DNA of 64,000 nt from Rhizobiales bacterium GAS188 (GTDB taxonomy: Bacteria; Pseudomonadota; Alphaproteobacteria; Rhizobiales; Beijerinckiaceae), in NCBI GenBank assembly GCA_900104855.1, contig FNSS01000001.1, forward strand, positions 2,170,001 to 2,234,000, written 5' to 3'. Positions 1-64,000 of this stretch are shown piece by piece. A program made the translations under genes and the position numbers. The notes under the pieces are model-generated. The model did no database searches and was not told the DNA's origin. It saw nothing but the letters and a program-made list of their open reading frames with translations. Position 1 is the stretch's first letter, and each line of letters starts with the position of its first letter.

Positions 1-123
1 CTGCCTGGCGCGTGGTAGTAGCCCTTTATTGCGACACGGGCACGAGCCTTGCTCGTCCGCCCCTCCGATCCGCCGACGGAACTTGGCGTTTCGTGGCACT
101 GTTTCTCGGTCAGGATTGGCACT

Positions 124-1179
124 GTGACATCGAAGCCTCCCTTCTTCGCGGCCCCGGAAAAGCTCTGGGTCAGCGACATCGCGAGCATTGCGGGTCTCGC
201 GGCTCCAGCGGTCGATTTTGAAATCACGAGCGTCGGTCCGCTCGAAACCGCAATGCCGGATCAGCTCGCCTATATGGACAACCCCAAATATCTCTCCGCC
301 CTTGCCGGAACTTCCGCCGGAGTCTGCTTCGTGGCGGCAAGATTCAGCTCGCAATTGCCGGCGACGACTTTGGGCCTGATCGTCAATAACCCCTACGAGT
401 CCTACTCCAAGGTCCTGGCGCGGTTTTATCCCGAGGCGCTAAGCCCTCATTCCAATTTCGGATCCTCGAACGTGTCCGCGACCGCGGTCATCCACTCGTC
501 CGCCGGCATCGCCGAAAGGGTCACGATCGATCCCGGCGCGGTCATCGGTCCGCATGCGCGGATAGGGGCCGGCACGACGATCGGCGCGAACGCCGTCATC
601 GGCCCTCATGTGCGTATCGGCTGCGAGTGCTCCATCGGCCCCGGCGTCACCGTCACCAACACCATCATGGGCGACCGCATCATCCTCCACCCCGGAGTGA
701 GGGTGGGGCAGGACGGATTCGGGTTCGTGATCCGCGGCAAGGGGCATCTCAAAGTGCCGCAGATCGGAGCCGTGATCATCGAGGACGATGTGGAGATCGG
801 CGCCAATACCACGATCGACAGGGGAGCAAATCGCGACACGATCATCGGGGAAGGAACGAAGATCGATAATCTGGTGCAGATCGCCCATAACGTCGTCATC
901 GGCCGCAGCTGCATCATCGTATCGCAAACCGGCATAGCCGGCTCGACCACTCTCGGCGACTTCGTGGCGATCGGCGGTCACAGCGCCATCGCGGGCCATC
1001 TGAACATCGGCGACGGCGTGCAGGTCGCCGCTGCGAGCGGCGTCATGCACGATGTTCCCGCCGGTGAACGCTGGGGCGGCTCTCCCGCAAGACCGGTGAG
1101 CGACTTCTTTCGCCAGTACAAGACGCTCGAAGCGCTCGCCTCGCGCCGATCCCACCTCGCCAAGAACGGGGGCCTTTGA
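124..1179 (+). CDS. lpxD: UDP-3-O-acylglucosamine N-acyltransferase (LpxD family)
   Basis: Acyltransferase of lipid A synthesis: LpxD transfers an R-3-hydroxyacyl chain from ACP to the 2-amino group of UDP-3-O-acylglucosamine in the cytoplasm. The 351-residue product has the N-terminal UDP-binding region starting [10 protein letters not shown], then a long left-handed beta-helix of hexapeptide repeats (about residues 100-310). The family signatures NTTIDRGA and QIAHNVVIG are present; His255 in the latter is the expected catalytic base. I start at GTG 124 because the upstream in-frame ATG at 49 adds 25 residues with no family resemblance. The usual neighbours (bamA, fabZ, lpxA) are absent, so this may be a second or specialised copy. 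Confidence 0.88.
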
Positions 1180-1341
1180 GGGCCTGGCGTTGTCGATCTC
1201 GCTGATCAGATCGACCTATCGGCGTGACATCGACGAAGCGAAAAATGCCGGGAAGGTCCGCCCGGTAGGCAAACGCCGTGATCTCTTGCATCATCCGCCG
1301 TCCCGACGGATGCGAGATGCTTGCAACAGAAAGGCGGATTG

Positions 1342-1464
1342 ATGGCCGCCTATAGCCTTGTCATCGGACTAACCGGCGCGAAATCGCCGGTCTTGACGCT
1401 TCCGCCAAGTGATACGCCCTACGCTTCCTTCACCGTCGGCGACACGATCGATTTCAGTGAGTAG
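1342..1464 (+). other. Short ORF with in-frame amber stop, possible gene remnant
   Basis: An ATG at 1342 opens 40 codons ending in TAG at 1462-1464. The same frame then stays open for another 51 codons to TGA at 1618-1620, with residues such as HETAVVVTPTIVNPGDF that look protein-like. It could be a 92-codon gene broken by a nonsense mutation, or chance. I recognise no family. Apart from this the 1180-1761 gap holds nothing I can support. Confidence 0.2.
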
Positions 1465-1761
1465 GGTCAGGGCGTGTGCCTGGTCCAATCGGTCTGGAAC
1501 CGTTTTTCAGGGCCGCCCGACGCGATCGCTCACGAGACCGCGGTGGTGGTAACCCCGACAATCGTGAATCCCGGCGACTTCTCGCCATGGTCATGGCTCT
1601 CGGCGGACTCGACAAGCTGAAGGCACAGCCCCTCAACCGCGATTCATTGGCGGCCTGCCTGCCCCAGGCCGCCGTGACCTCTGGTATTGCGAGCGCCTGG
1701 CGCTTTGACAGCCTCCAGATTTCGTGCTGAACATATCGGGAACAGAGGTGGGGGGTCATCA

Positions 1762-2781
1762 ATGCTCATCCTGGATCGAGGCGGCTGGGGCGAACTCCGG
1801 CGAAGCATCCGGCAGGCGTCTTCATCCGGCGGTTGGCGCAGCGGATTGCTTCGCGGCGTGCTCATCGCCATGTCCGTCTGCGCGATCCACTCCGCCACGG
1901 CCGGGGAGGCGCCGCTCGAGCCCCAGGCGTTCACCATTTACGTGGCGCAGCTTTTTCGTCATGCGCTGCCCCATGCCAGCATCGAAGTCACGGGGCCGCT
2001 GGAATTGGAGATCCGCTCCGCTTCCGGCCGCTCGACGGCCTATTTGGGCAATGTGCTTTCGTCCTGCCTTCGCAATGCAAAGATATGCGATCAGCTGGTC
2101 TTCACTCATGTGGCGCAATTGGCAGCCCATGACGCCGACCATGCGACATTGAATAAATCGATGCTCCGCGTGGTCGTCCGTCCAACCGCTTATTTGGAGC
2201 AGGGGCGGCAGATCTCGGCTGGCGAAGGCGGGCCCGCAGCGGTACCGATCGCGGGCGAATTTTGGATGATCAGCGCAGCCGATCGTCAGACCACGATTGC
2301 GCTGCTCAGCTCCCGCGCCCTGGAGCCGCTTCAGCTCACAACGAAGGACGCATTCACTATCGGCAAGGAGAATATGCGGCGCGCGATGACGCGGATAATC
2401 GAGGAGGCGCTCAAGCGCGATCGCCATGGGATCGGCCTGCTGACGGGCGACCCTTACAAATCGAGTCTTTTCGCATTTCCGGAGTTGTGGGCGCCGCTCG
2501 CAAAGGCCGCGGGCGGCAATCTCCTCGTTTCCGTGCCGGCTTCGGATGTGGTCCTGTTCTGCGACGGTCGCAGGGCCGGGGCCAGCGAGGCCATGATCGC
2601 GGCCGCGCAAAAGGTCATGGCGACCGCCGATCGCCCTTTTTCTTCCAGCCTTTTCCGCTGGAGCGCCGACGGCTGGACGGCACTACCCGCTCCGGTTGAA
2701 CACGGCGACAATCGCTCTGACCATGCCGCGCTCCTTCGAGCCGGCTCTCGCCCATGGACCGGGGCCGCCGGCACAATGTGA
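1762..2781 (+). CDS. Secreted DUF1444 (YtpQ-like) family protein
   Basis: 339-residue protein of unknown function. The N-terminus has a basic stretch followed by a hydrophobic segment and small residues (about residues 28-48, ending SATAG), consistent with an export signal. The rest resembles the DUF1444/YtpQ family: a long alpha/beta domain with the late segments DPYKSSLFAFPELW and LLVSVPASDVVLF that mark it. The start at ATG 1762 follows a purine-rich GAGGTGGGGG; an upstream ATG at 1687 in the same frame lacks this and would bury the signal. No operon partner is visible. Confidence 0.6.
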   Translation: MLILDRGGWGELRRSIRQASSSGGWRSGLLRGVLIAMSVCAIHSATAGEAPLEPQAFTIYVAQLFRHALPHASIEVTGPLELEIRSASGRSTAYLGNVLSSCLRNAKICDQLVFTHVAQLAAHDADHATLNKSMLRVVVRPTAYLEQGRQISAGEGGPAAVPIAGEFWMISAADRQTTIALLSSRALEPLQLTTKDAFTIGKENMRRAMTRIIEEALKRDRHGIGLLTGDPYKSSLFAFPELWAPLAKAAGGNLLVSVPASDVVLFCDGRRAGASEAMIAAAQKVMATADRPFSSSLFRWSADGWTALPAPVEHGDNRSDHAALLRAGSRPWTGAAGTM

Positions 2782-2923
2782 CTACCCCACAGTCTCGCTG
2801 CGGGCGTTGAGCTGATCTCTGATATCTTCCGGATCAACCGCGACGGATCTGCCCCCCATATCAGTCGTGGCCAGGGCCCCGCCGGATCTCCTGATCTTGG
2901 CGGGGTCCGCTATTGCGGGTCTG

Positions 2924-3328
2924 CTATTGCGTCTCCGCAATCTCGTCATAGCCGCGGTTGAGGAACTGGATCAGGCAAAGTCCATGTCCGAACGGGTCGG
3001 CGAGCAATGCGAGCTTTCCCCAGACGGCGGTGCGTGGCTGTTGCTCGACCTTGGCTCCCGCTGTGACGACCTGGGCAAGCGCCCTGTCCATGTCGTCGAC
3101 GACGATATCGAGATGCACGGGCGTCCAGTGCCTCGCATAGCTTCGCCGGCTATCGCCCGCACCGATCGAGCCCTCTTCCTTCCGCAGGAGGAAACACGGA
3201 ACGGGCCAGCCGGCGAGCTCCGCACCCTCCTCGCCGAAGCGGCGCTTGACCGTCAGTCCGAACGCCCTTGCGTAGAACGAGATGGCGCTCTCGAGATCAG
3301 GGACGTCGATATTGATGAGCACGCTCAC
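2924..3328 (-). CDS. VOC (glyoxalase/bleomycin-resistance) family protein
   Basis: 134-residue single-domain vicinal-oxygen-chelate protein. It opens with MSVLINIDVPDLESAISFYARAFG, typed here in part as the family's beta-alpha start, and ends with the usual LADPFGHGLCLIQF. The family covers metal-dependent isomerases, dioxygenases and drug-binding proteins, and the substrate cannot be read from sequence. It starts 3 bp after the stop of the FkbM-type methyltransferase on the same strand, so the two are probably cotranscribed. Confidence 0.75.
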   Translation of the reverse strand: MSVLINIDVPDLESAISFYARAFGLTVKRRFGEEGAELAGWPVPCFLLRKEEGSIGAGDSRRSYARHWTPVHLDIVVDDMDRALAQVVTAGAKVEQQPRTAVWGKLALLADPFGHGLCLIQFLNRGYDEIAETQ

Positions 3329-3331
3329 GGA

Positions 3332-4087
3332 TCAGGGCAGCGGCAGGCACATGATGTGCGGATTTTCGAGCGAGGCGATCCAATCCTTGTCGAGCGTCGT
3401 CACCGGCTCGGTCGGCTGCGACAGAACCTCGGCCATAACCTGGAAGCGATAGCGAAGCGGCTCGATGAACGCCATGACGGCATCGACATGAGCGCGCCTG
3501 TCATCGAAGCAGAAATTGTGCAGCTCGAGGTCGATGATCGGACGCGTCGACAGGATATGGGAAGCGCCACTCAGGGCCTGCCTCTCAAACCCCTCCACAT
3601 CGAGCTTGAGAAAGTCGACCTTGATCCCGCGGAGCTCATCGTCGAGGCGGCGGATTCGGACGCGTTCGCCTCCTAAGTCCGCCTGCGCATCGACCACCAT
3701 GACGTTGCCGGAGTTGCCGTGGAATCTGAACTCGCCGTCTTTGTCTCCGACGCCGACAGCCCTCACGGTCACATTGCCGATGCCGTTCAACTTGGCATTG
3801 GCCTCGACGACGGCGGCGTTGCTCGGGAGCACTTCAAAGGCGATGACGCGCCCGGACGGGGCGACGAACCTCGAGAAGAGCAACGACATCAGCCCGTGAT
3901 GCGCGCCGCAATCGACCACGGTGAAGCCGGGGCGGACATGATCGGCGCACCAATCGAACTCCGGAAGCCTCTGCTCGACAGAGCAGTCATACCATTCCTT
4001 GGCGACCTGGTTGGTGATGTGAAAATCGAAGACGAAATCACGGAAAAACCGCCCCCGCGCCACATATGGCGCGAACGTATCTGACAT
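3332..4087 (-). CDS. FkbM family SAM-dependent methyltransferase
   Basis: 251-residue class I methyltransferase. SAM-binding motif I is FTVVDCGAHHGLMSLLF, motif II lies around IAFEVLPSNAAVVEAN, and the FkbM signature IKVDFLKLDVEGFE follows. FkbM proteins O-methylate polyketides, glycans or related products; nothing nearby names the substrate. I start at ATG 4087, which has GGAAG five bases ahead; the in-frame ATG at 4102 has no ribosome binding site. First gene of a two-gene minus-strand unit with the VOC protein. Confidence 0.75.
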   Translation of the reverse strand: MSDTFAPYVARGRFFRDFVFDFHITNQVAKEWYDCSVEQRLPEFDWCADHVRPGFTVVDCGAHHGLMSLLFSRFVAPSGRVIAFEVLPSNAAVVEANAKLNGIGNVTVRAVGVGDKDGEFRFHGNSGNVMVVDAQADLGGERVRIRRLDDELRGIKVDFLKLDVEGFERQALSGASHILSTRPIIDLELHNFCFDDRRAHVDAVMAFIEPLRYRFQVMAEVLSQPTEPVTTLDKDWIASLENPHIMCLPLP

Positions 4088-4156
4088 CGGGCTTCCACTC
4101 ATCTAAATGCCGCATCTCGACCGCCTGCCTAGCACGGCCGATGCCTCGAGAGAAGA

Positions 4157-4309
4157 CTACGGCCTGCGCATCATCGCGCCAATGCCAGCCCGACGGGGGA
4201 TGGCGGCAAAATCGCGGGCATCGACGGTGGCGACCATTTCCGCAACACGATCCTCAATGCCGGAGACGAAATCCGCCTCGGCGATCTGGCCGCCCGTCAC
4301 CAGACGAAC
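4157..4309 (-). pseudogene. Possible fragment of an unrecognised protein
   Basis: Between the FkbM and ICMT-like genes the minus strand reads a protein-like helical stretch (VRLVTGGQIAEADFVSGIED and onward for about 50 residues) with no start codon of its own; its upstream part overlaps the end of the ICMT-like gene. It looks like the C-terminal tail of a lost gene. I do not recognise the family. Confidence 0.2.
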
Positions 4310-4854
4310 GGAATCAACGCCTTCGTCCGTTTCTTGTAATCGGGGAATTCGTTCGGGAATTGTTGCTCCATGAGCTTGTCCTCTGCGCCCACGCGCCAGA
4401 TAAAAATGGCGCCCAGGATGACGAGAAGAAAGATCCAGGCGCCACCGCCGACAATCGCCGAACCGATGCACGCGATAACGCCTCCGGTATACATCGGATG
4501 CCGCACGTATTGGTACGGACCCGACGTTACCAGTTCGTGACCTTTCTTGGCGGAGACAGTCTGGCTCCAGTTTCTGCCAAGATGTTGCCGCGCAGATACG
4601 AAGAAGACCATACCCACGATGTACACAATGACACCGATACTACTCACAACAGGGTTTACGGGGGCGAAGTTCACGAAGCTGAATATCGGCAGATACGGAA
4701 GCAGGAAGGCGGCGATAATGGCAAACAGCAGACCAAAACTCTGCAGCAAGTGCCCTTCCGTGTCCTGTTTCGCGCCCTTCGCGGAAACGACCAGGTATGC
4801 GATGAGAATAATCCACAAAGCATAGATGATCCAAATAAATATCGATGGATTCAT
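4297..4854 (-). CDS. Isoprenylcysteine carboxyl methyltransferase-like membrane protein
   Basis: 185-residue integral membrane protein with about five hydrophobic segments (near residues 7-23, 40-60, 68-88, 118-138 and 140-155). The C-terminal half carries the ICMT/PEMT fold signature: VTSGPYQYVRHPMYTG, where Arg and His bind SAM, and the downstream acidic E-D-x-L-x-x-Q-F-P-x-F-x-x-Y-K pattern. Bacterial members methylate lipids or small molecules, and the substrate here is unknown. It stands alone. Confidence 0.8.
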   Translation of the reverse strand: MNPSIFIWIIYALWIILIAYLVVSAKGAKQDTEGHLLQSFGLLFAIIAAFLLPYLPIFSFVNFAPVNPVVSSIGVIVYIVGMVFFVSARQHLGRNWSQTVSAKKGHELVTSGPYQYVRHPMYTGGVIACIGSAIVGGGAWIFLLVILGAIFIWRVGAEDKLMEQQFPNEFPDYKKRTKALIPFVW

Positions 4855-5299
4855 GGTTTTATGACCCCGCTTTATGAACCGCGGGCCTCTCGGCTGATCC
4901 GAAAGACCGGAAACTCAGCTGCACATGCTTTGCACCGAGGCGAGATGGCTTCGTCAGCTTCGGTGTGGGCATCTTCGGAAACGCTCATGCCGCGCCATCC
5001 CGCCGCCCGCGGACACGCGGAACGGGCGCAAGAGCGCCAGCGAAGCGCGTGCCTTTGCGATGAGGGTAGCATCGGGATCAACGATCGTGAACCGGCGCTA
5101 GCGCTGGCAGCACCGACAATCCAGCATGGATCTGCGCATCAAGCTGCCGGGCGGCTCGCTCGGCCTCGCGGCGCATATTTATCCCGACCTTTGCGCGAAT
5201 GAAGCGTCAAAGCCTTACTCGACAAGGCTTTGGATGGGAGGCCCAGATCAGTGATGGTGGCGGAGAGGGAGTCTGCCACACTTTTTACGAGGACGAACG
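4855..5299. other. Gap of 445 bp with no supported gene
   Basis: Several short frames are open on both strands, as expected at this GC content, but none has a family signature, a good ribosome binding site or coding-like composition. I see no RNA gene or strong terminator. Confidence 0.5.
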
Positions 5300-6442
5300 C
5301 TACTGAGCGTCCCCGGTAGCCGGACCAACAATATGGACCATCTCGAGGACTTTGCGGAAACCGTTCGCGACGCGAGTCACCGGACCGCCTGGAGGGGGCG
5401 ACGCGTCGATCCGCGGTTGCGCGTTTCCGGCGGCGGGTGGCGGCAGGATCGACATCGCTGTTTTGCTGATTTGTCGCCGCTCAGCAGAGGCGCCGCGGGA
5501 GGATTTCGAGCGGCCCTTGTCGTCATGTTTCTTGGCGGCCGGCGCCACCGTGCCGGGAGCGCCTGGCGCACTCAAGGAAGCCGCCGCTTCAGTTGAAGCG
5601 GGCTTTGTCTTGGGGGCGGCGGATAAGCCGGCATTTGGCAAGATGGTTCCGTCAGGCCTGACTGAAAGGCTCGCCACGCGACGCTGCTTTCCGAAGATCG
5701 CGCTCTGCGCCGCAGCCTGTGACGGATCCGCTTCTGCCTTCGCGGCCGCCGAGGTTCCACCATCCGACGAGGTGGCCTTCGTCGGCCCGGAGCCCCCCGC
5801 ATCCAGATTCGCCTTGCGGCCCGGCCCGATCGTCCCATCGGGCTTGACGGACAGGGTCAAGACGCGGTGCGGCGTCCCGAATATCGAACTCTGCGCCGAC
5901 GCCCGCGGAAGATCCGGCAAAGGGACGTTTGCGGCCGTTGTCAGCATCGTCGCCGGCGAAGATGCTGCGGGCTGCGGCGACGGCGTCGCGGCTTGCCCCG
6001 GAGTCGGGTTCGCGACGACGGCGTCAGGCCGCCCGGACGGCGCCAGCACGGTCCCATCCGGCTTGTCGGACGGGCCGGAGTTGCCTGGAGCCGATGCAGA
6101 AGCTGCCTGCGAGCCGCCGGCGACGAGGGTGGGCGGCGCCTTGACGGATGCGCCGTCAGCCCCGTTCACCGAGACGCCCTGGCTCGCCGGGCCAGTGCTG
6201 ATCGCCGTGACGACACCGATACCTGCTGCGACAACGAGAAGCGGCAACGCGACAGCGAGCCCGACTCGCGACCTGGCGCCAAGACCGCTCAAGGGCCGTC
6301 GCAGGCGAGCGGCATCCGGCCTCGACCTGCCGGCGCTGCCGCTACGCGGTCGATCTAGACCGACAGTTCGGGCGACCTCACGCAACTGCCGCTCGATGTC
6401 GTCGAAGTCGATCGATTGAACCACGGTCTTCGACATGGTCAT
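5300..6442 (-). CDS. Single-pass membrane protein with repeated RPDGT motifs
   Basis: 380-residue protein of unknown function. A short cytoplasmic N-terminus (IDFDDIERQLREVARTVGL) and an Arg-rich stretch precede one transmembrane helix (about residues 58-82). The remainder is a low-complexity Ala/Pro/Ser-rich periplasmic region. Inside it a unit of about 26 residues occurs twice (AQSSIFG...LSVKPDGTI and AQSAIFG...LSVRPDGTI), and a shorter third copy contains DKPDGTV. Similar V-R/K-P-D-G-T strings occur in Rhizobiales envelope proteins with a SPOR domain, but no SPOR domain is present here. GAGGG stands 5 bases before ATG 6442. Monocistronic. Confidence 0.6.
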   Translation of the reverse strand: MTMSKTVVQSIDFDDIERQLREVARTVGLDRPRSGSAGRSRPDAARLRRPLSGLGARSRVGLAVALPLLVVAAGIGVVTAISTGPASQGVSVNGADGASVKAPPTLVAGGSQAASASAPGNSGPSDKPDGTVLAPSGRPDAVVANPTPGQAATPSPQPAASSPATMLTTAANVPLPDLPRASAQSSIFGTPHRVLTLSVKPDGTIGPGRKANLDAGGSGPTKATSSDGGTSAAAKAEADPSQAAAQSAIFGKQRRVASLSVRPDGTILPNAGLSAAPKTKPASTEAAASLSAPGAPGTVAPAAKKHDDKGRSKSSRGASAERRQISKTAMSILPPPAAGNAQPRIDASPPPGGPVTRVANGFRKVLEMVHIVGPATGDAQ

Positions 6443-6484
6443 TACGCCCTCACACTCTCCCCCGGCGTGTCTCTTCGACGAGCT

Positions 6485-6845
6485 TCAGTGCCTCAAGCAC
6501 GCATTCGAAGACACCGCGAATGTGGCGTCAAGGTGATCGTCGGCAATCGGCGCGCTCGCGCCTAGTGCAGCGAATCCGAAACAAATAGCGTCCACCTCGA
6601 TGAGACGAGCCCCTGCGCGCCCGGCGATCGCTTTCCATCCGCAGCGGCCCTCGGCGACCGGATTGACACAATCGACCACCACCTCCTGGCCCATGACGAG
6701 GTTGCCCTCCGCCAGAACATTGGCCACGCCATAGCCGGCAGGCCCGATGTCGCCGGCCAGAATTCCGCTGTTCCGAATGGCCTGCTCGATCGCGTCAATT
6801 CGCAGATATGTCGCCGACCTACGTGGCCGCTTCCAGCACCGTATA
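6485..6845 (-). pseudogene. AAA-type small-molecule kinase, broken
   Basis: The minus strand carries the core of a P-loop kinase of the type annotated AAA family ATPase: TYLRIDAIEQAIRNSG, then GDIGPAGYGVAN and VVVDCVNPVAEG, all hallmark strings of that family. The phosphate-binding loop is not in this frame; a degraded version (GAGSGHVG) is seen in another frame just upstream around 6840. After IEVDAICFG the sequence loses all family resemblance. The gene is therefore frameshifted at its 5' end and truncated at its 3' end. Confidence 0.55.
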
Positions 6846-6978
6846 AGGTCGGAGCGGAAGTCAGGCGCAAAAGTCCCGCTTTAACTGGGGTTTTTTGCAA
6901 CGGTCGCCGCTGCTTTGCACCACAAGCGGCCGATGGAATACGTGGCCTCGGCGTTAGCTGCACTGAAAGGATGGTGCA

Positions 6979-7007
6979 TTGACGACGTGCAAATTTCTGT
7001 CTAGCTG
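6979..7007 (+). promoter_or_regulatory. Sigma-70-type promoter candidate
   Basis: TTGACG at 6979-6984 and TAGCTG at 7002-7007 are separated by exactly 17 bp. It lies immediately ahead of the hairpin-terminator unit described next, with an expected transcription start near 7014. Confidence 0.4.
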
Positions 7008-7013
7008 TAACGT

Positions 7014-7127
7014 CGTGAATATCGCAATGGTTCTTGTCGTGGTAATGGAGCGCATGGGCAGGATGGTGTAACCATCCGGCGAGAGCACTCATGCGCGGTA
7101 AGCAGGCTCCTGACGGGGCCTTTTTTT
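7014..7127 (+). ncRNA. Candidate small RNA or 5' leader
   Basis: About 115 nt between the promoter candidate and an intrinsic terminator. GCGCATG (7050-7056) pairs perfectly with CATGCGC (7090-7096), enclosing a second perfect hairpin GGATGG-TGTAA-CCATCC (7061-7077). A terminator closes the unit. No ORF of note lies inside. It does not match any riboswitch or housekeeping RNA I know. It may be a free sRNA, or an attenuating leader of the MFS gene that starts at 7252. Confidence 0.4.
7104..7127 (+). terminator. Rho-independent terminator
   Basis: AGGCTCC (7104-7110), loop TGAC, GGGGCCT (7115-7121, one G-U pair), followed by seven T (7121-7127). This is the clearest intrinsic terminator in the window. 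Nothing coding ends just upstream, which supports a short RNA ending here. Confidence 0.75.
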
Positions 7128-7251
7128 ATGCCCGGAGTTTGGGCCGCGCCTCGTCAGACTTTCACAATATCCCACTGACAAGACGGTCAAAACCATGACG
7201 GGCGACAATCCCATTCAGACTTCGTGCGCACAAATGACCGGGAAAACGGTC

Positions 7252-8407
7252 ATGACCCCGACGACTGCTCCGCCCCGACTAACAACCCTCATCTTACTTT
7301 CGGCGCTCGCAGTGCTGCCCGTGAATATGATCTTACCGTCGCTGCCGAACATTGCCGCTACGTTCCAAGCTGATTTCGCGCTCGTCAATCTTTCGGTTGC
7401 CGGCTATGCGATCGTCACAGCCCTGACACAGATCATCGCAGGCGCAATGTCGGATCGATATGGGCGCAGGCCGGTCGTATTGATGGCTGTCTCCATCTTC
7501 ATTGTCGCGTCTGTTGGCAGCGCTCTTGCTACCAATATTGGCGTTTTCCTTCTGTTTCGAGCGATGCAAGCGTCCATTGCTGCCTGCTTTTCCGTCGCTC
7601 TCGTAATTATCAAGGAAACATCGGGCGAACGCAAAGCCGCAAGCAAAATTGGTTACCTCGCCATGGGATGGGCGATTGCACCAATGCTCGGTCCTATGTT
7701 CGGTGGGGTGTTGGACGGGCTGTTCGGATGGCGGGCGAACTTCGTTGTTCTTGCGATCCTTGGTGCAGCTGTCCTCGCTTTGTCCATGCGCGAGCTGAGT
7801 GAAACTGCCGCGCGCTCGTCGAGATCGAATGGGAACTACCTTGCCTCGTATGGGCAGCTCCTGAGCTCGGCACGGTTCTGGGGTTACACCCTGTGTATGG
7901 CCTGCTCCATGGGGACGCTTTATGTTTTCCTGGGAGGAGCACCGTTGGCCGTCGGTAAATCGCTCGGCGGATCAAGTGCGAAACTGGGCTTCTACATGGG
8001 GATGGTCCCGGCGGGCTTCATCCTGGGTAGCTATTTGGCCGGCCGCTACGCCTCCCAGAGCTCGCTGAACACTATGCTTATTCTTGGGCGTCTCGGGCAC
8101 GACCCACGTTCTTGCATTCTTTGGACCTTGCATGTTCATCGGCATAGGCAATGGGTTGACCATGCCTGCCGCCAACACGGGCGTGCTGTCCGTGCGTGCC
8201 GATCTCGCTGGCACCGCTGCGGGGCTGGCCGCCGCAATGACAATCGCTGGCGGAGCGCTCATAGCCTCTATCGCCGGTCTGTTTCTTGCGGAGTCAGGTG
8301 CAATCCATGCGCTTCTCGGTATGATGCTCACATCGGCATCGCTCGCATTGTTGGCGGCACTATACGCGGCTTTTGTCGATTGGCGTATTTCCAAGCCGGT
8401 TTCCTAG
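7252..8407 (+). pseudogene. Bcr/CflA-type MFS drug exporter, disrupted by a deletion
   Basis: Drug/H+ antiporter of the 12-helix MFS superfamily. Helices 1-8 read cleanly from ATG 7252 (or ATG 7195), including MSDRYGRRPV after helix 2 and NGLTMPAA late in the protein. At about 8084-8091 the frame breaks: frame 1 reads NTMLILGRL and then nonsense, while the proper C-terminal half (from LGVSGTTHVLAFFGP to the end at 8407) is in another frame. About 15 residues expected between these two parts are missing. The product as encoded would be truncated after about 280 residues plus an unrelated tail to 8457, and is probably inactive. Confidence 0.75.
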
Positions 8408-8492
8408 CGGACGGCCTCTTGTCACCCAACTCAGACAAAACCCTGGCGGACCACTAACATCGTCGGCAGTTTCGTATTGCTCTCAGCGGAAT

Positions 8493-8909
8493 TTATCCGG
8501 GTGGCATTCGCTCGAATTTCTGCAACGAGGAATCAATCGTGTCCCACACATGGCCGCGGATGGTGTATGTGACCACCTGCGGGTTGAATTGGCCAGGGTC
8601 GTCAAGGCTGGTCGCGTTGACCGCAATCAGTTCCGGCATTGCGACGAATGTCAGATAGACCGGCGTTCCACAGGTCGGGCAGAAGGCGTGGACCTTTTCG
8701 TTCCCGCTGTCGCCCTCTACCGGCCAGGTGTTCGCTTCGCCCGTAATTGTCACATCGGCTCGCTGGGGGAAGGTCAGATAGGATCCATGCCCCGTGCCAC
8801 TTCGTTTCTGGCAATCGCGGCATTGGCAGTGGTTCTCGAAGATGGGTTCGCTGCTCGTTTCATAGCGGATCGCGCCGCACGCGCATCCGCCGGTATAGGT
8901 CTTGGTCAT
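8493..8909 (-). CDS. GFA family (glutathione-dependent formaldehyde-activating-like) protein
   Basis: 138-residue zinc-binding protein. Cysteine motifs of the GFA fold are complete: GGCACGAIRYE, CQCRDCQKRSG and CPTCGTPVY. The family is named for glutathione S-hydroxymethyl synthase, but most members have unknown substrates. The Shine-Dalgarno GGGAGA (8916-8921) sits 6 bases ahead of ATG 8909 and directly abuts ATG 8915, which decides the start. It is the last gene of a minus-strand group with ArsR and AHSA1 genes. Confidence 0.82.
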   Translation of the reverse strand: MTKTYTGGCACGAIRYETSSEPIFENHCQCRDCQKRSGTGHGSYLTFPQRADVTITGEANTWPVEGDSGNEKVHAFCPTCGTPVYLTFVAMPELIAVNATSLDDPGQFNPQVVTYTIRGHVWDTIDSSLQKFERMPPG

Positions 8910-8954
8910 TGTCATTCTCCCGCTGGCAGACTTGTTGATTGGCACCGCAAGGGA

Positions 8955-9419
8955 TCAGGCCGATTTTGGCTTGGCGAAAAGGTCAATGCCGCGGCCGGTT
9001 TCCAGGAAGGATTTCAGGCTGGAGAGGACGGCCGGCCAACCTTGTTTGATGCCTTTCGCCATCCCGCTGCCGGCTTCGAGTTCGTCATGGGTGACGGTCA
9101 GCCGGACCATGTCGTCGTATTCCTCGATCGCGAACGTCACCCGGCTGTAGTTTGCCGGATCGGAGGCCTGCGAAGCATTCGCCCAGGTGATGACGAGACG
9201 GGTCGGCGGCGACACCTCAATGACCTTGCCGACGAGTTCGACAGTCCGCTCATCGTTGGCACGGATATGTTCCCATTTCGATCCGGGATTCCAGTCGGAG
9301 ACGTTCTCGTGGCCCCAGTAGCGCCTTGCGACGTCCGGTTTCGTTATGGCCTCGAACACCTTTTCCGGGGTCGAGAGAATATAGGTCACGTAAACAAAGC
9401 TGGTCGTCTCTTTGGTCAT
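8955..9419 (-). CDS. SRPBCC/AHSA1 domain protein
   Basis: 154-residue START-like (Bet v1 fold) protein of the Aha1-homologue type: FVYVTYILSTPEKVFEAITK near the N-terminus, RYWGHENVSDWNPGSKW, and the C-terminal GWPAVLSSLKSFLETG. Members bind hydrophobic ligands; the function is unknown. ATG 9419 follows GGAGAG; the longer in-frame start at 9494 would overlap the upstream ArsR gene. ArsR-AHSA1 pairs are a recurrent arrangement, and the stop of the regulator is only 2 bp before this start. Confidence 0.82.
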   Translation of the reverse strand: MTKETTSFVYVTYILSTPEKVFEAITKPDVARRYWGHENVSDWNPGSKWEHIRANDERTVELVGKVIEVSPPTRLVITWANASQASDPANYSRVTFAIEEYDDMVRLTVTHDELEAGSGMAKGIKQGWPAVLSSLKSFLETGRGIDLFAKPKSA

Positions 9420-9421
9420 TG

Positions 9422-9736
9422 TTACTCTCCTTCGAGTTCCTTCTTCAGATCGTGCAGCAGGCTGAGCCGCTGATGTTCGAATTTCCGCACCCACCGTTCG
9501 TAGACCTCGTGGAGCGGCACGGGGTTGATGAAATGCAGCTTTTCCCGACCACGCCTAACCGTGCTCACCAGATTGGCCGCCTCCAATATCCCGAGGTGCT
9601 GCGTGGCGGATTGCCGGGCCATGTCCAGGTTTTCGCAAAGCTGGCCGAGCGTCTGCCCGTTCTTCTCACAAAGAAGGTCAAGCAGCTTTCTGCGTGTCGG
9701 GTCGCCCAGCGCTTTGAAAACCTTGTCAGCTTGCAT
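9422..9736 (-). CDS. ArsR family transcriptional repressor
   Basis: 104-residue winged-helix regulator. MQADKVFKALGDPTRRKLLDLL is the standard opening helix pair, followed by the recognition helix ARQSATQHLGILEAANLV and the wing RRGREKLHFINP. No metal-binding Cys cluster is visible, so it belongs to the non-metal ArsR group usually found with AHSA1 genes. It heads the ArsR-AHSA1-GFA unit and probably represses its own promoter through the palindrome at 9765-9784. ATG 9736 is chosen because the longer frame to 9784 would run through that operator. Confidence 0.85.
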   Translation of the reverse strand: MQADKVFKALGDPTRRKLLDLLCEKNGQTLGQLCENLDMARQSATQHLGILEAANLVSTVRRGREKLHFINPVPLHEVYERWVRKFEHQRLSLLHDLKKELEGE

Positions 9737-9740
9737 CGGT

Positions 9741-9756
9741 CTCACTCGAATGTGAG
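9741..9756. promoter_or_regulatory. Inverted repeat CTCAC-N6-GTGAG
   Basis: Five-base arms at 9741-9745 and 9752-9756, between the arsR-type start codon and the larger palindrome. It may be a secondary repressor contact or part of the ribosome-binding region. Confidence 0.25.
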
Positions 9757-9764
9757 AACACAAT

Positions 9765-9784
9765 ATGCAGGTAAATACCTGCAT
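9765..9784. promoter_or_regulatory. Perfect 20-bp palindrome, probable ArsR operator
   Basis: ATGCAGGTA-AA-TACCTGCAT, nine-base arms without a mismatch, 28 bp upstream of the ArsR start. Dimeric ArsR repressors bind such sites over their own promoter. Confidence 0.65.
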
Positions 9785-9913
9785 GTCAAATGGCAGCTAA
9801 GCCCGCGACCCGGCCGTTCAGATCAATGACGGCAATGTGAGCTTCCCACCCAAGTCGGTCTTTCGCAGTCAGGTCATGGCAGCAATTCATGCTCCCGCTG
9901 TTATTCGACCTTG

Positions 9914-10010
9914 GAGAACGAGGCGGATGGTCGGGCGTTCATCGAGCGCGGGCGCGACGACCGACATCAGTTCCGCTTCATCGTTGCGCCGGAGGACGCG
10001 GTCGCGCTCC
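9914..10010 (+). pseudogene. Relaxase (VirD2/DUF3363-type) fragment
   Basis: A 32-codon stretch reads ENEADGRAFIERG followed by RDDRHQFRFIVAPEDA, the signature found in the middle of conjugative relaxases carrying DUF3363. It has no start, no N-terminal Tyr/His relaxase motifs and ends without the C-terminal domain. It is a scrap of a conjugative or integrative element. Confidence 0.6.
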
Positions 10011-10057
10011 CATCCGGGACGGAAGGAGGCCGTGCGGTGGGCAGACAAGAGTTGCCC

Positions 10058-10102
10058 TTGAAAAATGAGTTATAGGGTGGTACAAATACCCCCAGCTGGG
10101 GG
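10058..10102 (+). promoter_or_regulatory. higBA promoter and operator candidate
   Basis: TTGAAA (10058-10063) and TACAAA (10081-10086) with 17-bp spacing are followed at once by the palindrome CCCCC-AGCT-GGGGG (10089-10102), just ahead of the toxin start. HigA-type antitoxins repress their operon at such palindromes. The promoter call is inference from spacing. Confidence 0.45.
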
Positions 10103-10109
10103 GGGCGGA

Positions 10110-10406
10110 ATGATCGTCGGCTTTCGGGATAACTGGTTGCTGGCCTTCTTCGTGGACGATGTCCGCTCCCGCAACATCCCGCCCGCCCTCGAAACCCAGT
10201 TGTTCCGCAAGCTCCAGATGATTGACGATGCCGTGACCGATCAGGACTTGCGCGTGCCGCCCAGCAATCACTTCGAGAAGCTGCGCGGCAATCTGGCGGG
10301 TTTCCATTCGATCCGCGTCAACCAGCAATGGCGGCTGATCTTCCGCTGGGATGGCGAGCGCGGCGAGGCGGACGGGATTTATCTGGACGATCACAGCTAC
10401 CGATGA
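10110..10406 (+). CDS. higB: HigB/RelE-type toxin
   Basis: 98-residue toxin of the RelE superfamily, a ribosome-dependent mRNA interferase in characterised members. MIVGFRDNWLLAFF opens the HigB type, and SNHFEKLRGNLAGFHSIRVNQQWRLIF is the family core with the basic catalytic residues. I start at ATG 10110; the longer frame from 10065 adds GGGG-rich sequence that belongs to the operator. The antitoxin gene starts 13 bp after the stop. Toxin-first order is normal for higBA. Confidence 0.85.
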   Translation: MIVGFRDNWLLAFFVDDVRSRNIPPALETQLFRKLQMIDDAVTDQDLRVPPSNHFEKLRGNLAGFHSIRVNQQWRLIFRWDGERGEADGIYLDDHSYR

Positions 10407-10419
10407 GAGCGAGGCAGGA

Positions 10420-10728
10420 ATGCTGACCACCAAGCGCAAGCCGGCGACTGTCGGCGAAATCCTGACCGAAGAGTTCATGCAGCCGATGGGCCTGACCCAG
10501 GGCGCGCTCGCCGAGGCGATGGGCGTTCAGCGCAAGCATGTCAACGAGTTGTGCGGCAACCGCAGGAACGTGACGGCGGCGACGGCGCTGATCCTCGCGC
10601 GCGTGTTCGGCAACAGCCCGGACTTCTGGCTCAACGTACAGCGCCGCAACGACCTTTGGGAGGTGATGAACACCCCCAAGGAGCGCGAGCGGGTCGAACG
10701 CGCGCGTCCGGTGAAGCGGGCGGCCTGA
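10420..10728 (+). CDS. higA: HigA antitoxin, HTH-XRE type
   Basis: 102-residue antitoxin. The helix-turn-helix runs through GLTQGALAEAMGVQRKHVNELCGN (about residues 24-48), and the family tail ARVFGNSPDFWLNVQRRNDLW follows. It neutralises the adjacent HigB and probably represses the operon with it. ATG 10420 is preceded by GAGGCAGGA. The pair sits between a relaxase scrap and a recombinase scrap, consistent with being left from a mobile element. Confidence 0.87.
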   Translation: MLTTKRKPATVGEILTEEFMQPMGLTQGALAEAMGVQRKHVNELCGNRRNVTAATALILARVFGNSPDFWLNVQRRNDLWEVMNTPKERERVERARPVKRAA

Positions 10729-10816
10729 GCACTGGCATGCGAGCACGCGGCAAATGACTGCCATCGGCGGCGAATAGGCCATTCTTGTTCGGGGGCGAAC
10801 CGGTGATGCTTGGCGC

Positions 10817-11032
10817 ATGTCCCAGACGCGCGCCCATCGCCGCCCCAGCCTCGACGGCGGCGGCTACCGCCATGATCACCTGCGCGCCTTCGCGCAGCGC
10901 GTCGAGGTCGCCGAGCGCGAGGTCCATATCAAGGGATCGAAAGACGAGCTTCTGCGCACACTTACCGCCATCGGAGGCGGGAAATCGGCGGCAATCGGAG
11001 TGCCCACTTCTGTTCTGAAGTGGCGGAGAGGG
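10817..11032 (+). pseudogene. C-terminal remnant of a site-specific recombinase
   Basis: The plus strand reads HLRAFAQRVEVAE, then HIKGSKDELLRTLTAIG and GVPTSVLKWRRG, which are the last about 60 residues of large Rhizobiales recombinases. No catalytic domain is present. The 3' end of the coding frame runs into the antisense of tRNA-Ser, as in elements that integrate at the 3' end of that tRNA. Confidence 0.6.
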
Positions 11033-11110
11033 AGGGATTCGAACCCCCGATACAGTTGCCCGTATGCCGCATTTCGAGTGCGGTGCTTTCAACCGCTCAG
11101 CCACCTCTCC
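11021..11110 (-). tRNA. tRNA-Ser(CGA)
   Basis: Reading the minus strand, a 90-nt class II tRNA folds with acceptor GGAGAGG/CCTCTCC, a D-arm GGCTGAGCGGTTGAAAGC, anticodon stem CCGCA/TGCGG with loop CTCGAAA (anticodon CGA), a long variable arm, T-arm GGTTCGAATCC and an encoded CCA. It decodes UCG. It probably served as an attachment site for the element whose recombinase tail overlaps it. Confidence 0.93.
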
Positions 11111-11441
11111 AGCGCCCAGCGACGCGTCGCTCTACACGGATCGCCCGGTTGAGACAAGCCGCTCCGGATGACGGGCTTCGCCGCCCAGCGGGGCAAGGCG
11201 CAGGGGGGAGGGCGCGCGGCCTCGCCCCTTCGCGCATGCGGCGATCGGCCGCCTTCGGCAGTTTGTGCTATCATATAGCCTCGCCGAAGGAAGCCACCGA
11301 TTCGCCGGAGGGGTTCGCGAGCCTCGGACCCCGAAATGGCGACGCCACATTCCGCCTGGGCAGGACGGCTTTTGGAGGCGTATAGAAGCGCGATTGCGCC
11401 GCAATACCGCGCCCAATACCGCGCCCTTGGGGAGCTGCATC
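11111..11441. other. Gap of 331 bp with no supported gene
   Basis: Frames that cross from the tRNA into this gap are artefacts of the tRNA antisense. I see no terminator with a T-run and no convincing promoter beyond the expected unassigned start for the hydrolase at 11442. Confidence 0.5.
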
Positions 11442-12857
11442 ATGGATAGATGGCTGAAGGCCGCGCTCGATTACATCCCGCGCTGGCTCGATTTCCAGAT
11501 GCGCATCAGCGAGCAGCCGGGTTCGGTGGTCGCCATCGCCCATCAGGGCCGCATCGTGCTCGAGGAGGCGTTCGGCCATGCCGACCTCGCGACCGGCGAG
11601 GCGCTGACGCCGCGCCACCGCCTGCGCGTCGCCTCGCACTCGAAGGCGTTCACGGCCGCCGCGGTCATGCGGCTCGTCGAGCAGGGCAAGCTCAGGCTCG
11701 ACGACCGGGCCGGCGAGCATGTGGAGGGCCTCCACCCCGCCATCGCCAAAGCGAGCCTGGCGCAGCTGCTGTCACACAGCGCCGGCCTGACGCGCGATGG
11801 CGACGATACCGGCCAATGGGCGGATCGCCGCCCCTTTCTGGACGAGGAGGAGCTGCGCGCGGCGCTGCGCGAGCCGCCGGTGATCGACGCCAATACCCGC
11901 TTCAAATACTCCAATCACGGCTATGGCCTCGCCGGGCTGATCATCGAGGCGGTGAGCGGCGAGCCCTACCAGGCCTATGTGGCGCGCGCCATCGTCAATC
12001 CGGCCGGGCTCGACGAGACGACGCCCGACATGCCGCTGCCGCAAGGCGCGATCCTGGCGCGCGGCCATAGCGGCAAGCTGCCGCTCGGCCGGCGCGTGGT
12101 CATTCCGGGCGAGAACCCGACCCATGCGCTCGCCTCGGCGACCGGCTTCGTGTCGACGGCGCGCGATCTCGCGCGTTTCTTCGGCCAATTGGCGCCGAAC
12201 GCCAAGAAGAGCGTGCTCACGGTCGAAAGCCGGCGCGAGATGATCCGCAAGCAATGGCGCGACCCGCAACTGGCCCTCGAGCGCCATTACGGGCTCGGTT
12301 TGATGAGCGGCAAGCTCGGCGATTGGGATTGGTTCGGCCATTCGGGCGGATTCCAGGGCTTCATCACCCGCACCCTGGTGCTGCCCGAACTGGAACTCGC
12401 CGTCTCGGTCCTGACCAATGCGGCCGACGGCCTCTCGCATGGCTGGCTCGACGGCATCGTGCATATCCTGCACAGCTTCTCCAAGAAGGGTGCGCCGGAC
12501 CGCAAGCTCGCCTCCTGGGGCGGGCGCTGGTGGGCCCTGTGGGGCGCGGCCGACCTCGTGCCGATGGGCGACAAGGTGATGGTGGCGGCGCCCGCCCTGC
12601 TCACCCCCTTCCTCGATGCGAGCGAGATCACGGTCACCGGCAAGGACCGGGGCAAGATCACCGGGGCAATCGGAGGCGGATCCTTCGGCCAGAGCGTGCG
12701 CCGGGTGCGCAACAAGGAGGGCGAGGTCGCCGAACTGTGGCTCGCCGGCGGCAAGGCCCTGCCCGAGGCCGATGCCGCAAGGGAATTGCGTGAACGCTAT
12801 GAGAGCTCGGCACAAGGCGGCACGGTCCGCCGCCTGAGGGTCGCGACGCGGCGCTAG
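11442..12857 (+). CDS. Serine hydrolase, beta-lactamase/class C PBP-like (S12 family)
   Basis: 471-residue cytoplasmic-looking hydrolase without a signal peptide. Class C motifs are in order: SHSK (SxxK, nucleophile Ser about residue 68), YSNHGYGLAG (YxN) and HSGGFQG (HxG) near residue 303. After the catalytic domain a C-terminal beta domain of about 140 residues follows. Members act as esterases, D-aminopeptidases or DD-peptidases, and true beta-lactamase activity is unlikely without a signal peptide. The start at ATG 11442 omits 59 upstream in-frame residues that look non-coding. Confidence 0.82.
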   Translation: MDRWLKAALDYIPRWLDFQMRISEQPGSVVAIAHQGRIVLEEAFGHADLATGEALTPRHRLRVASHSKAFTAAAVMRLVEQGKLRLDDRAGEHVEGLHPAIAKASLAQLLSHSAGLTRDGDDTGQWADRRPFLDEEELRAALREPPVIDANTRFKYSNHGYGLAGLIIEAVSGEPYQAYVARAIVNPAGLDETTPDMPLPQGAILARGHSGKLPLGRRVVIPGENPTHALASATGFVSTARDLARFFGQLAPNAKKSVLTVESRREMIRKQWRDPQLALERHYGLGLMSGKLGDWDWFGHSGGFQGFITRTLVLPELELAVSVLTNAADGLSHGWLDGIVHILHSFSKKGAPDRKLASWGGRWWALWGAADLVPMGDKVMVAAPALLTPFLDASEITVTGKDRGKITGAIGGGSFGQSVRRVRNKEGEVAELWLAGGKALPEADAARELRERYESSAQGGTVRRLRVATRR

Positions 12858-12866
12858 AACTAGCGC
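12851..12866. repeat. Perfect palindrome spanning two convergent stop codons
   Basis: GCGCTAG-AA-CTAGCGC contains the TAG stop of the plus-strand hydrolase and the TAG stop of the minus-strand metallopeptidase, two bases apart. The two-base loop and missing T-run make an intrinsic terminator unlikely. Confidence 0.5.
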
Positions 12867-13273
12867 GCTTGAGCCTCGATCGCCTCCATATCGGCGTCGG
12901 AGAAGCCGAGATGATGGCCGATCTCGTGGATCAGCACATGGGCCACGAGATGGCCGAGCGTCTCCTCGTGGCTTGCCCAATAATCGATGAGCGGGCGGCG
13001 GTAGAGATGGATGATGTTCGGCAAATGGCCGGTCGGCGCGACGGCCGGCAATTGCGCCAGGCCGACGCCGCTGAACAGGCCGAGCAGGTCGAAATCGCTC
13101 TCGCAGCCCATGGCGTCGAGGATCTCGTCATCCGGGAAATCGGTGACGCGAATAATGAGCCCTGCGCAGCTGCGCCGGAAAAGCTCCGGCAGGCGCGCGT
13201 AGGCCTCCTGCCCCAGACGCTCGATATCCTCGAGCGTCGGGGAAAGCCTGTCCGACCAGTCGGTTGCGGCCAT
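12860..13273 (-). CDS. Minigluzincin-type metallopeptidase family protein
   Basis: 137-residue small zincin of the PF06262 type. The zinc site HEIGHHLGFSD (HExxHxxGxxD) lies near residue 115. The N-terminal half is helical, with IIRVTDFPDDEILDAMG as in relatives. Members of this family are small, intracellular and poorly characterised. It is convergent with the serine hydrolase with two bases between the stop codons, and probably monocistronic. Confidence 0.82.
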   Translation of the reverse strand: MAATDWSDRLSPTLEDIERLGQEAYARLPELFRRSCAGLIIRVTDFPDDEILDAMGCESDFDLLGLFSGVGLAQLPAVAPTGHLPNIIHLYRRPLIDYWASHEETLGHLVAHVLIHEIGHHLGFSDADMEAIEAQAR

Positions 13274-13379
13274 GATATGCGAGCCTCGATGCCTGACGGC
13301 CCTGCGGGATCGGGGCCAGGCGATATATAGCGACGGACATCGTCATTGCGAGGAGGCGGAGCCGACGCGGCAAGGGCGC

Positions 13380-15617
13380 TCAGAGGAAGCTCTGGGGATC
13401 AACATCGACGATCAGCCTGACCCCGCCGCGCGGCCGCCCGGCCTCGGCGATCACGGCGCGCAGATATGATTGCAGATCGGCGTTGCGCGGCGCTTTCACC
13501 AGGATACGGAAACGGTGGCGCCCCCTGATGACGGCGATCGGCGCCTCGGCCGGGCCGAGCGCCAGCATTGTGCCTTTGTTGAAGGCATTCTTGGCCAAAC
13601 CGCCTTTCGGCGCACCGTCCTGCTGCGCCGAGTCCTGCGATGAGACGCGATGGGCCGCCTGCACGATGGCGCGGGCATGGGTGAGCGCCTCCTGGGCCCG
13701 CGGGCCCGAAACGATCAAGCTCGCGAGCCGCCCGAAAGGCGGCATGCCGGCCGCCCGGCGCGCCGCGATCTCGCTCTCGTAGAAGCGCTCCGCATCTCCA
13801 GATAGCATGGCGGAGATCACGGGGCTCGAAGGATCATAGGTCTGGATCAGGGCGCGTCCGCCGGTCTCGCCGCGTCCGGCCCGCCCCGTCACCTGCTGCA
13901 GCAATTGAAAGGTGCGTTCATTGGCGCGCGGATCGGCCCCGGCCTGGCCGATATCGCCGTCGACCACTCCGACCAGCGCCACGCGCTTGAAATCATGCCC
14001 CTTGGCGATCAGCTGAGTGCCGATCACGATATCCGCCTTGCCCTCGGTGATCTCGGCGAATTCGCGCCGCAGCCGCTCGGTGCCGCCGGGCATGTCGCTC
14101 GACAAGACGATGATGCGCGCTTGCGGGAAATGACCCGCCACCTCCTCGGCCAGGCGCTCGACGCCGGGGCCGCAGGCGGCGAGCGTGTCGATCGCGCCGC
14201 ATTCCGGGCAGGCCTCGGGGCGTTTCTCGCGATGGCCGCAATGATGGCAGCGCAAGGAGCGGGTGAAGCGGTGCTCGACCAGCCAGGCCGAGCATTGCGC
14301 GCAACGGAAGCGATGGCCGCAGGCGCGGCAGACGGTGAGCGGCGCATAGCCGCGCCGGTTGAGGAACAACAGGCTCTGCTCGCCGGCAGCGATCGTGTCG
14401 GCGATCCCCGCGACCAGGGTGGGCGACAGCCAGCGGTCCTTCGCGGGCGGGGCACGCCGCAGATCGACGGCGGAGATGTCCGGCAGAGGCCGGCCGGAGA
14501 CGCGGTCGGGCAGCAGCACCCTTCCATATCGGCCGGCTTCGGCATTGACGCGCGTCTCGATCGAGGGCGTCGCCGAGACCAGCACCACCGGCGCCTGCTC
14601 GAGCCTCGCTCGCACCACCGCCATGTCGCGCGCATGATAGATGACGCCGTCTTCCTGCTTGTAGCCGGAATCATGCTCCTCATCGATGATGACGAGGCCG
14701 AGTTTCGCAAACGGCAGAGTGAGCGCCGAGCGGGCGCCGATCACGGCGCGCCGCTCGCCGGCCGCGAGAGCCGTCAGCAGCTGCGCCTTGCGCTTCGGCG
14801 AGACGCCCGAATGCCATTCGCCCGGGCGGGCGCCGAAGCGGGCCTCGAAGCGCTGCGTGAACTGCGTCGTCAGCGCGATCTCGGGCATCAGGATCAGCAC
14901 TTGCTTGTCGGCCCGCAGAGCCTCGGCGACGGCCTCGAAATAGACCTCCGTCTTGCCCGAGCCCGTGACGCCTTCGAGCAGCATCACCGAAAATCCCCCC
15001 TGGCGAAGCTGGCGACGCAGCGCCTCCGATGCCGCCTCCTGCGCGGGCGAGAGCAGCTGGGCGCCATGCTCGGGATCGGGCAGCTTCTCGGGCTCGACCG
15101 CGAGAGCGATCGCTTCGAGCGTCCCGGCATCGATGAGGGCGTCGACGACCGAAGTGCTCACGCCGGCCTCGAGCGCGAGCGCCCGCTTGCCGAGCACGGC
15201 GCCCGGCGCCACCGCTCCCGCGGCCTGCAGCACGCGCTGGCGCGCCGGCGTCAGCCGCTGCGGCGGCGGGCCGGCGAGGCGCACGCCGATGCGCGGCGCC
15301 TCGGGCGGCACGGCGCTCGTGTCGTGCAGCGCCATGCGCAGCACGAGGCCGCGCGGCGCCAAGGTCCAGCGCGCCGTCCATTCGACGAAATCGATGAGCG
15401 CCTTGGGAAGGGCCGGCAGCGGCGCCTTGCCGATCAGCGATTTGAGGTTCGGATGCTCGGATGCGCGTTCTTCGCGGACCGCCCAGACGACACCGAGCGT
15501 CTGGCGCGGACCGAGAGGAGCGACCACGACATCGCCGGGCGCAACCGTCAATCCCAGCGGCGAGCGGTAGGAATAGGCCGTGTCGACCCCGACCGGCATC
15601 AGCACATCGGCGATCAT
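13380..15617 (-). CDS. priA: Primosomal protein N' (replication restart helicase PriA)
   Basis: 745-residue 3'-5' DNA helicase that reloads the replisome at collapsed forks. The N-terminal 3'-DNA-end-binding domain (VADVL-like opening) is followed by Walker A GVTGSGKTEVY, the DEEH box (IIDEEHDSGYKQEDG), motif III SATPS, the eight-cysteine zinc module (CRACGHRFRCAQCSAWLV, then CHHCGHREKRPEACPECG) and the C-terminal helicase lobe with QVTGRAGRG. Start ATG 15617 (MIADVLMPVG) matches the family; 21 more residues to 15680 are possible. Monocistronic core gene. Confidence 0.92.
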   Translation of the reverse strand: MIADVLMPVGVDTAYSYRSPLGLTVAPGDVVVAPLGPRQTLGVVWAVREERASEHPNLKSLIGKAPLPALPKALIDFVEWTARWTLAPRGLVLRMALHDTSAVPPEAPRIGVRLAGPPPQRLTPARQRVLQAAGAVAPGAVLGKRALALEAGVSTSVVDALIDAGTLEAIALAVEPEKLPDPEHGAQLLSPAQEAASEALRRQLRQGGFSVMLLEGVTGSGKTEVYFEAVAEALRADKQVLILMPEIALTTQFTQRFEARFGARPGEWHSGVSPKRKAQLLTALAAGERRAVIGARSALTLPFAKLGLVIIDEEHDSGYKQEDGVIYHARDMAVVRARLEQAPVVLVSATPSIETRVNAEAGRYGRVLLPDRVSGRPLPDISAVDLRRAPPAKDRWLSPTLVAGIADTIAAGEQSLLFLNRRGYAPLTVCRACGHRFRCAQCSAWLVEHRFTRSLRCHHCGHREKRPEACPECGAIDTLAACGPGVERLAEEVAGHFPQARIIVLSSDMPGGTERLRREFAEITEGKADIVIGTQLIAKGHDFKRVALVGVVDGDIGQAGADPRANERTFQLLQQVTGRAGRGETGGRALIQTYDPSSPVISAMLSGDAERFYESEIAARRAAGMPPFGRLASLIVSGPRAQEALTHARAIVQAAHRVSSQDSAQQDGAPKGGLAKNAFNKGTMLALGPAEAPIAVIRGRHRFRILVKAPRNADLQSYLRAVIAEAGRPRGGVRLIVDVDPQSFL

Positions 15618-15786
15618 GGCGCCCTCGTCACGGCGCATCGCAGTTTGGCGGCGCATGGCAATCTTGCTCTGTGGCGCCAAGGCATCGCCCGTCCCCTATT
15701 CGTTCTCCCCAACGCCTAGGGCATGAGACCGCAGCATTGCAAGCGCAGGCACGGTCAGCCTGTCGAAAACAACCACGTTCGTCACC

Positions 15787-15812
15787 GGAAACAAATCGGC
15801 GCGATGCGCGTT
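15787..15812 (+). promoter_or_regulatory. EcfG-type (general stress sigma) promoter candidate ahead of rpoH2
   Basis: GGAAA at 15787-15791 and CGTT at 15809-15812 with 17 bp between, close to the alphaproteobacterial EcfG/RpoE2 consensus GGAAC-N16/17-CGTT. It is 117 bp upstream of the sigma-factor start. In Sinorhizobium rpoH2 is under RpoE2 control, which makes this placement credible. Confidence 0.45.
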
Positions 15813-15928
15813 CGGTAGGTGAGGGATTGAGGTGGCGGATGGCTTCGCCGCAGCTCGCCGGCGCCGCGCTGCAGGTTGGGCCGGGACCGCCCTCGCCCCG
15901 CGGCAAGGAGGCTCGCCAGGAGGCCTGG

Positions 15929-16804
15929 ATGTCCGATCTCGGTCATATCCACAATGAGATCGCCAGGACCGCGATGTCGGCGCCTTATCTGCAACGCGAC
16001 GAGGAGCATGACCTCGCGCGCCGCTGGTGCGACACAAAGGACGAGAAGGCCCTGCACCGCCTCGTCACCTCGCATATAAGGCTCGTGGTCGCGATTGCCA
16101 GCCGCTTTCGCCATTATGGCCTGCCGCTCGCCGATCTGGTGCAGGAGGGGCATGTAGGGCTGCTCGAAGCGGCCGCACGTTTCGAGCCCGACCGGCAATT
16201 GCGCTTCGCGACCTACGCGGCCTGGTGGATCAGGGCCGCCATCCAGGACCATGTGCTCCGCAATATCTCGATCGTGCGCGGCGGCAGTAGTTCGGCCCAG
16301 AAATCCTTGTTCTTCAATGTGCGGCGGCTCAGGGCGAGGCTGATGCAGATGGCGGCGAATGACCCGGATTTCGATGTGCAGGCGAGGATCGCCGCGGCGC
16401 TCGGCGTCTCGCGCGAGGATGTCGCCGCCATGGAGGCACGATTGGCGCGCGACGATCTTTCGCTCAACCAGCCCCTCTCCGGCGAGGCCCCAGCTGGCGC
16501 ATCCGACCGTCAGGACGCTCTCGTCGATGCAAGCCCGCTGCCCGACGAGATCGCGGCGGCGAGCCTCGATGCGCCGCGCCGGGCCGGCTGGCTCGACCGC
16601 GCGCTGGCGCGCCTCACGGACCGCGAAAGGATGGTCATCGAAGCCCGCCGGCTGCGCGATGATGAGCACGTCACGCTCGAAGCGGTCGGAAAGCGACTCG
16701 GCGTCTCGAAGGAACGCGTGCGCCAGATCGAGAGCCAGGCATTGGTGAAACTCAAGGCGGCGCTGGTCTCGGATCGCGGCGACGCCTTCATGGCCTTTGC
16801 GTAG
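15929..16804 (+). CDS. rpoH2: RNA polymerase sigma factor, RpoH2 type
   Basis: 291-residue group 3 sigma-70 factor for heat-shock/general-stress genes. Region 2 contains DLVQEGHVGLLEAAARFEPD and FATYAAWWIRAAIQDHVLRN, the RpoH box region reads AQKSLFFNVRRLRARL, and region 4.2 ends with LGVSKERVRQIESQALVKL. The divergence of the RpoH box and the EcfG-like promoter point to the RpoH2 rather than the RpoH1 paralogue. ATG 15929 has AGGAGG five bases upstream, which decides it over several longer in-frame starts. Stands alone between priA and the altronate-dehydratase-type gene. Confidence 0.87.
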   Translation: MSDLGHIHNEIARTAMSAPYLQRDEEHDLARRWCDTKDEKALHRLVTSHIRLVVAIASRFRHYGLPLADLVQEGHVGLLEAAARFEPDRQLRFATYAAWWIRAAIQDHVLRNISIVRGGSSSAQKSLFFNVRRLRARLMQMAANDPDFDVQARIAAALGVSREDVAAMEARLARDDLSLNQPLSGEAPAGASDRQDALVDASPLPDEIAAASLDAPRRAGWLDRALARLTDRERMVIEARRLRDDEHVTLEAVGKRLGVSKERVRQIESQALVKLKAALVSDRGDAFMAFA

Positions 16805-16889
16805 GCGCCCATCGCCCCGCCACGATAAACACTGCCCAATGCCGCGATCGGTGGTATGGTAGCTCGGTTTTCCCATCGAGCGACCGGTC

Positions 16890-18419
16890 ATGAACGAGAT
16901 AGTCAAGCAGCCCCGCACGATCCGCCTGCATGCCGACGACAATGTCGTGGTGGCGGTGGACCAGCTCCAGCCGGGGGCCATCGGCCAGGGGGTGGTGGCC
17001 ATCGAGCGGGTGCCGCGCGGGCACAAGATGGCGAGCTCCCAGATCGCCGAGGGCGCTCCGGTGTGCAAATTCGGCCAGATCATCGGCTTTGCGACGCGGC
17101 CGATCGCGCCTGGCGAATGGGTGCATGAGCACAATGTCGAGATGCATGATTTCGCGCGCGACTACCGTTTCGCCGAGGCCGCGCAGAAGACGGACCTGCT
17201 GGAGCCTCAGAACCGCGCCACTTTCGAGGGCTTCCGCCGCCAAAACGGCAAGGTCGGGACGCGCAATTATATCGGCATCCTGACCTCGGTGAACTGCTCG
17301 GCCTCGGTGGCGCGCTTCATGGCGGAAGCCGTCGAGCGCTCCGGCATCCTCGCGGATTACCCGACGATCGATGGCGTCATCCCGCTGGTGCATGGCGGGG
17401 GTTGTGCGCTCGACGTGAAGGGCGAGGGCTACGATATCCTGAAGCGCACCCAATGGGGCTATGCGACGAACCCCAACATGGCCGGCGTGGTGATGGTCGG
17501 GCTTGGCTGCGAGGGCTTCCAGATCGGCCGCTGGAAGGAGGCTTATGGCATCTCCGAGAGCGACACCTTCCGCTCCTTCACCATCCAGGAGACGGGTGGC
17601 ACCAGGAAGACGGTCGCCGCCGGCGTCGAGGCCATCAAAACCATGCTGCCGATCGTCGCCAAGGCGAAGCGCGAGACGATGCTGGCCTCGGAGCTGGTGC
17701 TGGCGCTGCAATGCGGCGGCTCGGACGGCTATTCGGGCATCACGGCCAATGCGGCGCTCGGTGCGGCCGTCGATCTCCTGGTGCGCCAAGGCGGCACCGC
17801 GATCCTCTCCGAGACGCCCGAGATCTATGGCGCCGAGCATCTCCTGACGCGGCGCGCCGCGACCCGTGATATCGGCGAGAAGCTGGTCGAGCGCATCAAA
17901 TGGTGGGAGGATTATACGAGCCGCAACCGCATGGAGATGAACAACAATCCCTCCCCCGGCAACAAGGCGGGCGGCCTCACCACCATCCTCGAGAAATCGC
18001 TCGGCGCGGCCGCGAAAGGCGGCACGACGACGCTCACCGCCGTCTATGAATATGCCGAGCAGGTGACCGAGAAGGGATTCGTGTTCATGGACACGCCCGG
18101 CTACGACCCCGTCTCGGCCACCGGCCAAGTGGCGGGCGGAGCCAATATCCTCGCCTTCACCACGGGGCGCGGCTCGGCCTATGGCTGCAAGCCGACACCC
18201 TCGATCAAGCTCGCCACCAACTCCGAGATGTATCGCCGCATGATCGACGACATGGACATCGATTGCGGCGATATCGTCGAAGGCGTGACCGTGCTCGACA
18301 AGGGGCAGGAGATCTTCGACAAGGTGCTGAAGGTGGCCTCGGGCGAACGCTCCAAATCCGAAGAGCTCGGCTATGGCGATGCCGAATTCGTGCCCTGGAC
18401 GGTCGGCGCCACGATGTAG
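16890..18419 (+). CDS. UxaA/GarD family dehydratase (altronate or galactarate dehydratase-like)
   Basis: 509-residue sugar-acid dehydratase with both family domains. The N-terminal SAF domain (about residues 10-90) joins a large catalytic domain containing GKVGTRNYIGIL, CGGSDGYSGITAN and the late ANILAFTTGRGSAYGCKP. UxaA dehydrates D-altronate in hexuronate catabolism and GarD handles D-galactarate. Relatives with fused SAF domains are often broadly annotated, so the substrate is open. No other uronate genes adjoin it, which limits the inference. Confidence 0.82.
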   Translation: MNEIVKQPRTIRLHADDNVVVAVDQLQPGAIGQGVVAIERVPRGHKMASSQIAEGAPVCKFGQIIGFATRPIAPGEWVHEHNVEMHDFARDYRFAEAAQKTDLLEPQNRATFEGFRRQNGKVGTRNYIGILTSVNCSASVARFMAEAVERSGILADYPTIDGVIPLVHGGGCALDVKGEGYDILKRTQWGYATNPNMAGVVMVGLGCEGFQIGRWKEAYGISESDTFRSFTIQETGGTRKTVAAGVEAIKTMLPIVAKAKRETMLASELVLALQCGGSDGYSGITANAALGAAVDLLVRQGGTAILSETPEIYGAEHLLTRRAATRDIGEKLVERIKWWEDYTSRNRMEMNNNPSPGNKAGGLTTILEKSLGAAAKGGTTTLTAVYEYAEQVTEKGFVFMDTPGYDPVSATGQVAGGANILAFTTGRGSAYGCKPTPSIKLATNSEMYRRMIDDMDIDCGDIVEGVTVLDKGQEIFDKVLKVASGERSKSEELGYGDAEFVPWTVGATM

Positions 18420-18420
18420 G

Positions 18421-18492
18421 GGCGAGTGGCGAGTAGCGAGTGGCGAGTGGCGAGTAGGGAACACGTACTCGCTATTCGCTATTCGCTATTCG
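18421..18492. repeat. Heptamer tandem repeat with inverted arms
   Basis: Five near-copies of GCGAGTG/A run from 18423, then a short spacer, then CTCGCTATTCGCTATTCGC in the opposite sense, so the two halves can pair. It lies between the convergent uxaA-type gene and rlmB and encodes the last residues of RlmB (RRIANSE). Such heptamer runs recur in Rhizobiales intergenic DNA. It could act as a bidirectional transcript end. Confidence 0.65.
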
Positions 18493-19320
18493 CCTGTGAA
18501 TAACCGAGAGCGCGATCGCTGCCGCGTTCGACACGTTCAGGCTCTTGATGGCGCCGGGCAGGTCGATGCGCACCACGAGGTCGCAGGATTGGCGCACGCG
18601 GTCGCGCAACCCCTTGCCTTCGGCGCCGAGCGCCAGTACCAGCGGGGCGCGCAGAGCCGCCTCCTCCAAGGTGCCCTCGCCCTCTGAATCGAGGCCGACG
18701 CGCAGGAAGCCGCGCTCGGCGAGCGCGATCAGCGCATCGGCGAGGTTGCGCACCGGCACGATGGGCACATGCTCGAGCGCGCCGGAGGCAGCCTTGGCGA
18801 GAACGCCGGTCGCGGCCGGGCTGTGGCGCATCGGCACGATGACCGCCTTGACCGCGAAGGCGCTGGCGGTGCGCAGGATGGCGCCGACATTATGCGGATC
18901 GGTGATCTGGTCGAGCGCCAGCACCATCCCGTCCTCGGCGAGATCGTCGAGCTCGGGCGCAATGAGGGGCAGGGCCTCAGCCATTATGCCTTGATGCACG
19001 GCGTCGGGCGGCAGCAGCCGGGCAATGTCATGGGGCCCCACCATCTCCGGCTGCAGGCGCGACCGGGCCTTATCCTCCAACCGCCGCAGCGCATTTTCCG
19101 TGACCAGGAGCCGCGTGATCTCGCGCCGCGGATTGGCCAGCGCCTCGCTCACCGCATGCAGGCCATAGATGAGGATGGGCTCGGCATCGCCCGAGAGTGG
19201 CGACGCGGCTTCGCGCCTCGGCCCGCGCGGCTTCTGCCGCCAGCCGGCGGCGGGTCGTCGATCAGGGCCTCGTCTGTCCACCGAAATTCTCTCCGCCTCC
19301 CGCCAGCCAATGGCTCTCAT
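18472..19320 (-). CDS. rlmB: 23S rRNA (guanosine-2'-O)-methyltransferase RlmB/TrmH family
   Basis: 282-residue SPOUT methyltransferase. A basic, disordered N-terminus (about residues 1-45) precedes the substrate-binding domain (ILIYGLHAVSEALANP) and the knotted SPOUT domain with motif 1 LDQITDPHNVGAILRTA, motif 2 LVLALGAEGKGLRDRVRQ and motif 3 IDLPGAIKSLNVSNAAAIAL. RlmB methylates G2251 in the peptidyl-transferase P loop. The final residues are encoded by the heptamer repeat, so length may vary between strains. Upstream and divergent lies tRNA-Arg. Confidence 0.88.
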   Translation of the reverse strand: MRAIGWREAERISVDRRGPDRRPAAGWRQKPRGPRREAASPLSGDAEPILIYGLHAVSEALANPRREITRLLVTENALRRLEDKARSRLQPEMVGPHDIARLLPPDAVHQGIMAEALPLIAPELDDLAEDGMVLALDQITDPHNVGAILRTASAFAVKAVIVPMRHSPAATGVLAKAASGALEHVPIVPVRNLADALIALAERGFLRVGLDSEGEGTLEEAALRAPLVLALGAEGKGLRDRVRQSCDLVVRIDLPGAIKSLNVSNAAAIALSVIHRRIANSE

Positions 19321-19468
19321 CTGCCCGGGGGCGATGCCCGGCGGGCCCGTCTTATGGCCAAAAGCCGCCCATGGAAAGTTACGCGTTCGGGCCGAGGCTG
19401 CGATCCTGCTCTCGACGGCATTGCGGCCAAGTTGCCCGGATCGCCGCTATCGGATAGACACGCAGCAG

Positions 19469-19545
19469 GCGCCCGTAGCTCAGCTGGATAGAGCGTTGCC
19501 CTCCGAAGGCAAAGGCCAGGGGTTCGAATCCCTTCGGGCGCGCCA
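19469..19545 (+). tRNA. tRNA-Arg(CCG)
   Basis: 77-nt cloverleaf: acceptor GCGCCCG/CGGGCGC, D-arm AGCTCAGCTGGATAGAGC, anticodon stem TTGCC/GGCAA with loop CTCCGAA (anticodon CCG), T-arm GGGTTCGAATCCC and encoded CCA. It decodes CGG. A transposase remnant lies about 55 bp downstream. Confidence 0.95.
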
Positions 19546-19599
19546 ATTTCTCCAAATTCGCCCTTACGGAAGCGACGCTGTCGGCAGCCGGCCCTTGGC

Positions 19600-19778
19600 G
19601 TCTTGACCAGGCCGTGGGGCGTACGAAGCCGGCCGCCGCGGGCGATCCGTCGAAACCTCAAGCCCGTGTCCTTTGTAGGCGATCAAGGATCTTGTAGCCG
19701 GGACTTGCGCAATATGCCGAACTGGCGACACACATCCGTCATCGCCCTGCCCTCCAGCAAACGAGACACGCGCAAATC
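19600..19778 (-). pseudogene. IS481-type transposase N-terminal remnant
   Basis: The minus strand reads LLEGRAMTDVCRQFGI, then in a shifted frame GYKILDRLQ, then in another frame LEVSTDRPRRPASYAPRPG. Together these spell the opening helix-turn-helix of IS481-family transposases (…MTDVCREFGISRKTGYK…). At least two frameshifts and loss of the DDE domain make it a decayed fragment. Confidence 0.6.
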
Positions 19779-19822
19779 CCCAATCCCCTGACGCTCTCTG
19801 TCAAAGCCCCCCACAAATGGCT

Positions 19823-20181
19823 TTATTCTGGACCGCCCTTCCGCTCCGCATAGAAGGCATCTCTCTCTGCGTGAGATTTGACCGCCCGTTCGCCTTTAGG
19901 CGCTAAGCGCCATTTTTGGCGGAACGGTTTAATAAAGCCATTTTTGCTTAATGTGTTCACCGCCTGCTTATTGAGCCGCTTCTTGTCGTCTGCTGCGATT
20001 ATGTGGAGTGTGGAGACTGCAGTGTTAGAGAGAGAATGTGCGTCATAGAACTGCACCCGGGGATGCGCGCGCCGATATTCATACTCGTCGAAGTAAGCCT
20101 CGCGCCTCAATCGAAAAGCTTTTTCGATTCGCATATAGCTTTCATCCCACCCGGAGTGGGACTGACCGAGAATACGGCTCT
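19823..20181 (-). pseudogene. 3' part of nucleotidyltransferase gene, cut off by IS630
   Basis: Codes for about 119 residues (SRILGQSHSGWDESYMRIEK to the end ERKGGPE) rich in charged helices, with a winged-helix-like LNKQAVNTLSKNGFI. A start codon at 20188 exists only because the transposon end supplies it. Removing the IS630 element and one TA copy joins this frame exactly to the upstream part at 21286. It therefore is the C-terminus of the same gene rather than an independent one. Whether the fragment is still translated from 20188 is unknown. Confidence 0.8.
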
Positions 20182-20183
20182 TA

Positions 20184-21285
20184 CTCACCAGTCGGTAATA
20201 TAGGCGACAGCTGGGGCCTTGAAGAATGATCGGATGAGCCCGGGCGTTGTCCTGAGTGCTGCAAGTTGGGTTTCGATTTTGCCTCGTAGTGTTTCGCTTT
20301 TGCGCAGTGGTGTCCTGGCAACGCCGGTGCGCTTCATATGGCTCCAGACAAGTTCATCAGGGTTCAACTCGGGCGCATAACCGGGAAGGAAGTGTAGCGT
20401 CAGCAGCCCATTGGTCGACGCAACATAGGCTTTTGCCAGCGTCGTCTTGTGCGCCGGGAGGCCGTCTACCACCAGATGCACCGGCTTCGTGCGGTGCCGC
20501 ATCATTCGCCGCAGCAGATCAACAAACAGCTCCGCGTTGAGGCCGCCTTGATAAGTGCAATACCAGAAAGCGCCTTTCGAATTCACGGCCGATGCCGCAC
20601 TGATCGATTGCCGTTGACCGGGGCGCTCGACAACAGGTGTTTGCCCTTTCACACCCCAAGTCTTGCCGTGCACAGTGTCCGCACGAAACCCGGACTCATC
20701 CCAGAAATAGATCTCGCCCCCTGACGCTTTCGCCTGCCGCGCAATGGCGGGAAAGGTTTCGCGCTGCCATCTCTCGATGGCTTCCGGATCGCGCTGGTAG
20801 GCGCGCTGCAACGGCTTTTGCGGTGTCAACCCGAGTTTGGCGAGCAATTCGCCCACGGCGGTCACACCAAGGCGAATGTCAAACTTGCGCTCGATCAGGC
20901 TGGCCACTATCGACCGCGTCCACAGGCCGAAATCCAGTCCATACTGGCGAGGGTCGCGGCCATTGATCCAGCGATAAACCTGCCGCTCCTGATGAGGGGA
21001 CAAAGTGCGCGGCCGCCCACTCGCCGGCCGAGACAGCAGCGCTTTCAGGCCAATCCCCGGTGTCGCCGCGGCCGCAACCCATTTGTAGATCGTCGTGCGA
21101 CTGAAACCGTAAGACGCGATAACCGAAGAGGCCGGCTCTCCGTCCCGCACCCGCTCCACCGCCATCAGCCGTATGGCCTCAAGTGTTCGGTGATCAAAGC
21201 TGCGCCCGTCTCGCTTCATGGCTCATGATACCAAACCATGCGCCAATGTACAAGCCATTTGTCGCCTTAATTGCCGACCGGTGAG
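20184..21285 (-). mobile_element. IS630-family insertion sequence, intact
   Basis: 1102-bp element flanked by the TA dinucleotides at 20182-20183 and 21286-21287, the target duplication of IS630/mariner elements. The ends form imperfect inverted repeats starting CTCACC(A/G)GTCGG, with about 28 of 34 positions matching when the flanking TTA is included. It encodes one full transposase and nothing else. Confidence 0.88.
20185..21219 (-). CDS. IS630 family transposase
   Basis: 344-residue single-frame transposase. The N-terminal helix-turn-helix (VIASYGFSRTTIYKWV, about residues 37-52) and a second one are followed by the DDE catalytic core: YFWDESGFRADT (first Asp), LVVDGLPAHK (second Asp) and GYAPELNPDELVW (third acidic residue). 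No frameshift or internal stop is seen, so the enzyme may be active. The stop codon lies inside the left terminal repeat. Confidence 0.92.
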   Translation of the reverse strand: MKRDGRSFDHRTLEAIRLMAVERVRDGEPASSVIASYGFSRTTIYKWVAAAATPGIGLKALLSRPASGRPRTLSPHQERQVYRWINGRDPRQYGLDFGLWTRSIVASLIERKFDIRLGVTAVGELLAKLGLTPQKPLQRAYQRDPEAIERWQRETFPAIARQAKASGGEIYFWDESGFRADTVHGKTWGVKGQTPVVERPGQRQSISAASAVNSKGAFWYCTYQGGLNAELFVDLLRRMMRHRTKPVHLVVDGLPAHKTTLAKAYVASTNGLLTLHFLPGYAPELNPDELVWSHMKRTGVARTPLRKSETLRGKIETQLAALRTTPGLIRSFFKAPAVAYITDW

Positions 21286-22438
21286 TAAGTCTCTCGAGTA
21301 CGGCATGCGTGACCTGCTTATGAGCGGCTGCCGCCTTATCTGTCCCGTCCTGTGCCATACGTTCGCGATCCTCGGAGAACACGAATGTGTCTCGCTCGGA
21401 TTTTTGCTCAATGATATCGATCGATAGAGTATCGCGCAGGATGTCCGGTATATGGACTGGCACTTTCAGCTCGCGATAATCCTTAATTCGTTGGTGTGCG
21501 ACGGCGATGCTTTGCGCAAGCGCTTCCGATGGCGACGGTTCATCGATGGCACGAATTAGATCGAACGCGAGCGATTGCACAGCGGTGATCATCTGCCGCT
21601 TGATTTGTTCAGGGGACCGTTCTGTGGTGACGGTGACCAGCTTTTTCTTGTCTCCTTGCTGTTCTTTCTTTTCTGCCCGTTCCCTTGCACTCGCCATTCG
21701 CATCCGGTGCAACCTCTCGCCCGACACACCATCCTCAGATTCGATCTGACCTTCGGGTAGAATGAACAGGCGGACACTGTCGGCACCGATGCCGACTAAG
21801 TCATCGAAGTTGTGGACGGACAGATATTGGTTCCGAGCCTTGAGCAGTTGTAGGACCTCGTGCTCAGCATAATAAAGCTCCTGCAGGAAATTGAGGTTGC
21901 TGCGACCGGCGAGCTCCCATCGCTCGCGCGACCAATCATGCCAGCCTTTGTATTCGGGCGGTCGTTTCCTGCGGCCAAGATCATAGGCGATATCAACGTC
22001 GCCAAAGCTCCCGGCGTTGCCATTCGTGGCACTGCCAAACAAGCGAATTTCATTCACGAAATAGCAAAGATTCGAATCAGCATTGATCCGGGTGACCCGT
22101 TTTAAAAGCTCAGCGATGATGCCGTCGACCTTCGCACGGTCGATGCGCTTCAGCATGCGGGTGAGCATAAACCGCGTGCCATGTTCGCCCAATGCATAGC
22201 GAGTTCGGGAAGCTGGATCCTTATCCCACGATGGCGGTGGTTTTCTTTCGAGAATTTTCTGCTCAACCAATACTTCGCTCAGCCACTCCGCATGAGTTGG
22301 CGAGATGCCCATATGATTGGCCAAGGAGCAAGCAGTCCAACCACCATCACCCATATCGTGGCGGGCCATTTCACGAATTGCGTCGCGAATCAACTTGATC
22401 TTTATTCCAGCAATGACAGTCGTTCGATCCAGCTTCAA
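21286..22438 (-). pseudogene. 5' part of a nucleotidyltransferase-fold protein, interrupted by IS630
   Basis: 384 native residues from TTG 22438 (GGAG eight bases ahead). N-terminal winged-helix-like region, then the nucleotidyltransferase motif RLFGSATNGNAGSFGDVDIAYDL (only part quoted as the GS...DVD core), then a long charged helical region with KKEQQGDKKKLV. The motif fits the MNT/pol-beta superfamily. Native reading ends in LERL at codon 384; the following residues up to 21194 are transposon DNA. The uninterrupted gene would encode 503 residues. Function unknown; a regulator or toxin-like nucleotidyltransferase is possible. Confidence 0.75.
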
Positions 22439-22614
22439 CTCTCGTGCTCCGGTTCGTGAAACGCTCTACTTGTCGCAAATGGTATTGTAGTGCATTTTGC
22501 AATACGGCAATGCCGATTATGGCTTTGAGGCCTTGCGTCCCTAGCGAGGTCGCTGCGCACGATGGTTGGCGCCTTGTCGAGCGAGGAGGAGCGCTCTCGG
22601 AGGAGGGCACGGAG

Positions 22615-22773
22615 CGGGATCGCGGCCAGGATGGCGGCGGCACCGGGGTGATCGGCGTCCTCCAAGCCGATGAGCGCCGCGTTGGCGAGCACCGATCCTG
22701 ATCGGGCGATCCTGCCCAGCAGCACGACGCATTCCTCGTCGGCAATGGCGGATGCGGCTTCGATCGCCTCTTC
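22615..22773 (-). pseudogene. HEAT-repeat protein remnant, paralogous to the gene at 30741
   Basis: The minus strand reads AIADEECVVLLGRIARSGSV and LEDADHPGAAAILAAI, closely matching the C-terminal AIADEECCVLLGRIARDRSA and LDSIDDPRAQRILASL of the intact HEAT-repeat protein. Nothing else of the gene remains in frame. It is a decayed second copy. Confidence 0.6.
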
Positions 22774-23366
22774 CGAGGCGCATCGCGCAGCGGGTCTCTG
22801 ATGATAAGCAGAGCTTCGTTCCTTTCAGACATGAACTCATGATGCGCGACGCGGTCGGAGTGTCAAACCGGAGAAGGGCAACACCAACAGGAAGATTGTC
22901 TTGGTTCTCCCGCAAGGTGGACACCCGAATGCGCTCTTGGGCGTCACCCGAGCCAGTGAGTCCGGATCGGCGATGCTCAGCGCCGCTATCCATAGCCCAA
23001 CGACGTAGCGCCCGGCGATCGCCGGCGCGATGACCGCTAAGAGCGCGCATACCTGGCTGCGCTTGCAAACGAGCAGTGACGCTCGTCGCAGGGGGCCTTG
23101 TCGGCCTGAGGCGTCTGTCGGCTATCCCTGCATCGATCTGATCGGGGTGAGTTCACGGTCGATCATCTTCGAGTCGTGCCGGGCATTAAAATTATATATC
23201 TATTTCAAATACGTAGGTGTTCGCAGTTTTGTCCTGAGTGGCGCGCCAATGATTTCGATAGCTTAGCCCGTGTGCCGCCAATTCAACCCAGAGGCGGGTA
23301 AGCAGGGGGTAAGCACGCCGCAGAGTTTGACCCCGCGTGCTGCTCACTTGTGAGCCATTGCGGTCG
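22774..23366. other. Gap of about 590 bp without a supported gene
   Basis: Short frames on both strands lack family signatures. A stretch near 22800-23030 on the minus strand (ENQDNLPVGVALLRFDTP) looks protein-like but is interrupted, and could be more decayed coding DNA of the adjacent remnant. Confidence 0.4.
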
Positions 23367-23780
23367 TTAGTCAGTCGCGGGAACTGAATGATGCTCATGG
23401 GCGATGGTCCATCGGCCATCGAGTTTTCGGAGACCGATCGTCAGACGAAATATCAACGGTTCCTGGCCCCCATGCGGCCCGGGCTGGGCGCAATTGAGGG
23501 TCGCGAACGCGAAAGCGACATCCTTGCCGGCGGCAACGTTCAGATCAATGAAGTCAAAAGGGATCGGCAGGTCTGACCACGCGTAAAAGAGGTCCCACGT
23601 TTTCCTGTAGGCCTCGATACCTTTTGATTGAAACGGCGGAGGGACATCGAACATCACAACATCGTGCGAGTGGTTCAAAAGAATTCCGGCATAGTCTCTG
23701 CGACGTACCGCGGCGGCCCAAGATTCTATGAGGTCGCGAACGAGCGCTTCATCTGTCGCATCGGTTGTCACGTCACTCAT
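23367..23780 (-). CDS. SnoaL/NTF2-like family protein
   Basis: 137-residue protein with the NTF2-like cone fold: helix DEALVRDLIESWAAAVRRRDYAGIL, then FDVPPPFQSKGIEAYRKTWDLFY, and the beta sheet ending DGRWTIAHEHHSVP. This subgroup is annotated as SgcJ/EcaC-type or ketosteroid-isomerase-like; substrates are mostly unknown. The start codon overlaps the stop of the YciI gene (ATGA), so translation is coupled. Last gene of the minus-strand small-enzyme cluster. Confidence 0.8.
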   Translation of the reverse strand: MSDVTTDATDEALVRDLIESWAAAVRRRDYAGILLNHSHDVVMFDVPPPFQSKGIEAYRKTWDLFYAWSDLPIPFDFIDLNVAAGKDVAFAFATLNCAQPGPHGGQEPLIFRLTIGLRKLDGRWTIAHEHHSVPATD

Positions 23781-24118
23781 AGCAGTCCTCCGTGCGGGCA
23801 GTCAGGCCCCCGAAATACATCATGGACGGTCTGCGTTCCATGCCCTTCATCCTCGATCGCCGTCGGAACCAGCCGGCGGTGCAATTCGCCGCCGGCCTGG
23901 TGTGCAAAGTTCGCGGGACCGTCGATGACGAGGCGCTCCTTCCCCGTGAAGCGCACGCGCGCGCCCTTGCTGGAGGGATGCAAGCCATCGCCCGCGAGCA
24001 GCCTGCCAGCCTTGACCAGCGCCTCGTTGAAATTGCCCATGTCGGTCAGCAATTGCTGGCTCGGCATCTCGCCAGCCTCGGACGACCTGGTGGCTCTGAC
24101 AATGACCATGACTTTCAT
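23777..24118 (-). CDS. YciI/DGPF family protein with an aberrant C-terminus
   Basis: 113 residues. The first about 68 (MKVMVIVRATRSSEAGEMPS, AGDGLHPSSKGARVRF, KERLVIDGP) match the YciI/DGPF family well. The normal continuation of that family, an acidic E-T-K-E-L-I-A-G-F-W stretch and the second half of the ferredoxin-like fold, is missing. Instead the frame reads an unrelated His-rich tail. A frameshift or deletion after DGP is likely. The ATGA overlap with the next gene is intact. Confidence 0.6.
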   Translation of the reverse strand: MKVMVIVRATRSSEAGEMPSQQLLTDMGNFNEALVKAGRLLAGDGLHPSSKGARVRFTGKERLVIDGPANFAHQAGGELHRRLVPTAIEDEGHGTQTVHDVFRGPDCPHGGLL

Positions 24119-24155
24119 GACGAACTCCCAAGTGCCGCTCGGTTGCCCAGCGACG

Positions 24156-24563
24156 CTAACGGCGGGCTTCGACGTATTTGGCGAAATTACTCAGGATGGC
24201 TTGCCATCCTTGGCGCTGCTGTTCGACCGGGTTTTCTGTTTCAGCGTCGAACGTGACGCGCACCGTTACGCCGTTGGCGCCAGCCACGAACGCGACAGCG
24301 CCAGCGCGATCTCCAAAAGTGTACTCAATCAATTCATGCGGCACGATCTTGGTGTAGGTTCCGGCGAAGTCGAAGCCGAAGCTGCAGTCCTTTGCTTCCA
24401 TGCGCGATGTGAACGCGCCCCCGACGCGCAGATCCACGGTGGATTTGGTTGTGTGCCAATCATCGGACGCGGTATTCCACTGCTTGATGTCGTCCGGCGT
24501 CGTGTAAGCGCTCCAGACCTTGGCGACGGGCGCATTGACGAGGGTCTCAACGACGAGCTTCAT
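24156..24563 (-). CDS. SRPBCC/AHSA1 family protein
   Basis: 135-residue Bet v1-fold protein: ETLVNAPVAKVWSAYTTPDD at the start, then WNTASDDWHTTKSTVDLRVGG and the C-terminal helix GWQAILSNFAKYVEA. Such proteins are regularly encoded next to YciI/DGPF genes, as here. Its ATG overlaps the stop of the upstream frameshifted YciI-like frame (ATGA). Ligand unknown. Confidence 0.83.
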   Translation of the reverse strand: MKLVVETLVNAPVAKVWSAYTTPDDIKQWNTASDDWHTTKSTVDLRVGGAFTSRMEAKDCSFGFDFAGTYTKIVPHELIEYTFGDRAGAVAFVAGANGVTVRVTFDAETENPVEQQRQGWQAILSNFAKYVEARR

Positions 24564-24768
24564 GGTATGACTCCTTGGATATTGGCTGGGTAGGCGCCGT
24601 CTTTCAGGCTCACGCAGAGCCCGCCGCTTTCGCGCCGCGCAAGTCCGCCGGTGGCGATGTGTTTTGCCTTTGGCGGTCCAGCTGCGGTCATCTGGCTCAT
24701 CTGCTGGTAGCGGCGGGGTCGGGCGCGTTGCCAGTGGCGGCGGGTGTGTAAAGCGAGAGGTACTGCAT
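24560..24768 (-). pseudogene. YciI-related gene, frameshifted and truncated
   Basis: ATG 24768 has an excellent AAGGAG site and starts MQYLSLYTPAATGNAPDPA, the classic opening of one YciI subgroup, but hits TGA after 23 codons. The plus-one frame continues MSQMTAAGPPKAK and then IATGGLARRESGGLCVSLKDGAY, the middle of the same family. It then ends at 24560, about 40 residues short. One frameshift and a 3' truncation explain both. Confidence 0.7.
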
Positions 24769-24969
24769 GGCTTTCTCCTTTGCTTGCCATGTCCCTAGGA
24801 CGAAGCGGGATTGGCGCTTCCGACAGCCCTGCTAAATTTTTTCCTGGGCGGTTTCGATAGACAACTGATCAAGCTCGTCGCGGATGTCGCAGGACAAGGC
24901 CGAACCGACGCGAATGACCCAAAGCGGAGCTTGGCGATTGTCGATGCGGGGCTTTATTTGCGCTCTACT

Positions 24970-25854
24970 CTATGCGCTTCGCGCCTCGGCCATCAGCCAA
25001 TCGCGAAACGCCTTCACGCTGGGCCGCTGCAGGGCCCGTTGGGGATAGACCACGTAATAGGCGAAGCCGGCAGGCAGGCTGTGTTCGAACGGCCGCACCA
25101 GCCGACCTGCGGCAAGGTCGTCGGCGACCAAGGCGCTTCGGCCGAGCACGACGCCCTCGCCCCGGACTGCAGCTTGGATCGCGTGATCGGACGACAGAAA
25201 CGTCGGACCGCGATGCGGGTCGACATTATCGATCCCGGCGCTGTGCAGCCATATGGCCCAATCGACAGTGAAAACGTCATGCAGGAGCGTGTGGCGAGCG
25301 AGGTCGCCGGGCGTGCGCAGCGGATACCGACCTTTGAGCAGCTTCGGGCTGCAGACCGGAAAATGATCTTCCTTCATCAGCAATTCGGCTGACAGACCCG
25401 GATATTGGCCGCCGCCACAGCGAATGGCGATGTCTATCCCGTCGCTGACGAAATCCGCCAGCCGCTCCGACGTTGCCACCCGCACGTCCATATCGCCATG
25501 GTTCCGCCGGAACCGAAACAGCCTGGGCATGAGCCATCTGGCGGCGAACGAGTCGATCGTGCTGACGCTGACTATTCCGGAGGTTTGTCCGGTCGCTGCC
25601 GACGTCGCCGCCGCGAGGCGTTCCAGGACGTCGCGAATCTCGGCCGCAAAGGACACGCCGATTGGCGTCAGCCGCACCGAACGGGTCGCCCGTATCATCA
25701 GTTGCACACCGAGATGATCCTCGAGATTGCGGACGGCGCGGCTCACGGCACCGTGGGTCACGCGCAACTCGTCGGCCGCTCTGGAAAAGCTCAGGTGGCG
25801 GGCCGCAGCCTCGAAGCTCGGCAAAGCATTTAGGGGCGGGAGACGGCGCGGCAT
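24970..25854 (-). CDS. LysR family regulator, GcvA-like
   Basis: 294-residue LTTR. The N-terminal winged HTH reads PLNALPSFEAAARHLSFSRAADELRVTHGAVSRAVRNLE; only the core is typical of the GcvA group (PLNAL-x-FEAAAR). The effector domain holds SVSTIDSFAARWLMPRLF and DGIDIAIRCGGG. It is divergent from a DHA2-type exporter and probably controls it through the palindrome in the 121-bp gap. The ligand is unknown. Confidence 0.88.
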   Translation of the reverse strand: MPRRLPPLNALPSFEAAARHLSFSRAADELRVTHGAVSRAVRNLEDHLGVQLMIRATRSVRLTPIGVSFAAEIRDVLERLAAATSAATGQTSGIVSVSTIDSFAARWLMPRLFRFRRNHGDMDVRVATSERLADFVSDGIDIAIRCGGGQYPGLSAELLMKEDHFPVCSPKLLKGRYPLRTPGDLARHTLLHDVFTVDWAIWLHSAGIDNVDPHRGPTFLSSDHAIQAAVRGEGVVLGRSALVADDLAAGRLVRPFEHSLPAGFAYYVVYPQRALQRPSVKAFRDWLMAEARSA

Positions 25855-25869
25855 GGATAGCGATCAATC

Positions 25870-25886
25870 TGTGAGCGATACTCACA
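25870..25886. promoter_or_regulatory. LysR-type operator candidate
   Basis: TGTGAG-CGATA-CTCACA, perfect six-base arms with T-N11-A-like geometry, in the intergenic region between the LysR gene (start 25854) and the exporter gene (start 25976). Confidence 0.55.
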
Positions 25887-25975
25887 AATAGCTTCCCATT
25901 TCTCGTTTGTCATCAGTGCCGAATAGGCTCATTCAGCATGTCACGTGTAGAACGCGCACGCGAGGTCCGGAAGCG

Positions 25976-27352
25976 ATGAGTCAAGTGGCTTCCGGGCAAA
26001 AATCCGCTGAACAAAACCACCAGCGCATAACTCTGCTCGCGACGAGCATCAGCTATGTCCTCGTGATTTTGGATACGTCCATCGTCAATGTCGCACTCGA
26101 GAACATGTCAAGGAATCTCGGAACGGACGTCACCGGCCTCCAATGGGTCGTGACAGCCTACGTCGTCGTGTTCGCGAGCCTGGTTCTGTCAGGCGGAGCG
26201 CTGGGCGATATTTTCGGAGCACGCAAGATCTACGTGATCGGGCTTGCGCTCTTCACGATGGCATCGCTGATCAGTGGCTGCGCGCCATCATTGTCGGTAC
26301 TGATCGCCGGCCGGATCCTGCAAGGTGTCGGCGCGTCGCTGCTGGTGCCTAGCGCGCTGTCGCTGATCAGGCATGCATACCCAGACGACACCACGCGTGC
26401 GAAAGCAATTGCATCCTGGGCCAGTGCCGGAGGTGTGGCGCAGGTTCTTGGACCGCTCATTGGAGGGCTGCTACTTGCGGTGTTCGATTGGCGCAGCATT
26501 TTCTTCGTGAATGTGCCGATCTGCCTCGGCGGCATATGGCTGACACTCAATATTGGTCGTCAAACTGGCGATCGCGGAAGCAGGCAGCTTGATCTGCCAG
26601 GACAGCTGAGCGCGGCGTTCGCAATGATCCTGCTCATTGCCACACTGATCGAAGGGCGCGAATTTGGCTGGAGCAATAGCTGGATTCTGGCGGCGATCGC
26701 GCTGACGGTGCTGTCGGCACTGTCGTTCGTCACCATAGAGCGTAAGTCGAAATCTCCCATGCTTCCACTTTTCTTGTTCTCAAATCTTTTTTTTTCATGG
26801 GTCTCCTTCGCTGTCCTGTTAGGCTCAGCCGTCTTTTTTGGCATGTTGTTCGTGTTGAACCTCTATTTTCTGCAGGGCGCTGGATACACGCCCTTGCAAA
26901 CCGGTGTCGCGATGCTGCCGCTCGCACTTCTTGCCATGACGGGAAACCTCACATCCGCGAGGCTCGCGCACATGATCAATCCGATGAGCCTGATGCTCGC
27001 CGGTGCGGCATTCCGACTGACCGGATTCGCAGGGATTGCCTTGGCGAGCACCGGCTTCTCCTATCCGCTGATCGCATTGCCATTGCTACTGATCGGACTC
27101 GGCAGCGGTCTCAGTAATCCCATGGCGATCTCCGTGATGCTGTCAACGGTCGATAAGAAGTACTCCGGCATCGCCTCAGGCATCTCAACGGCGACCGGGC
27201 AAGTCGGAGCCTCAATTGGAGTGGCGATTTTCGGCGCATTCCTCGCGGATCCACATCGCATCGCCGATGGTACACGTATCGCGGCAACCATTTCCACCGC
27301 AGCGACCGCATTGATTATTCTGATTGTCTGGCATCTCTGGCGGCAACGCTGA
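25976..27352 (+). CDS. MFS transporter, DHA2 (EmrB/QacA-like) family
   Basis: 458-residue drug/H+ antiporter. About 14 hydrophobic segments are present; helix 1 carries the DHA2 signature LDTSIVNVALENM, motif A follows helix 2 as GGALGDIFGARKIY, and motif C as GPLIGGLLLAVFDWRSIFFVNVPI. EmrB-type proteins normally pair with an EmrA adaptor, which is not encoded here. ATG 25976 (after GGAAGCG) is preferred over the frame's 25907 start. Likely controlled by the divergent LysR. Confidence 0.88.
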   Translation: MSQVASGQKSAEQNHQRITLLATSISYVLVILDTSIVNVALENMSRNLGTDVTGLQWVVTAYVVVFASLVLSGGALGDIFGARKIYVIGLALFTMASLISGCAPSLSVLIAGRILQGVGASLLVPSALSLIRHAYPDDTTRAKAIASWASAGGVAQVLGPLIGGLLLAVFDWRSIFFVNVPICLGGIWLTLNIGRQTGDRGSRQLDLPGQLSAAFAMILLIATLIEGREFGWSNSWILAAIALTVLSALSFVTIERKSKSPMLPLFLFSNLFFSWVSFAVLLGSAVFFGMLFVLNLYFLQGAGYTPLQTGVAMLPLALLAMTGNLTSARLAHMINPMSLMLAGAAFRLTGFAGIALASTGFSYPLIALPLLLIGLGSGLSNPMAISVMLSTVDKKYSGIASGISTATGQVGASIGVAIFGAFLADPHRIADGTRIAATISTAATALIILIVWHLWRQR

Positions 27353-27361
27353 GGATTGAGG

Positions 27362-27742
27362 ATGGTTGCCAGCGACAGCTTTGCCGCGTTCCTGCAAGAG
27401 CAGCTCGTCCCGCTCGGCCGCGTCACAATGCGGCGTATGTTCGGCAAGACCGGCGTGTTCTGCGACGGGCTGATGCTCGGGATGGTGAGGGACAACACGC
27501 TCTACTTCCGGGTTGATGACGACAACCGGGCGGCCTTCAAGGAAGCCGAGTCCTTTCCGCCTCTCAACTACGAGAAGAAGGGCGGCACCATAGATCTCTC
27601 CTTTTGGCGCGCTCCGGAGCGCCTGTTCGACGAACCCGATGAGCTGGTCGCCTGGGCGCGAGCAGCGCTGGCGGCGGCGCGGCGGATTGCGGCGAAGAGA
27701 GAACGGACCGCGCCTGGGCGAAAACCAAAGCCTCAATTATGA
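27362..27742 (+). CDS. TfoX/Sxy N-terminal domain protein
   Basis: 126 residues with the TfoX_N domain: RVTMRRMFGKTGVFCDGLMLGM, then LYFRVDDDNRAAF and the family's FWRAPERLFDEPDELVAWARAAL. In gammaproteobacteria TfoX/Sxy regulates competence; single-domain alphaproteobacterial members have no established role. It starts 9 bp after the exporter's stop and is likely cotranscribed. The C-terminal 20 residues are basic and disordered. Confidence 0.82.
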   Translation: MVASDSFAAFLQEQLVPLGRVTMRRMFGKTGVFCDGLMLGMVRDNTLYFRVDDDNRAAFKEAESFPPLNYEKKGGTIDLSFWRAPERLFDEPDELVAWARAALAAARRIAAKRERTAPGRKPKPQL

Positions 27743-27757
27743 AAGTGGAATGCCCTG

Positions 27758-29728
27758 TCAGCCGCGATTCGCGTTCTTCCATCGCTTCTTTCCGAATACA
27801 GGCGCTGCAGGCGACGCCGCGCCGTCAGGTCGGGGTTTCCTGGCATAGGAAGACTTGAGACGGGAAGACTTGGCATAGGAAGACTTGGCATAGGAAAACT
27901 TGTTTTCGCGTCGCTGTTCCTTTTCGAATGCCGATGTCTTGTCCGGTCTCTGTGGACGTTCGAACGGAGGCTTGCCGTGATGCTTCGGCCCGCTTTCGGA
28001 ACGCGATCTGTCGTTTTCACTGCTCCTGGCATCATGGGCCTTGCTCTTGCGGGCAGTTTTGCCGGCAGGCTTTTTGGCCGGCGCCTGGCCTTGCGGACCG
28101 TCCGGCAGCGCTTCGATGCGGATGCCGTCTTGCTTGTCGGAGCGCCTGACATTGACAGCAAACCCGTGTGCGGCCTCCACTGAAATCTCGAACTCGGTAT
28201 TGGTCTCGAAAATTCTGATGGCGCCGATGTCGTGCTTCTCGACGCCACCGCGACGGCAGATCAGCGGCAGCAGCCAGCGCGCCTCGGCATTCTTCTGATG
28301 CCCAATGGCCATGCGAAACCACACGCTGCCCTCCATCATAGTCTCGCGCAGCCGAGGCTTCGTCTTTTTCGACCCTGGCACGGCGTCGCGATCGTCACGC
28401 GATCGGCCGGAGCTCTGGCCGGGATCGAGAACCTCCTCGGGCGAAGGAAGCCGCGAGCGATAAAGTCGCGCCAGCGCCGCAGCGATATCCTCGGGCGACC
28501 GCTCGGCGAGCAACGCCCGCGCCAGGGTCAAATCATCCTCGGTCGTTTCCTCCGAGAAGAGGGCATCCTGCAGCATGCGCTCCTGATCGAGCTTGCGGAT
28601 CTCATCCGCTTTCGGAGCAATGCCCCAGAGGGCGTCGATGCCGGCCTGGCTCAGCAGCAATTCGGCGCGCCGCCTGCGCGCGACCGGCACCAGCAGGACG
28701 CTCACGCCCTTTCGGCCCGCACGGCCGGTGCGGCCGGAACGATGCTGCATGACCTCGGGATCATGCGGTAGATCCGCGTGAATGACGAGGCCGAGATTCG
28801 GCAGATCGATGCCGCGCGCCGCCACGTCGGTGGCCACGCAGACGCGCGCACGTCCGTCCCGCAACGCCTGCAGCGCAAGGGTGCGCTCGTTCTGCGTCAA
28901 TTCCCCCGAGAGCGCGACCGCGGAGAACCCACGCTCGAGAAGCGCCGCCTGCAAATGCTTGACGGCATTCCTCGTGTTGCAAAAGACGATCGCGCCTGGC
29001 GATTCAAAAAACCGCAACAGGTTGACGACCGCGTGCTCGGCATCGCTCGCCAGAATCTTGATTGCGCGGTACTCGATATCGGCGTGACCACCCTCGTCGC
29101 CCGCGACCTCGATGCGAAAGGCGCCCTGTTGGTATTGCTTTGCCAATGCGACGATGCCACGCGGCAACGTCGCCGAGAACAGCAATGTGCGACGGGTATC
29201 CGGCATGGTCTGGAGAATGAACTCCACATCTTCCCGGAAACCCAGATCGAGCATTTCGTCGGCCTCGTCGAGCACGACAGCCTTGAGCTTCGAGACGTCA
29301 AGACGGCCCCGTCGCATGTGATCGCACAGCCGGCCCGGCGTCCCGACCACGATATGGGCTCCCGTCGCAAGCTCACGCTGCTCGCGGCGCGGGTCCATGC
29401 CGCCCACGCAGGAGACGACGCGCGCCCCGGCATGTTGATAGAGCCATGTGAGCTCGCCATGCACCTGCAAGGCGAGTTCCCGCGTCGGCGCGACGATCAA
29501 TGCGAGCGGAGCGGCGCTCTTCTCGAAGCGATCGGCGCACCCAAGAAGATTTTTCGCCATCGCCAGCCCATAGGCGACGGTTTTGCCCGAGCCCGTCCGC
29601 GCCGAAACCAGGAGATCACGGTCTTCGGCTGCATCCGCAAGCACCGCCGTTTGCACGGGCGTCGGCTCGGTGTAGCTGCGCTCGGCCAAGGCTTTGGCGA
29701 GCGGCGGGCTTGTGGGCAAGAATGTCAC
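27758..29728 (-). CDS. DEAD-box ATP-dependent RNA helicase with DbpA-like RNA-binding domain
   Basis: 656-residue helicase. Motif I ARTGSGKT, Ia PTRELALQ, II DEAD (VVLDEADEMLD), III SAT and VI HRSGRTGRAGRKG are all intact. A DbpA-type RNA-binding domain follows (about residues 490-560, MEGSVWFRMAIGHQKNAEARWLLP in part). The 90-residue tail is basic and disordered, ending with a short tandem repeat (SSYAKSSYAKSSRLKSSYAR). Likely involved in ribosome assembly or cold adaptation, like DeaD/CsdA. Convergent with the TfoX-like gene; 15 bp separate the stops. Confidence 0.9.
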   Translation of the reverse strand: MTFLPTSPPLAKALAERSYTEPTPVQTAVLADAAEDRDLLVSARTGSGKTVAYGLAMAKNLLGCADRFEKSAAPLALIVAPTRELALQVHGELTWLYQHAGARVVSCVGGMDPRREQRELATGAHIVVGTPGRLCDHMRRGRLDVSKLKAVVLDEADEMLDLGFREDVEFILQTMPDTRRTLLFSATLPRGIVALAKQYQQGAFRIEVAGDEGGHADIEYRAIKILASDAEHAVVNLLRFFESPGAIVFCNTRNAVKHLQAALLERGFSAVALSGELTQNERTLALQALRDGRARVCVATDVAARGIDLPNLGLVIHADLPHDPEVMQHRSGRTGRAGRKGVSVLLVPVARRRRAELLLSQAGIDALWGIAPKADEIRKLDQERMLQDALFSEETTEDDLTLARALLAERSPEDIAAALARLYRSRLPSPEEVLDPGQSSGRSRDDRDAVPGSKKTKPRLRETMMEGSVWFRMAIGHQKNAEARWLLPLICRRGGVEKHDIGAIRIFETNTEFEISVEAAHGFAVNVRRSDKQDGIRIEALPDGPQGQAPAKKPAGKTARKSKAHDARSSENDRSRSESGPKHHGKPPFERPQRPDKTSAFEKEQRRENKFSYAKSSYAKSSRLKSSYARKPRPDGAASPAAPVFGKKRWKNANRG

Positions 29729-30035
29729 GAGATGTCAGACCTTCGTTGGCGGTGAGCCGCCTGAATGGCGAAAAAGGAAAATGCGCGCCCCTTGCGTCGG
29801 GCGGCCCGGTGGATCAGCAAGTTGGATGATTTTGGAATGCTCTAAGCCGATGCGCTCCAAAGCGCCATCCATTGCGGACGATTTCTCCGGAGATGGGTCG
29901 ATTTGGCGCGGCTGGAGAACGTACGCTCCGATGCCACCCAGCGCAGGATGCCGCAAGCGTGATTTCGCTCCGCCTCGGGTGCCGGCTGCATGCCCATCCA
30001 GCGATCGAGAGCCTGAATGGATTTATAGCGCAATT
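29729..30035. other. Gap of 307 bp, 5' region of the helicase gene
   Basis: No supported gene. It should hold the helicase promoter and leader on the minus strand. I see no clear terminator for the ankyrin gene, which runs the other way out of this gap's far side. Confidence 0.45.
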
Positions 30036-30668
30036 TCAATGATATAGGCGCTCAAGCAGGCGCATGATCTCTTCTTGCTGCGCTTTCGCCTCCGGTGAGC
30101 CGGTGCCGCCGCGGCCGGTATTCTGGGTTGCGAGCAGCATCGGCGTCGAGCCGCTCTTGTTCTTGCGTCGGGCATCGGCGCCACCGTCGAGCAGCGCCCT
30201 CACGGCTGCGGCGCAACGCGTGCGCACGGCGCGGTGCAACGGAGTCACCCCGCTCTTGTCGACGGCATTCGGATCGGCACCCGCCTCGATAAGGCAGGTG
30301 ACGGTCGCCGCTTGTGCGTGCGGATTCCATGTGTGCGACCCAGGCATGCCGACGACGGCGGCGTGAAGCGGCTCGGCACCACGGCGATTCTTCGCGCGGA
30401 TGTCGGCGCCTTTGGCTATCAGCTCTTGCACGATGTCCGTTCGGTAGGTCCCCGCGGCGACGTGCAGTGCGGTATCGCCTGCATAGAAGTAGCGCCCAAT
30501 CTCGTCGAGATATGCCTTGGCCGTCTGGCGCGTTACGCCCTCGTCGAAGGAAGCACGGGCCAACGCCGGCGACGCCGCGAGCAACCGCAAAGTGCTGGCG
30601 ACATCACCCGCGACGATGGCCCGCGCCAGCGCCATAAGGGCGCAGTCACGTGTGTTGAGCTCGATCAA
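30036..30668 (-). CDS. Ankyrin repeat protein
   Basis: 210 residues, at least four ankyrin units: DTALHVAAGTYRTDIVQELIAKGADI, AEPLHAAVVG, VTPLHRAVRTRCAAAVRALLDGGADA and STPMLLATQN. Protein-protein interaction module; no signal peptide or enzyme domain. I start at TTG 30668 because AGGAGG (30675-30680) lies 6 bases ahead; the frame stays open far upstream without coding character. Divergent from the HEAT-repeat gene by 72 bp. Confidence 0.75.
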   Translation of the reverse strand: MIELNTRDCALMALARAIVAGDVASTLRLLAASPALARASFDEGVTRQTAKAYLDEIGRYFYAGDTALHVAAGTYRTDIVQELIAKGADIRAKNRRGAEPLHAAVVGMPGSHTWNPHAQAATVTCLIEAGADPNAVDKSGVTPLHRAVRTRCAAAVRALLDGGADARRKNKSGSTPMLLATQNTGRGGTGSPEAKAQQEEIMRLLERLYH

Positions 30669-30740
30669 CGACACCCTCCTGGAGAGTAGCGGCTCGGTGG
30701 CGGAATTTGCCCGCCCATGATCGTCGGGCATAATGGCGCG

Positions 30741-31544
30741 ATGAATGAGGGGCAACTCGACCTGTTCTCGGCACCAACGCCGCTGGCGGAACCCGCCCGG
30801 CGCGCAGGCGAAACTGTCGCCCGCGTGGATGTCGTGGCTCTCACCGATGACGCGCTCATCGCGGCAATCCCCAACGCCTCCATCGTCGAGAGCCGCTTGC
30901 TGGCGGCGGAGGCCGGGCGCCGTCCGATCGCCGCCGCAATTCCGGCCCTCGAGACGCTCTGCCTCAGGCTGACCGGCTTCGGGCGCGACAGCCTGGTGCG
31001 CGAGCAAGTGGCAGCGTTGGAGGCGCTATCGGTGATCGGCGGCGGCGCCGCCGGGCAAGCAGTGGCGCGGATCCTGGACAAGGGCGCAGTGCAAGGTCCG
31101 ACGCTCGCAGTCGCTGCGGCCGCCGCCGCCCAGCTGAAGGTGAAGCTCCTGCCGCACATCGCGCTGGCGCTGCTGCGAAATCCCGACCCGCTGGTTCGCG
31201 CCAATGCCTGCCGGTGTGCGCGTCCGCACCCCGCCACCCTGCCCGTGCTCGTCGATCTTCTCGGAGATCTGCATGAGCGGGTGAGCATTGCGGCCGCCTG
31301 TGCGCTCGGCCGGGCCGGAAGGCTCGAGGCACGGCCCTTGCTCACCCGGTTGTTGCGGGAAGCACCGAGCACGGAGGTGATTGCTGCGACGCCGGCCATT
31401 GCGGACGAGGAATGCTGTGTCCTGCTCGGTCGGATCGCCCGCGACCGGTCGGCGCTCGGCGATGCGGCGCTCGACGCCCTCGATTCCATCGACGATCCGC
31501 GTGCGCAACGCATCCTCGCTAGCCTCGGAGATAATTCGCGATGA
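30741..31544 (+). CDS. HEAT-repeat protein
   Basis: 267 residues starting MNEGQLDLFSAP. From about residue 70 the chain is a series of paired helices typical of HEAT/armadillo repeats (VREQVAALEALSVIGGGAAG, HERVSIAAACALGRAGR and others) ending LDSIDDPRAQRILASLGD. No catalytic motifs. The divergent ankyrin gene is another scaffold-type protein, but a functional link is speculation. A decayed copy of its C-terminus lies at 22615-22773. Confidence 0.75.
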   Translation: MNEGQLDLFSAPTPLAEPARRAGETVARVDVVALTDDALIAAIPNASIVESRLLAAEAGRRPIAAAIPALETLCLRLTGFGRDSLVREQVAALEALSVIGGGAAGQAVARILDKGAVQGPTLAVAAAAAAQLKVKLLPHIALALLRNPDPLVRANACRCARPHPATLPVLVDLLGDLHERVSIAAACALGRAGRLEARPLLTRLLREAPSTEVIAATPAIADEECCVLLGRIARDRSALGDAALDALDSIDDPRAQRILASLGDNSR

Positions 31545-31639
31545 GCGTTGTCGCCGCGGAGAGCGAAGGTCGCAGCCGCCGGCCGCAAGATCGGGGCGGA
31601 GCGGCTCGCCGAGAGCCTTCTTGAATTCATGGAGCACAG

Positions 31640-31780
31640 ATGGAACGGGGCCTTCAGGGGCGAGGATGGTCGCAAGCGCGTTCGTTGCCGGTTATCGCGC
31701 GAGGCGCTGGACGATCAGGCCCCCGGGACCGGGAGCCTGCCCAGTTTCATCTCCGCGGGGCCCGGCCCCCTTCAGGCCGG
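31640..31780 (+). other. Possible remnant of a small conserved protein
   Basis: A frame beginning upstream reads FMEHRWNGAFRGEDGRKRV and CRLSREALDDQA, which has the look of small Rhizobiales proteins around 80 residues long (DUF1488-like), but it then runs into the antisense of the VOC gene. Too weak to call a gene. Confidence 0.2.
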
Positions 31781-32185
31781 AACGATGACCATCCAGGAGA
31801 CGCCGAAGCGGTCGGCGGCCATGCCGAAGCGCGGGGCAAAGAAGGTCTTGCCGAGCGGCATCTGAACCTGGCCGCCGTCGGCCAAGGCGGCGAACAGCCG
31901 GTCGGCCTCAGCCTCGTTCGCCGCCGTGATGGACAGCGAGAAGCCCTGGAAGCTCGGCTTCCCCTGGCAATGGCCGTCGGATGCCATCACCACCGTATCG
32001 CCGATACGCATGCTCGCATGCATCACCTTGTCCTCGGAACCGGGCGGGACCATGCCGGGCGAGGACGTGTCGGGGCATTCCTTGTAGCGCATGAGCATCG
32101 TCACCTCGGCGCCGAGCGCGCTCTTGTAGAACTCGATGGCCTCTTCGCAGCGACCGTCGAATGACAGGTAGGATTGGACGTTCAT
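31772..32185 (-). CDS. VOC family protein, PhnB/3-demethylubiquinone-like
   Basis: 137 residues: MNVQSYLSFDGRCEEAIEFYKSALG at the start, MHASMRIGDTVVMASDG in the middle, and GKTFFAPRFGMAADRFGVSWMVI at the end, the PhnB-type signature. Function unknown in most members. ATG 32185 with GGAGGG upstream is chosen over the long open frame to 32578, whose extra sequence is the hairpin-rich gap. Confidence 0.85.
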   Translation of the reverse strand: MNVQSYLSFDGRCEEAIEFYKSALGAEVTMLMRYKECPDTSSPGMVPPGSEDKVMHASMRIGDTVVMASDGHCQGKPSFQGFSLSITAANEAEADRLFAALADGGQVQMPLGKTFFAPRFGMAADRFGVSWMVIVPA

Positions 32186-32398
32186 CGGTGTCTCCCTCCG
32201 GGTTGAACTCATCTCAAAGACGAACGGGGGAACCGCCATCCGACAGGCGTCAAGGATTTTTCCCCCCGCCGCGTATCCTCCGTAGACAGGAATTATTACA
32301 TTTAGTGCGGGATGCCGCGAGATCGAATCGGCTCCCGCGATCGAGACCAGCATCACGGAAGGCGACCGGCCCAGCGGCGGTGCCAACCTCAGCGTTTT

Positions 32399-32456
32399 AA
32401 GAGCGGGCGCGGACGCCCGCGATCCCACTGGGACCGCGACCGTCTCGGTCGCTCTT
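32399..32456. terminator. Cluster of nested hairpins with T-run
   Basis: Three perfect stems: GCGGGCG-CGGA-CGCCCGC (32403-32420), GCGACCG-TCT-CGGTCGC (32436-32452) followed by TCTTTT, and an outer pair AAGAGCG/CGCTCTT that encloses them all. The second reads as a plus-strand terminator although no plus-strand gene ends here. Confidence 0.5.
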
Positions 32457-32503
32457 TTCCCGACGTGCAGCCCTCGCTTTGCGTCAGTGCGGGCGGGAGA
32501 GGC

Positions 32504-32672
32504 TGTGAGTTTTTGAAATGATGAGGAAGGGCGGTCTCGAGAACGTCGCGGAGAACGGGGCCGGCATCGACTGAGCAAGTTCTTGAAGGCCTTTTCCGAC
32601 CATTTCCGTTATTTACTCACAGCAAAACAGGCCGGTCTCGGCAAGTTTTCCCCGCTGTTTCAAAAACTCACA
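32504..32672. repeat. 169-bp segment bounded by perfect 15-bp inverted repeats
   Basis: TGTGAGTTTTTGAAA at 32504-32518 and its exact complement TTTCAAAAACTCACA at 32658-32672. Just outside, a 17-bp near-identical direct repeat (CGGACGCCCGCGATCCC at 32410-32426; one mismatch at 32677-32693) also occurs. There is no gene inside. It could be a MITE-like element or a long hairpin terminator behind the LysR gene. Confidence 0.55.
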
Positions 32673-32696
32673 AGCTCGGACGCCCGCGGTCCCGGA

Positions 32697-33659
32697 TCAG
32701 CCGGGCGAGCGCGAAGGCGCGCGTCGGATCAGGTCTTTGTCCCAGTCGAGCGCCGCCACCTCGAGCTTGATCCAGTCACGGAAGGCCCTCACTTTCGGAT
32801 GATCCTGCCGCCGCCTAGCACAGACGAAGCAATAGGCACGGCCCGAGCGCAGGGTGAGCTTGAAGGGTGCGACGAGCCGCCCCGTCCGCAGGTCGTCATA
32901 GGCCAGCACATCATGAGCGAGCAGCACGCCGGCACCTTCGACCGTCGCGTCTAGCGCATGGTCGGCGCTGTTGAACCGCAGCCCGCGACTGACATCGATG
33001 CCGTCGACGCCTGCCGCCTCGAGCCAGTCGGCCCAGCCGGGCATGCCGGCGCGGCCCGCGAGCGAATCGTCATGGATGAGCGGCACATCCTTGAGCGCTT
33101 CCGGCGATCGGAACGGCCCGTGCGCCTCGATGAGCCTTGGGTTGCAAACGGGCACGAATGATACGTCGATGAGCTTCTCGATCACGAGCTCGGGGTCGGT
33201 CGCGGCATCGACAGGCAGGTTGCGGACCGCGACGTCGACCCCGTCCGTGACGAAATTGGCATTGACGAGGGAGGAGGAGACGCGCGCATCGATCTCGGGG
33301 TGGGCGCTCGAGAAGCGATAGAGCCGCGGCGCCAGCCATTTCGCGGTGAAGCCTGGCGGAGTGCTGATCACCAGCACGCGTTCGTCGCCCACCACGTTCA
33401 GCGCATCCACCGCGTCCCGGATATGGATGAAGCCTGTGTGCAGCCCGGGATAGAGCTGCGTGCCGGCCCGCGTCAGGGCGATCGAGCGCACCCGGCGCTC
33501 GAATAGCTTGAGGCCGAGCAGTTCCTCGAGGGCGCGGATCTGGTGGCTCAACGCTCCGGCCGTCACATGCAGCTCTTGCGCCGCCTTGGTCAGGCTCAGA
33601 TGCCGTGCGGCGGCCTCGAAGGCGCGCAGCGCGTTCAGCTGGGGCATCATCTTATGCAT
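32697..33659 (-). CDS. LysR family regulator, GcvA-like
   Basis: 320-residue LTTR. HTH: PQLNALRAFEAAARHLSLTKAAQELHVTAGALSHQIRALE (core of the GcvA group). The effector-binding domain has LVISTPPGFTAKWLAPRLYRF and VTDGVDVAVRN. Distinct from the LysR at 24970. It is divergent from the small protein at 33746, the natural candidate target. Ligand unknown. Confidence 0.88.
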   Translation of the reverse strand: MHKMMPQLNALRAFEAAARHLSLTKAAQELHVTAGALSHQIRALEELLGLKLFERRVRSIALTRAGTQLYPGLHTGFIHIRDAVDALNVVGDERVLVISTPPGFTAKWLAPRLYRFSSAHPEIDARVSSSLVNANFVTDGVDVAVRNLPVDAATDPELVIEKLIDVSFVPVCNPRLIEAHGPFRSPEALKDVPLIHDDSLAGRAGMPGWADWLEAAGVDGIDVSRGLRFNSADHALDATVEGAGVLLAHDVLAYDDLRTGRLVAPFKLTLRSGRAYCFVCARRRQDHPKVRAFRDWIKLEVAALDWDKDLIRRAPSRSPG

Positions 33660-33745
33660 GAGGATTTCTCAATCATCAGCTGAGACAACATCCTTTGTCA
33701 CGCGCCTCCACTCCTGTCAATGAACGGGCATCGAAGAAGCGACAG

Positions 33746-34048
33746 ATGAGGATCCCTCAAATGTTGGCGAGCTTCGACGAGCGATGGAGCGGCGAGATGG
33801 CATACGCATCAGACCAGAACGATCTTCCGTGCCGCGTCGGCGGCAATTCCCCTGCCCGGCATGGCGCTGCCGACAAGCCCGTCGGATTTCTGCGGCACAT
33901 TTTCGACGCCGTCCTCGAATGGGGCGATCGGGATGGCGACCAGGCGAGCGCCGATTTGCTCGCCCGATCAGGTGGGCGGCTCACCGACAGCATCGAGCGT
34001 GAGATGATGCAGCGCAGGACGACATCGAACTGGACCATTCCGGGATGA
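33746..34048 (+). CDS. Small conserved hypothetical protein
   Basis: 100 residues, no known domain. The C-terminal half is the informative part: FLRHIFDAVLEWGDRDGD, then ARSGGRLTDSIEREMMQRR. I recall similar short proteins, with an S/G-G-R-x-T-D-x-I-E-R pattern, as common partners of GcvA-type regulators in Rhizobiales. The start is uncertain (ATG 33746 or 33797, or TTG 33695). No signal peptide or membrane helix. Confidence 0.55.
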   Translation: MRIPQMLASFDERWSGEMAYASDQNDLPCRVGGNSPARHGAADKPVGFLRHIFDAVLEWGDRDGDQASADLLARSGGRLTDSIEREMMQRRTTSNWTIPG

Positions 34049-34181
34049 GCGGCGCCATCCGGTCAGCCGGCGATCGCTTCTCTGTGGAGGTGCCGCAGCC
34101 GCGTTCTGCCGCGCCCGGCCCTTTCGCGTTTTGATCCGGAGCCGGCATGCGCGGCGCACCCGACAAGGGTGCGGCCGCGCG

Positions 34182-34583
34182 TCATGCCGGCGGCAACCCC
34201 ATTTGCTGAAAGATCGCGGCCGAGTCCCGCGCGCCCCAGCGCCGCCGAATGCGGCCATCGCGAACCTCGAACCACTCCATGGCGGTCACTTCGAAGCTGC
34301 GTCCCGTCACCGGCCCGCCGCGAAACGAGACAACCGATTTTCCACGTTCCGTGTATCTCACCGCAACAACGTCGCCTTCCGCGACCATCGACTCGACCTG
34401 TAGATTGAACTGGAAGCACCTGATCAAGTCCCGCCAGATCGGCTTGACCTTCTCGACCTCGCCCCAGCCAAGAACCCCATAGATAAGGGCGTCCGCCGCG
34501 AACGTATCGGATAAGGCGTCGAGATCGCCGCGATTAAAGGCCTCGACGTAGCGAAGCACGGCTGCCTTGTTTTCCTGGAGCAT
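34182..34583 (-). CDS. SnoaL-like polyketide-cyclase family protein
   Basis: 133 residues of NTF2-like fold: NKAAVLRYVEAFNRGDLDAL, WRDLIRCFQFNLQVESMVAEGD, then VTAMEWFEVRDGRIRRRW. This is the ester-cyclase/SnoaL subgroup; members include polyketide cyclases but most have no known substrate. It stands alone, running toward the small protein at 33746. Confidence 0.82.
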   Translation of the reverse strand: MLQENKAAVLRYVEAFNRGDLDALSDTFAADALIYGVLGWGEVEKVKPIWRDLIRCFQFNLQVESMVAEGDVVAVRYTERGKSVVSFRGGPVTGRSFEVTAMEWFEVRDGRIRRRWGARDSAAIFQQMGLPPA

Positions 34584-34812
34584 GAGACCCTCTCATTCCG
34601 ACGTCCGGCCTCACGAAGCCGCCAACGCCTCAACGCCTGCTCGACGCAAAGTCTTCCGCGTGAGGCGATCTTGCACATCGTCGCCCGACGACAATGACCA
34701 TCCGCAATAATGTCGCCGACATAGCCCATGGCGGCCAACCTTCGCCAGACCCGTCCGTAGCGGCAGCGCCGAATCCCCCGCCGGCGCCGTTTCCATTTCC
34801 ATTGAAATTTCT
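34584..34812. other. Gap upstream of the binding-protein operator
   Basis: No supported gene. Together with the operator region it forms the 427-bp non-coding stretch 34584-35010, which must include the promoter of the binding-protein gene at 35011. Confidence 0.45.
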
Positions 34813-34815
34813 ATG

Positions 34816-34840
34816 TTGACAAAATTGTCCATATCGAAAA
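34816..34840 (+). promoter_or_regulatory. Operator/promoter element GACAAAATTGTC, copy 1
   Basis: The palindrome GACAA-AA-TTGTC (34818-34829) is preceded by TT, giving a TTGACA -35 hexamer inside the operator. Downstream follows CATATCGAAAA. The same element, TTGACAAAATTGTC plus a near-identical flank, recurs ahead of the lyase gene at 39460. It lies 182 bp before the binding-protein start. Confidence 0.6.
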
Positions 34841-35010
34841 TTATGCTCTCGAGAAAAGCTGCAAAGCGAAGCGGGTGCCTTGTATCCGCAAGAGGAGTTC
34901 CATCTGCGCATGCGGGGATGACCCGATGGCGCAGTGAGCCGACATCCGCGCCGGTGTCCCTGAGACCGTGCCGTCCTGGAATTTCGGGACGAACCAAACA
35001 GGAGTTTGTC

Positions 35011-36635
35011 ATGCGCCTCTCTCGCCGCAGTATGATCCGGACCGGGCTGACCGCCGCCACGGCCTTGGCGGCGCCGCGATGGGCCCGCGCGCAGCAACGC
35101 GGGTCCGCGGATGCGCGCACATTGCGCGCCGTGATGCAGGCGGATCTGCGGGTATTCGACCCGGTCTGGACCACGGCGACGATCACCGGCTATCACGGCG
35201 CGATGATTTACGACACGCTGTTTGCGATCGATGCGAGCTTCAGGCCGCAGCCGCAAATGGTCGGCAAATGGGCTCTTTCCGACGACAAGAAGACCTATAG
35301 TTTCGAGTTGCGCGATGGGCTCGGCTGGCATGACGGCACGCTGGTGACCGCCGCGGACTGCGTCGCCTCGATCCGCCGCTGGGGACAGGTCGATCCCGGT
35401 GGCCAGGCGATCCTGGCGCGGGCTTCCGACATCTCCAGGAAGGACGACAAGACCTTCGTCATCAAGCTGAAGCAGCCCTTCGGCCTGCTGCTCGACCAGC
35501 TCGCCAAGCCGGTATCGCGCTGCTGTCATGTCATGCGCGAGAAGGACGCCCTGAAGCCCGCGACCGAGCAGGTGAGCGAGAATGTCGGCTCCGGTCCCTT
35601 CATCTTCAACCAAAAACTGGCGAAGCCCGGTGCCAGCTATACCTATGACAAGAACACAAGCTACGTGCCGCGCGGCGAGCCATCGTCCGGCCTCGCGGGC
35701 GGCAAGGTCGTGAAGCTGGACCGGGTGGTCTGGGATAATATCGGCGATCAGCAGACCGCGATGGCGGCGCTGCAGGCCGGCGAGATCGATTTCTACGAAA
35801 CACCTCCCCTCGACCTGATTTCGCAACTCGAATCAGACCCCGAGATCAAGGTCGATGTGCTGGACAAGACGGGCAATCTCGCCATCCTGCGCATGAACTG
35901 CCTGCACAAGCCTTTCAGCGAGCAGAGTGCGCGCCAGGCCCTGCTCTACCTGGTCGACCAGAACGATTTCATGAAAGCGTCCTTCGGCGATCCGAAATGG
36001 TACCGCATGGCAGGGTCGATCTTCGGCAACGACACGCTTTCGGCAACGACACGCTGATGTCGAATGACGAGAACACGGATTGGCTCAAGCACGGCGTCGA
36101 TCTCGACAAGGCTCGCAAGCTCTTCAAGGAGTCCGGATATGGCGGCGAGCCGGTCGTGATCCTGCAGGCCACCAATGTCGCCTATATCAGCGACTCCGCG
36201 CAGTTGATCGCGGCCCAGCTGCGGAAGATCGGCGTGAACGTGGAACTGGCGCCGAGCGACTGGGGCGGGGTGGTGACGCGCCGCAACAACAAGAACGCGT
36301 CGGACAAGGGTGGCTGGGACATCTTCATCACCGGCGATTCCGACTACTCGCACAACGACCCCACGGGCGTGGCCACCCTGACGGCGAACGGGTTGGACGC
36401 CTGGTACGGCTGGCCGTCCAACGACCAGTACGAGGTGCTGCGCAACAAATGGGCCGACGCCGACACGCTTGCGGAACGCCAGCAGATCGCGCGGCAGATG
36501 CAGCGGCTTGCCTGGGACTTCGTCGGCACCGTGCAGCTCGGTCAGTTCTTCAGACCTGTGGCCTATCGCAAGAACCTGCAGGGCATGATCAGCGTGCCGG
36601 AAGTCATTCCGTTCTGGAACGTGCAAAAGATCTGA
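35011..36635 (+). pseudogene. Peptide/nickel-type ABC substrate-binding protein, frameshifted
   Basis: SBP_bac_5-family periplasmic binding protein with a Tat-like leader (SRRSMIRTGLTAATALAAP). It reads cleanly to GSIFGNDTL near codon 345, then a 17-bp tandem duplication at 36022-36055 shifts the frame and a stop follows at 36057. The rest (MSNDENTDWLKHGVDLDKAR to the end IPFWNVQKI) continues in the new frame to 36635. The paralogue at 44260 aligns across both halves, confirming one original gene of about 535 codons. ATG 35011 has AGGAG upstream. Confidence 0.85.
36022..36055 (+). repeat. 17-bp tandem duplication causing a frameshift
   Basis: Two exact head-to-tail copies of TTCGGCAACGACACGCT (36022-36038 and 36039-36055). 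Deleting one copy restores the reading frame and gives GNDTLMSNDENT, matching GNGTPMSNDDNT of the paralogue. Confidence 0.92.
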
Positions 36636-36685
36636 GGACCGACGGGGCCAGCGATTTGCGGGCCGGCCCTATTCGGCCATCCTCG

Positions 36686-38209
36686 TCATGGATCGAATGG
36701 CGGACCGTTCGCCCCGATTCGCAGACCGGGCCGCAGGCGCCGGAACGGAATCGCCGTGAGATCGGCGCGGTAGGCACCTGGCGCCACGACGACCAGCACC
36801 TCGCGGGCGATCGGCTCAAAATCGGCCCGGAAATGGACCGAGCTTTTCAGGACAAGAATATCGCTCGCGGCATCGTCGATGCCGACATGGGCGAAGACGG
36901 CCCGATCGAGCACCTGCCGAGGAATCGAGCCCACCACGATTCTTACGCCTTGCTGTCCCGCCATCACCCGCAACACCGCCATGGGTCCGTGATAGAGACG
37001 GGCATTGCGTGCCATCGCGCCGGTTCCCACCACATCTCCCGACGCCAGGCGCTCGACGCGGCACTTGCAGCGCAGCGGCGCGACGTCGGGTAGACCCGCC
37101 CAACCGCCCAAACTGACGTCGATCTCCGCTCCCTCCCCGGCAGCGTGCGCCAGAGCCGCGGCCTCCGGGTCGACGAGCACGGCGACGACAGCCCCTCGCG
37201 CATCATGCTCCAGGAGTGCGCTCAAGATCGCCGTGGTATCGCCCGCGCCGCCGCCACCGGGATTGTCCTGGGTGTCCGCCATGACGATGGGACCATTCTT
37301 CGTCGCGGTATCGGCGAGGGCATGGCGCACGGCCTCGTCCGGCGTCCAGAGACGACCCGCGAATTCCGGTTCCGCCCCGGTCACTTGTGCGGCGAGACCC
37401 TCGACGGCTTGCTGGACTGCCTGCGCATCGAAGCCGTAGCCGAACACCGCCTGACCGCAATGGGCCACATCCGCACTCGGAAATCCTTGCGTGAAGGAAA
37501 GCGAGAGCAGACCCGCTTCCGCTTCATGGTATCGCAGGGCATCGTAAAGACGCCGCGCCGGCTCGACCAATGTCGACTGGAAGACTGCGCTCGTCAGAAA
37601 GTCGAGCGGGCGATAGGCACGCGCGAGTGTGCGAGCATTCCCCAGAAGGGCCTCGTAGCCTTGTGCAAGGCGCGCGCCGGTCTCCGCCATGTCCGTGTGC
37701 GGGTATTCGCGGCAAGCGTGGAGCAGATCGCAGAGCTCGACCATGTCTCGGGGCACGTTGGCGTGGAGGTCGAGGCTCGCGAGCAGGCGCACCTTCGGCC
37801 CGACGAGACGCCGGACACGGCTTAGAAGCTCGACCTCGCCACTGTCGTAAGTCTCCGTCACCATGGCCCCGTGCAGCGCCAGATACACCGCGTCGAGCGG
37901 GCCGTCATTCAAGGCGAGGTCCAGCTCCGAAAGAATCGCACCGCTGATCCGTTCGAAGGCTTCGTCGGAGACGGCGCCCGCAGGCGAGGCGCTGGCGTAG
38001 GCGACCGGAACGATCTCGTGACCGCGATGCGATGCGGAGCGGACGAAGCCCTCCAGATAAGTGTTGGCGCCCGCCACATGGTCGAGGACATCCTGGCGGC
38101 GGATGAGGCGCGTCACATTGGAGTAGCTCAGGAAAGCCTCGTAGCCGGTCTTCACCGGCGCGAAGGTGTTGGTCTCGTGCATGAATTCGGCAACGGCGAA
38201 GCGGGCCAT
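36686..38209 (-). CDS. M81 family metallopeptidase (MlrC-like)
   Basis: 507-residue protein of the M81 family, named for MlrC, which hydrolyses linearised microcystin fragments. The family opening AVAEFMHETNTFAP, the metal-binding region ALHGAMV and LDLHANVP, and the late ADTQDNPGGGGAGDTTAIL are all present. No signal peptide, so it should act on imported peptides. It follows the lyase gene with a 3-bp gap on the same strand. M81 members are recurrent neighbours of peptide ABC importers; the true substrate is usually unproven. Confidence 0.85.
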   Translation of the reverse strand: MARFAVAEFMHETNTFAPVKTGYEAFLSYSNVTRLIRRQDVLDHVAGANTYLEGFVRSASHRGHEIVPVAYASASPAGAVSDEAFERISGAILSELDLALNDGPLDAVYLALHGAMVTETYDSGEVELLSRVRRLVGPKVRLLASLDLHANVPRDMVELCDLLHACREYPHTDMAETGARLAQGYEALLGNARTLARAYRPLDFLTSAVFQSTLVEPARRLYDALRYHEAEAGLLSLSFTQGFPSADVAHCGQAVFGYGFDAQAVQQAVEGLAAQVTGAEPEFAGRLWTPDEAVRHALADTATKNGPIVMADTQDNPGGGGAGDTTAILSALLEHDARGAVVAVLVDPEAAALAHAAGEGAEIDVSLGGWAGLPDVAPLRCKCRVERLASGDVVGTGAMARNARLYHGPMAVLRVMAGQQGVRIVVGSIPRQVLDRAVFAHVGIDDAASDILVLKSSVHFRADFEPIAREVLVVVAPGAYRADLTAIPFRRLRPGLRIGANGPPFDP

Positions 38210-38212
38210 CTC

Positions 38213-39460
38213 TCATCCTTTCGAAAGCCGCAAGATCTGATCGGGAGAAGAACCGACATGCCGGCGGTAAGCGGCCGGATCGGTAGCCCCTTCACATACG
38301 AAGAGGAGTACATGGCTGTGCTCATCGAGATTGGCCGCCAGCCTGGTCTCCCGGTTCTCGAGCAGGGCGAGGAGGGCGCCGAGCCCCGACGCACCGGTTT
38401 CGCCGGCAACGATCGCCGGATCGCCCTCGATCGGGCCGGCATAGACCCGCATGGCCTCGAGCGCATAGCGATCCGGCAGGACGACGAAGAGGTCGACGCC
38501 GTCGCGGATGAGCGGCCAGGCCGGCATCGAGACGGTACCGCAGGCGAGCCCGCCCATCACGGTGTCATGGTCGCCGCTCACGGAAACAGGCCGGCCCGCC
38601 CGCACCGACTCATAGAGGCCGGCGGCAGCGATCGGCTCGAGCACGATGACCGAAGGACGCGACGCACCCCATTCCCGCCAAAGCCCTGCGATCACGGCAG
38701 CCGCGAAGGCGCCGCATCCTCCCTGGATGACGATATGCGTCGGCGGTTCCGCCGGGTCGAGTTGGCCGACGAGCTCGTGGACCAGCATCGTGTAGCCGAG
38801 CATGCACAACCTCGGCACATCCTCGTAGCCCGCATAGCCGAAATCGGAAACGACATGGCGTCCAAACCTGTCCGCATCCGTCTGGGCACAAGCCACGGCC
38901 TCGTCGTAATTGCCGTCGACCTCCACGATCTGCGCCCCGTGCCGGGCGATCGCCGTAATGCGCGCCTTGCTGACCATTCGCGGAACATAGATGACCGCGT
39001 CGACCCCGAGGCGCTGTGCCGCCCAGGCAACGGCACGTCCGTGATTGCCATCCGTCGCACAGGTCACGGTGATCCTCGGTGGAGCTGCGTCACGAGCGCC
39101 TCCATGAGGCGCCGTCACCGATATGCCCGGCGTCATGCGCCTGCCACGAGACGCTTCCCCCAGCACAACTTGCTCGACCGCATAAGGGGCGCCGAGCGCC
39201 TTGAAGCTGTCGAGGCCGAGCCGATCCGTCTCGGCCTTCACCAGAAGCGAATTGAGACCCAGACGCTTCGCCAGCCGATCGAGCCGATGCAGCGGCGTGA
39301 CCTGATACCCAGGCCAGGCCGCGATGGTTCGCTGAGCCTGCGCCATCGCCGCCTCGGTCAACCCGAAACGGCCGGCGTCATAGTCCGATGATCGATCCAC
39401 TCCCGGGTTTCGCCAGGTAATGGGCCGCCCTGTATCGAGAGGCGCGATAGCGACGGTCAT
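38213..39460 (-). CDS. dpaL: Diaminopropionate ammonia-lyase (PLP-dependent), copy 1
   Basis: 415 residues of fold type II. The enzyme converts D- or L-2,3-diaminopropionate to pyruvate and two ammonia. PLP lysine in LDSFKALGA (about residue 88), the phosphate loop GGCGAFAAAVIAG, and the TDGNHGRAVAW motif with its acidic residue are present. The second conserved region reads SDFGYAGYEDVPRLCMLGY, different from the usual DTxWxGY form. First gene of a two-gene operon with the M81 peptidase, behind the shared GACAAAATTGTC operator. Confidence 0.85.
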   Translation of the reverse strand: MTVAIAPLDTGRPITWRNPGVDRSSDYDAGRFGLTEAAMAQAQRTIAAWPGYQVTPLHRLDRLAKRLGLNSLLVKAETDRLGLDSFKALGAPYAVEQVVLGEASRGRRMTPGISVTAPHGGARDAAPPRITVTCATDGNHGRAVAWAAQRLGVDAVIYVPRMVSKARITAIARHGAQIVEVDGNYDEAVACAQTDADRFGRHVVSDFGYAGYEDVPRLCMLGYTMLVHELVGQLDPAEPPTHIVIQGGCGAFAAAVIAGLWREWGASRPSVIVLEPIAAAGLYESVRAGRPVSVSGDHDTVMGGLACGTVSMPAWPLIRDGVDLFVVLPDRYALEAMRVYAGPIEGDPAIVAGETGASGLGALLALLENRETRLAANLDEHSHVLLFVCEGATDPAAYRRHVGSSPDQILRLSKG

Positions 39461-39502
39461 CTCAGGCTTTCGCTGGTGATCGTGTGATGACGATCTTTTT
39501 TT

Positions 39503-39523
39503 CTATATAGACAATTTTGTCAA
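39503..39523 (-). promoter_or_regulatory. Operator/promoter element GACAAAATTGTC, copy 2
   Basis: On the minus strand TTGACAAAATTGTCTATATAG matches copy 1 at 34816 with two differences over the 20-odd bases; the palindrome itself is 39510-39521. It is about 50 bp upstream of the dpaL start codon and 237 bp from the divergent XRE-cupin gene. Confidence 0.65.
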
Positions 39524-39757
39524 GTTGGAACATTACCTCGATGGTGTCAGCGAGTACGAGGCTCGGAGATCGGCTCGGAGATCGGCTCGGCCGGCAGGTC
39601 GAGCGCCGCCCGCCGCCCTCCCCCATTTCCGCAGAGGCTCTTGCCCCCGGCCGCCTGCGCCAACGCCGTGACAATGCCGGCTGACGCCTGTACTGAGCGT
39701 CTTCAGCGGTCGGCTAATGCTCTTGAGCGCAAGCCCCGGGTCAACGGAGCCTGTCGA

Positions 39758-40406
39758 ATGAGGAAGGCAGCCAAGCAGGTTGCGACAACCACGCCCTCTA
39801 CGATCGAACTGCAGTTCGGAGAGAGGATACGTCAGTGGCGTCGCGAGCACGGCCACACCTTGGAGGAGGTGTCGGCCATGACGGGCATCGGCGCATCCAC
39901 GCTCTCGAAAATCGAAACGGGCCGATCCGGAGCAAGCTTCACCACGCTGATACGGCTGTCACGCGGCCTGAACCTCTCGGTGGACGAGCTCACCGGCGCT
40001 GTTCCGAACAGCCTTCCCGGCCTGCGCACCTCCACGCTGCGCGGCCAGGGCGCCCATGTGGAGAACGCCCAGTATTCGTACGAGCTGCTCTCGGGAGACA
40101 TTACGCGCAAGCTGCTCTTTCCCTGCCTGATTCGTGTCAAGGCGCGCTCGATCGATGAGTTCGACACCTGGAACCTGCATGCGGGCGAGGAGTTCGCCTA
40201 TGTCTTGTCCGGTGTGGTCTGGCTGTACTATGAGGGCTACAAGCCGAGCTGCTTTCGGGCCGGAGACTCGTTCCAGTATGACAGCGGCGTGCCGCATGCA
40301 TTCGTGGGCGAAGGTCAAGAGGACCCGGTGGTGATGTCCGTCAGCTATGATGCGAGTGGCTCGGGCAACCAGGCTGGCGACGATCGCGCACGATCGCAGC
40401 CTCACG

Positions 40407-40420
<14 letters not shown>
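39758..40420 (+). CDS. XRE-cupin transcriptional regulator
   Basis: 220 residues: an HTH-XRE domain at about residues 20-75 (GERIRQWRREHGHTLEEVSA, then GIGASTLSKIETGRSG) and a C-terminal cupin (about 110-200, WNLHAGEEFAYVLSGVVWL, FRAGDSFQYDSGVPHAF). Such fusions sense small ligands through the cupin and regulate amino-acid, peptide or polyamine catabolism. Divergent from dpaL, so it is the natural candidate to bind the GACAAAATTGTC sites. GGAG stands 8 bases before ATG 39758. Its 3' end overlaps the importer's last gene tail-to-tail by 14 bp. Confidence 0.87.
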
Positions 40421-41434
<1,014 letters not shown>

Positions 41435-41438
<4 letters not shown>

Positions 41439-42433
41439 GCTACGGCGAGCTCTTCGGCATGCCAACATGCGGTAGCGTGCCCCGGCGAAATCGCCCGCAT
41501 CTCCGGCGCCTCCACGCGGCAGCGGCTGGTCGCAAAGGCGCAGCGCTCGGCAAAGCTGCATCCGGCAAACGGATCGCGCAGATTGGGCACGACGCCAGGT
41601 ATCTCCGGCAGAGGCTGGCGCCGTTTCCGGGACCGGTCGCGGACGGACTGCATCAAGCCGCGCGTATAGGGATGCGCGGGGTTGCCGAACAGTTCGAGCA
41701 CGCCGGCCTCTTCGACGATCTTGCCGGCATACATGACGATGACGCGCTGACAGGTCTCCGCCACGACGCCGAGGTCGTGCGTGATCAGCATGACCGCGGT
41801 GCCCGAGCGCACCTTGAGGTCGAGGATCAATCGCAAGATCTGCGCCTGCATCGTCACGTCGAGCGCGGTCGTCGGCTCATCGGCGATCAGCAATTTCGGC
41901 GAGCAGGCAAGCGCCATCGCGATCATCGCACGTTGCCGCATGCCGCCGGAAAGCTGATAGGGATAGTCCCTTGCCCGGCGCGCCGGCTCGGCGATGCGCA
42001 CCTGGTGCAACATCTCCTCCGCACGCTCCCATGCCTCCCGTCGCGATAGCTTGGCATGGATGCGCAGGGTCTCGGCGATCTGGTCGCCGATCCTGTGCAC
42101 CGGGTTCAGGCTCGTCATCGGCTCCTGGAAGATCATCGCGATCCGGTTGCCGCGGATCCGCCTGATCTCCGGTTCCGTCACCTTCAGCAGATCCTGTCCT
42201 TCGAAACGGACCGAGCCGCCGACAACGCGGCCGCTGCGTCGCGGCAACAGGCGCAGAATGGAAAGCGCGGTCACGCTCTTGCCGCAGCCGGACTCTCCGA
42301 CGATGCCCAGCGTCTCGCGGCTGTCCACGTGAAAGCTCACACCGCCCAAAGCTCTGGTGACGCCGCCCTCGGCAATGAACTGCGTCTGCAATCCCTCGAC
42401 GTCCAATAGGGTCTTGTTTTCCAAGACTATCAC
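41435..42433 (-). CDS. Peptide ABC transporter ATP-binding protein (DppD-type)
   Basis: 332-residue ABC ATPase: Walker [11 protein letters not shown]-loop [10 protein letters not shown], signature [15 protein letters not shown], Walker [13 protein letters not shown], and the C-terminal Cys-containing oligopeptide extension ([12 protein letters not shown]). Pairs with the DppF-type subunit to drive import. I start at GTG 42433, which overlaps the stop of the permease gene (GTGA). An ATG further upstream at 42538 lies inside the permease gene and is not credible. Confidence 0.88.
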
Positions 42434-43308
42434 CTTCGCGCCAGACGCGGGTCCAGCATGTCGCGCAATCCGTCTCCGAGGATATTCACGGCGAGCACCA
42501 CGATCGCCAGGCAAATGCCGGGAGCGAAGATCGTCCAAGGCGCAATGGAGAGATAGAGACGGGAGGTGGAGATCATGTTTCCCCAGCTCGGAATCTCCGG
42601 AGGGATGCCGGCGCCGAGAAAGCTCAGTGCGGCTTCGGTCAGGATGGCATTGGCGCCGACATAGGCCGTCTGCACGATCAGCGGCCCGATGGTGCTGGGC
42701 AATATGTGCCGCCGCAGCACCCTGGGCAGGCGCGCGCCTCCGGTAAAGGCGGCCTCCACATAGGGCTGCTCGCGGGCGCTGAGCACGACGGAGCGCACCA
42801 GGCGCGCCACGGTCGGGATCTGCGGGATCATGATGGCCACGATCACGATGAAGACCCCGCCCCGCGTCAACGACACCAGGGCGATGGCGAGCAGGATGGT
42901 CGGGATCGACATCAACCCGTCCATGATCCGCATCGCCACGCCGTCGAAGCGGCGGCTATAGCCGGCAAAGAGACCGATCAGCAGCCCGCCCGCGGCGGCG
43001 CTGACCGCGCCGGCGAATCCCACCAGCAGCGAGACGCGCGCCCCATAGACCGTGCGGGCGAAGACGTCGCGCCCCAGATGATCGGCACCGAACCATTGCG
43101 CAGCGGATGGCGCCTGCAGCCGCTTGAAGGGGTCGAGCGCCAGCGGGTCGCCGGCAAAGAGCGGTGCGGCCAGCGCCAGCGCCACCAGAATTGCCAGGAT
43201 GCCCCCGCCCAGGAGGACACTGGAATTGTGGCGTGCGAAACGCGCGAGACCGCTCGGCTTCGGCAGGGTGGCGCGCGCCGCGATCGGCGAAGTGACGGTG
43301 TCGACCAT
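42430..43308 (-). CDS. Peptide ABC transporter permease (DppC-type)
   Basis: 292-residue inner-membrane permease with about six helices; an N-terminal helix (VLLGGGILAILVALALAAPLF) is followed by the OppC-type DHLGRDVFARTVYGARVSL and the EAA-type cytoplasmic loop (EAAFTGGARLPRVLRRHILPS). It dimerises with the DppB-type permease. ATG 43308 is 2 bp after the stop of that gene. The long upstream open frame is antisense to nothing but reads inside dppB and is ignored. Confidence 0.9.
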   Translation of the reverse strand: MVDTVTSPIAARATLPKPSGLARFARHNSSVLLGGGILAILVALALAAPLFAGDPLALDPFKRLQAPSAAQWFGADHLGRDVFARTVYGARVSLLVGFAGAVSAAAGGLLIGLFAGYSRRFDGVAMRIMDGLMSIPTILLAIALVSLTRGGVFIVIVAIMIPQIPTVARLVRSVVLSAREQPYVEAAFTGGARLPRVLRRHILPSTIGPLIVQTAYVGANAILTEAALSFLGAGIPPEIPSWGNMISTSRLYLSIAPWTIFAPGICLAIVVLAVNILGDGLRDMLDPRLARR

Positions 43309-43310
43309 CG

Positions 43311-44252
43311 TCAGTAGCGGATCCGAGGATCGATCAGCGTATAGCTGAGATCGACGATCAGGTTGATGATGATGTAGGCGCCGGAGAACACGATCAGGAC
43401 ACCCTGGATGATGGGATAGTCGCGGTTGTTGATCGCATCGACTGTCAATCTGCCGATCCCTGGAATATTGAACACGGTTTCGGTGATGACGACGCCGCTG
43501 ATCAGGAAGGCGATGCCGATGCCGATGACGGTCAAGATCGGGACGCCGGCATTCTTGAGGGCGTGGCGAAGCAGCATGGACGAGGTCGAGGCGCCTTTGG
43601 CCGCCGCCGTCCGCATGTAATCCTCCGACAGGACTTCCAGCATGCTGGCGCGCGTGATGCGCGCGATGAGCGCGAGGTAGCCGAGGCCAAGCGCAATGCT
43701 CGGCAAGATCAAATGGCCGAACCAAGGCCATAGGCCGTGTTCGATCGAAACATAGCCTTGCACCGGCAGCCAACGCAGCGAGATGGCGAACCAGTAGATC
43801 AGGAAATAGCCGATGACGAAGACGGGAACGGAGAAGCCCAGGCTGGAGAGGCCCATCAGCATGCGGTCACCCAGGCCGCCCGCACGCCAGGCCGCACAGA
43901 CTCCGGCAAGCACTGCGATAACGACCGAATGGATGATGGTGACGAGCGAAAGCGAGAGCGTCGGTTCCAGGCGCTGCGAGATCAGCGCCATCACGGGCTT
44001 GTCCGAGAAGATCGATGTCCCGAGATCGCCGCGCGCAATCCCCAGGATCCAGCGGGCGAACTGAGCCGACAAGGGATCGTTCAGTCCGAGCCGCTCCCGG
44101 ATATTGGCGATGTTCTCGGGCGTTGCCGTGTCGCCCGCGATGATGGCGGCCGGATCTCCCGGCGAGAGGCGCAGCAGCAAGAACACGAACAGCCCCACCA
44201 TCGCCATGACGACGATGGTCGAAAGGAGCCGGCGGACCATATAGGCGCCCAT
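43311..44252 (-). CDS. Peptide ABC transporter permease (DppB-type)
   Basis: 313-residue permease: first helix STIVVMAMVGLFVFLLLRLSPGDPAA is the standard OppB opening (LSPGDPA), the EAA loop reads YMRTAAAKGASTSSMLLRHALKN, and the C-terminus ends TLIDPRIRY. It forms the translocation pore with the DppC-type subunit. ATG 44252 (MGAYMVRRLL) is 7 bp after the binding-protein stop, so it is in the same operon. Confidence 0.9.
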   Translation of the reverse strand: MGAYMVRRLLSTIVVMAMVGLFVFLLLRLSPGDPAAIIAGDTATPENIANIRERLGLNDPLSAQFARWILGIARGDLGTSIFSDKPVMALISQRLEPTLSLSLVTIIHSVVIAVLAGVCAAWRAGGLGDRMLMGLSSLGFSVPVFVIGYFLIYWFAISLRWLPVQGYVSIEHGLWPWFGHLILPSIALGLGYLALIARITRASMLEVLSEDYMRTAAAKGASTSSMLLRHALKNAGVPILTVIGIGIAFLISGVVITETVFNIPGIGRLTVDAINNRDYPIIQGVLIVFSGAYIIINLIVDLSYTLIDPRIRY

Positions 44253-44259
44253 TATCGCC

Positions 44260-45864
44260 TCAGGCCTTCTCGACATTCCAGAACGGCACGATCTCCGGCA
44301 TGCCGATGATGCCCTTGATGTTCTTGCGATAGGCCGTCGGGGTGAGATGCTGGCCGAGAAGCACGGAACCGACGAATTCCCACCAGAGGCGCTGCATCTG
44401 CCGCGCGATGCCCTTGCGCTCTTCCAGCGTGTCGGCGTCCGCCCATTTGTTGCGGAGCAGCTCATACTCGTCGTTGGACGGCCAGCCGTACCAGGCCTTC
44501 GGGCCGTTGGCCAAGAGGAAGGAGGTGCCGAGCGGATCGCCATGCGAGTAGTCGGAGTCTTGCGAAATGAAGATGCTCCAGCCGCCCTGATCGACCGGTT
44601 CCTTATTGGCACGGCGGGTCACGACGCCGCCCCAATCGCTGGGCGCGAGCTCGACATTGATGCCCACCTTGCGCAGTTGGGCCGCGAGATATTGCGAGCA
44701 ATTGCTTTGCCAATCGGCGTTGGTCGCCTGCAGGATGACGACCTTTTCGCCGGCATAGCCTGCCTCCTTGAGCAGCTGGCGCGACTTGTCCAGATCGACA
44801 CCCTGCTTGAACCAGCCGGTATTGTCGTCATTGGACATCGGCGTGCCGTTTCCGAAAGGCGAGGCGACCGTGCGGTACCATTTCGGATCGCCGAAGGCCG
44901 CCTGCATGAACGCCTTCTGATCGACGAGATGCAGGATCGCCTGGCGAGCCTTGACGTCGTTGAACGGCTTCTGCAGGAAATTCATCCGCAGATAGGTGTC
45001 CTCCCCGTTCTTGTCGAGCACATCGACCGTGATGTTCGGATCAGCCTGGAGCTGGGCGATGAGATCGAGCGGCGGCCTTTCGACATAGTCGATTTCACCG
45101 GCCTGCAGCGCGGCGAGCGCGGTTTGCGGGTCGGCGATATTTTCCCAGATGACGCGGTCGAGCTTGGCGACCTTGCCTCCGGCGAGGCCATTGGGAGCTT
45201 CGCTGCGCGGCACATATTTGGCGTTGCGATCATAGGTGAAGCTGGCACCGGGCTTCGCCAGGGCGTGGTTGAAGGTGAAGGGGCCGGAGCCGATATTGGC
45301 GCTGATCTGCTCCGTCGCCGGCCGGCTCGCATCCTTCTCGCGCATGATGAAGCAGCACGGGGTGGTCGCTTTTCCCAGGAGCTCGACCAGAAGCCCGAAG
45401 GGCTGCTTCAGCACGATGACGAAGGTCTTGTCGTCCTTCGCCGAAATGTCGGCGGCGCGCGCCATGATCGCTTGGCCGCCTGGGTCGACCTGGCCCCAGC
45501 GGCGGATCGATTCGACGCAGTCCCTAGCAGTGACATTCGTGCCGTCATGCCAGCCGAGGCCGTCGCGCAGCTCGAACGTATATGTCTTCTTGTCGTCGGA
45601 CATGCCCCAGCGGCCGACCATCTGCGGCTGCGACTTGAAGCTCGAGTCGAGCGAGAACAGCGTGTCGTAGATCATCGCGCCGTGATCGGCGGTGATGTTC
45701 GCCGTCGTCCAGATCGGATCGAAGACGCGAAGATCGCTCGCCTTCACGACGCGGAAAGTCCGCGCATCCGACGGCGTAGCCTCGGCCCGCGGGGCGCGCG
45801 GCGCCATCGACACTGCGCCGGCGGCGAGGCCGGCCTGCATCAAGCGTCGGCGTGAGATGCGCAT
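44260..45864 (-). CDS. Peptide-type ABC substrate-binding protein (SBP_bac_5), intact
   Basis: 534-residue periplasmic binding protein with a twin-arginine leader (MRISRRRLMQAGLAAGAVSM). Family segments include LRVFDPIWTTANITADHGAM, YTFELRDGLGWHDGT and SGPFTFNHALAKPGASF. It is a close paralogue of the frameshifted gene at 35011 and should supply the importer encoded downstream. Ligands in this family are short peptides, glutathione-like molecules, opines or metal chelates; the sequence does not say which. Second gene of the operon after the M20 amidohydrolase. Confidence 0.9.
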   Translation of the reverse strand: MRISRRRLMQAGLAAGAVSMAPRAPRAEATPSDARTFRVVKASDLRVFDPIWTTANITADHGAMIYDTLFSLDSSFKSQPQMVGRWGMSDDKKTYTFELRDGLGWHDGTNVTARDCVESIRRWGQVDPGGQAIMARAADISAKDDKTFVIVLKQPFGLLVELLGKATTPCCFIMREKDASRPATEQISANIGSGPFTFNHALAKPGASFTYDRNAKYVPRSEAPNGLAGGKVAKLDRVIWENIADPQTALAALQAGEIDYVERPPLDLIAQLQADPNITVDVLDKNGEDTYLRMNFLQKPFNDVKARQAILHLVDQKAFMQAAFGDPKWYRTVASPFGNGTPMSNDDNTGWFKQGVDLDKSRQLLKEAGYAGEKVVILQATNADWQSNCSQYLAAQLRKVGINVELAPSDWGGVVTRRANKEPVDQGGWSIFISQDSDYSHGDPLGTSFLLANGPKAWYGWPSNDEYELLRNKWADADTLEERKGIARQMQRLWWEFVGSVLLGQHLTPTAYRKNIKGIIGMPEIVPFWNVEKA

Positions 45865-45903
45865 GGAAGCCTCCTTTGTGATTGTTGCGGTAGGTCCCGC
45901 CTT

Positions 45904-47445
45904 TCAGGACCGGCGGTCGTCGATGTGCGGATGAGGGTGATGACCCTCGTGGATCGTGGAGCGTGCGAAGCCGCCTGGCTTGCGCTGCTCACGCGGCCGA
46001 AATGGTCCGCGCGCGTCGGTGTCGGCGCGATATCCGGGGAGGTCCGGCCGGGCATCGTCGGGAATGGGGTCGACGAAGGGCGTCGCCTCGAGATGAGCGC
46101 GATGCTCGGCTTGCGCCTCCTCGATCAACTCTTCGTTCATCAGGAGATCGAGCGCGGTGCTGGCCATCACTTTGGCAGCGTGTTCCATGCCCTTATGGGC
46201 AGCGGGCGCCTTGCCCTGCGCGACGAGTTGCCATGAATGGCCAGGCGTCCCGATCGCATAGACAGCGCCGAGAAGCCCCACTGTCGGCACGACCCAGCTG
46301 ACATTGCCGACATCCGTCGAGCCGATGAGCGTGCCGTCACCGCTGCGCGGGGGGCAAATGATGTCGCAGAGCGGGGCGAGCTTTTTCGATCCCGAACCAA
46401 CGCGGTGATAGGCGGAAGCGATGGCCTCGTCCCCGACCGTTTCCTGGATGCGTGCCGCAAAGGCGCGATCGGCATCGTCGAACACCGGCGGGCCGAGACG
46501 CCCCAGGTGCGTGTGCATCAGCCGCTCGAGCGCCTGGTTGCCGAGGAGGTTCGCCTCGCCGGTCAGCATCCGGCTGCTCACCGTCGTCTCGGTCATCAAG
46601 GCGGCGCCTTCGGCGATCTTCCGCACCCGAAGAACCAGGCCGCGCAGCTCGGAGATGTCTCCGCCGCGGACGACGTAGCGCACGGTCGCCCGGCCCTGAA
46701 CGACGTTTGGCGCGCTGCCGCCCGAATCGGTAATGGCGTAGTGAATGCGCGCCCGGCTCGGCATGTGCTCGCGCATATAGTTGACGCCGACATTCATCAG
46801 CTCGACCGCGTCGAGGGCGCTGCGCCCCAGATGCGGCGCCGCGGCCGCATGCGAGGTTCGACCCACGAAGTGGAAATTCATCTCATTGCAAGCGAGCGAA
46901 ACGGGATTGGCGACGCCGGCGAAGGCCGCCGGATGCCAGGTGATCGCGACATCCACATCCTTGAAGGCACCCGCCCGCACCATATAGCCTTTGCCGGATC
47001 CACCTTCTTCGGCCGGACACCCATAGTAACGGATGCGGCCTTTCAGCCGCCGCCTGGCCAGATAATCCTTGACGGCGGTCGCGGCCTGTAAGGCGCCGGC
47101 GCCGAGCAGATTATGTCCGCAGCCATGCCCGTTCGCGCCCGCCAGCAAAGGTCGCGGTTCGGCAATGCCGGCTTCCTGGCTCAACGCCGGCAAGGCATCA
47201 TATTCGCCAAGTATTGCGATGACCGGGCCGCCTTCGCCGGCCTCTCCCATGACGGCCGTCGGCAGGCCGCCGACGCCGCGCGTGACCCGGAAGCCTTCTT
47301 CCTGGAGCAGGACTGCGTGCTCCTCGGAAGACCGGAATTCTTCGTAGTTGAGCTCCGGCATTTCCCATACGCGATCGCTCAGCGCGAAGAATTTGTCGCA
47401 TTTCTCTTCGACAAATGGCCAGACCGCTTCCGCATTCGACACCAT
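45904..47445 (-). CDS. M20 family amidohydrolase (AbgB-like)
   Basis: 513-residue zinc/manganese amidohydrolase. Metal-binding strings GANGHGCGHNLLGAGALQAA (His/Asp region), GCPAEEGGSGKGYM (catalytic Glu pair) and VAITWHP are present, and a dimerisation domain lies in the middle. AbgB cleaves p-aminobenzoyl-glutamate; relatives deacylate amino acids. The C-terminal about 50 residues (rich in His/Asp/Arg) look non-family. Start ATG 47445 suits the family; GTG 47472 is the alternative. Cytoplasmic, first gene of the importer operon. Confidence 0.85.
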   Translation of the reverse strand: MVSNAEAVWPFVEEKCDKFFALSDRVWEMPELNYEEFRSSEEHAVLLQEEGFRVTRGVGGLPTAVMGEAGEGGPVIAILGEYDALPALSQEAGIAEPRPLLAGANGHGCGHNLLGAGALQAATAVKDYLARRRLKGRIRYYGCPAEEGGSGKGYMVRAGAFKDVDVAITWHPAAFAGVANPVSLACNEMNFHFVGRTSHAAAAPHLGRSALDAVELMNVGVNYMREHMPSRARIHYAITDSGGSAPNVVQGRATVRYVVRGGDISELRGLVLRVRKIAEGAALMTETTVSSRMLTGEANLLGNQALERLMHTHLGRLGPPVFDDADRAFAARIQETVGDEAIASAYHRVGSGSKKLAPLCDIICPPRSGDGTLIGSTDVGNVSWVVPTVGLLGAVYAIGTPGHSWQLVAQGKAPAAHKGMEHAAKVMASTALDLLMNEELIEEAQAEHRAHLEATPFVDPIPDDARPDLPGYRADTDARGPFRPREQRKPGGFARSTIHEGHHPHPHIDDRRS

Positions 47446-47675
47446 GGGCGATCGTCGCTCCTTCGTTTCCACCTGCCTTGCCGCGACTATTCGGCAAGAC
47501 CATTCCCGGTTGCTGCCCGAGCCCCGCTTGCGGCGCCGAGTTGGCTTGTTTGTTCTGGCGAAGAAGCTAACGCCTCAGCCGTGAGGTAGGCGCTCTAATT
47601 GCTCATCCGGCACGCACAATCCTTGCGTCGAGGGCCGGCTGCGCGCATTGTCGTTGCGCGCCCCAGGCGGAACGA

Positions 47676-48161
47676 TCACTCGGTGATCGGGATCGAGACA
47701 CCTGTCTTGACGCGATCCATTGCGACCAGCGTCCTGAATTTCGTGACATTGTGGTCGCCGAAGAATAGGCGCCGCGTCATCGCTTCATACTCGGCCATGT
47801 CGGTGACGTTGACGACCAGGACGAAGTCGACTTCCCCGGTGACGTAGTAACATTGCTGCACTTCCGGAGCGGCGGCGAAATTCCTCTTGATCGAGTCGAG
47901 AAGGTCGATGCGTTCGTTCTCGACCGATACCTCCACGATGAGAGTGATGGGGCGTCCGACCTTCTCGGGCGCAATGATCGCGACGTTGCCCATGATGATG
48001 CCTCGATCCTGCATGCGCTTGATGCGTCGCTGGACCGCCGCGGCCGACAGGTTGACTTTAGCGCCGATGACCCGTTGCGGTGTTTGATTGTCGAGTTGCA
48101 GCATTCTCAGGATCTTGCGATCAAAGGCGTCGATTTCCGGCGGTGTAATCTTGTTCAGCAT
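47676..48161 (-). CDS. Lrp/AsnC family regulator
   Basis: 161 residues: N-terminal HTH (EIDAFDRKILRMLQLDNQTP, then AKVNLSAAAVQRRIKRMQD) and a C-terminal RAM ligand-binding domain (CYYVTGEVDFVLVVNVTDM). Lrp-type proteins sense amino acids. Its position between the amidohydrolase operon and the divergent dpaL copy 2 suggests it controls one or both. Promoter likely in the 392-bp gap upstream, which holds a 19-bp palindrome. Confidence 0.88.
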   Translation of the reverse strand: MLNKITPPEIDAFDRKILRMLQLDNQTPQRVIGAKVNLSAAAVQRRIKRMQDRGIIMGNVAIIAPEKVGRPITLIVEVSVENERIDLLDSIKRNFAAAPEVQQCYYVTGEVDFVLVVNVTDMAEYEAMTRRLFFGDHNVTKFRTLVAMDRVKTGVSIPITE

Positions 48162-48553
48162 GGTCGGATCAACTCAATCTGTTGCTTACCCCCGGCGGAG
48201 AAAGCCATCGAAATCGGGACGGCGCAACGATTCGTTTCCGTGCGAAGCGGGTTGCGATCGCTTGTCGGACGCGGCGTCCGACGCGCCCCGCCGCGGCTGA
48301 TCGGCCTCACCTCGTTCCCGGCCGTCCGGTCGCCATCCGCGATGTCAATCAAACACGGGACACCTCGCAAACACGGCACATATCGAGTTTTTCGCTCGTT
48401 TCGAATGACGGATTCGAGGCCAATTCACGCTCGGCTTCGCACATCTTCTTCGCGACGCGGCCTGACTGCGAAGATGCCGCAGAGGCCGCAATTCGGGGAT
48501 CATGAAGGTGACCTAAGAGCCCGCATGATCTCGATAGGCGAGGAGATGAGACC
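48162..48553. promoter_or_regulatory. Divergent control region with a 19-bp palindrome
   Basis: GTCGGACGC-G-GCGTCCGAC (48264-48282), perfect nine-base arms, lies about 100 bp upstream of the Lrp-type start and 270 bp from the lyase start. It may be an operator or a hairpin. No gene is supported in this gap. Confidence 0.4.
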
Positions 48554-49771
48554 GTGCTCGTTTTGAACGACAGCCCGAAGAACGGGGCGCTGCTGCCGGC
48601 CTATGCCGGGCTCCTCGGGCGGGATGCTCCGGCTCTGGTTCTCTCCTATCCGAGCCTGTCGGATGATCGCAGCCCCACGCCCCTGCATGATCTGCAGGCT
48701 TTGGCGGGCGCCCTCAGGATCGGCCGCCTCTACGCCAAGGATGAAGGGTTTCGTCCGGAGCTTCGCAGCTTCAAGGCGCTGGGCGGCGCCTTCGCGGTGG
48801 CCAGGCTCCTGCAGGTTTGGGCGCAAGAGCAGCTCGGCCGCCCGGTCGCGCCCTCGGAGCTGATGACGCCGGAAATCCGGGCCATCGCCGCCGGCAAGAC
48901 GGTCACTTGCGCCACGGCAGGCAATCATGGCCGGTCGGTCGCTGCCGGCGCCCGGCTGCTCGGCTGCCGGGCCGTCATCTTCGTGCACCGGCATGTTGCG
49001 GCGGAGCGCCTCGAGGCGATGCAGGCGGCCGGCGCCGATATCGAAGTCGTGCAGGGAAGCTATGACGACAGCGTGGCGGAATGCACCCGCGTCGCTGCGG
49101 AACGCGGCTGGCAGATTGTCTCCGACACGACATGGCCCGGCTATGAGACGATACCCGGCTATGTGATGCAGGGCTATACCGTGATGGTCGATGAGGCGCT
49201 TTCGGCCATCGAAGCCAAGGGCGAGCGGCTGACCCATATTTTCGTGCAGGGCGGGGTTGGGGGGTTTGCCGCCGCCGTCGCCGGGCATGCGGCGCTTCGC
49301 TATGGCGCCGACCGGCCGAAGATCGTGGTCGTGGAGCCGGAAAGGGCGAACTGCCTGCTGCAGAGCGCCCAGGCCGGAGCGCCCATCCGCATCGACGAAG
49401 GCGAACCGACCATCATGGGGATGCTCGCCTGTTACCAACCTTCGCTGGTCGCCTGGCGCATTCTGCAAGCGACGGCGCATGCCTTCATGGATGTGCCCGA
49501 GAGCGGAGCGGTCGAGGTCATGCGCAGGCTCGCCGCCCCGCGCGACGGTGACCCCGCCATCGTGGCCGGCGAGTCGGGAGGTGTCGGCCTTGCCGGCCTC
49601 ATGCAGGCTGCCGCCGATCCCAAGACCCGCTCCTCGCTCGCGCTCACCGAGGCGTCGCGCGTGATGGTCATCATCAGCGAAGGTGCGACCGCGCCACGTC
49701 GCTACCGCGAGATCGTCGGCATGAGCGCGGAGGCGGTGCTGGCACGGGCCCCGGCGGATATTGCGGGCTGA
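48554..49771 (+). CDS. Diaminopropionate ammonia-lyase-like, copy 2
   Basis: 405 residues, fold type II PLP enzyme. RSFKALGGAFAVARLL holds the PLP lysine and GGVGGFAAAVAGHAALRYG the phosphate loop; SDTTWPGYETIPGYVMQGYT matches the DAPAL consensus better than copy 1. In contrast the TDGNHG motif has changed to TAGNHG, so one acidic residue present in copy 1 is lost. GTG 48554 follows GAGGAGATGAG. Its function may differ from copy 1 in stereo- or substrate preference. Pairs with the acyl-CoA synthetase gene downstream. Confidence 0.82.
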   Translation: MLVLNDSPKNGALLPAYAGLLGRDAPALVLSYPSLSDDRSPTPLHDLQALAGALRIGRLYAKDEGFRPELRSFKALGGAFAVARLLQVWAQEQLGRPVAPSELMTPEIRAIAAGKTVTCATAGNHGRSVAAGARLLGCRAVIFVHRHVAAERLEAMQAAGADIEVVQGSYDDSVAECTRVAAERGWQIVSDTTWPGYETIPGYVMQGYTVMVDEALSAIEAKGERLTHIFVQGGVGGFAAAVAGHAALRYGADRPKIVVVEPERANCLLQSAQAGAPIRIDEGEPTIMGMLACYQPSLVAWRILQATAHAFMDVPESGAVEVMRRLAAPRDGDPAIVAGESGGVGLAGLMQAAADPKTRSSLALTEASRVMVIISEGATAPRRYREIVGMSAEAVLARAPADIAG

Positions 49772-49897
49772 GGCTTTGGGCCTTCGACGTCGCCGCGGGC
49801 ATCGCATCTGGGAGGATGTCGAGCGAATCCGGAGGCTGAGGCTGCGCCGAGGCCGGACGGCGCTCTCGTTTTCGGCCATAGGCCAAGGAGATATGTA

Positions 49898-51430
49898 ATG
49901 GGCTTCATGGCGATCAAGGCAGGCAGGCGCCGCATCGATGGAGCAGCGTTCGAGAAGCGGGTGCTCATGATCGCCTCCGGCCTCGCCGGGATCGGCGTTG
50001 CGGCAGGGGACGCCGTCGCTTTGCTGATGCGCAACGATACGTGCTTTTTGGAAGCGACCTTTGCCATTCAGCATCTCGGCGCATATGCGGTTCCGCTGAA
50101 TTGGCATTGCAAGGCCGACGAGCTCCTCTACATCATCGAGGATTGCGCCGCGAAGATCCTGATCGTCCATGCGGATTTGCTGAGGGGTCTCCGCCCTCGC
50201 CTGCCGGACATGATCGCCGTCATCGCGGTCGCGACGCCAGACCACATCGCCGAGGCTTTTCGGGTTCCGCACGAAAGCCGCGGCGTTCCTGCCGGCCTCA
50301 GGGCCTGGGATCGATGGATCGACGAGCAGACGCCCATGCAGGCTCCGACTCAGCCGGCTCCGGAGAGCCTCATCTATACGTCCGGGACCACCGGCTCGCC
50401 CAAAGGGGTGCGCCGCAAGGCCCAGACATCCGAACAGGCGATCCTCGGCGAAATCATGCGCGCCAGGGTCTTCGGCATCGGAGCTGGCGCACGCGTCCTC
50501 GTCGCCGCGCCCCTCTATCACACCGCCCCCAATCTGTTCGCGTCGCGGGCCATTCGCAAGGGAGAGTTGCTCGTCTTGCCGCCACGCTTCGATCCCGAAG
50601 GCCTGCTTCAGCATATCGAGCGCCATGCGATGACACATCTCTACGCGGTTCCCACCATGTTCGCGCGCATGCTCAACCTGCCCGAACGGATGCGCCGGCG
50701 TTACGACTTGTCCTCCCTCTCATTCGTGCTGCACGCGGGCGGTCCTTGCCCTCCTGCCGTCAAGCGGGCCATGATCGAATGGCTGGGCCCGATCATCAAC
50801 GAATATTACGGCTCGACGGAGCACGGCCCGCTCAGCTTCAGCACGAGCGCCGACTGGCTGGCCCGGCCCGGAACCGTGGGGCGCGCCGCGCCTTCCGCGA
50901 CGATCAGCATCCAGAACGATACGGGCCTTCAGCTGCCGCCGGGCGAGGTCGGCGAAGTGCTCGGGCACAATGCGGCATGCTCTGATTTCACCTATCTGCA
51001 TCGGGAGGGCGCAAGGGCAGAGCTGCAGCGCGGCGATCTCCTGATGACCGGCGATCTCGGCTATCTCGATGCGGACGGCTACCTGTTCCTGTGCGATCGC
51101 AAGCGCGACATGGTGATCTCCGGCGGCGTCAACATCTATCCGGCCGAGATCGAAAGCGTCCTCATGGAACATGACGGCGTTGCGGATTGCGTGGTCTTCG
51201 GCATACCGCACCCGGAATTCGGCGAAGCCGTGATGGCGATCGTGGAGCCGCAGCATGAGCGGCAGCTCGATCCCGAGATGATCCGCGTCTTCCTGGCGGG
51301 CCGGCTGGCATCCTACAAGGTGCCGGCCCGCATCGAGGTCCGCCAGGGATTGCCGCGCGAGGAATCCGGCAAGATCCGAAAGCGCTTGCTGCGCGACCCC
51401 TATTGGCAGGGCGCGGGACGGACCATCTGA
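49898..51430 (+). CDS. AMP-forming acyl-CoA synthetase/ligase
   Basis: 510-residue ANL-superfamily enzyme that activates a carboxylic acid with ATP and CoA. The AMP-binding P-loop is YTSGTTGSPKGVRRK, the A5 motif NEYYGSTEHG, A7 TGDLGYLD, the hinge DRKRDMVISGG, and the catalytic lysine is in EESGKIRKRLL. The substrate is not evident; short- or medium-chain acids, or oxalate-type acids, are possible. ATG 49898 has AAGGAG 7 bases upstream. It follows lyase copy 2 by 126 bp and probably shares its transcript. Confidence 0.85.
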   Translation: MGFMAIKAGRRRIDGAAFEKRVLMIASGLAGIGVAAGDAVALLMRNDTCFLEATFAIQHLGAYAVPLNWHCKADELLYIIEDCAAKILIVHADLLRGLRPRLPDMIAVIAVATPDHIAEAFRVPHESRGVPAGLRAWDRWIDEQTPMQAPTQPAPESLIYTSGTTGSPKGVRRKAQTSEQAILGEIMRARVFGIGAGARVLVAAPLYHTAPNLFASRAIRKGELLVLPPRFDPEGLLQHIERHAMTHLYAVPTMFARMLNLPERMRRRYDLSSLSFVLHAGGPCPPAVKRAMIEWLGPIINEYYGSTEHGPLSFSTSADWLARPGTVGRAAPSATISIQNDTGLQLPPGEVGEVLGHNAACSDFTYLHREGARAELQRGDLLMTGDLGYLDADGYLFLCDRKRDMVISGGVNIYPAEIESVLMEHDGVADCVVFGIPHPEFGEAVMAIVEPQHERQLDPEMIRVFLAGRLASYKVPARIEVRQGLPREESGKIRKRLLRDPYWQGAGRTI

Positions 51431-51572
51431 CCGGGGCGTCCCTCCGGCCTTCTCGTCGCACCTCCACCAGGCTCACCGATCTCAGCCGCGTGCCAACCGG
51501 ATGATCGGCGCCGTGCGATCTTCGGCCGCGAAAGAGCCTGATGACACGGTGCGACACGGCGCCGTCGTCACC

Positions 51573-54500
51573 TCATGCCGCAAGCGCCGCCTCGATCGGC
51601 GCCAGGAATGCCTTGAGGCCGGCATCGACGAGCACCGTCTGGATACGGGCGAGGTCTTGCCGTATCGCCGCATCGGCCCCGTCGCGCTGCACGCCGGCGA
51701 GTGCATGACAGCGGGCGACGAAGATCTCCGTCCATGGGAGCGGCTCGGACGCCGCATAACCTTCGAGCAGATCGGCATAGCGCAACGCAGCCTTCGCGTC
51801 GCCGGCAACCAGCATCGCTTCCATCGCGTCGCGATAGAACCACAGATGATTATGGCCGACGCTGCCGCGCCGCAGCAGCTCTTCGGCCTCGGCGAGGAGC
51901 CGGTCACGCTCGGCCTCGTCCGCGACGGCGCGGCTCAAGGCGCTCAGCGCCTTCGGGCCGCTGAACTGCAGCCCGATTTCGCGGGCGACCGCGAGCGCCT
52001 GGCGCAAGAGCGCGACCGCGTCCTCGCGTCGGCCGCCATCGAGCAGGAGGCGCCCTTGCATCTCGAGATTCTGCGCCTCGAAGCGTCGAGCCCCGAGCTG
52101 ACGGATGAGCCGCATCTCGCGCTCGAGATGCTCCCGCATCCGCTCATATTCGCCGAGCTCGTAGCTGGCGAAGACATTGATCGTCTCGCCGAGCATCTCG
52201 GCGCGCGGCTGGCCGACCAGCGCCGCATTGCGCACCGCGGCCGCTCCATCGTCGCAGGCCTGCCGCGGCTGGTTGAGATAGACGCGGCTGAACCCGGCCA
52301 TGGAGCGATTGGCGACTTCGATGCGGCCGAAGCCGTGCTCGCGGCTGATCTCGACGCAGCGGTTGAAATGCGCAAAGGCGGTGCGCATCCGACCCTGCGC
52401 ATAGGCGGCATCGGCGAGCCCGCCGAGAGAGCGCGCCTCGGCCTCCGGAGAGCCCGAGCGCTTTGCGTAGACGAGGCCACGCTCATGCTCCGCGCGGCAA
52501 CCCTCGATCTTGCCCAGCGGGAAGAGGATGTTGCCGCGCAGATGGTGCAGGCGGGCAAGTTCCGGCACGAGGTCATGACGCTCGGCGCAAACCTGCGCCG
52601 CTTCGAGCAAGGCCAGCGCCTCGTCCAGCCCTTCCGACACGCGCAGGCCTTCGGCGAGACCGAGCTGCGCCCGGCACAGGTTCACCTCGTTCGACACCGC
52701 GGCGATCGCCTGGCGATAGCTCGCAATCGATGCCGTGATGTCGCCGAGATCGCGCTGCAGCTTGCCTTTGAGGCAGATCAGCTCGTAGCGCTCATCGTCG
52801 TCCCGCACGATCTCGAGGCCGCGTTCGGCGAGACGCAGCGCCGCATCGGCATGATAGGCCAGACGCTGCGACGCTGCAGCCTCGAGATAGGCGCGCGGCG
52901 CCCTTTCGTCTCCGGCACGATCGAGATGCTGGGCCCGCAATGCGGGATCCAGCGCCGCGAACCATTCGGCCGCGATGCGGTGGAGATCGCGTCGGCGAGC
53001 CCGCAGCAGCGACGAGTAGGCACCTTCCTGGATGAGGGCGTGCGCAAAGAGGAAGCCGTCGCCCTCCGGCAAGACCAGCGCATGCGTCAGCAGCCCGTCG
53101 CAGACATAATCCGGGACGTCGATGAGCTTACGCAGAAGCGGCAATTCGAAACGCTGGCCGATCACCGAGGCTGCCTGGAAGGCCTGTCGGTCGAGCGCTT
53201 GCAGCCGGTCCATGCGGGCCAGCACCAGGCTCTGGATGGAAGCCGGAATGGCCTCCTCGCTGCCTTCCTCGGCGTTGTGCAGAAGCTGCTCGAGGAACAA
53301 GGGATTGCCGCCGGCGCGATCGATGCAGGCCAGCGCCAGACGCTGCGTCGCGTCGATGAAGCTGCCGGCGAGGTTCAGCGCCTCCTCCCGGCGCAGCGGG
53401 CCGAGATCGATGGTCGCAAAGGGCGTGCCGCGACAGCCCGCGCGCCAGGCAGGGTCGATCGGATCTCCCTCGACGCGCGATGTCATCACCAGGAGGCCAG
53501 GTCCGCCGGCGAGCGCGGCGGCGAGCGCCCCGAGATGGCCGAGCAGATGCGCATCCGCCCAGTGCAGATCCTCGACGACGATCAGGAGCGGCGAGCGCCC
53601 GCAGCTGTGTTCCGTGAGCGCCCCCACCAGCGCACGCTTGCCGCGATTGCGGGCGGCGTTGTCCATGGCGTCGTAGAGCGCGCGCCATTCGCCGCTCGGG
53701 GGCAGGTCGAGAAGGTCGTAGAGGAAAGCCAGCCGCTCCGCGGCCACCAGGCCGCTCGCCACCGCGCGCTCGGCCATGGCACGGCGCTCCTCGGCGCCGG
53801 CGCTTGCCGGCAGATCGAGCAGGCTGCGCACGATGTCGCGGATCGGGTCGCGCCCCTTGCCCACGCCGAAATCCAGCACCAAAGCGCGATGCACCGCAAA
53901 GCCCTGCGCCTCGGCGATGCGGCGCATCTCGTCGACGAGGCGGGTCTTGCCGATGCCCGCTTCGCCGCGCACATAGACGACCTGGCCGCTGCGGCGCGCC
54001 AGGCAGGCGCCGATCATGCCCGCGAACTGCTCGAGCTCGGCTGCCCGTCCGACGAAGGGGCTGCGGCTCGCTGCCGGCTGCTCTCCTGAGATGCCGCGCA
54101 GGCACCAGACGCGCACGCCCGCATCAATGCCCTTGAATTGCATGTCGCCCAGCGCATCGCATTCGGCGCGGCCGGACAGGGCGCCATGCACCTCATCGGA
54201 GATCAACGTCTGTCCGGGACCGGCGGCCGCGACGAGGCGCGCCGAGAGGTTCACCGAGTCGCCGAGCACGGTGTAGTCCTGGCCTCCGGCCCGACCGATG
54301 CCTCCGGCGACGACCTCGCCGCTGGCGATGCCGATATGGGCCTGCAACCGGCGCCCGGCGCGATCGCTCAATCGGCCGAGCGCCTCGTGAATATCGAGCG
54401 CCGCGCGGGCCGCACGCAGCGGATCGTCGTCATGGGCGACAGGCGCGCCGAACAGCGCCATGACGCCATCGCCCATATGCTTGTCAACCGAGCCGCCGCA

Positions 54501-54860
54501 ATCGATGACGATGCGATCGACGCTCTCGGTGTAGCCGGACACGAGTTCGTGGAGCTCCTCGGGGTCGAGCGATTGCGACAAGGCGGTGAAGCCGGAAAGA
54601 TCGGCGAACAGAATGGTGACCTGCCGCCGTTCGCCCGTCAGGGATCTGGCTGGCGCCGCGACCGCATCCGCCGCGGTCCGGCGCGCCGAGATGGCGGCCA
54701 GGAGCTTCTTGCGGTGGCCGAGCGAGCTGACGCCCAGCTCCTTCAGGTCCGCCTCGGCAAGCTCCGTCAGGACCGCGAAGTCGATATGGTTTTCCGCGAA
54801 GGCATGCGCATATTGCCCGAGCCCGAGCGTCTCCAGCCATGCTCCGACATCCGTTTCCAT
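51573..54860 (-). CDS. SAM-domain adenylate/guanylate cyclase with AAA ATPase and TPR regions
   Basis: 1095-residue signalling protein. Order: SAM domain (about residues 1-60, VGAWLETLGLGQYAHAF), class III cyclase (about 75-250; metal Asp in LFADLSGFTALSQ and HMGDGVMALFGAP), an AAA/STAND ATPase (Walker A RGEAGIGKTRLVDEM), then long helical TPR-like repeats to the end. The layout is typical of rhizobial multi-domain cyclases. Regulation by an unknown signal through the ATPase is inferred. Convergent with the CoA ligase; GTG 54914 is an alternative start. Confidence 0.87.
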   Translation of the reverse strand: METDVGAWLETLGLGQYAHAFAENHIDFAVLTELAEADLKELGVSSLGHRKKLLAAISARRTAADAVAAPARSLTGERRQVTILFADLSGFTALSQSLDPEELHELVSGYTESVDRIVIDCGGSVDKHMGDGVMALFGAPVAHDDDPLRAARAALDIHEALGRLSDRAGRRLQAHIGIASGEVVAGGIGRAGGQDYTVLGDSVNLSARLVAAAGPGQTLISDEVHGALSGRAECDALGDMQFKGIDAGVRVWCLRGISGEQPAASRSPFVGRAAELEQFAGMIGACLARRSGQVVYVRGEAGIGKTRLVDEMRRIAEAQGFAVHRALVLDFGVGKGRDPIRDIVRSLLDLPASAGAEERRAMAERAVASGLVAAERLAFLYDLLDLPPSGEWRALYDAMDNAARNRGKRALVGALTEHSCGRSPLLIVVEDLHWADAHLLGHLGALAAALAGGPGLLVMTSRVEGDPIDPAWRAGCRGTPFATIDLGPLRREEALNLAGSFIDATQRLALACIDRAGGNPLFLEQLLHNAEEGSEEAIPASIQSLVLARMDRLQALDRQAFQAASVIGQRFELPLLRKLIDVPDYVCDGLLTHALVLPEGDGFLFAHALIQEGAYSSLLRARRRDLHRIAAEWFAALDPALRAQHLDRAGDERAPRAYLEAAASQRLAYHADAALRLAERGLEIVRDDDERYELICLKGKLQRDLGDITASIASYRQAIAAVSNEVNLCRAQLGLAEGLRVSEGLDEALALLEAAQVCAERHDLVPELARLHHLRGNILFPLGKIEGCRAEHERGLVYAKRSGSPEAEARSLGGLADAAYAQGRMRTAFAHFNRCVEISREHGFGRIEVANRSMAGFSRVYLNQPRQACDDGAAAVRNAALVGQPRAEMLGETINVFASYELGEYERMREHLEREMRLIRQLGARRFEAQNLEMQGRLLLDGGRREDAVALLRQALAVAREIGLQFSGPKALSALSRAVADEAERDRLLAEAEELLRRGSVGHNHLWFYRDAMEAMLVAGDAKAALRYADLLEGYAASEPLPWTEIFVARCHALAGVQRDGADAAIRQDLARIQTVLVDAGLKAFLAPIEAALAA

Positions 54861-55082
54861 GGCCTGATCCGGATCGGCTCCTTGCCGTGCTCCTTCGCAG
54901 ATCTCGGATGCCACGATAGCATAGGCTCGGGGACTTGTTCAGGGATTGCCGCCTTTTCCATTTCGGGTAGGAAGGCCAGGGCTTGTGAGGCCGAACGCGA
55001 TGGTAGCGGTGTTCCAAGGATCACGACCGGCAACGCACAGCCCCGGGGTTGCGCCGCCGCGCCCCGCTATTCGCGCTGCCGC

Positions 55083-57146
55083 ATGCCCATGATGCGCGGA
55101 ACGCTGCGCAATCCGGGCGCCGATCTCGCGCGACTGCCGATCGGACTCGATCTGCGCGCCATCAGCATCGTCGAAGGTTTGCGGGCCGCGATCGCCTGCG
55201 GCGCCGTCATCCTGGTCAATGAATGGGTGCAATGGCCGCCGCTCTTCTTCATGGCGCTCGCCGCCAACCTGACCTGCTTCTGCGATGTCGGCGGGCCGAT
55301 CCGCCAGCGGCTCTTCATCCTGCTCGCCTTCACGCTGATCGGGGCGCTCGCCTGGTGCGGTTTCGGCCTCCTGCGTCCGGCAGGGTTGGCGGTCGTTGTG
55401 CCGCTCGCCTGCGCCGCCATCTTCTGCTGCAGCTTCGCGCGTGTCTGGGGCGTGCCGGCGACCGCGGTCGGCAATGTGCTGGTCGTCGCCATCGTGCTGT
55501 CGCTCGACGAGCCCTTGAGCCTGGGGGGTGCCGCGGTCATCGGCGCGATGTTCATCGCCGGCGGGCTATGGGCGATCCTGCTGGCGCTCCTGCTCTGGCG
55601 GCTGCACCCCTACCAGCCGGCCCGCGCCGCGGTCGCGAATGTGTGGCGGCTTCTCGCCGCGCTTGCCGGCGATCTGCGCAGTCTTGCGGTTTCCAAGCGC
55701 ACCCCCGCGGCGGACTGGGACGCACATGCGCGCAGCCATCGACGTGCCGTGAGGGAGGCCGTCGAGCGGGCCCGCGACGTGGTCATGGAGCTCGTTCGCG
55801 GCAGGGGCGCCTTGTCGGAGCGAGGCGGGCAGGCGCTCATCAGGTTGGAGGCGGGCGACCAGATCTTCGGCGCGCTGATCGCACTCTCCGACCTGCTCGA
55901 AGACGCCGACGCGCCCGATCGTCGCCAGAACGGCGCCCGCATGCTGCGCATCCTGCAGGCGACGCTCGGGACCTTGTCACGCGCCATCCTGACGGAGCGC
56001 GTGCTCGACTTGTCCAGGATCGAACGGGCGATCGATGCGCTCCTGGTGTCGGCCGCGGGCGATCCGGCATTGCAGCCTCTGGGCGAGGCTATTGCCGAGC
56101 GGCTGCGCATCGCAGTCAGGCTCTCGACACCGGGCGGCCATGATGCCGGTGAAACCCTGGCCGGCGAGCCGACGCAGCCCTCGAGCGACCGCTTCCTGGG
56201 GCCGATCCGCGCCAATCTCACCTGGAAATCCGCCATCCTGCGCCATGCCATGCGCGCCGCCGTAATTGCGGCGCCCGCCCTCATCTTGACTTTGATGGTC
56301 GAGGGCGCCTTCACGCACTGGCTCACGATCACCGTCGTCTTGACCCTGCAGCCCTATTACGCAGCGACCTGGCAGCGAGCTCTCGAACGGATCGGCGGCA
56401 CCATGCTCGGAGGGTTGATCGGCGCCGTCCTCGTTCATTTCGCACAAACGCCCGTGGCGCTGGCGGCCTTGATGTTCCCTTTGTGCATCATCGGCTTCTC
56501 GGCCCGGCAGGTGAGCTACGGCGCCTTCATCGCCTGCCTGATGCCGCAGCTGATCGTGCTCGTCGAGCTGGTCAATCCCGGTCACAGCTCCATCGAGATC
56601 ATCGAGATGCGCGCCCTGTTCACGGTGATCGGCGGGGCGATCGCAGTCGCCGGCTGCTTCGTCCTCTGGCCGAGCTGGGAGCCTGACCGTTTGCGCCAGG
56701 AACTGCGTTCGACGCTCAAAGCGCATGGGGGCTACGCCAAGGCGATCATCGCCGAAATCCTCGGCGAGGGATCGGAGAAGGCGACCGAGGGCGCGAGGCG
56801 CGCGGCGGGCGTCGCCAGCAATAATTTTGAGACCTCGCTCTCGCGCGCCATCCAGGAGCCGGGCCGCGGCGATCGCGACAAGCTCGAGGCCGCGATGGTG
56901 GCCGACGCGACCTTGCGACGGGCGGCCGGGCGGCTTTCGGCACTGCGCCACGCCAATTACGCGCATGGCGAGATCGATGCGAAAAGCTGGAGGGCCTGGG
57001 GAGATTGGATCGCGGACGCCTTCACGAGGCTCGCGCAAGGGGAAAAGCCGATGGCGCCGCGTCCGCCCAAGGTCGAGCTCGAATCGCTCGGCCGCATCGC
57101 CCGGCAGATCGAATTGCTGGAGGCGGTTCTGCGGCGATTCTGGTAG
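55083..57146 (+). CDS. FUSC family membrane transporter
   Basis: 687 residues of the FUSC/aromatic-acid-exporter type. An N-terminal bundle of about six helices (residues 25-175) and a second one (about 415-550; LTITVVLTLQPYYAATWQRALERIGGT contains the family core LQP-Y) flank a cytoplasmic helical domain. The related AaeB of E. coli exports hydroxylated aromatic acids. No periplasmic adaptor gene accompanies it. ATG 55083 or the downstream ATGs at 55089/55092 are possible starts. Confidence 0.84.
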   Translation: MPMMRGTLRNPGADLARLPIGLDLRAISIVEGLRAAIACGAVILVNEWVQWPPLFFMALAANLTCFCDVGGPIRQRLFILLAFTLIGALAWCGFGLLRPAGLAVVVPLACAAIFCCSFARVWGVPATAVGNVLVVAIVLSLDEPLSLGGAAVIGAMFIAGGLWAILLALLLWRLHPYQPARAAVANVWRLLAALAGDLRSLAVSKRTPAADWDAHARSHRRAVREAVERARDVVMELVRGRGALSERGGQALIRLEAGDQIFGALIALSDLLEDADAPDRRQNGARMLRILQATLGTLSRAILTERVLDLSRIERAIDALLVSAAGDPALQPLGEAIAERLRIAVRLSTPGGHDAGETLAGEPTQPSSDRFLGPIRANLTWKSAILRHAMRAAVIAAPALILTLMVEGAFTHWLTITVVLTLQPYYAATWQRALERIGGTMLGGLIGAVLVHFAQTPVALAALMFPLCIIGFSARQVSYGAFIACLMPQLIVLVELVNPGHSSIEIIEMRALFTVIGGAIAVAGCFVLWPSWEPDRLRQELRSTLKAHGGYAKAIIAEILGEGSEKATEGARRAAGVASNNFETSLSRAIQEPGRGDRDKLEAAMVADATLRRAAGRLSALRHANYAHGEIDAKSWRAWGDWIADAFTRLAQGEKPMAPRPPKVELESLGRIARQIELLEAVLRRFW

Positions 57147-57287
57147 ACGCTCGGGACAGCGGGTGTGCCGCCGGCCCTTGCGAAAGGCGGGATCGGGCGC
57201 CTCCGGGGTAGAAGGGCGACCGGGACGGTCGCGGTCCCAGCAGCCCTCGGGCCTGTTATCTTGCCGCGCCAGGCGAAAGTGATTCGG

Positions 57288-60200
57288 ATGACCGCGCGAT
57301 CCTCCCGCATCTTCAGCATTCCCTTCGGCGTCGACTTTCTCGACGCCTCGGCGGATGCGTTGTTCGACGGGCCGTTGCAGAGCCTTGTCGATTTCGACAG
57401 CGATCCCTTGGTGCTCGCCGCCGCGACCATTCATGTGCCGACGCGGCGCGCCGGCCGGGCGCTTGCGGGCAAGCTGGCCGAGCGCCTCGGCGGCCGGACG
57501 GCGTTGCTGCCGCGCATCCTGCCGCTTGGCGAAGCCGATGCGCTGGAGCTCGGATCGCTCGCCGATAGCGTCGCAGGCGAGGAGATCGCGCCTGCGATCG
57601 GCGAGAAGCAACGTCTGCTGCTGCTCGCGAAGCTCGTCTCGGAATGGAGCCAGGCGGTCGACCGGGCGACGCTCAAGCTTGCGGATGACGAAGCCTTCAC
57701 GGTGGCGTCCGGAGCGGCCGGCGTGATGTCGCTCTCGGCCGAGCTCGCGAGGCTGATCGACGGCCTACATCTTGAAGGCGTGCCGCTCGCCGAGCTGACA
57801 CGGCTCGATGCCGCCGACTTCCAGGAGATCTGGCGCATCTCGGCGACCTTCCTCCGTATCGCGGGCGCCGCCTGGCCGTCGATGCTCGCCGAAGCGCAAC
57901 GCCTCGATCCGGCCGACCGCCATGGCCGGCTGGTGCGCGCCTATGCGCAACGCCTGCGGCGCGACGGATCCTCCCGCCCTGTCATCGCGGTCGGCTCGAC
58001 GGGCTCGATCCAGTCGACGGCCGAGCTGCTCGCCGCCATCGCGGCCTTGCCGAACGGTGCGGTGGTGCTGCCGGGGCTCGATCGCAATGTCGATCTTCAG
58101 TCCTGGTCGCTGCTCGCAGGCGACAAGCCGACGCCGAGCCATCCGCAATACGGGCTGCGTCGCCTCCTCGACCAGATGGGCATCGGCCCGGAGGAGGTCG
58201 AGGATATCGGCAAGGCATCATCGGTCGGGCTGGCCGCGCGCGGCCGCCTGCTCACCGAGGCGATGCGGCCGGCCGAGACCACTGAGACCTGGGGTGCGCT
58301 CGCCAGCCGGGCGAGCGAGGCAAGCGAGGCAGGCGAGACAGGCGCGGCGGCAGACGACATCGCCCAAGGCTTTGAGGGCATCAGCGTCGTCGAGGCTCCC
58401 GATGAGCGCCTCGAGGCACTCGCAGTGGCGCTGACCTTGCGCGAGGCGATCGAGACGCCGGACCATGTGGCGGCCCTGATCACGCCCGATCGCGGCCTCG
58501 CGGAACGGGTGGCGATCGAGCTCGCGCGCTGGGGGATCACGGCCGATGATTCGGCCGGCATTCCCCTCTCGCGCAGCCTCGCCGGGCGCCTGGCCTTGAC
58601 GATCGCGGAGCTGGCAAGCTCCGGCCTCGAGGCTCAGACCTTGCTGGCGCTGCTTGGCCATCCCTTGACGCATCTCGGGCTTCCCCGCGCCGCGGTCGAG
58701 CGGGGAGCCGCAGCGATCGACATCGCGCTGCTGCGCGGCCGCCCGATGCAAGCGACGCTCAGCGGATTGCGCGACGCCCTCGCCGAGGCTTCGCAGGCGA
58801 TGCCCGAACATCCGAGCCGACCCCGCGCCAGGCTCGCTGCCCAGGATTTCGCGGCGGCCGGCGCGATCATCGATGCGCTCGAGGGCAGGCTCGATCAGCT
58901 CCTGACCGTGGCCGGCCTCGGCGAAGCGCCATTGCCCCGGCTCGCCGAAGCCCATGCGCAGGCGATCGATGCCGTGACGCGCCTCGCGGACGGCGGCAGC
59001 GCGCTCGAAGGAGCCGATGCCGAAGAGCTGACCTCGCTCTTCGCCGATCTCGCCGAGTGCCGGGATGAAGGCCCGAACCTGCCGGCCTCGGCCTATGCGC
59101 CTGCCTTGCGCGCCCTGATGCAGGATCGCGCCGTGACGCTGTCTTCGCCGGGGCATCGGCGCGTCAAGATCTGGGGCCTGCTCGAGGCGAGGCTCCTGAA
59201 AGCCGATACGGCCGTGCTGGGCGGTCTCGTCGAGGGCATCTGGCCGGCGAGGATCGCGGTCGACCCTTTCCTCAATCGCGGCATGCGCGCCCAGCTCGGC
59301 CTCAGCCCGCCGGAGCGGCGCATCGGGCAGATGGCGCATGATTTCGTGTCGGCCTGCGGCGCCGCGCGCTGCGTGCTGACCCGCCCGCTCAAGGCGCAGG
59401 GCGCCGACACCATCCCGTCGCGCTTCCTGCAGCGGCTGGAAGCAGTCGCCGGCAAGACGCTCTGGTCGCAGGCCAAGGCACGCGGGACGCGGCTTCTCGG
59501 GCTCGCCGCCCTGCTGGACGAGGCGGGTCCGCTCACCCCCGTCGCCCAACCTTCGCCGCGCGTTCCCGCGAGGCTGCAACCGCGCCGGCTCAGCGTGACG
59601 GCGGTCGAGACCTTGCTGCGCGACCCTTACGCGATCTTCGCGCGCCATGTGCTCCAACTCGACAAGCTCGATCCGCTCGGGCTCGCCTTCGATGCACGCC
59701 TGCAAGGCTCGATCTGGCACGCCGCGCTTGCGCAGTTCGTCGAGTCGCATCCGCGCACGCTCCCGGCGAATGCGAGCGACGAGCTGTTGCGCATCGGCCG
59801 CGAGCTTATCGCGCCGCATCTCGGCGACCCGCAAGTCGAAGGCTTCGTCTGGCCGCGCTTCCAGCGCGCCGCGCATTGGTTCATCGACTGGGAGCGCAGA
59901 CGCCGTAGCGATATCGAGCGCATCGTGGTCGAGACCTCCTCGCAGCTCGACATGGCGCTCGCCGATGGCGAGGAATTCCGTCTCACGGCGCGGCCCGACC
60001 GGGTCGAGCGGCACCATGACGGCACGCTCGCCATCGTCGATTTCAAGACCGGGTCGCCGCCGAGCCAGCGCGACGTGCTGAGCGGCTTCAGCCCGCAATT
60101 GACGCTCGAAGCAGCGATTCTGCGAGCCGGCGGCCTGACCGGCCTGCCCTCCGGCGCGGTCTCCGAGCTTTGCCATGTGGCATTGTCGGGCGGCCGGCCG

Positions 60201-60434
60201 GCCGGAAAGGACCAGCCGGTCAGGCTCAAGGACGGCGGCGCGGCGAGCCTCGACGAGCTTGCGGCCGCCCATCTCGCGGGTGTGCGCGAGGTGCTCGCCG
60301 ATTACCGCGCCGAAGGACGCGGCTTCACCTCGCGCCCCTTTCCGGCGCATGCGTCGGCCTTCAGCGATTACGAGCATCTGGCACGCATCGCCGAATGGTC
60401 GGATGAAGCCGCCGAGGAGACGCAAGCCGAATGA
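57288..60434 (+). CDS. addB: Double-strand break repair protein AddB
   Basis: 1048-residue subunit of the AddAB helicase-nuclease, which resects DNA double-strand ends and recognises Chi-like sites. The alphaproteobacterial form lacks a normal Walker A; the N-terminal region reads IHVPTRRAGRALAGKL. The C-terminal PD-(D/E)XK nuclease is clear: LDMALADGEEFRLTARPDRV and LAIVDFKTGSPPS near residue 920. A low-complexity Ser/Ala/Glu linker lies around residue 345. Its stop overlaps the start of addA (ATGA). Confidence 0.9.
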   Translation: MTARSSRIFSIPFGVDFLDASADALFDGPLQSLVDFDSDPLVLAAATIHVPTRRAGRALAGKLAERLGGRTALLPRILPLGEADALELGSLADSVAGEEIAPAIGEKQRLLLLAKLVSEWSQAVDRATLKLADDEAFTVASGAAGVMSLSAELARLIDGLHLEGVPLAELTRLDAADFQEIWRISATFLRIAGAAWPSMLAEAQRLDPADRHGRLVRAYAQRLRRDGSSRPVIAVGSTGSIQSTAELLAAIAALPNGAVVLPGLDRNVDLQSWSLLAGDKPTPSHPQYGLRRLLDQMGIGPEEVEDIGKASSVGLAARGRLLTEAMRPAETTETWGALASRASEASEAGETGAAADDIAQGFEGISVVEAPDERLEALAVALTLREAIETPDHVAALITPDRGLAERVAIELARWGITADDSAGIPLSRSLAGRLALTIAELASSGLEAQTLLALLGHPLTHLGLPRAAVERGAAAIDIALLRGRPMQATLSGLRDALAEASQAMPEHPSRPRARLAAQDFAAAGAIIDALEGRLDQLLTVAGLGEAPLPRLAEAHAQAIDAVTRLADGGSALEGADAEELTSLFADLAECRDEGPNLPASAYAPALRALMQDRAVTLSSPGHRRVKIWGLLEARLLKADTAVLGGLVEGIWPARIAVDPFLNRGMRAQLGLSPPERRIGQMAHDFVSACGAARCVLTRPLKAQGADTIPSRFLQRLEAVAGKTLWSQAKARGTRLLGLAALLDEAGPLTPVAQPSPRVPARLQPRRLSVTAVETLLRDPYAIFARHVLQLDKLDPLGLAFDARLQGSIWHAALAQFVESHPRTLPANASDELLRIGRELIAPHLGDPQVEGFVWPRFQRAAHWFIDWERRRRSDIERIVVETSSQLDMALADGEEFRLTARPDRVERHHDGTLAIVDFKTGSPPSQRDVLSGFSPQLTLEAAILRAGGLTGLPSGAVSELCHVALSGGRPAGKDQPVRLKDGGAASLDELAAAHLAGVREVLADYRAEGRGFTSRPFPAHASAFSDYEHLARIAEWSDEAAEETQAE

Positions 60435-63400
60435 TCGTTTCTCCCGCCGATCTCGACACCAGGACGCGCCAGCGCAACGCCTCCGATCCGCGCGTCAGCG
60501 CCTGGGTCTCGGCCAATGCCGGCTCCGGCAAGACGACCGTGCTGCGCAACCGCGTGTTGCGGCTGCTTTTGTCGGGCGCGGAGCCCGGCGGCATTTTGTG
60601 CCTCACCTTCACCAAGGCCGCGGCCGCCGAGATGTCGAACCGGGTCTTCGCCGAATTGGCCCGCTGGGTCGGGCTCGACGATGAGGCTCTGCGTGCCGCC
60701 ATCCTCGACATCTCGGGCGACGCGCCCTCGCCCGTCACGCTCGAGGAGGCGCGCCGCCTCTTCGCACGCGCCATCGAGACGCCGGGCGGGCTGCGGGTCG
60801 ACACGATCCATGGCTTCTGCACCCGCCTGCTCCAGATCTTCGCCTTCGAGGCCAATGTGCCGGCGCGCTTCGCGGTGCTGGAGGAGGCGCAGGCGCGCGA
60901 GCTGCTGTCTCAGGCTCAGAATTTCGTGCTCTCCAGGGCCTTGTCGGGCGAAGATGCGGCGCTCGCGCGCGCCATGGCGCTCGTGGCCGAGCATGTCGGG
61001 GCGACGGACTTCGCCGGGCTCGCCGAGACGGCGCTTGGCCTGCCGGTGTGGAAAGGCGACGCCGCGACCGAGCCCGGCTTCCTGGCAGGGCTGCACCGCG
61101 AGCTGTCGCATGCGCTCAATATCGCGCCGCATCTGTCGCGCTCCGCCATCGAGAACGAGATCTGGTCGGGCGCCCAGAGCGAGCTCGCCAAGCGGGCGCG
61201 CGCCGCCTGGAGCCACGGGGCCACGACGGATGGGCGACGCGCCGAGGCGATGGCGACGCTCATGGCGCTCGCGCCCGCCGAGCGGCTCGGCGCCTACACC
61301 GATCTCCTGCTGACCAGGGACACCGAGACGCGGGCGCTGCGGCCGCCGAAGTCCCTGTCGACCGCGGGCGCCCGCAAGGCCGATCCGCAGATCGAGGAAC
61401 TGCTGCAGGCCGAGGCCTGGCGCCTCTGCCAGCTCCTCGATCGCATCAACGCGGTCGCGGCGCGCGAACGCAGCCTCGCGCTCATCTCCCTGATGCGGGC
61501 CGTACGGGCCCGCTTCGCCAGGCTCAAATCCGAACGAGGCGCGCTCGATTTCGATGACCTGATCGTTGCGACCCGCCGCCTGCTGGCGCGCGCCTCGGCG
61601 GCCTTCGTGCTCTACAAGCTCGATGCCGCGATCGAGCATCTCCTGGTCGACGAGGCGCAGGACACCAACAGCGAGTATTGGGACATCCTGCGCGCCTTGA
61701 CGGCCGAGTTCACCTCGGGCGGCGGGGCGCGCGCCGGCAGGTTGCGCACCGTCTTCGCGGTGGGGGACGAGAAGCAATCGATCTATGGCTTCCAGGGCGC
61801 CGAGCCCAAGACCTTCGGCATCATGCGCGACCAGTTCGCCAAGGACTATGCGCCTCTCGCACGTGAGCGCGAGCGCGAGCTCTACCGCAAGGTGACGCTC
61901 AACCTGTCCTTCCGCTCGACCCAGGACGTGCTCGATGCGGTCGATGCGGTCTTCGCCGTGGAGCAGCATTTCGAAGGGCTGACCTCGGATGGCGAGCAGC
62001 CACAGGCCCATGTGAGCTACCGGCGCGGCGAGCCGGGCGTCGTCGATTTGTGGCCGGTGGTGGCGGGCGATGAGAACGTCACGGTCGATCCGTTCCGCCG
62101 GCCCGAGCTCGGCCCCATTCTGGCCAGCGCCGAGGTGAAGCTCGCGCGCCGCATCGCCGGCGAGATCCAGCGATGGACGGCGCAAGGCTGCGATCTCGGC
62201 CGCGCCGTGCAGGCGGGCGACGTGCTGATCCTGGTGCGCCGGCGCGGCAAGATGTTCGAGGCGGTGATCCGGGCCTTGAAACGCGCAGGCGTTCCGGTGG
62301 CGGGCGCCGATCGCCTGTCGCTCTCGACCCATATCGCGGTCGAGGATCTCGTCGCCGCCGGGCGCGTCGCGTTGCTGCCCGAGGACGACCTGACCTTGGC
62401 GGCTCTGCTCAAATCGCCCTTCATCGGGCTCGACGACGAGGATCTGCTGCGGCTTGCGCCTTCCCGTCCCGGCAGCTTGCGCCAGGCCTTGCGCCAAGCT
62501 GCGCTAAATGCCTCGCTTCAAGCAGGGCCCGGCGATGAGCGCCTCGCGGCCGCCGAGGCACGCATCGAGGCTATGCGCCGGACGGCGCGCGAGCATGGCG
62601 TCTTCGGCTTCTATGCGCGGCTTCTCGGCCCGGAAGGCGGCCGCAAGGCGCTCGCTTCCCGCCTCGGCGCCGAGGCCGCCGAAGCGAGCGACGAGGTGCT
62701 GCGCCTGGCGCTCGCCTATGAGCAAAGCGGGGGAGCCTCGCTTCCCCGCTTCCTCGACGCGCTGCAGACGAGCGGCGCCGATATCAAGCGCGACCTCTCC
62801 GCGGCCCGCGGCGAGGTGCGCGTCATGACGGTGCATGGCGCCAAGGGGCTCGAGGCCCCGATCGTCATCCTGGCCGATGCCTGCGCCGCCTCCGACAGGA
62901 CCGAGCGCTTCTTGGCGCTGCCGGCAGGCGATGGCAGCGAGATCCCCGTTTGGGTGCCGCGCAAAGAGCTCGACTGCGCCGAGAGTGCTGAGGCTCGCGC
63001 CGCCGAGGCAGCGAACCGGGCTCGCGAGGACCGACGGCTCCTTTACGTGGCCATGACGCGGGCGCGCGACCGGCTGGTCATCGCCGGCTGCCCGGTGCGA
63101 GGCAAGATCCCTGAGGCCTCCTGGTACGCTATGGTTGAGCGGGGGCTCGCCGCAGCACCGCCGCCCGGCCTCGTCGAGCTGGCGGCCCGCCCTGGCGAAG
63201 CCTCGGTCAGGCGCTGGCGGGGGAGCGGCTCGGTCCGAACACTGCCTCCTTCAAGCCCGGCCGGCCGATCACCGCCGGCAGGTGAGCCGGCCTGGCTGCG
63301 TCGCGACGTCGCGCCCGAGCCCGTCGCGAAGCCGCCCTTGCGGCCATCCAGCGCGCTCGACGCCGCCGATGGTGCCGCCTCGCCCGAGTTGCGCTTCGAT

Positions 63401-63955
63401 CGTCAGGCCTCGTTCAATCAGCAAGCCTTGCTCGCCGGGCGCTTCGCCCATGCGCTGATCGAGCAGCTGCCGCAAATTCCGCAGGATCGGCGCGCCGCTG
63501 CGGCCGAGATTCTTGCCGGGAAGATTCTTGCCGGGAACCGGGAGGCAGGGCTTGCCGCCGCACGCAAAAGCGAGATCACCGCAAAGGTTCTCGATCTGAT
63601 CTCCGCCCCCGCGACCTTGCCGCTCTTTTCGCCGGACAGCCTCGCGGAAGTGAGCGTCACGGGCGATATCAGGCTTGCGGATGGCAGCTCGCGCGCCGTG
63701 AGCGGCCGGATCGACCGCCTTTCCGTCACCAAGGAAGGGGTGCTGATCGCCGATTTCAAGACGAAACTGCCCGCGAGCGGCACGGCTCGCGACAGGGCGC
63801 TCGTTCAGCTCGCCATCTATCGCGAGCTGGTCCGCGACCTTTATCCCGGCCGGTCGATCGGCTGCGTCCTGATCCTGCTCGACGGTCCCTCCCTGATACG
63901 GCCGGGCGATGCCGAGCTCGACCGGGCCTTGAGGCTCCTGAGCAAGGATGCGTGA
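60431..63955 (+). CDS. addA: Double-strand break repair helicase AddA
   Basis: 1174-residue UvrD/Rep-type helicase plus nuclease. Walker A SANAGSGKTTVL, motif II LLVDEAQDTN, motif III VGDEKQSIYGFQGA, motif V VMTVHGAKGLEAPI and motif VI LLYVAMTRARDRL are all present; the C-terminal nuclease has FAHALIEQLP and VLIADFKTKLP. AddA supplies the motor and AddB the second nuclease. A 15-bp in-frame tandem repeat (ILAGK/ILAGN) occurs at 63508-63537. GC content and codon use resemble the core genes. The pair is complete in the window. Confidence 0.93.
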   Translation: MIVSPADLDTRTRQRNASDPRVSAWVSANAGSGKTTVLRNRVLRLLLSGAEPGGILCLTFTKAAAAEMSNRVFAELARWVGLDDEALRAAILDISGDAPSPVTLEEARRLFARAIETPGGLRVDTIHGFCTRLLQIFAFEANVPARFAVLEEAQARELLSQAQNFVLSRALSGEDAALARAMALVAEHVGATDFAGLAETALGLPVWKGDAATEPGFLAGLHRELSHALNIAPHLSRSAIENEIWSGAQSELAKRARAAWSHGATTDGRRAEAMATLMALAPAERLGAYTDLLLTRDTETRALRPPKSLSTAGARKADPQIEELLQAEAWRLCQLLDRINAVAARERSLALISLMRAVRARFARLKSERGALDFDDLIVATRRLLARASAAFVLYKLDAAIEHLLVDEAQDTNSEYWDILRALTAEFTSGGGARAGRLRTVFAVGDEKQSIYGFQGAEPKTFGIMRDQFAKDYAPLARERERELYRKVTLNLSFRSTQDVLDAVDAVFAVEQHFEGLTSDGEQPQAHVSYRRGEPGVVDLWPVVAGDENVTVDPFRRPELGPILASAEVKLARRIAGEIQRWTAQGCDLGRAVQAGDVLILVRRRGKMFEAVIRALKRAGVPVAGADRLSLSTHIAVEDLVAAGRVALLPEDDLTLAALLKSPFIGLDDEDLLRLAPSRPGSLRQALRQAALNASLQAGPGDERLAAAEARIEAMRRTAREHGVFGFYARLLGPEGGRKALASRLGAEAAEASDEVLRLALAYEQSGGASLPRFLDALQTSGADIKRDLSAARGEVRVMTVHGAKGLEAPIVILADACAASDRTERFLALPAGDGSEIPVWVPRKELDCAESAEARAAEAANRAREDRRLLYVAMTRARDRLVIAGCPVRGKIPEASWYAMVERGLAAAPPPGLVELAARPGEASVRRWRGSGSVRTLPPSSPAGRSPPAGEPAWLRRDVAPEPVAKPPLRPSSALDAADGAASPELRFDRQASFNQQALLAGRFAHALIEQLPQIPQDRRAAAAEILAGKILAGNREAGLAAARKSEITAKVLDLISAPATLPLFSPDSLAEVSVTGDIRLADGSSRAVSGRIDRLSVTKEGVLIADFKTKLPASGTARDRALVQLAIYRELVRDLYPGRSIGCVLILLDGPSLIRPGDAELDRALRLLSKDA
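63508..63537 (+). repeat. 15-bp in-frame tandem repeat in addA
   Basis: Two copies of GATTCTTGCCGGGAA, encoding ILAGKILAGN in the linker ahead of the nuclease domain. In frame, so tolerated; likely a recent slippage event. Confidence 0.8.
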
Positions 63956-64000
63956 ACCTCATAGGCTACCTACCCCATCAATTTACCCCGAAATGGGGGG

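Follow-up and report, generated by a model that had tools for sequence, protein, structure and literature searches.

Known systems for the breakdown of substituted diaminopropionate

2,3-Diaminopropionate (DAP) occurs as a constituent of plant toxins, antibiotics and siderophores. Few papers on genes for its breakdown outside uric acid degradation were found in the open-licence literature. In Escherichia coli, YgeY, an M20-superfamily hydrolase, and the diaminopropionate ammonia-lyase (DAPAL) YgeX together generate pyruvate from albizziin (3-ureido-DAP), and the cluster ygeW-ygeX-ygeY-hyuA belongs to the reductive uric acid pathway, according to the available text of PMC12507026. A second group of related loci comprises the operons containing DAPAL, HyuC and nitrilase genes seen in Achromobacter (L135), Cupriavidus (L136), Alcaligenes (L138) and Zeimonas (L139), of which we know of no characterisation. 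Individual modules also have described counterparts, such as the p-aminobenzoyl-glutamate hydrolase AbgAB of E. coli or the XRE-cupin regulators, mostly local repressors, exemplified in Pseudomonas aeruginosa by PsdR, which acts over DppA3 and the metallodipeptidase MdpA (PMC7901475, available text).

The island of Rhizobiales bacterium GAS188

The locus lies on contig FNSS01000001.1 of Rhizobiales bacterium GAS188, at about 34-52 kb of the window, the whole 64,000-nt stretch of DNA that was analysed. The gene calls of the island were confirmed, and are as follows:

35011..36635, + strand: SBP1, family-5 solute-binding protein, broken (frames 35011-36057 and 36057-36635; SBP_bac_5 on the first piece)
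36686..38209, - strand: M81 metallopeptidase, MlrC-like (PF07364 and PF07171), 3 bp downstream of DAL1
38213..39460, - strand: DAL1, DAPAL (NF006058, 419 bits; cut-off 276)
39641..40420, + strand: XRE-cupin regulator (HTH_3 and Cupin_2), divergent from DAL1-M81
40407..41438, - strand: DppF-type ATPase (ABC_tran and oligo_HPY)
41435..42430, - strand: DppD-type ATPase (ABC_tran and oligo_HPY), start approximate
42430..43308, - strand: DppC-type permease (BPD_transp_1)
43311..44252, - strand: DppB-type permease (BPD_transp_1 and its N-terminal domain)
44260..45864, - strand: SBP2, intact family-5 solute-binding protein (SBP_bac_5, 240.7 bits)
45904..47472, - strand: M20 amidohydrolase, AbgB-like (TIGR01891, 248.8; cut-off 153.75), heading the SBP2-DppBCDF run
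47676..48161, - strand: Lrp/AsnC regulator (AsnC_trans_reg and HTH), divergent from DAL2
48554..49771, + strand: DAL2, DAPAL (NF006058, 460 bits; cut-off 276)
49898..51430, + strand: AMP-forming acyl-CoA synthetase of the PRK12406 type (NF009071, 711.8; cut-off 701)

The M81, M20, XRE-cupin, Lrp and CoA synthetase genes named in a first-pass annotation are thus all present by family or domain matches. GC content (63-66% along the island, 58-70% over the window) is uninformative on recent import.

As in ygeW-ygeX-ygeY-hyuA, an M20-superfamily hydrolase is found with a DAPAL, and the expected products are pyruvate and ammonia; unlike that cluster, the M20 enzyme is of the AbgB type, and an importer, an M81 enzyme and regulators are added. 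Uric acid degradation was considered and rejected, the best SsnA score in the genome (145 bits) lying under the cut-off of 455.5. The island shares with the DAPAL-HyuC-nitrilase operons a DAPAL accompanied by hydrolases expected to free the nitrogens of DAP, and with two of them (L138 and L139) a family-5 binding protein and Dpp genes, but those operons have a carbamoylase and a nitrilase where the island has its AbgB-type M20. The PsdR-DppA3-MdpA system resembles the island, at the level of gene types, in having an XRE-cupin regulator beside a DppBCDF peptide-binding protein and a metallodipeptidase; no DAPAL is named in the available text on that system (PMC7901475).

No description of the gene set was found in open-licence papers, and the island would be, as far as its genes tell, a novel variant put together from known modules. 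We propose that its modules make up one composite island for the catabolism of a small N-substituted DAP, a reading to which we assign a probability of about one half.

The two lyases

The first-pass annotation had described two DAPAL paralogues. Both genes do exceed the NF006058 cut-off, but the description understates their divergence: DAL1 and DAL2 are 42% identical and fall in different parts of the DAPAL tree, so that, on sequence grounds, they are two lineages, and a recent duplication is ruled out. Each is 37-38% identical to E. coli YgeX (DAL1 37%), and both stay under the stricter model TIGR03528 (305 and 309 bits, respectively; cut-off 532). The tree position of DAL1 is unsupported (0.37), and this lyase is without a close relative (at most 49% identity, or 53% with a truncated sequence), which counts against the proposed reading.

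Lys77 and Asp120 of the E. coli DAPAL have been described as potential catalytic residues (PMC4000059, available text). Alignment to the E. coli enzyme indicates that both positions are kept in DAL1; in DAL2 the Lys77 position is kept, an alanine is aligned with D120 of YgeX, and the motif reads ATAGNHG. Asp189, which we take to be important in DAPAL, has its position kept in both lyases. L-Threonine dehydratases carry alanine at the position matching DAPAL Asp120. Among 142 DAPAL sequences (193 matches minus duplicates and fragments), alanine occurs at this position in six, two of which (L035 and L036) are doubtful DAPALs; this set is biased towards Asp and does not give a natural frequency, the alanine variants being under-sampled because the best-80 scan described below used the patterns ATDGNHGR or SFKALG. 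The loss of Asp120 in DAL2 predicts the loss of D-isomer use.

Three DAPAL matches exist in the whole genome. The third (locus L106) has a gene with a 4-bp overlap with an ArgE/DapE-type M20 gene (TIGR01910, 239; cut-off 218) and a divergent Lrp, and reaches 269.5 of 532 bits on TIGR03528.

Importer, hydrolases and ligase

Two peptide-type binding proteins and a complete DppBCDF importer had also been annotated. The importer is complete, with Pfam matches on all five genes (binding protein, two permeases and two ATPases), and all frames from DppF to SBP2 (40407-45864, - strand) are open. Both binding proteins are present, but SBP1 is broken, its frame changing where 17 bp are exactly duplicated in tandem (36022-36055). 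Since its two pieces, compared apart, are 69-70% identical to SBP2, both proteins are of one type. SBP2 lies far under the cut-off of the DppA equivalog, which denotes dipeptide specificity (67 of 1005 bits), and its nearest PDB chain, 8vdx, is labelled merely as a solute-binding protein.

Among E. coli AbgA, AbgB and YgeY, the window M20 is closest to AbgB (46% over 466 aa, versus 30% over 238 aa for AbgA), with no match to YgeY at E 1e-3 and without the YgeY model NF009555 among its five NCBIfam matches. Unlike in AbgAB, there is no AbgA partner: the scan of genes from 34 to 52 kb shows no other M20 gene. Four further AbgB-like matches (62-67%, one of them partial with an internal stop) are found in the same genome, which counts against the proposed reading. 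In total, 36 M20 matches occur in 9.09 Mb, from which we estimate that about 8% of positions would have one no farther than 10 kb away; one is present at both the island and L106. A HyuC-type carbamoylase (40%) is encoded far from the island, at 7.89 Mb of C1.

The M81 enzyme has both M81 Pfam domains and has relatives in the PDB (3iuu and 7ylq, Microcystinase C), and falls under the microcystinase MlrC model NF041767 (164 of 999 bits). The nearest PDB chains of the ligase, among the matches listed (up to E 1e-40), are feruloyl- and fatty-acyl-CoA synthetases, and it is a possible member of the pathway.

DAPAL neighbourhoods in other genomes

The census comprised 107 DAPAL loci of other genomes, made up of the best 80 loci from a scan for the peptide patterns given above and of a 27-locus set (28 loci minus L106, from the same genome as the island), with no DAPAL sequence common to both. 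Counts were made over all open frames, and DAPAL was found in 80/80 loci of the best-80 set, where 57 loci have 9 kb or more of the 10 kb surrounding DAPAL (5 kb on each side) covered, the rest being cut by contig ends.

In 48 of the 107 loci (33/80 and 15/27), DAPAL has an M20-superfamily hydrolase no more than 1.5 kb away, a count that misses M20 types not represented among the neighbours found in this analysis, from which the census HMMs were built. The number hardly rises up to 10 kb (36/80 and 16/27), which indicates adjacency and not chance density. The pairing of an M20-type hydrolase with DAPAL, postulated in the first-pass annotation, is therefore borne out, with one biochemical precedent in YgeY and YgeX (PMC12507026, available text), and the scheme in which an N-substituted DAP is trimmed and ammonia is then eliminated is well founded. 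The commonest M20-superfamily partner in these 107 loci is a HyuC-type N-carbamoylase. Taking this into account, together with the albizziin precedent (PMC12507026, available text), ureido-DAP is a better general guide to the substrate than N-oxalyl-DAP (ODAP). An AbgB-type M20 adjoins DAPAL in 0/107 loci, and this counts against the proposed reading. A family-5 binding protein within 10 kb, whose proximity had likewise been noted, accompanies DAPAL in 6/80 and 11/27 loci, the latter rate being biased upward because the 27-locus set was picked by score, partly for transporter matches.

The complete gene set was found in no locus examined, including the best-80 set. Among 289 class-level genomes (that of the island included), seven others (G227, G234, G242, G254, G325, G377 and G420) encode a lyase resembling DAL1 as well as a protein matching the window M20, in G242 at only 35% identity. 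Both genes are on different contigs in 7/7, several of them short, so that linkage there is possible. In G377, a contig end truncates the DAPAL. The nearest island is that of Alcaligenes pakistanensis (L138), a single run that joins DAPAL, HyuC, SBP-Dpp, nitrilase, a YgeY-type M20 (371 bits, against a cut-off of 321) and M81.

Alternative explanations

The reading of the locus as two or three unrelated neighbouring modules (importer with AbgB-type hydrolase, M81-DAPAL under the XRE-cupin regulator, and Lrp-DAL2), in which the importer would be a general one for peptides or acyl-amino-acids, is possible, although on the unlikely side. It draws on the same counts that weigh against the composite island and that did not bear out conservation of the gene set: DAPAL is present in 0/20 M81-centred loci, in 0/12 AbgB-centred loci (some on short contigs), 3/12 of which have Dpp permeases, and in 2/22 SBP2-centred loci (20 loci without DAPAL, plus L093 and L095, of similar rank and both with it), while lower-ranked SBP2 matches adjoining DAPAL exist (e.g., L099, L120 and L129). 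Pairs of Lrp and DAPAL are, moreover, common alone (within 1.5 kb in 17/80 and 9/27 loci). However, few loci (1/80 and 0/27) have another DAPAL at up to 10 kb, and here two lineages flank one importer; in addition, DAPAL, Dpp and M81 recur together in L093 and L138.

It is quite unlikely that the DAPALs have shifted to other beta-substituted amino acids (e.g., D-/L-serine or beta-N-substituted alanines) and that the island consumes a different derivative. Such a shift would agree with the scores of all three DAPALs, well under the TIGR03528 cut-off, and with the dehydratase-like alanine of DAL2, but both island lyases pass NF006058 and keep the Lys77 and Asp189 positions. The plant beta-ODAP pathway suggested in the first-pass annotation, where the M20 enzyme would remove oxalate, the ligase would form oxalyl-CoA and the DAPALs would consume L-DAP, has a chemically possible order of steps, a predicted L-selective DAL2 that would suit L-configured ODAP, and nothing against it in a review that, in its available text, lists the rumen-bacterial ODAP degradation pathway as not identified (PMC7590051). 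Nevertheless, it is highly improbable, since the best oxalyl-CoA decarboxylase score in the genome (214 bits) stays below the cut-off of 739 and the ligase, of the PRK12406 type, resembles the synthetases mentioned above. Of the original interpretation, the pairing of hydrolase and lyase is supported, whereas ODAP and oxalate ligation find no support, and neither does conservation of the gene set.

Proposed pathway and its meaning

According to the composite-island reading, a small N-substituted DAP, amide- or ureido-linked and possibly a short peptide, would be imported by DppBCDF with SBP2 as binding protein, SBP1 being of the same type but broken. The AbgB-like M20, first in the importer run, would then strip the N-substituent, and the DAPALs would turn the freed DAP into pyruvate and ammonia. 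DAL1, with its two-base active site, is predicted to act on both D- and L-DAP, and DAL2, without the Asp120 base, to be L-selective. The XRE-cupin protein, by DAL1-M81, and Lrp, by DAL2, are likely local substrate-sensing regulators, and the M81 enzyme and the CoA ligase may also have a role.

In its most specific form, this would be an unreported importer-fed DAP route in which an AbgB-type M20 frees both DAP isomers, used by a D- and L-active DAL1 and by an L-only DAL2 lacking the Asp120 base; we consider this form unlikely. If true, it would mean, together with the DAPAL-HyuC-nitrilase operons, that proteobacteria widely consume N-substituted DAP outside the uric acid pathway.

The census links DAPAL in many bacteria with hydrolases acting on N-carbamoyl and N-acyl groups. 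Operons with vague annotation thereby become a testable class, in which the nitrogen substituent is trimmed and ammonia is then eliminated. The island of GAS188 is a test case for whether AbgB-type enzymes belong to this class.

Island layout

The island extends from 35.0 to 51.4 kb of the window (C1:2170001-2234000 of a 9.09-Mb genome on three contigs) and contains, from left to right, the following genes:

SBP1, + strand: family-5 (SBP5) solute-binding protein, broken
M81, - strand: hydrolase
DAL1, - strand: diaminopropionate ammonia-lyase (DAPAL)
XRE-cupin, + strand: regulator
DppF, DppD, DppC, DppB, SBP2 and M20, in that order, all - strand: importer, SBP5 protein and hydrolase
Lrp, - strand: regulator
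DAL2, + strand: second DAPAL
Acyl-CoA synthetase, + strand

This layout suggests three transcription groups, which would be operons judging by gene spacing. The first is DAL1-M81, with 3 bp between the genes, divergent from XRE-cupin. The second is the tight leftward run M20-SBP2-DppB-C-D-F, with gaps of 39, 7 and 2 bp from M20 to DppC and a 4-bp overlap of DppD and DppF (the DppD start being approximate); Lrp lies 203 bp upstream of it. The third, DAL2 followed by the synthetase, is divergent from Lrp. According to PMC7901475, XRE-cupin regulators act as repressors of nearby genes for uptake and processing, a role consistent with the layout. Adjoining the island, a gene at 51573-54914 (-) encodes a 1113-aa fusion of SAM domain, adenylate cyclase, AAA and TPR.

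The two binding proteins of the first-pass annotation are both present as genes, but the SBP1 reading frame breaks where 17 bp are duplicated exactly in tandem (36022-36055), a duplication that may be genuine or an assembly error. Since both SBP1 parts are ~69-70% identical to the matching parts of SBP2, they represent one type, of which SBP2 is the intact member.

The lyases

Both DAL1 and DAL2 score above the NF006058 DAPAL cut-off and below that of TIGR03528. The two share 42% identity, and their identity to E. coli YgeX is 37-38%. In a tree of 142 sequences, DAL2 belongs, with 0.96 support, to a 30-member clade, which takes in same-family members and rhizobia, with Lrp beside many of their DAPALs, while the position of DAL1 is weak (0.37).

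Asp120 of E. coli DAPAL, which we take to be the residue serving the D-isomer, is aligned with Ala in DAL2, Lys77 being kept; DAL2 is predicted to be L-selective. Both residues have been put forward as potentially catalytic in the E. coli enzyme (PMC4000059), and the activities of YgeX on D- and L-isomers are stated to be equal (PMC12507026). This position holds Asp in 136/142 sequences and Ala in 6/142, but Asp is over-represented in this sample, since it is part of one of the two scan patterns. The Ala carriers are DAL2, the L106 DAPAL, L022, L028 and the doubtful L035 and L036. L106 holds the third DAPAL of this genome (L106:8985-11919; C1, ~168-171 kb), 53% identical to DAL2 and with a divergent Lrp. 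It overlaps an ArgE/DapE-type M20 gene by 4 bp; upstream, at ~4.5-9.5 kb, come a set of Dpp genes and a binding protein.

Comparison with other loci

An M20-superfamily gene lies within 1.5 kb of DAPAL in 33 of the best 80 loci of a peptide-pattern scan (10 kb adds three only) and in 15/27 further loci from other genomes (16/27 at 10 kb), which are not an unbiased draw. Within 1.5 kb, the best 80 also show HyuC-type carbamoylases (23), nitrilases (17, of which 14 also have HyuC), Lrp (17) and DoeB2-like enzymes (9). Within 10 kb, a family-5 binding protein occurs in 6 of the best 80 and 11/27, M81 in 2 and 1/27, and a second DAPAL in 1 and 0/27, respectively; the former is Mesorhizobium L171 (Lrp-DAPAL-HyuC-DAPAL-DoeB2-like M20).

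The window M20, which shares 46% identity with E. coli AbgB across 466 residues and gives no BLAST match to YgeY at E 1e-3, had been proposed as the deacylating partner of DAPAL. This pairing does not recur: AbgB-type M20 genes are near DAPAL in 0/107 loci (best 80 plus 27), and DAPAL is found in 0/12 loci centred on AbgB-type genes (4 of 12 in this genome). In these comparisons the AbgB-type enzyme has no tie to DAPAL. Matches to it occur in 18 of the other genomes (289 searched, E<=1e-60), and four further ones in this genome (62-67%), one partial with an internal stop. Dpp permeases appear in 3/12 AbgB-centred loci; L125 has the order M20-DppFDCB-SBP5-M81.

DAPAL is likewise scarce around the importer type, being present in 2/22 loci with SBP2-type transporters, and occurs in 0/20 M81-centred ones. 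M81 is commoner than DAPAL beside SBP2-type transporters (7/20 loci plus L093), in another subfamily ~30% identical to the window M81. These importers recur with M81, PRK09237-like amidohydrolases or DgaE-like PLP lyases (L272-L276, L278, L289, L290, L093), suggesting another importer-trim-eliminate pathway. Window-type M81 relatives in L297, L300 and L305 lie directly 3' of a ~560-580-aa gene, which in L300, the one scanned, belongs to the dihydroxy-acid/6-phosphogluconate dehydratase family.

The closest island, in Alcaligenes pakistanensis (L138), is a single run of RpiR-type regulator, DAPAL, HyuC (431 bits, hydantoinase/carbamoylase family, cut-off 204), SBP5, DppB, DppC, a 547-aa ATPase gene, nitrilase (a distant N-carbamoylputrescine amidase relative, 103 of 410 bits), a YgeY-type M20 scoring 371 bits against a cut-off of 321, and M81, which has 42% identity to the window M81 and is cut by the locus end. 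L093 combines nitrilase, DAPAL, PRK09237-like amidohydrolase, DgaE-like lyase, DppFDCB, SBP5 and M81, and Zeimonas arvi L139 has SBP5-DppBCDF-DAPAL-HyuC-nitrilase. DAPAL, SBP5-Dpp and M81 are common to the window, L138 and L093; where the window has an AbgB-type M20, L138 has carbamoylase, nitrilase and a YgeY-type enzyme instead. The island is real and locally coherent, and composite in evolutionary terms.

Substrate and wider pattern

The general logic of uptake, N-substituent removal and ammonia elimination is backed by the locus comparison and by the conversion of albizziin to pyruvate by YgeY and YgeX, as stated in PMC12507026. The specific claims of the first-pass annotation are weaker. 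N-oxalyl-diaminopropionate, one of its candidate substrates, finds no backing: no oxalyl-CoA decarboxylase (Oxc) exceeds the cut-off in this genome, and the ligase, a member of the PRK12406 group (711.8 bits against a cut-off of 701), most resembles feruloyl- and fatty-acyl-CoA synthetases. The island's parts are known, and their combination is a variant.

Gemmatimonadetes/Gemmatimonadota DAPALs (L157, L159, L196, L197, L200) share the neighbourhood c29-c30-DAPAL-c31, with none of the scored hydrolases, and their lyase possibly has a different role.

A DAPAL-HyuC-nitrilase run recurs in proteobacteria (L132, L135-L137, L139, L140, L142, L144, L145, L147, L153, L158, L167, L173), often with an RpiR-type gene next to it, or else a trio of genes of sizes that hint at a TRAP transporter. 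Such runs look like ureido-diaminopropionate catabolism. HyuC and nitrilase could jointly strip ureido groups from both the alpha and the omega position, which would make albizziin or 2,3-diureidopropionate natural guesses for these operons. This DAPAL-carbamoylase pattern may be a more useful result than the island itself.
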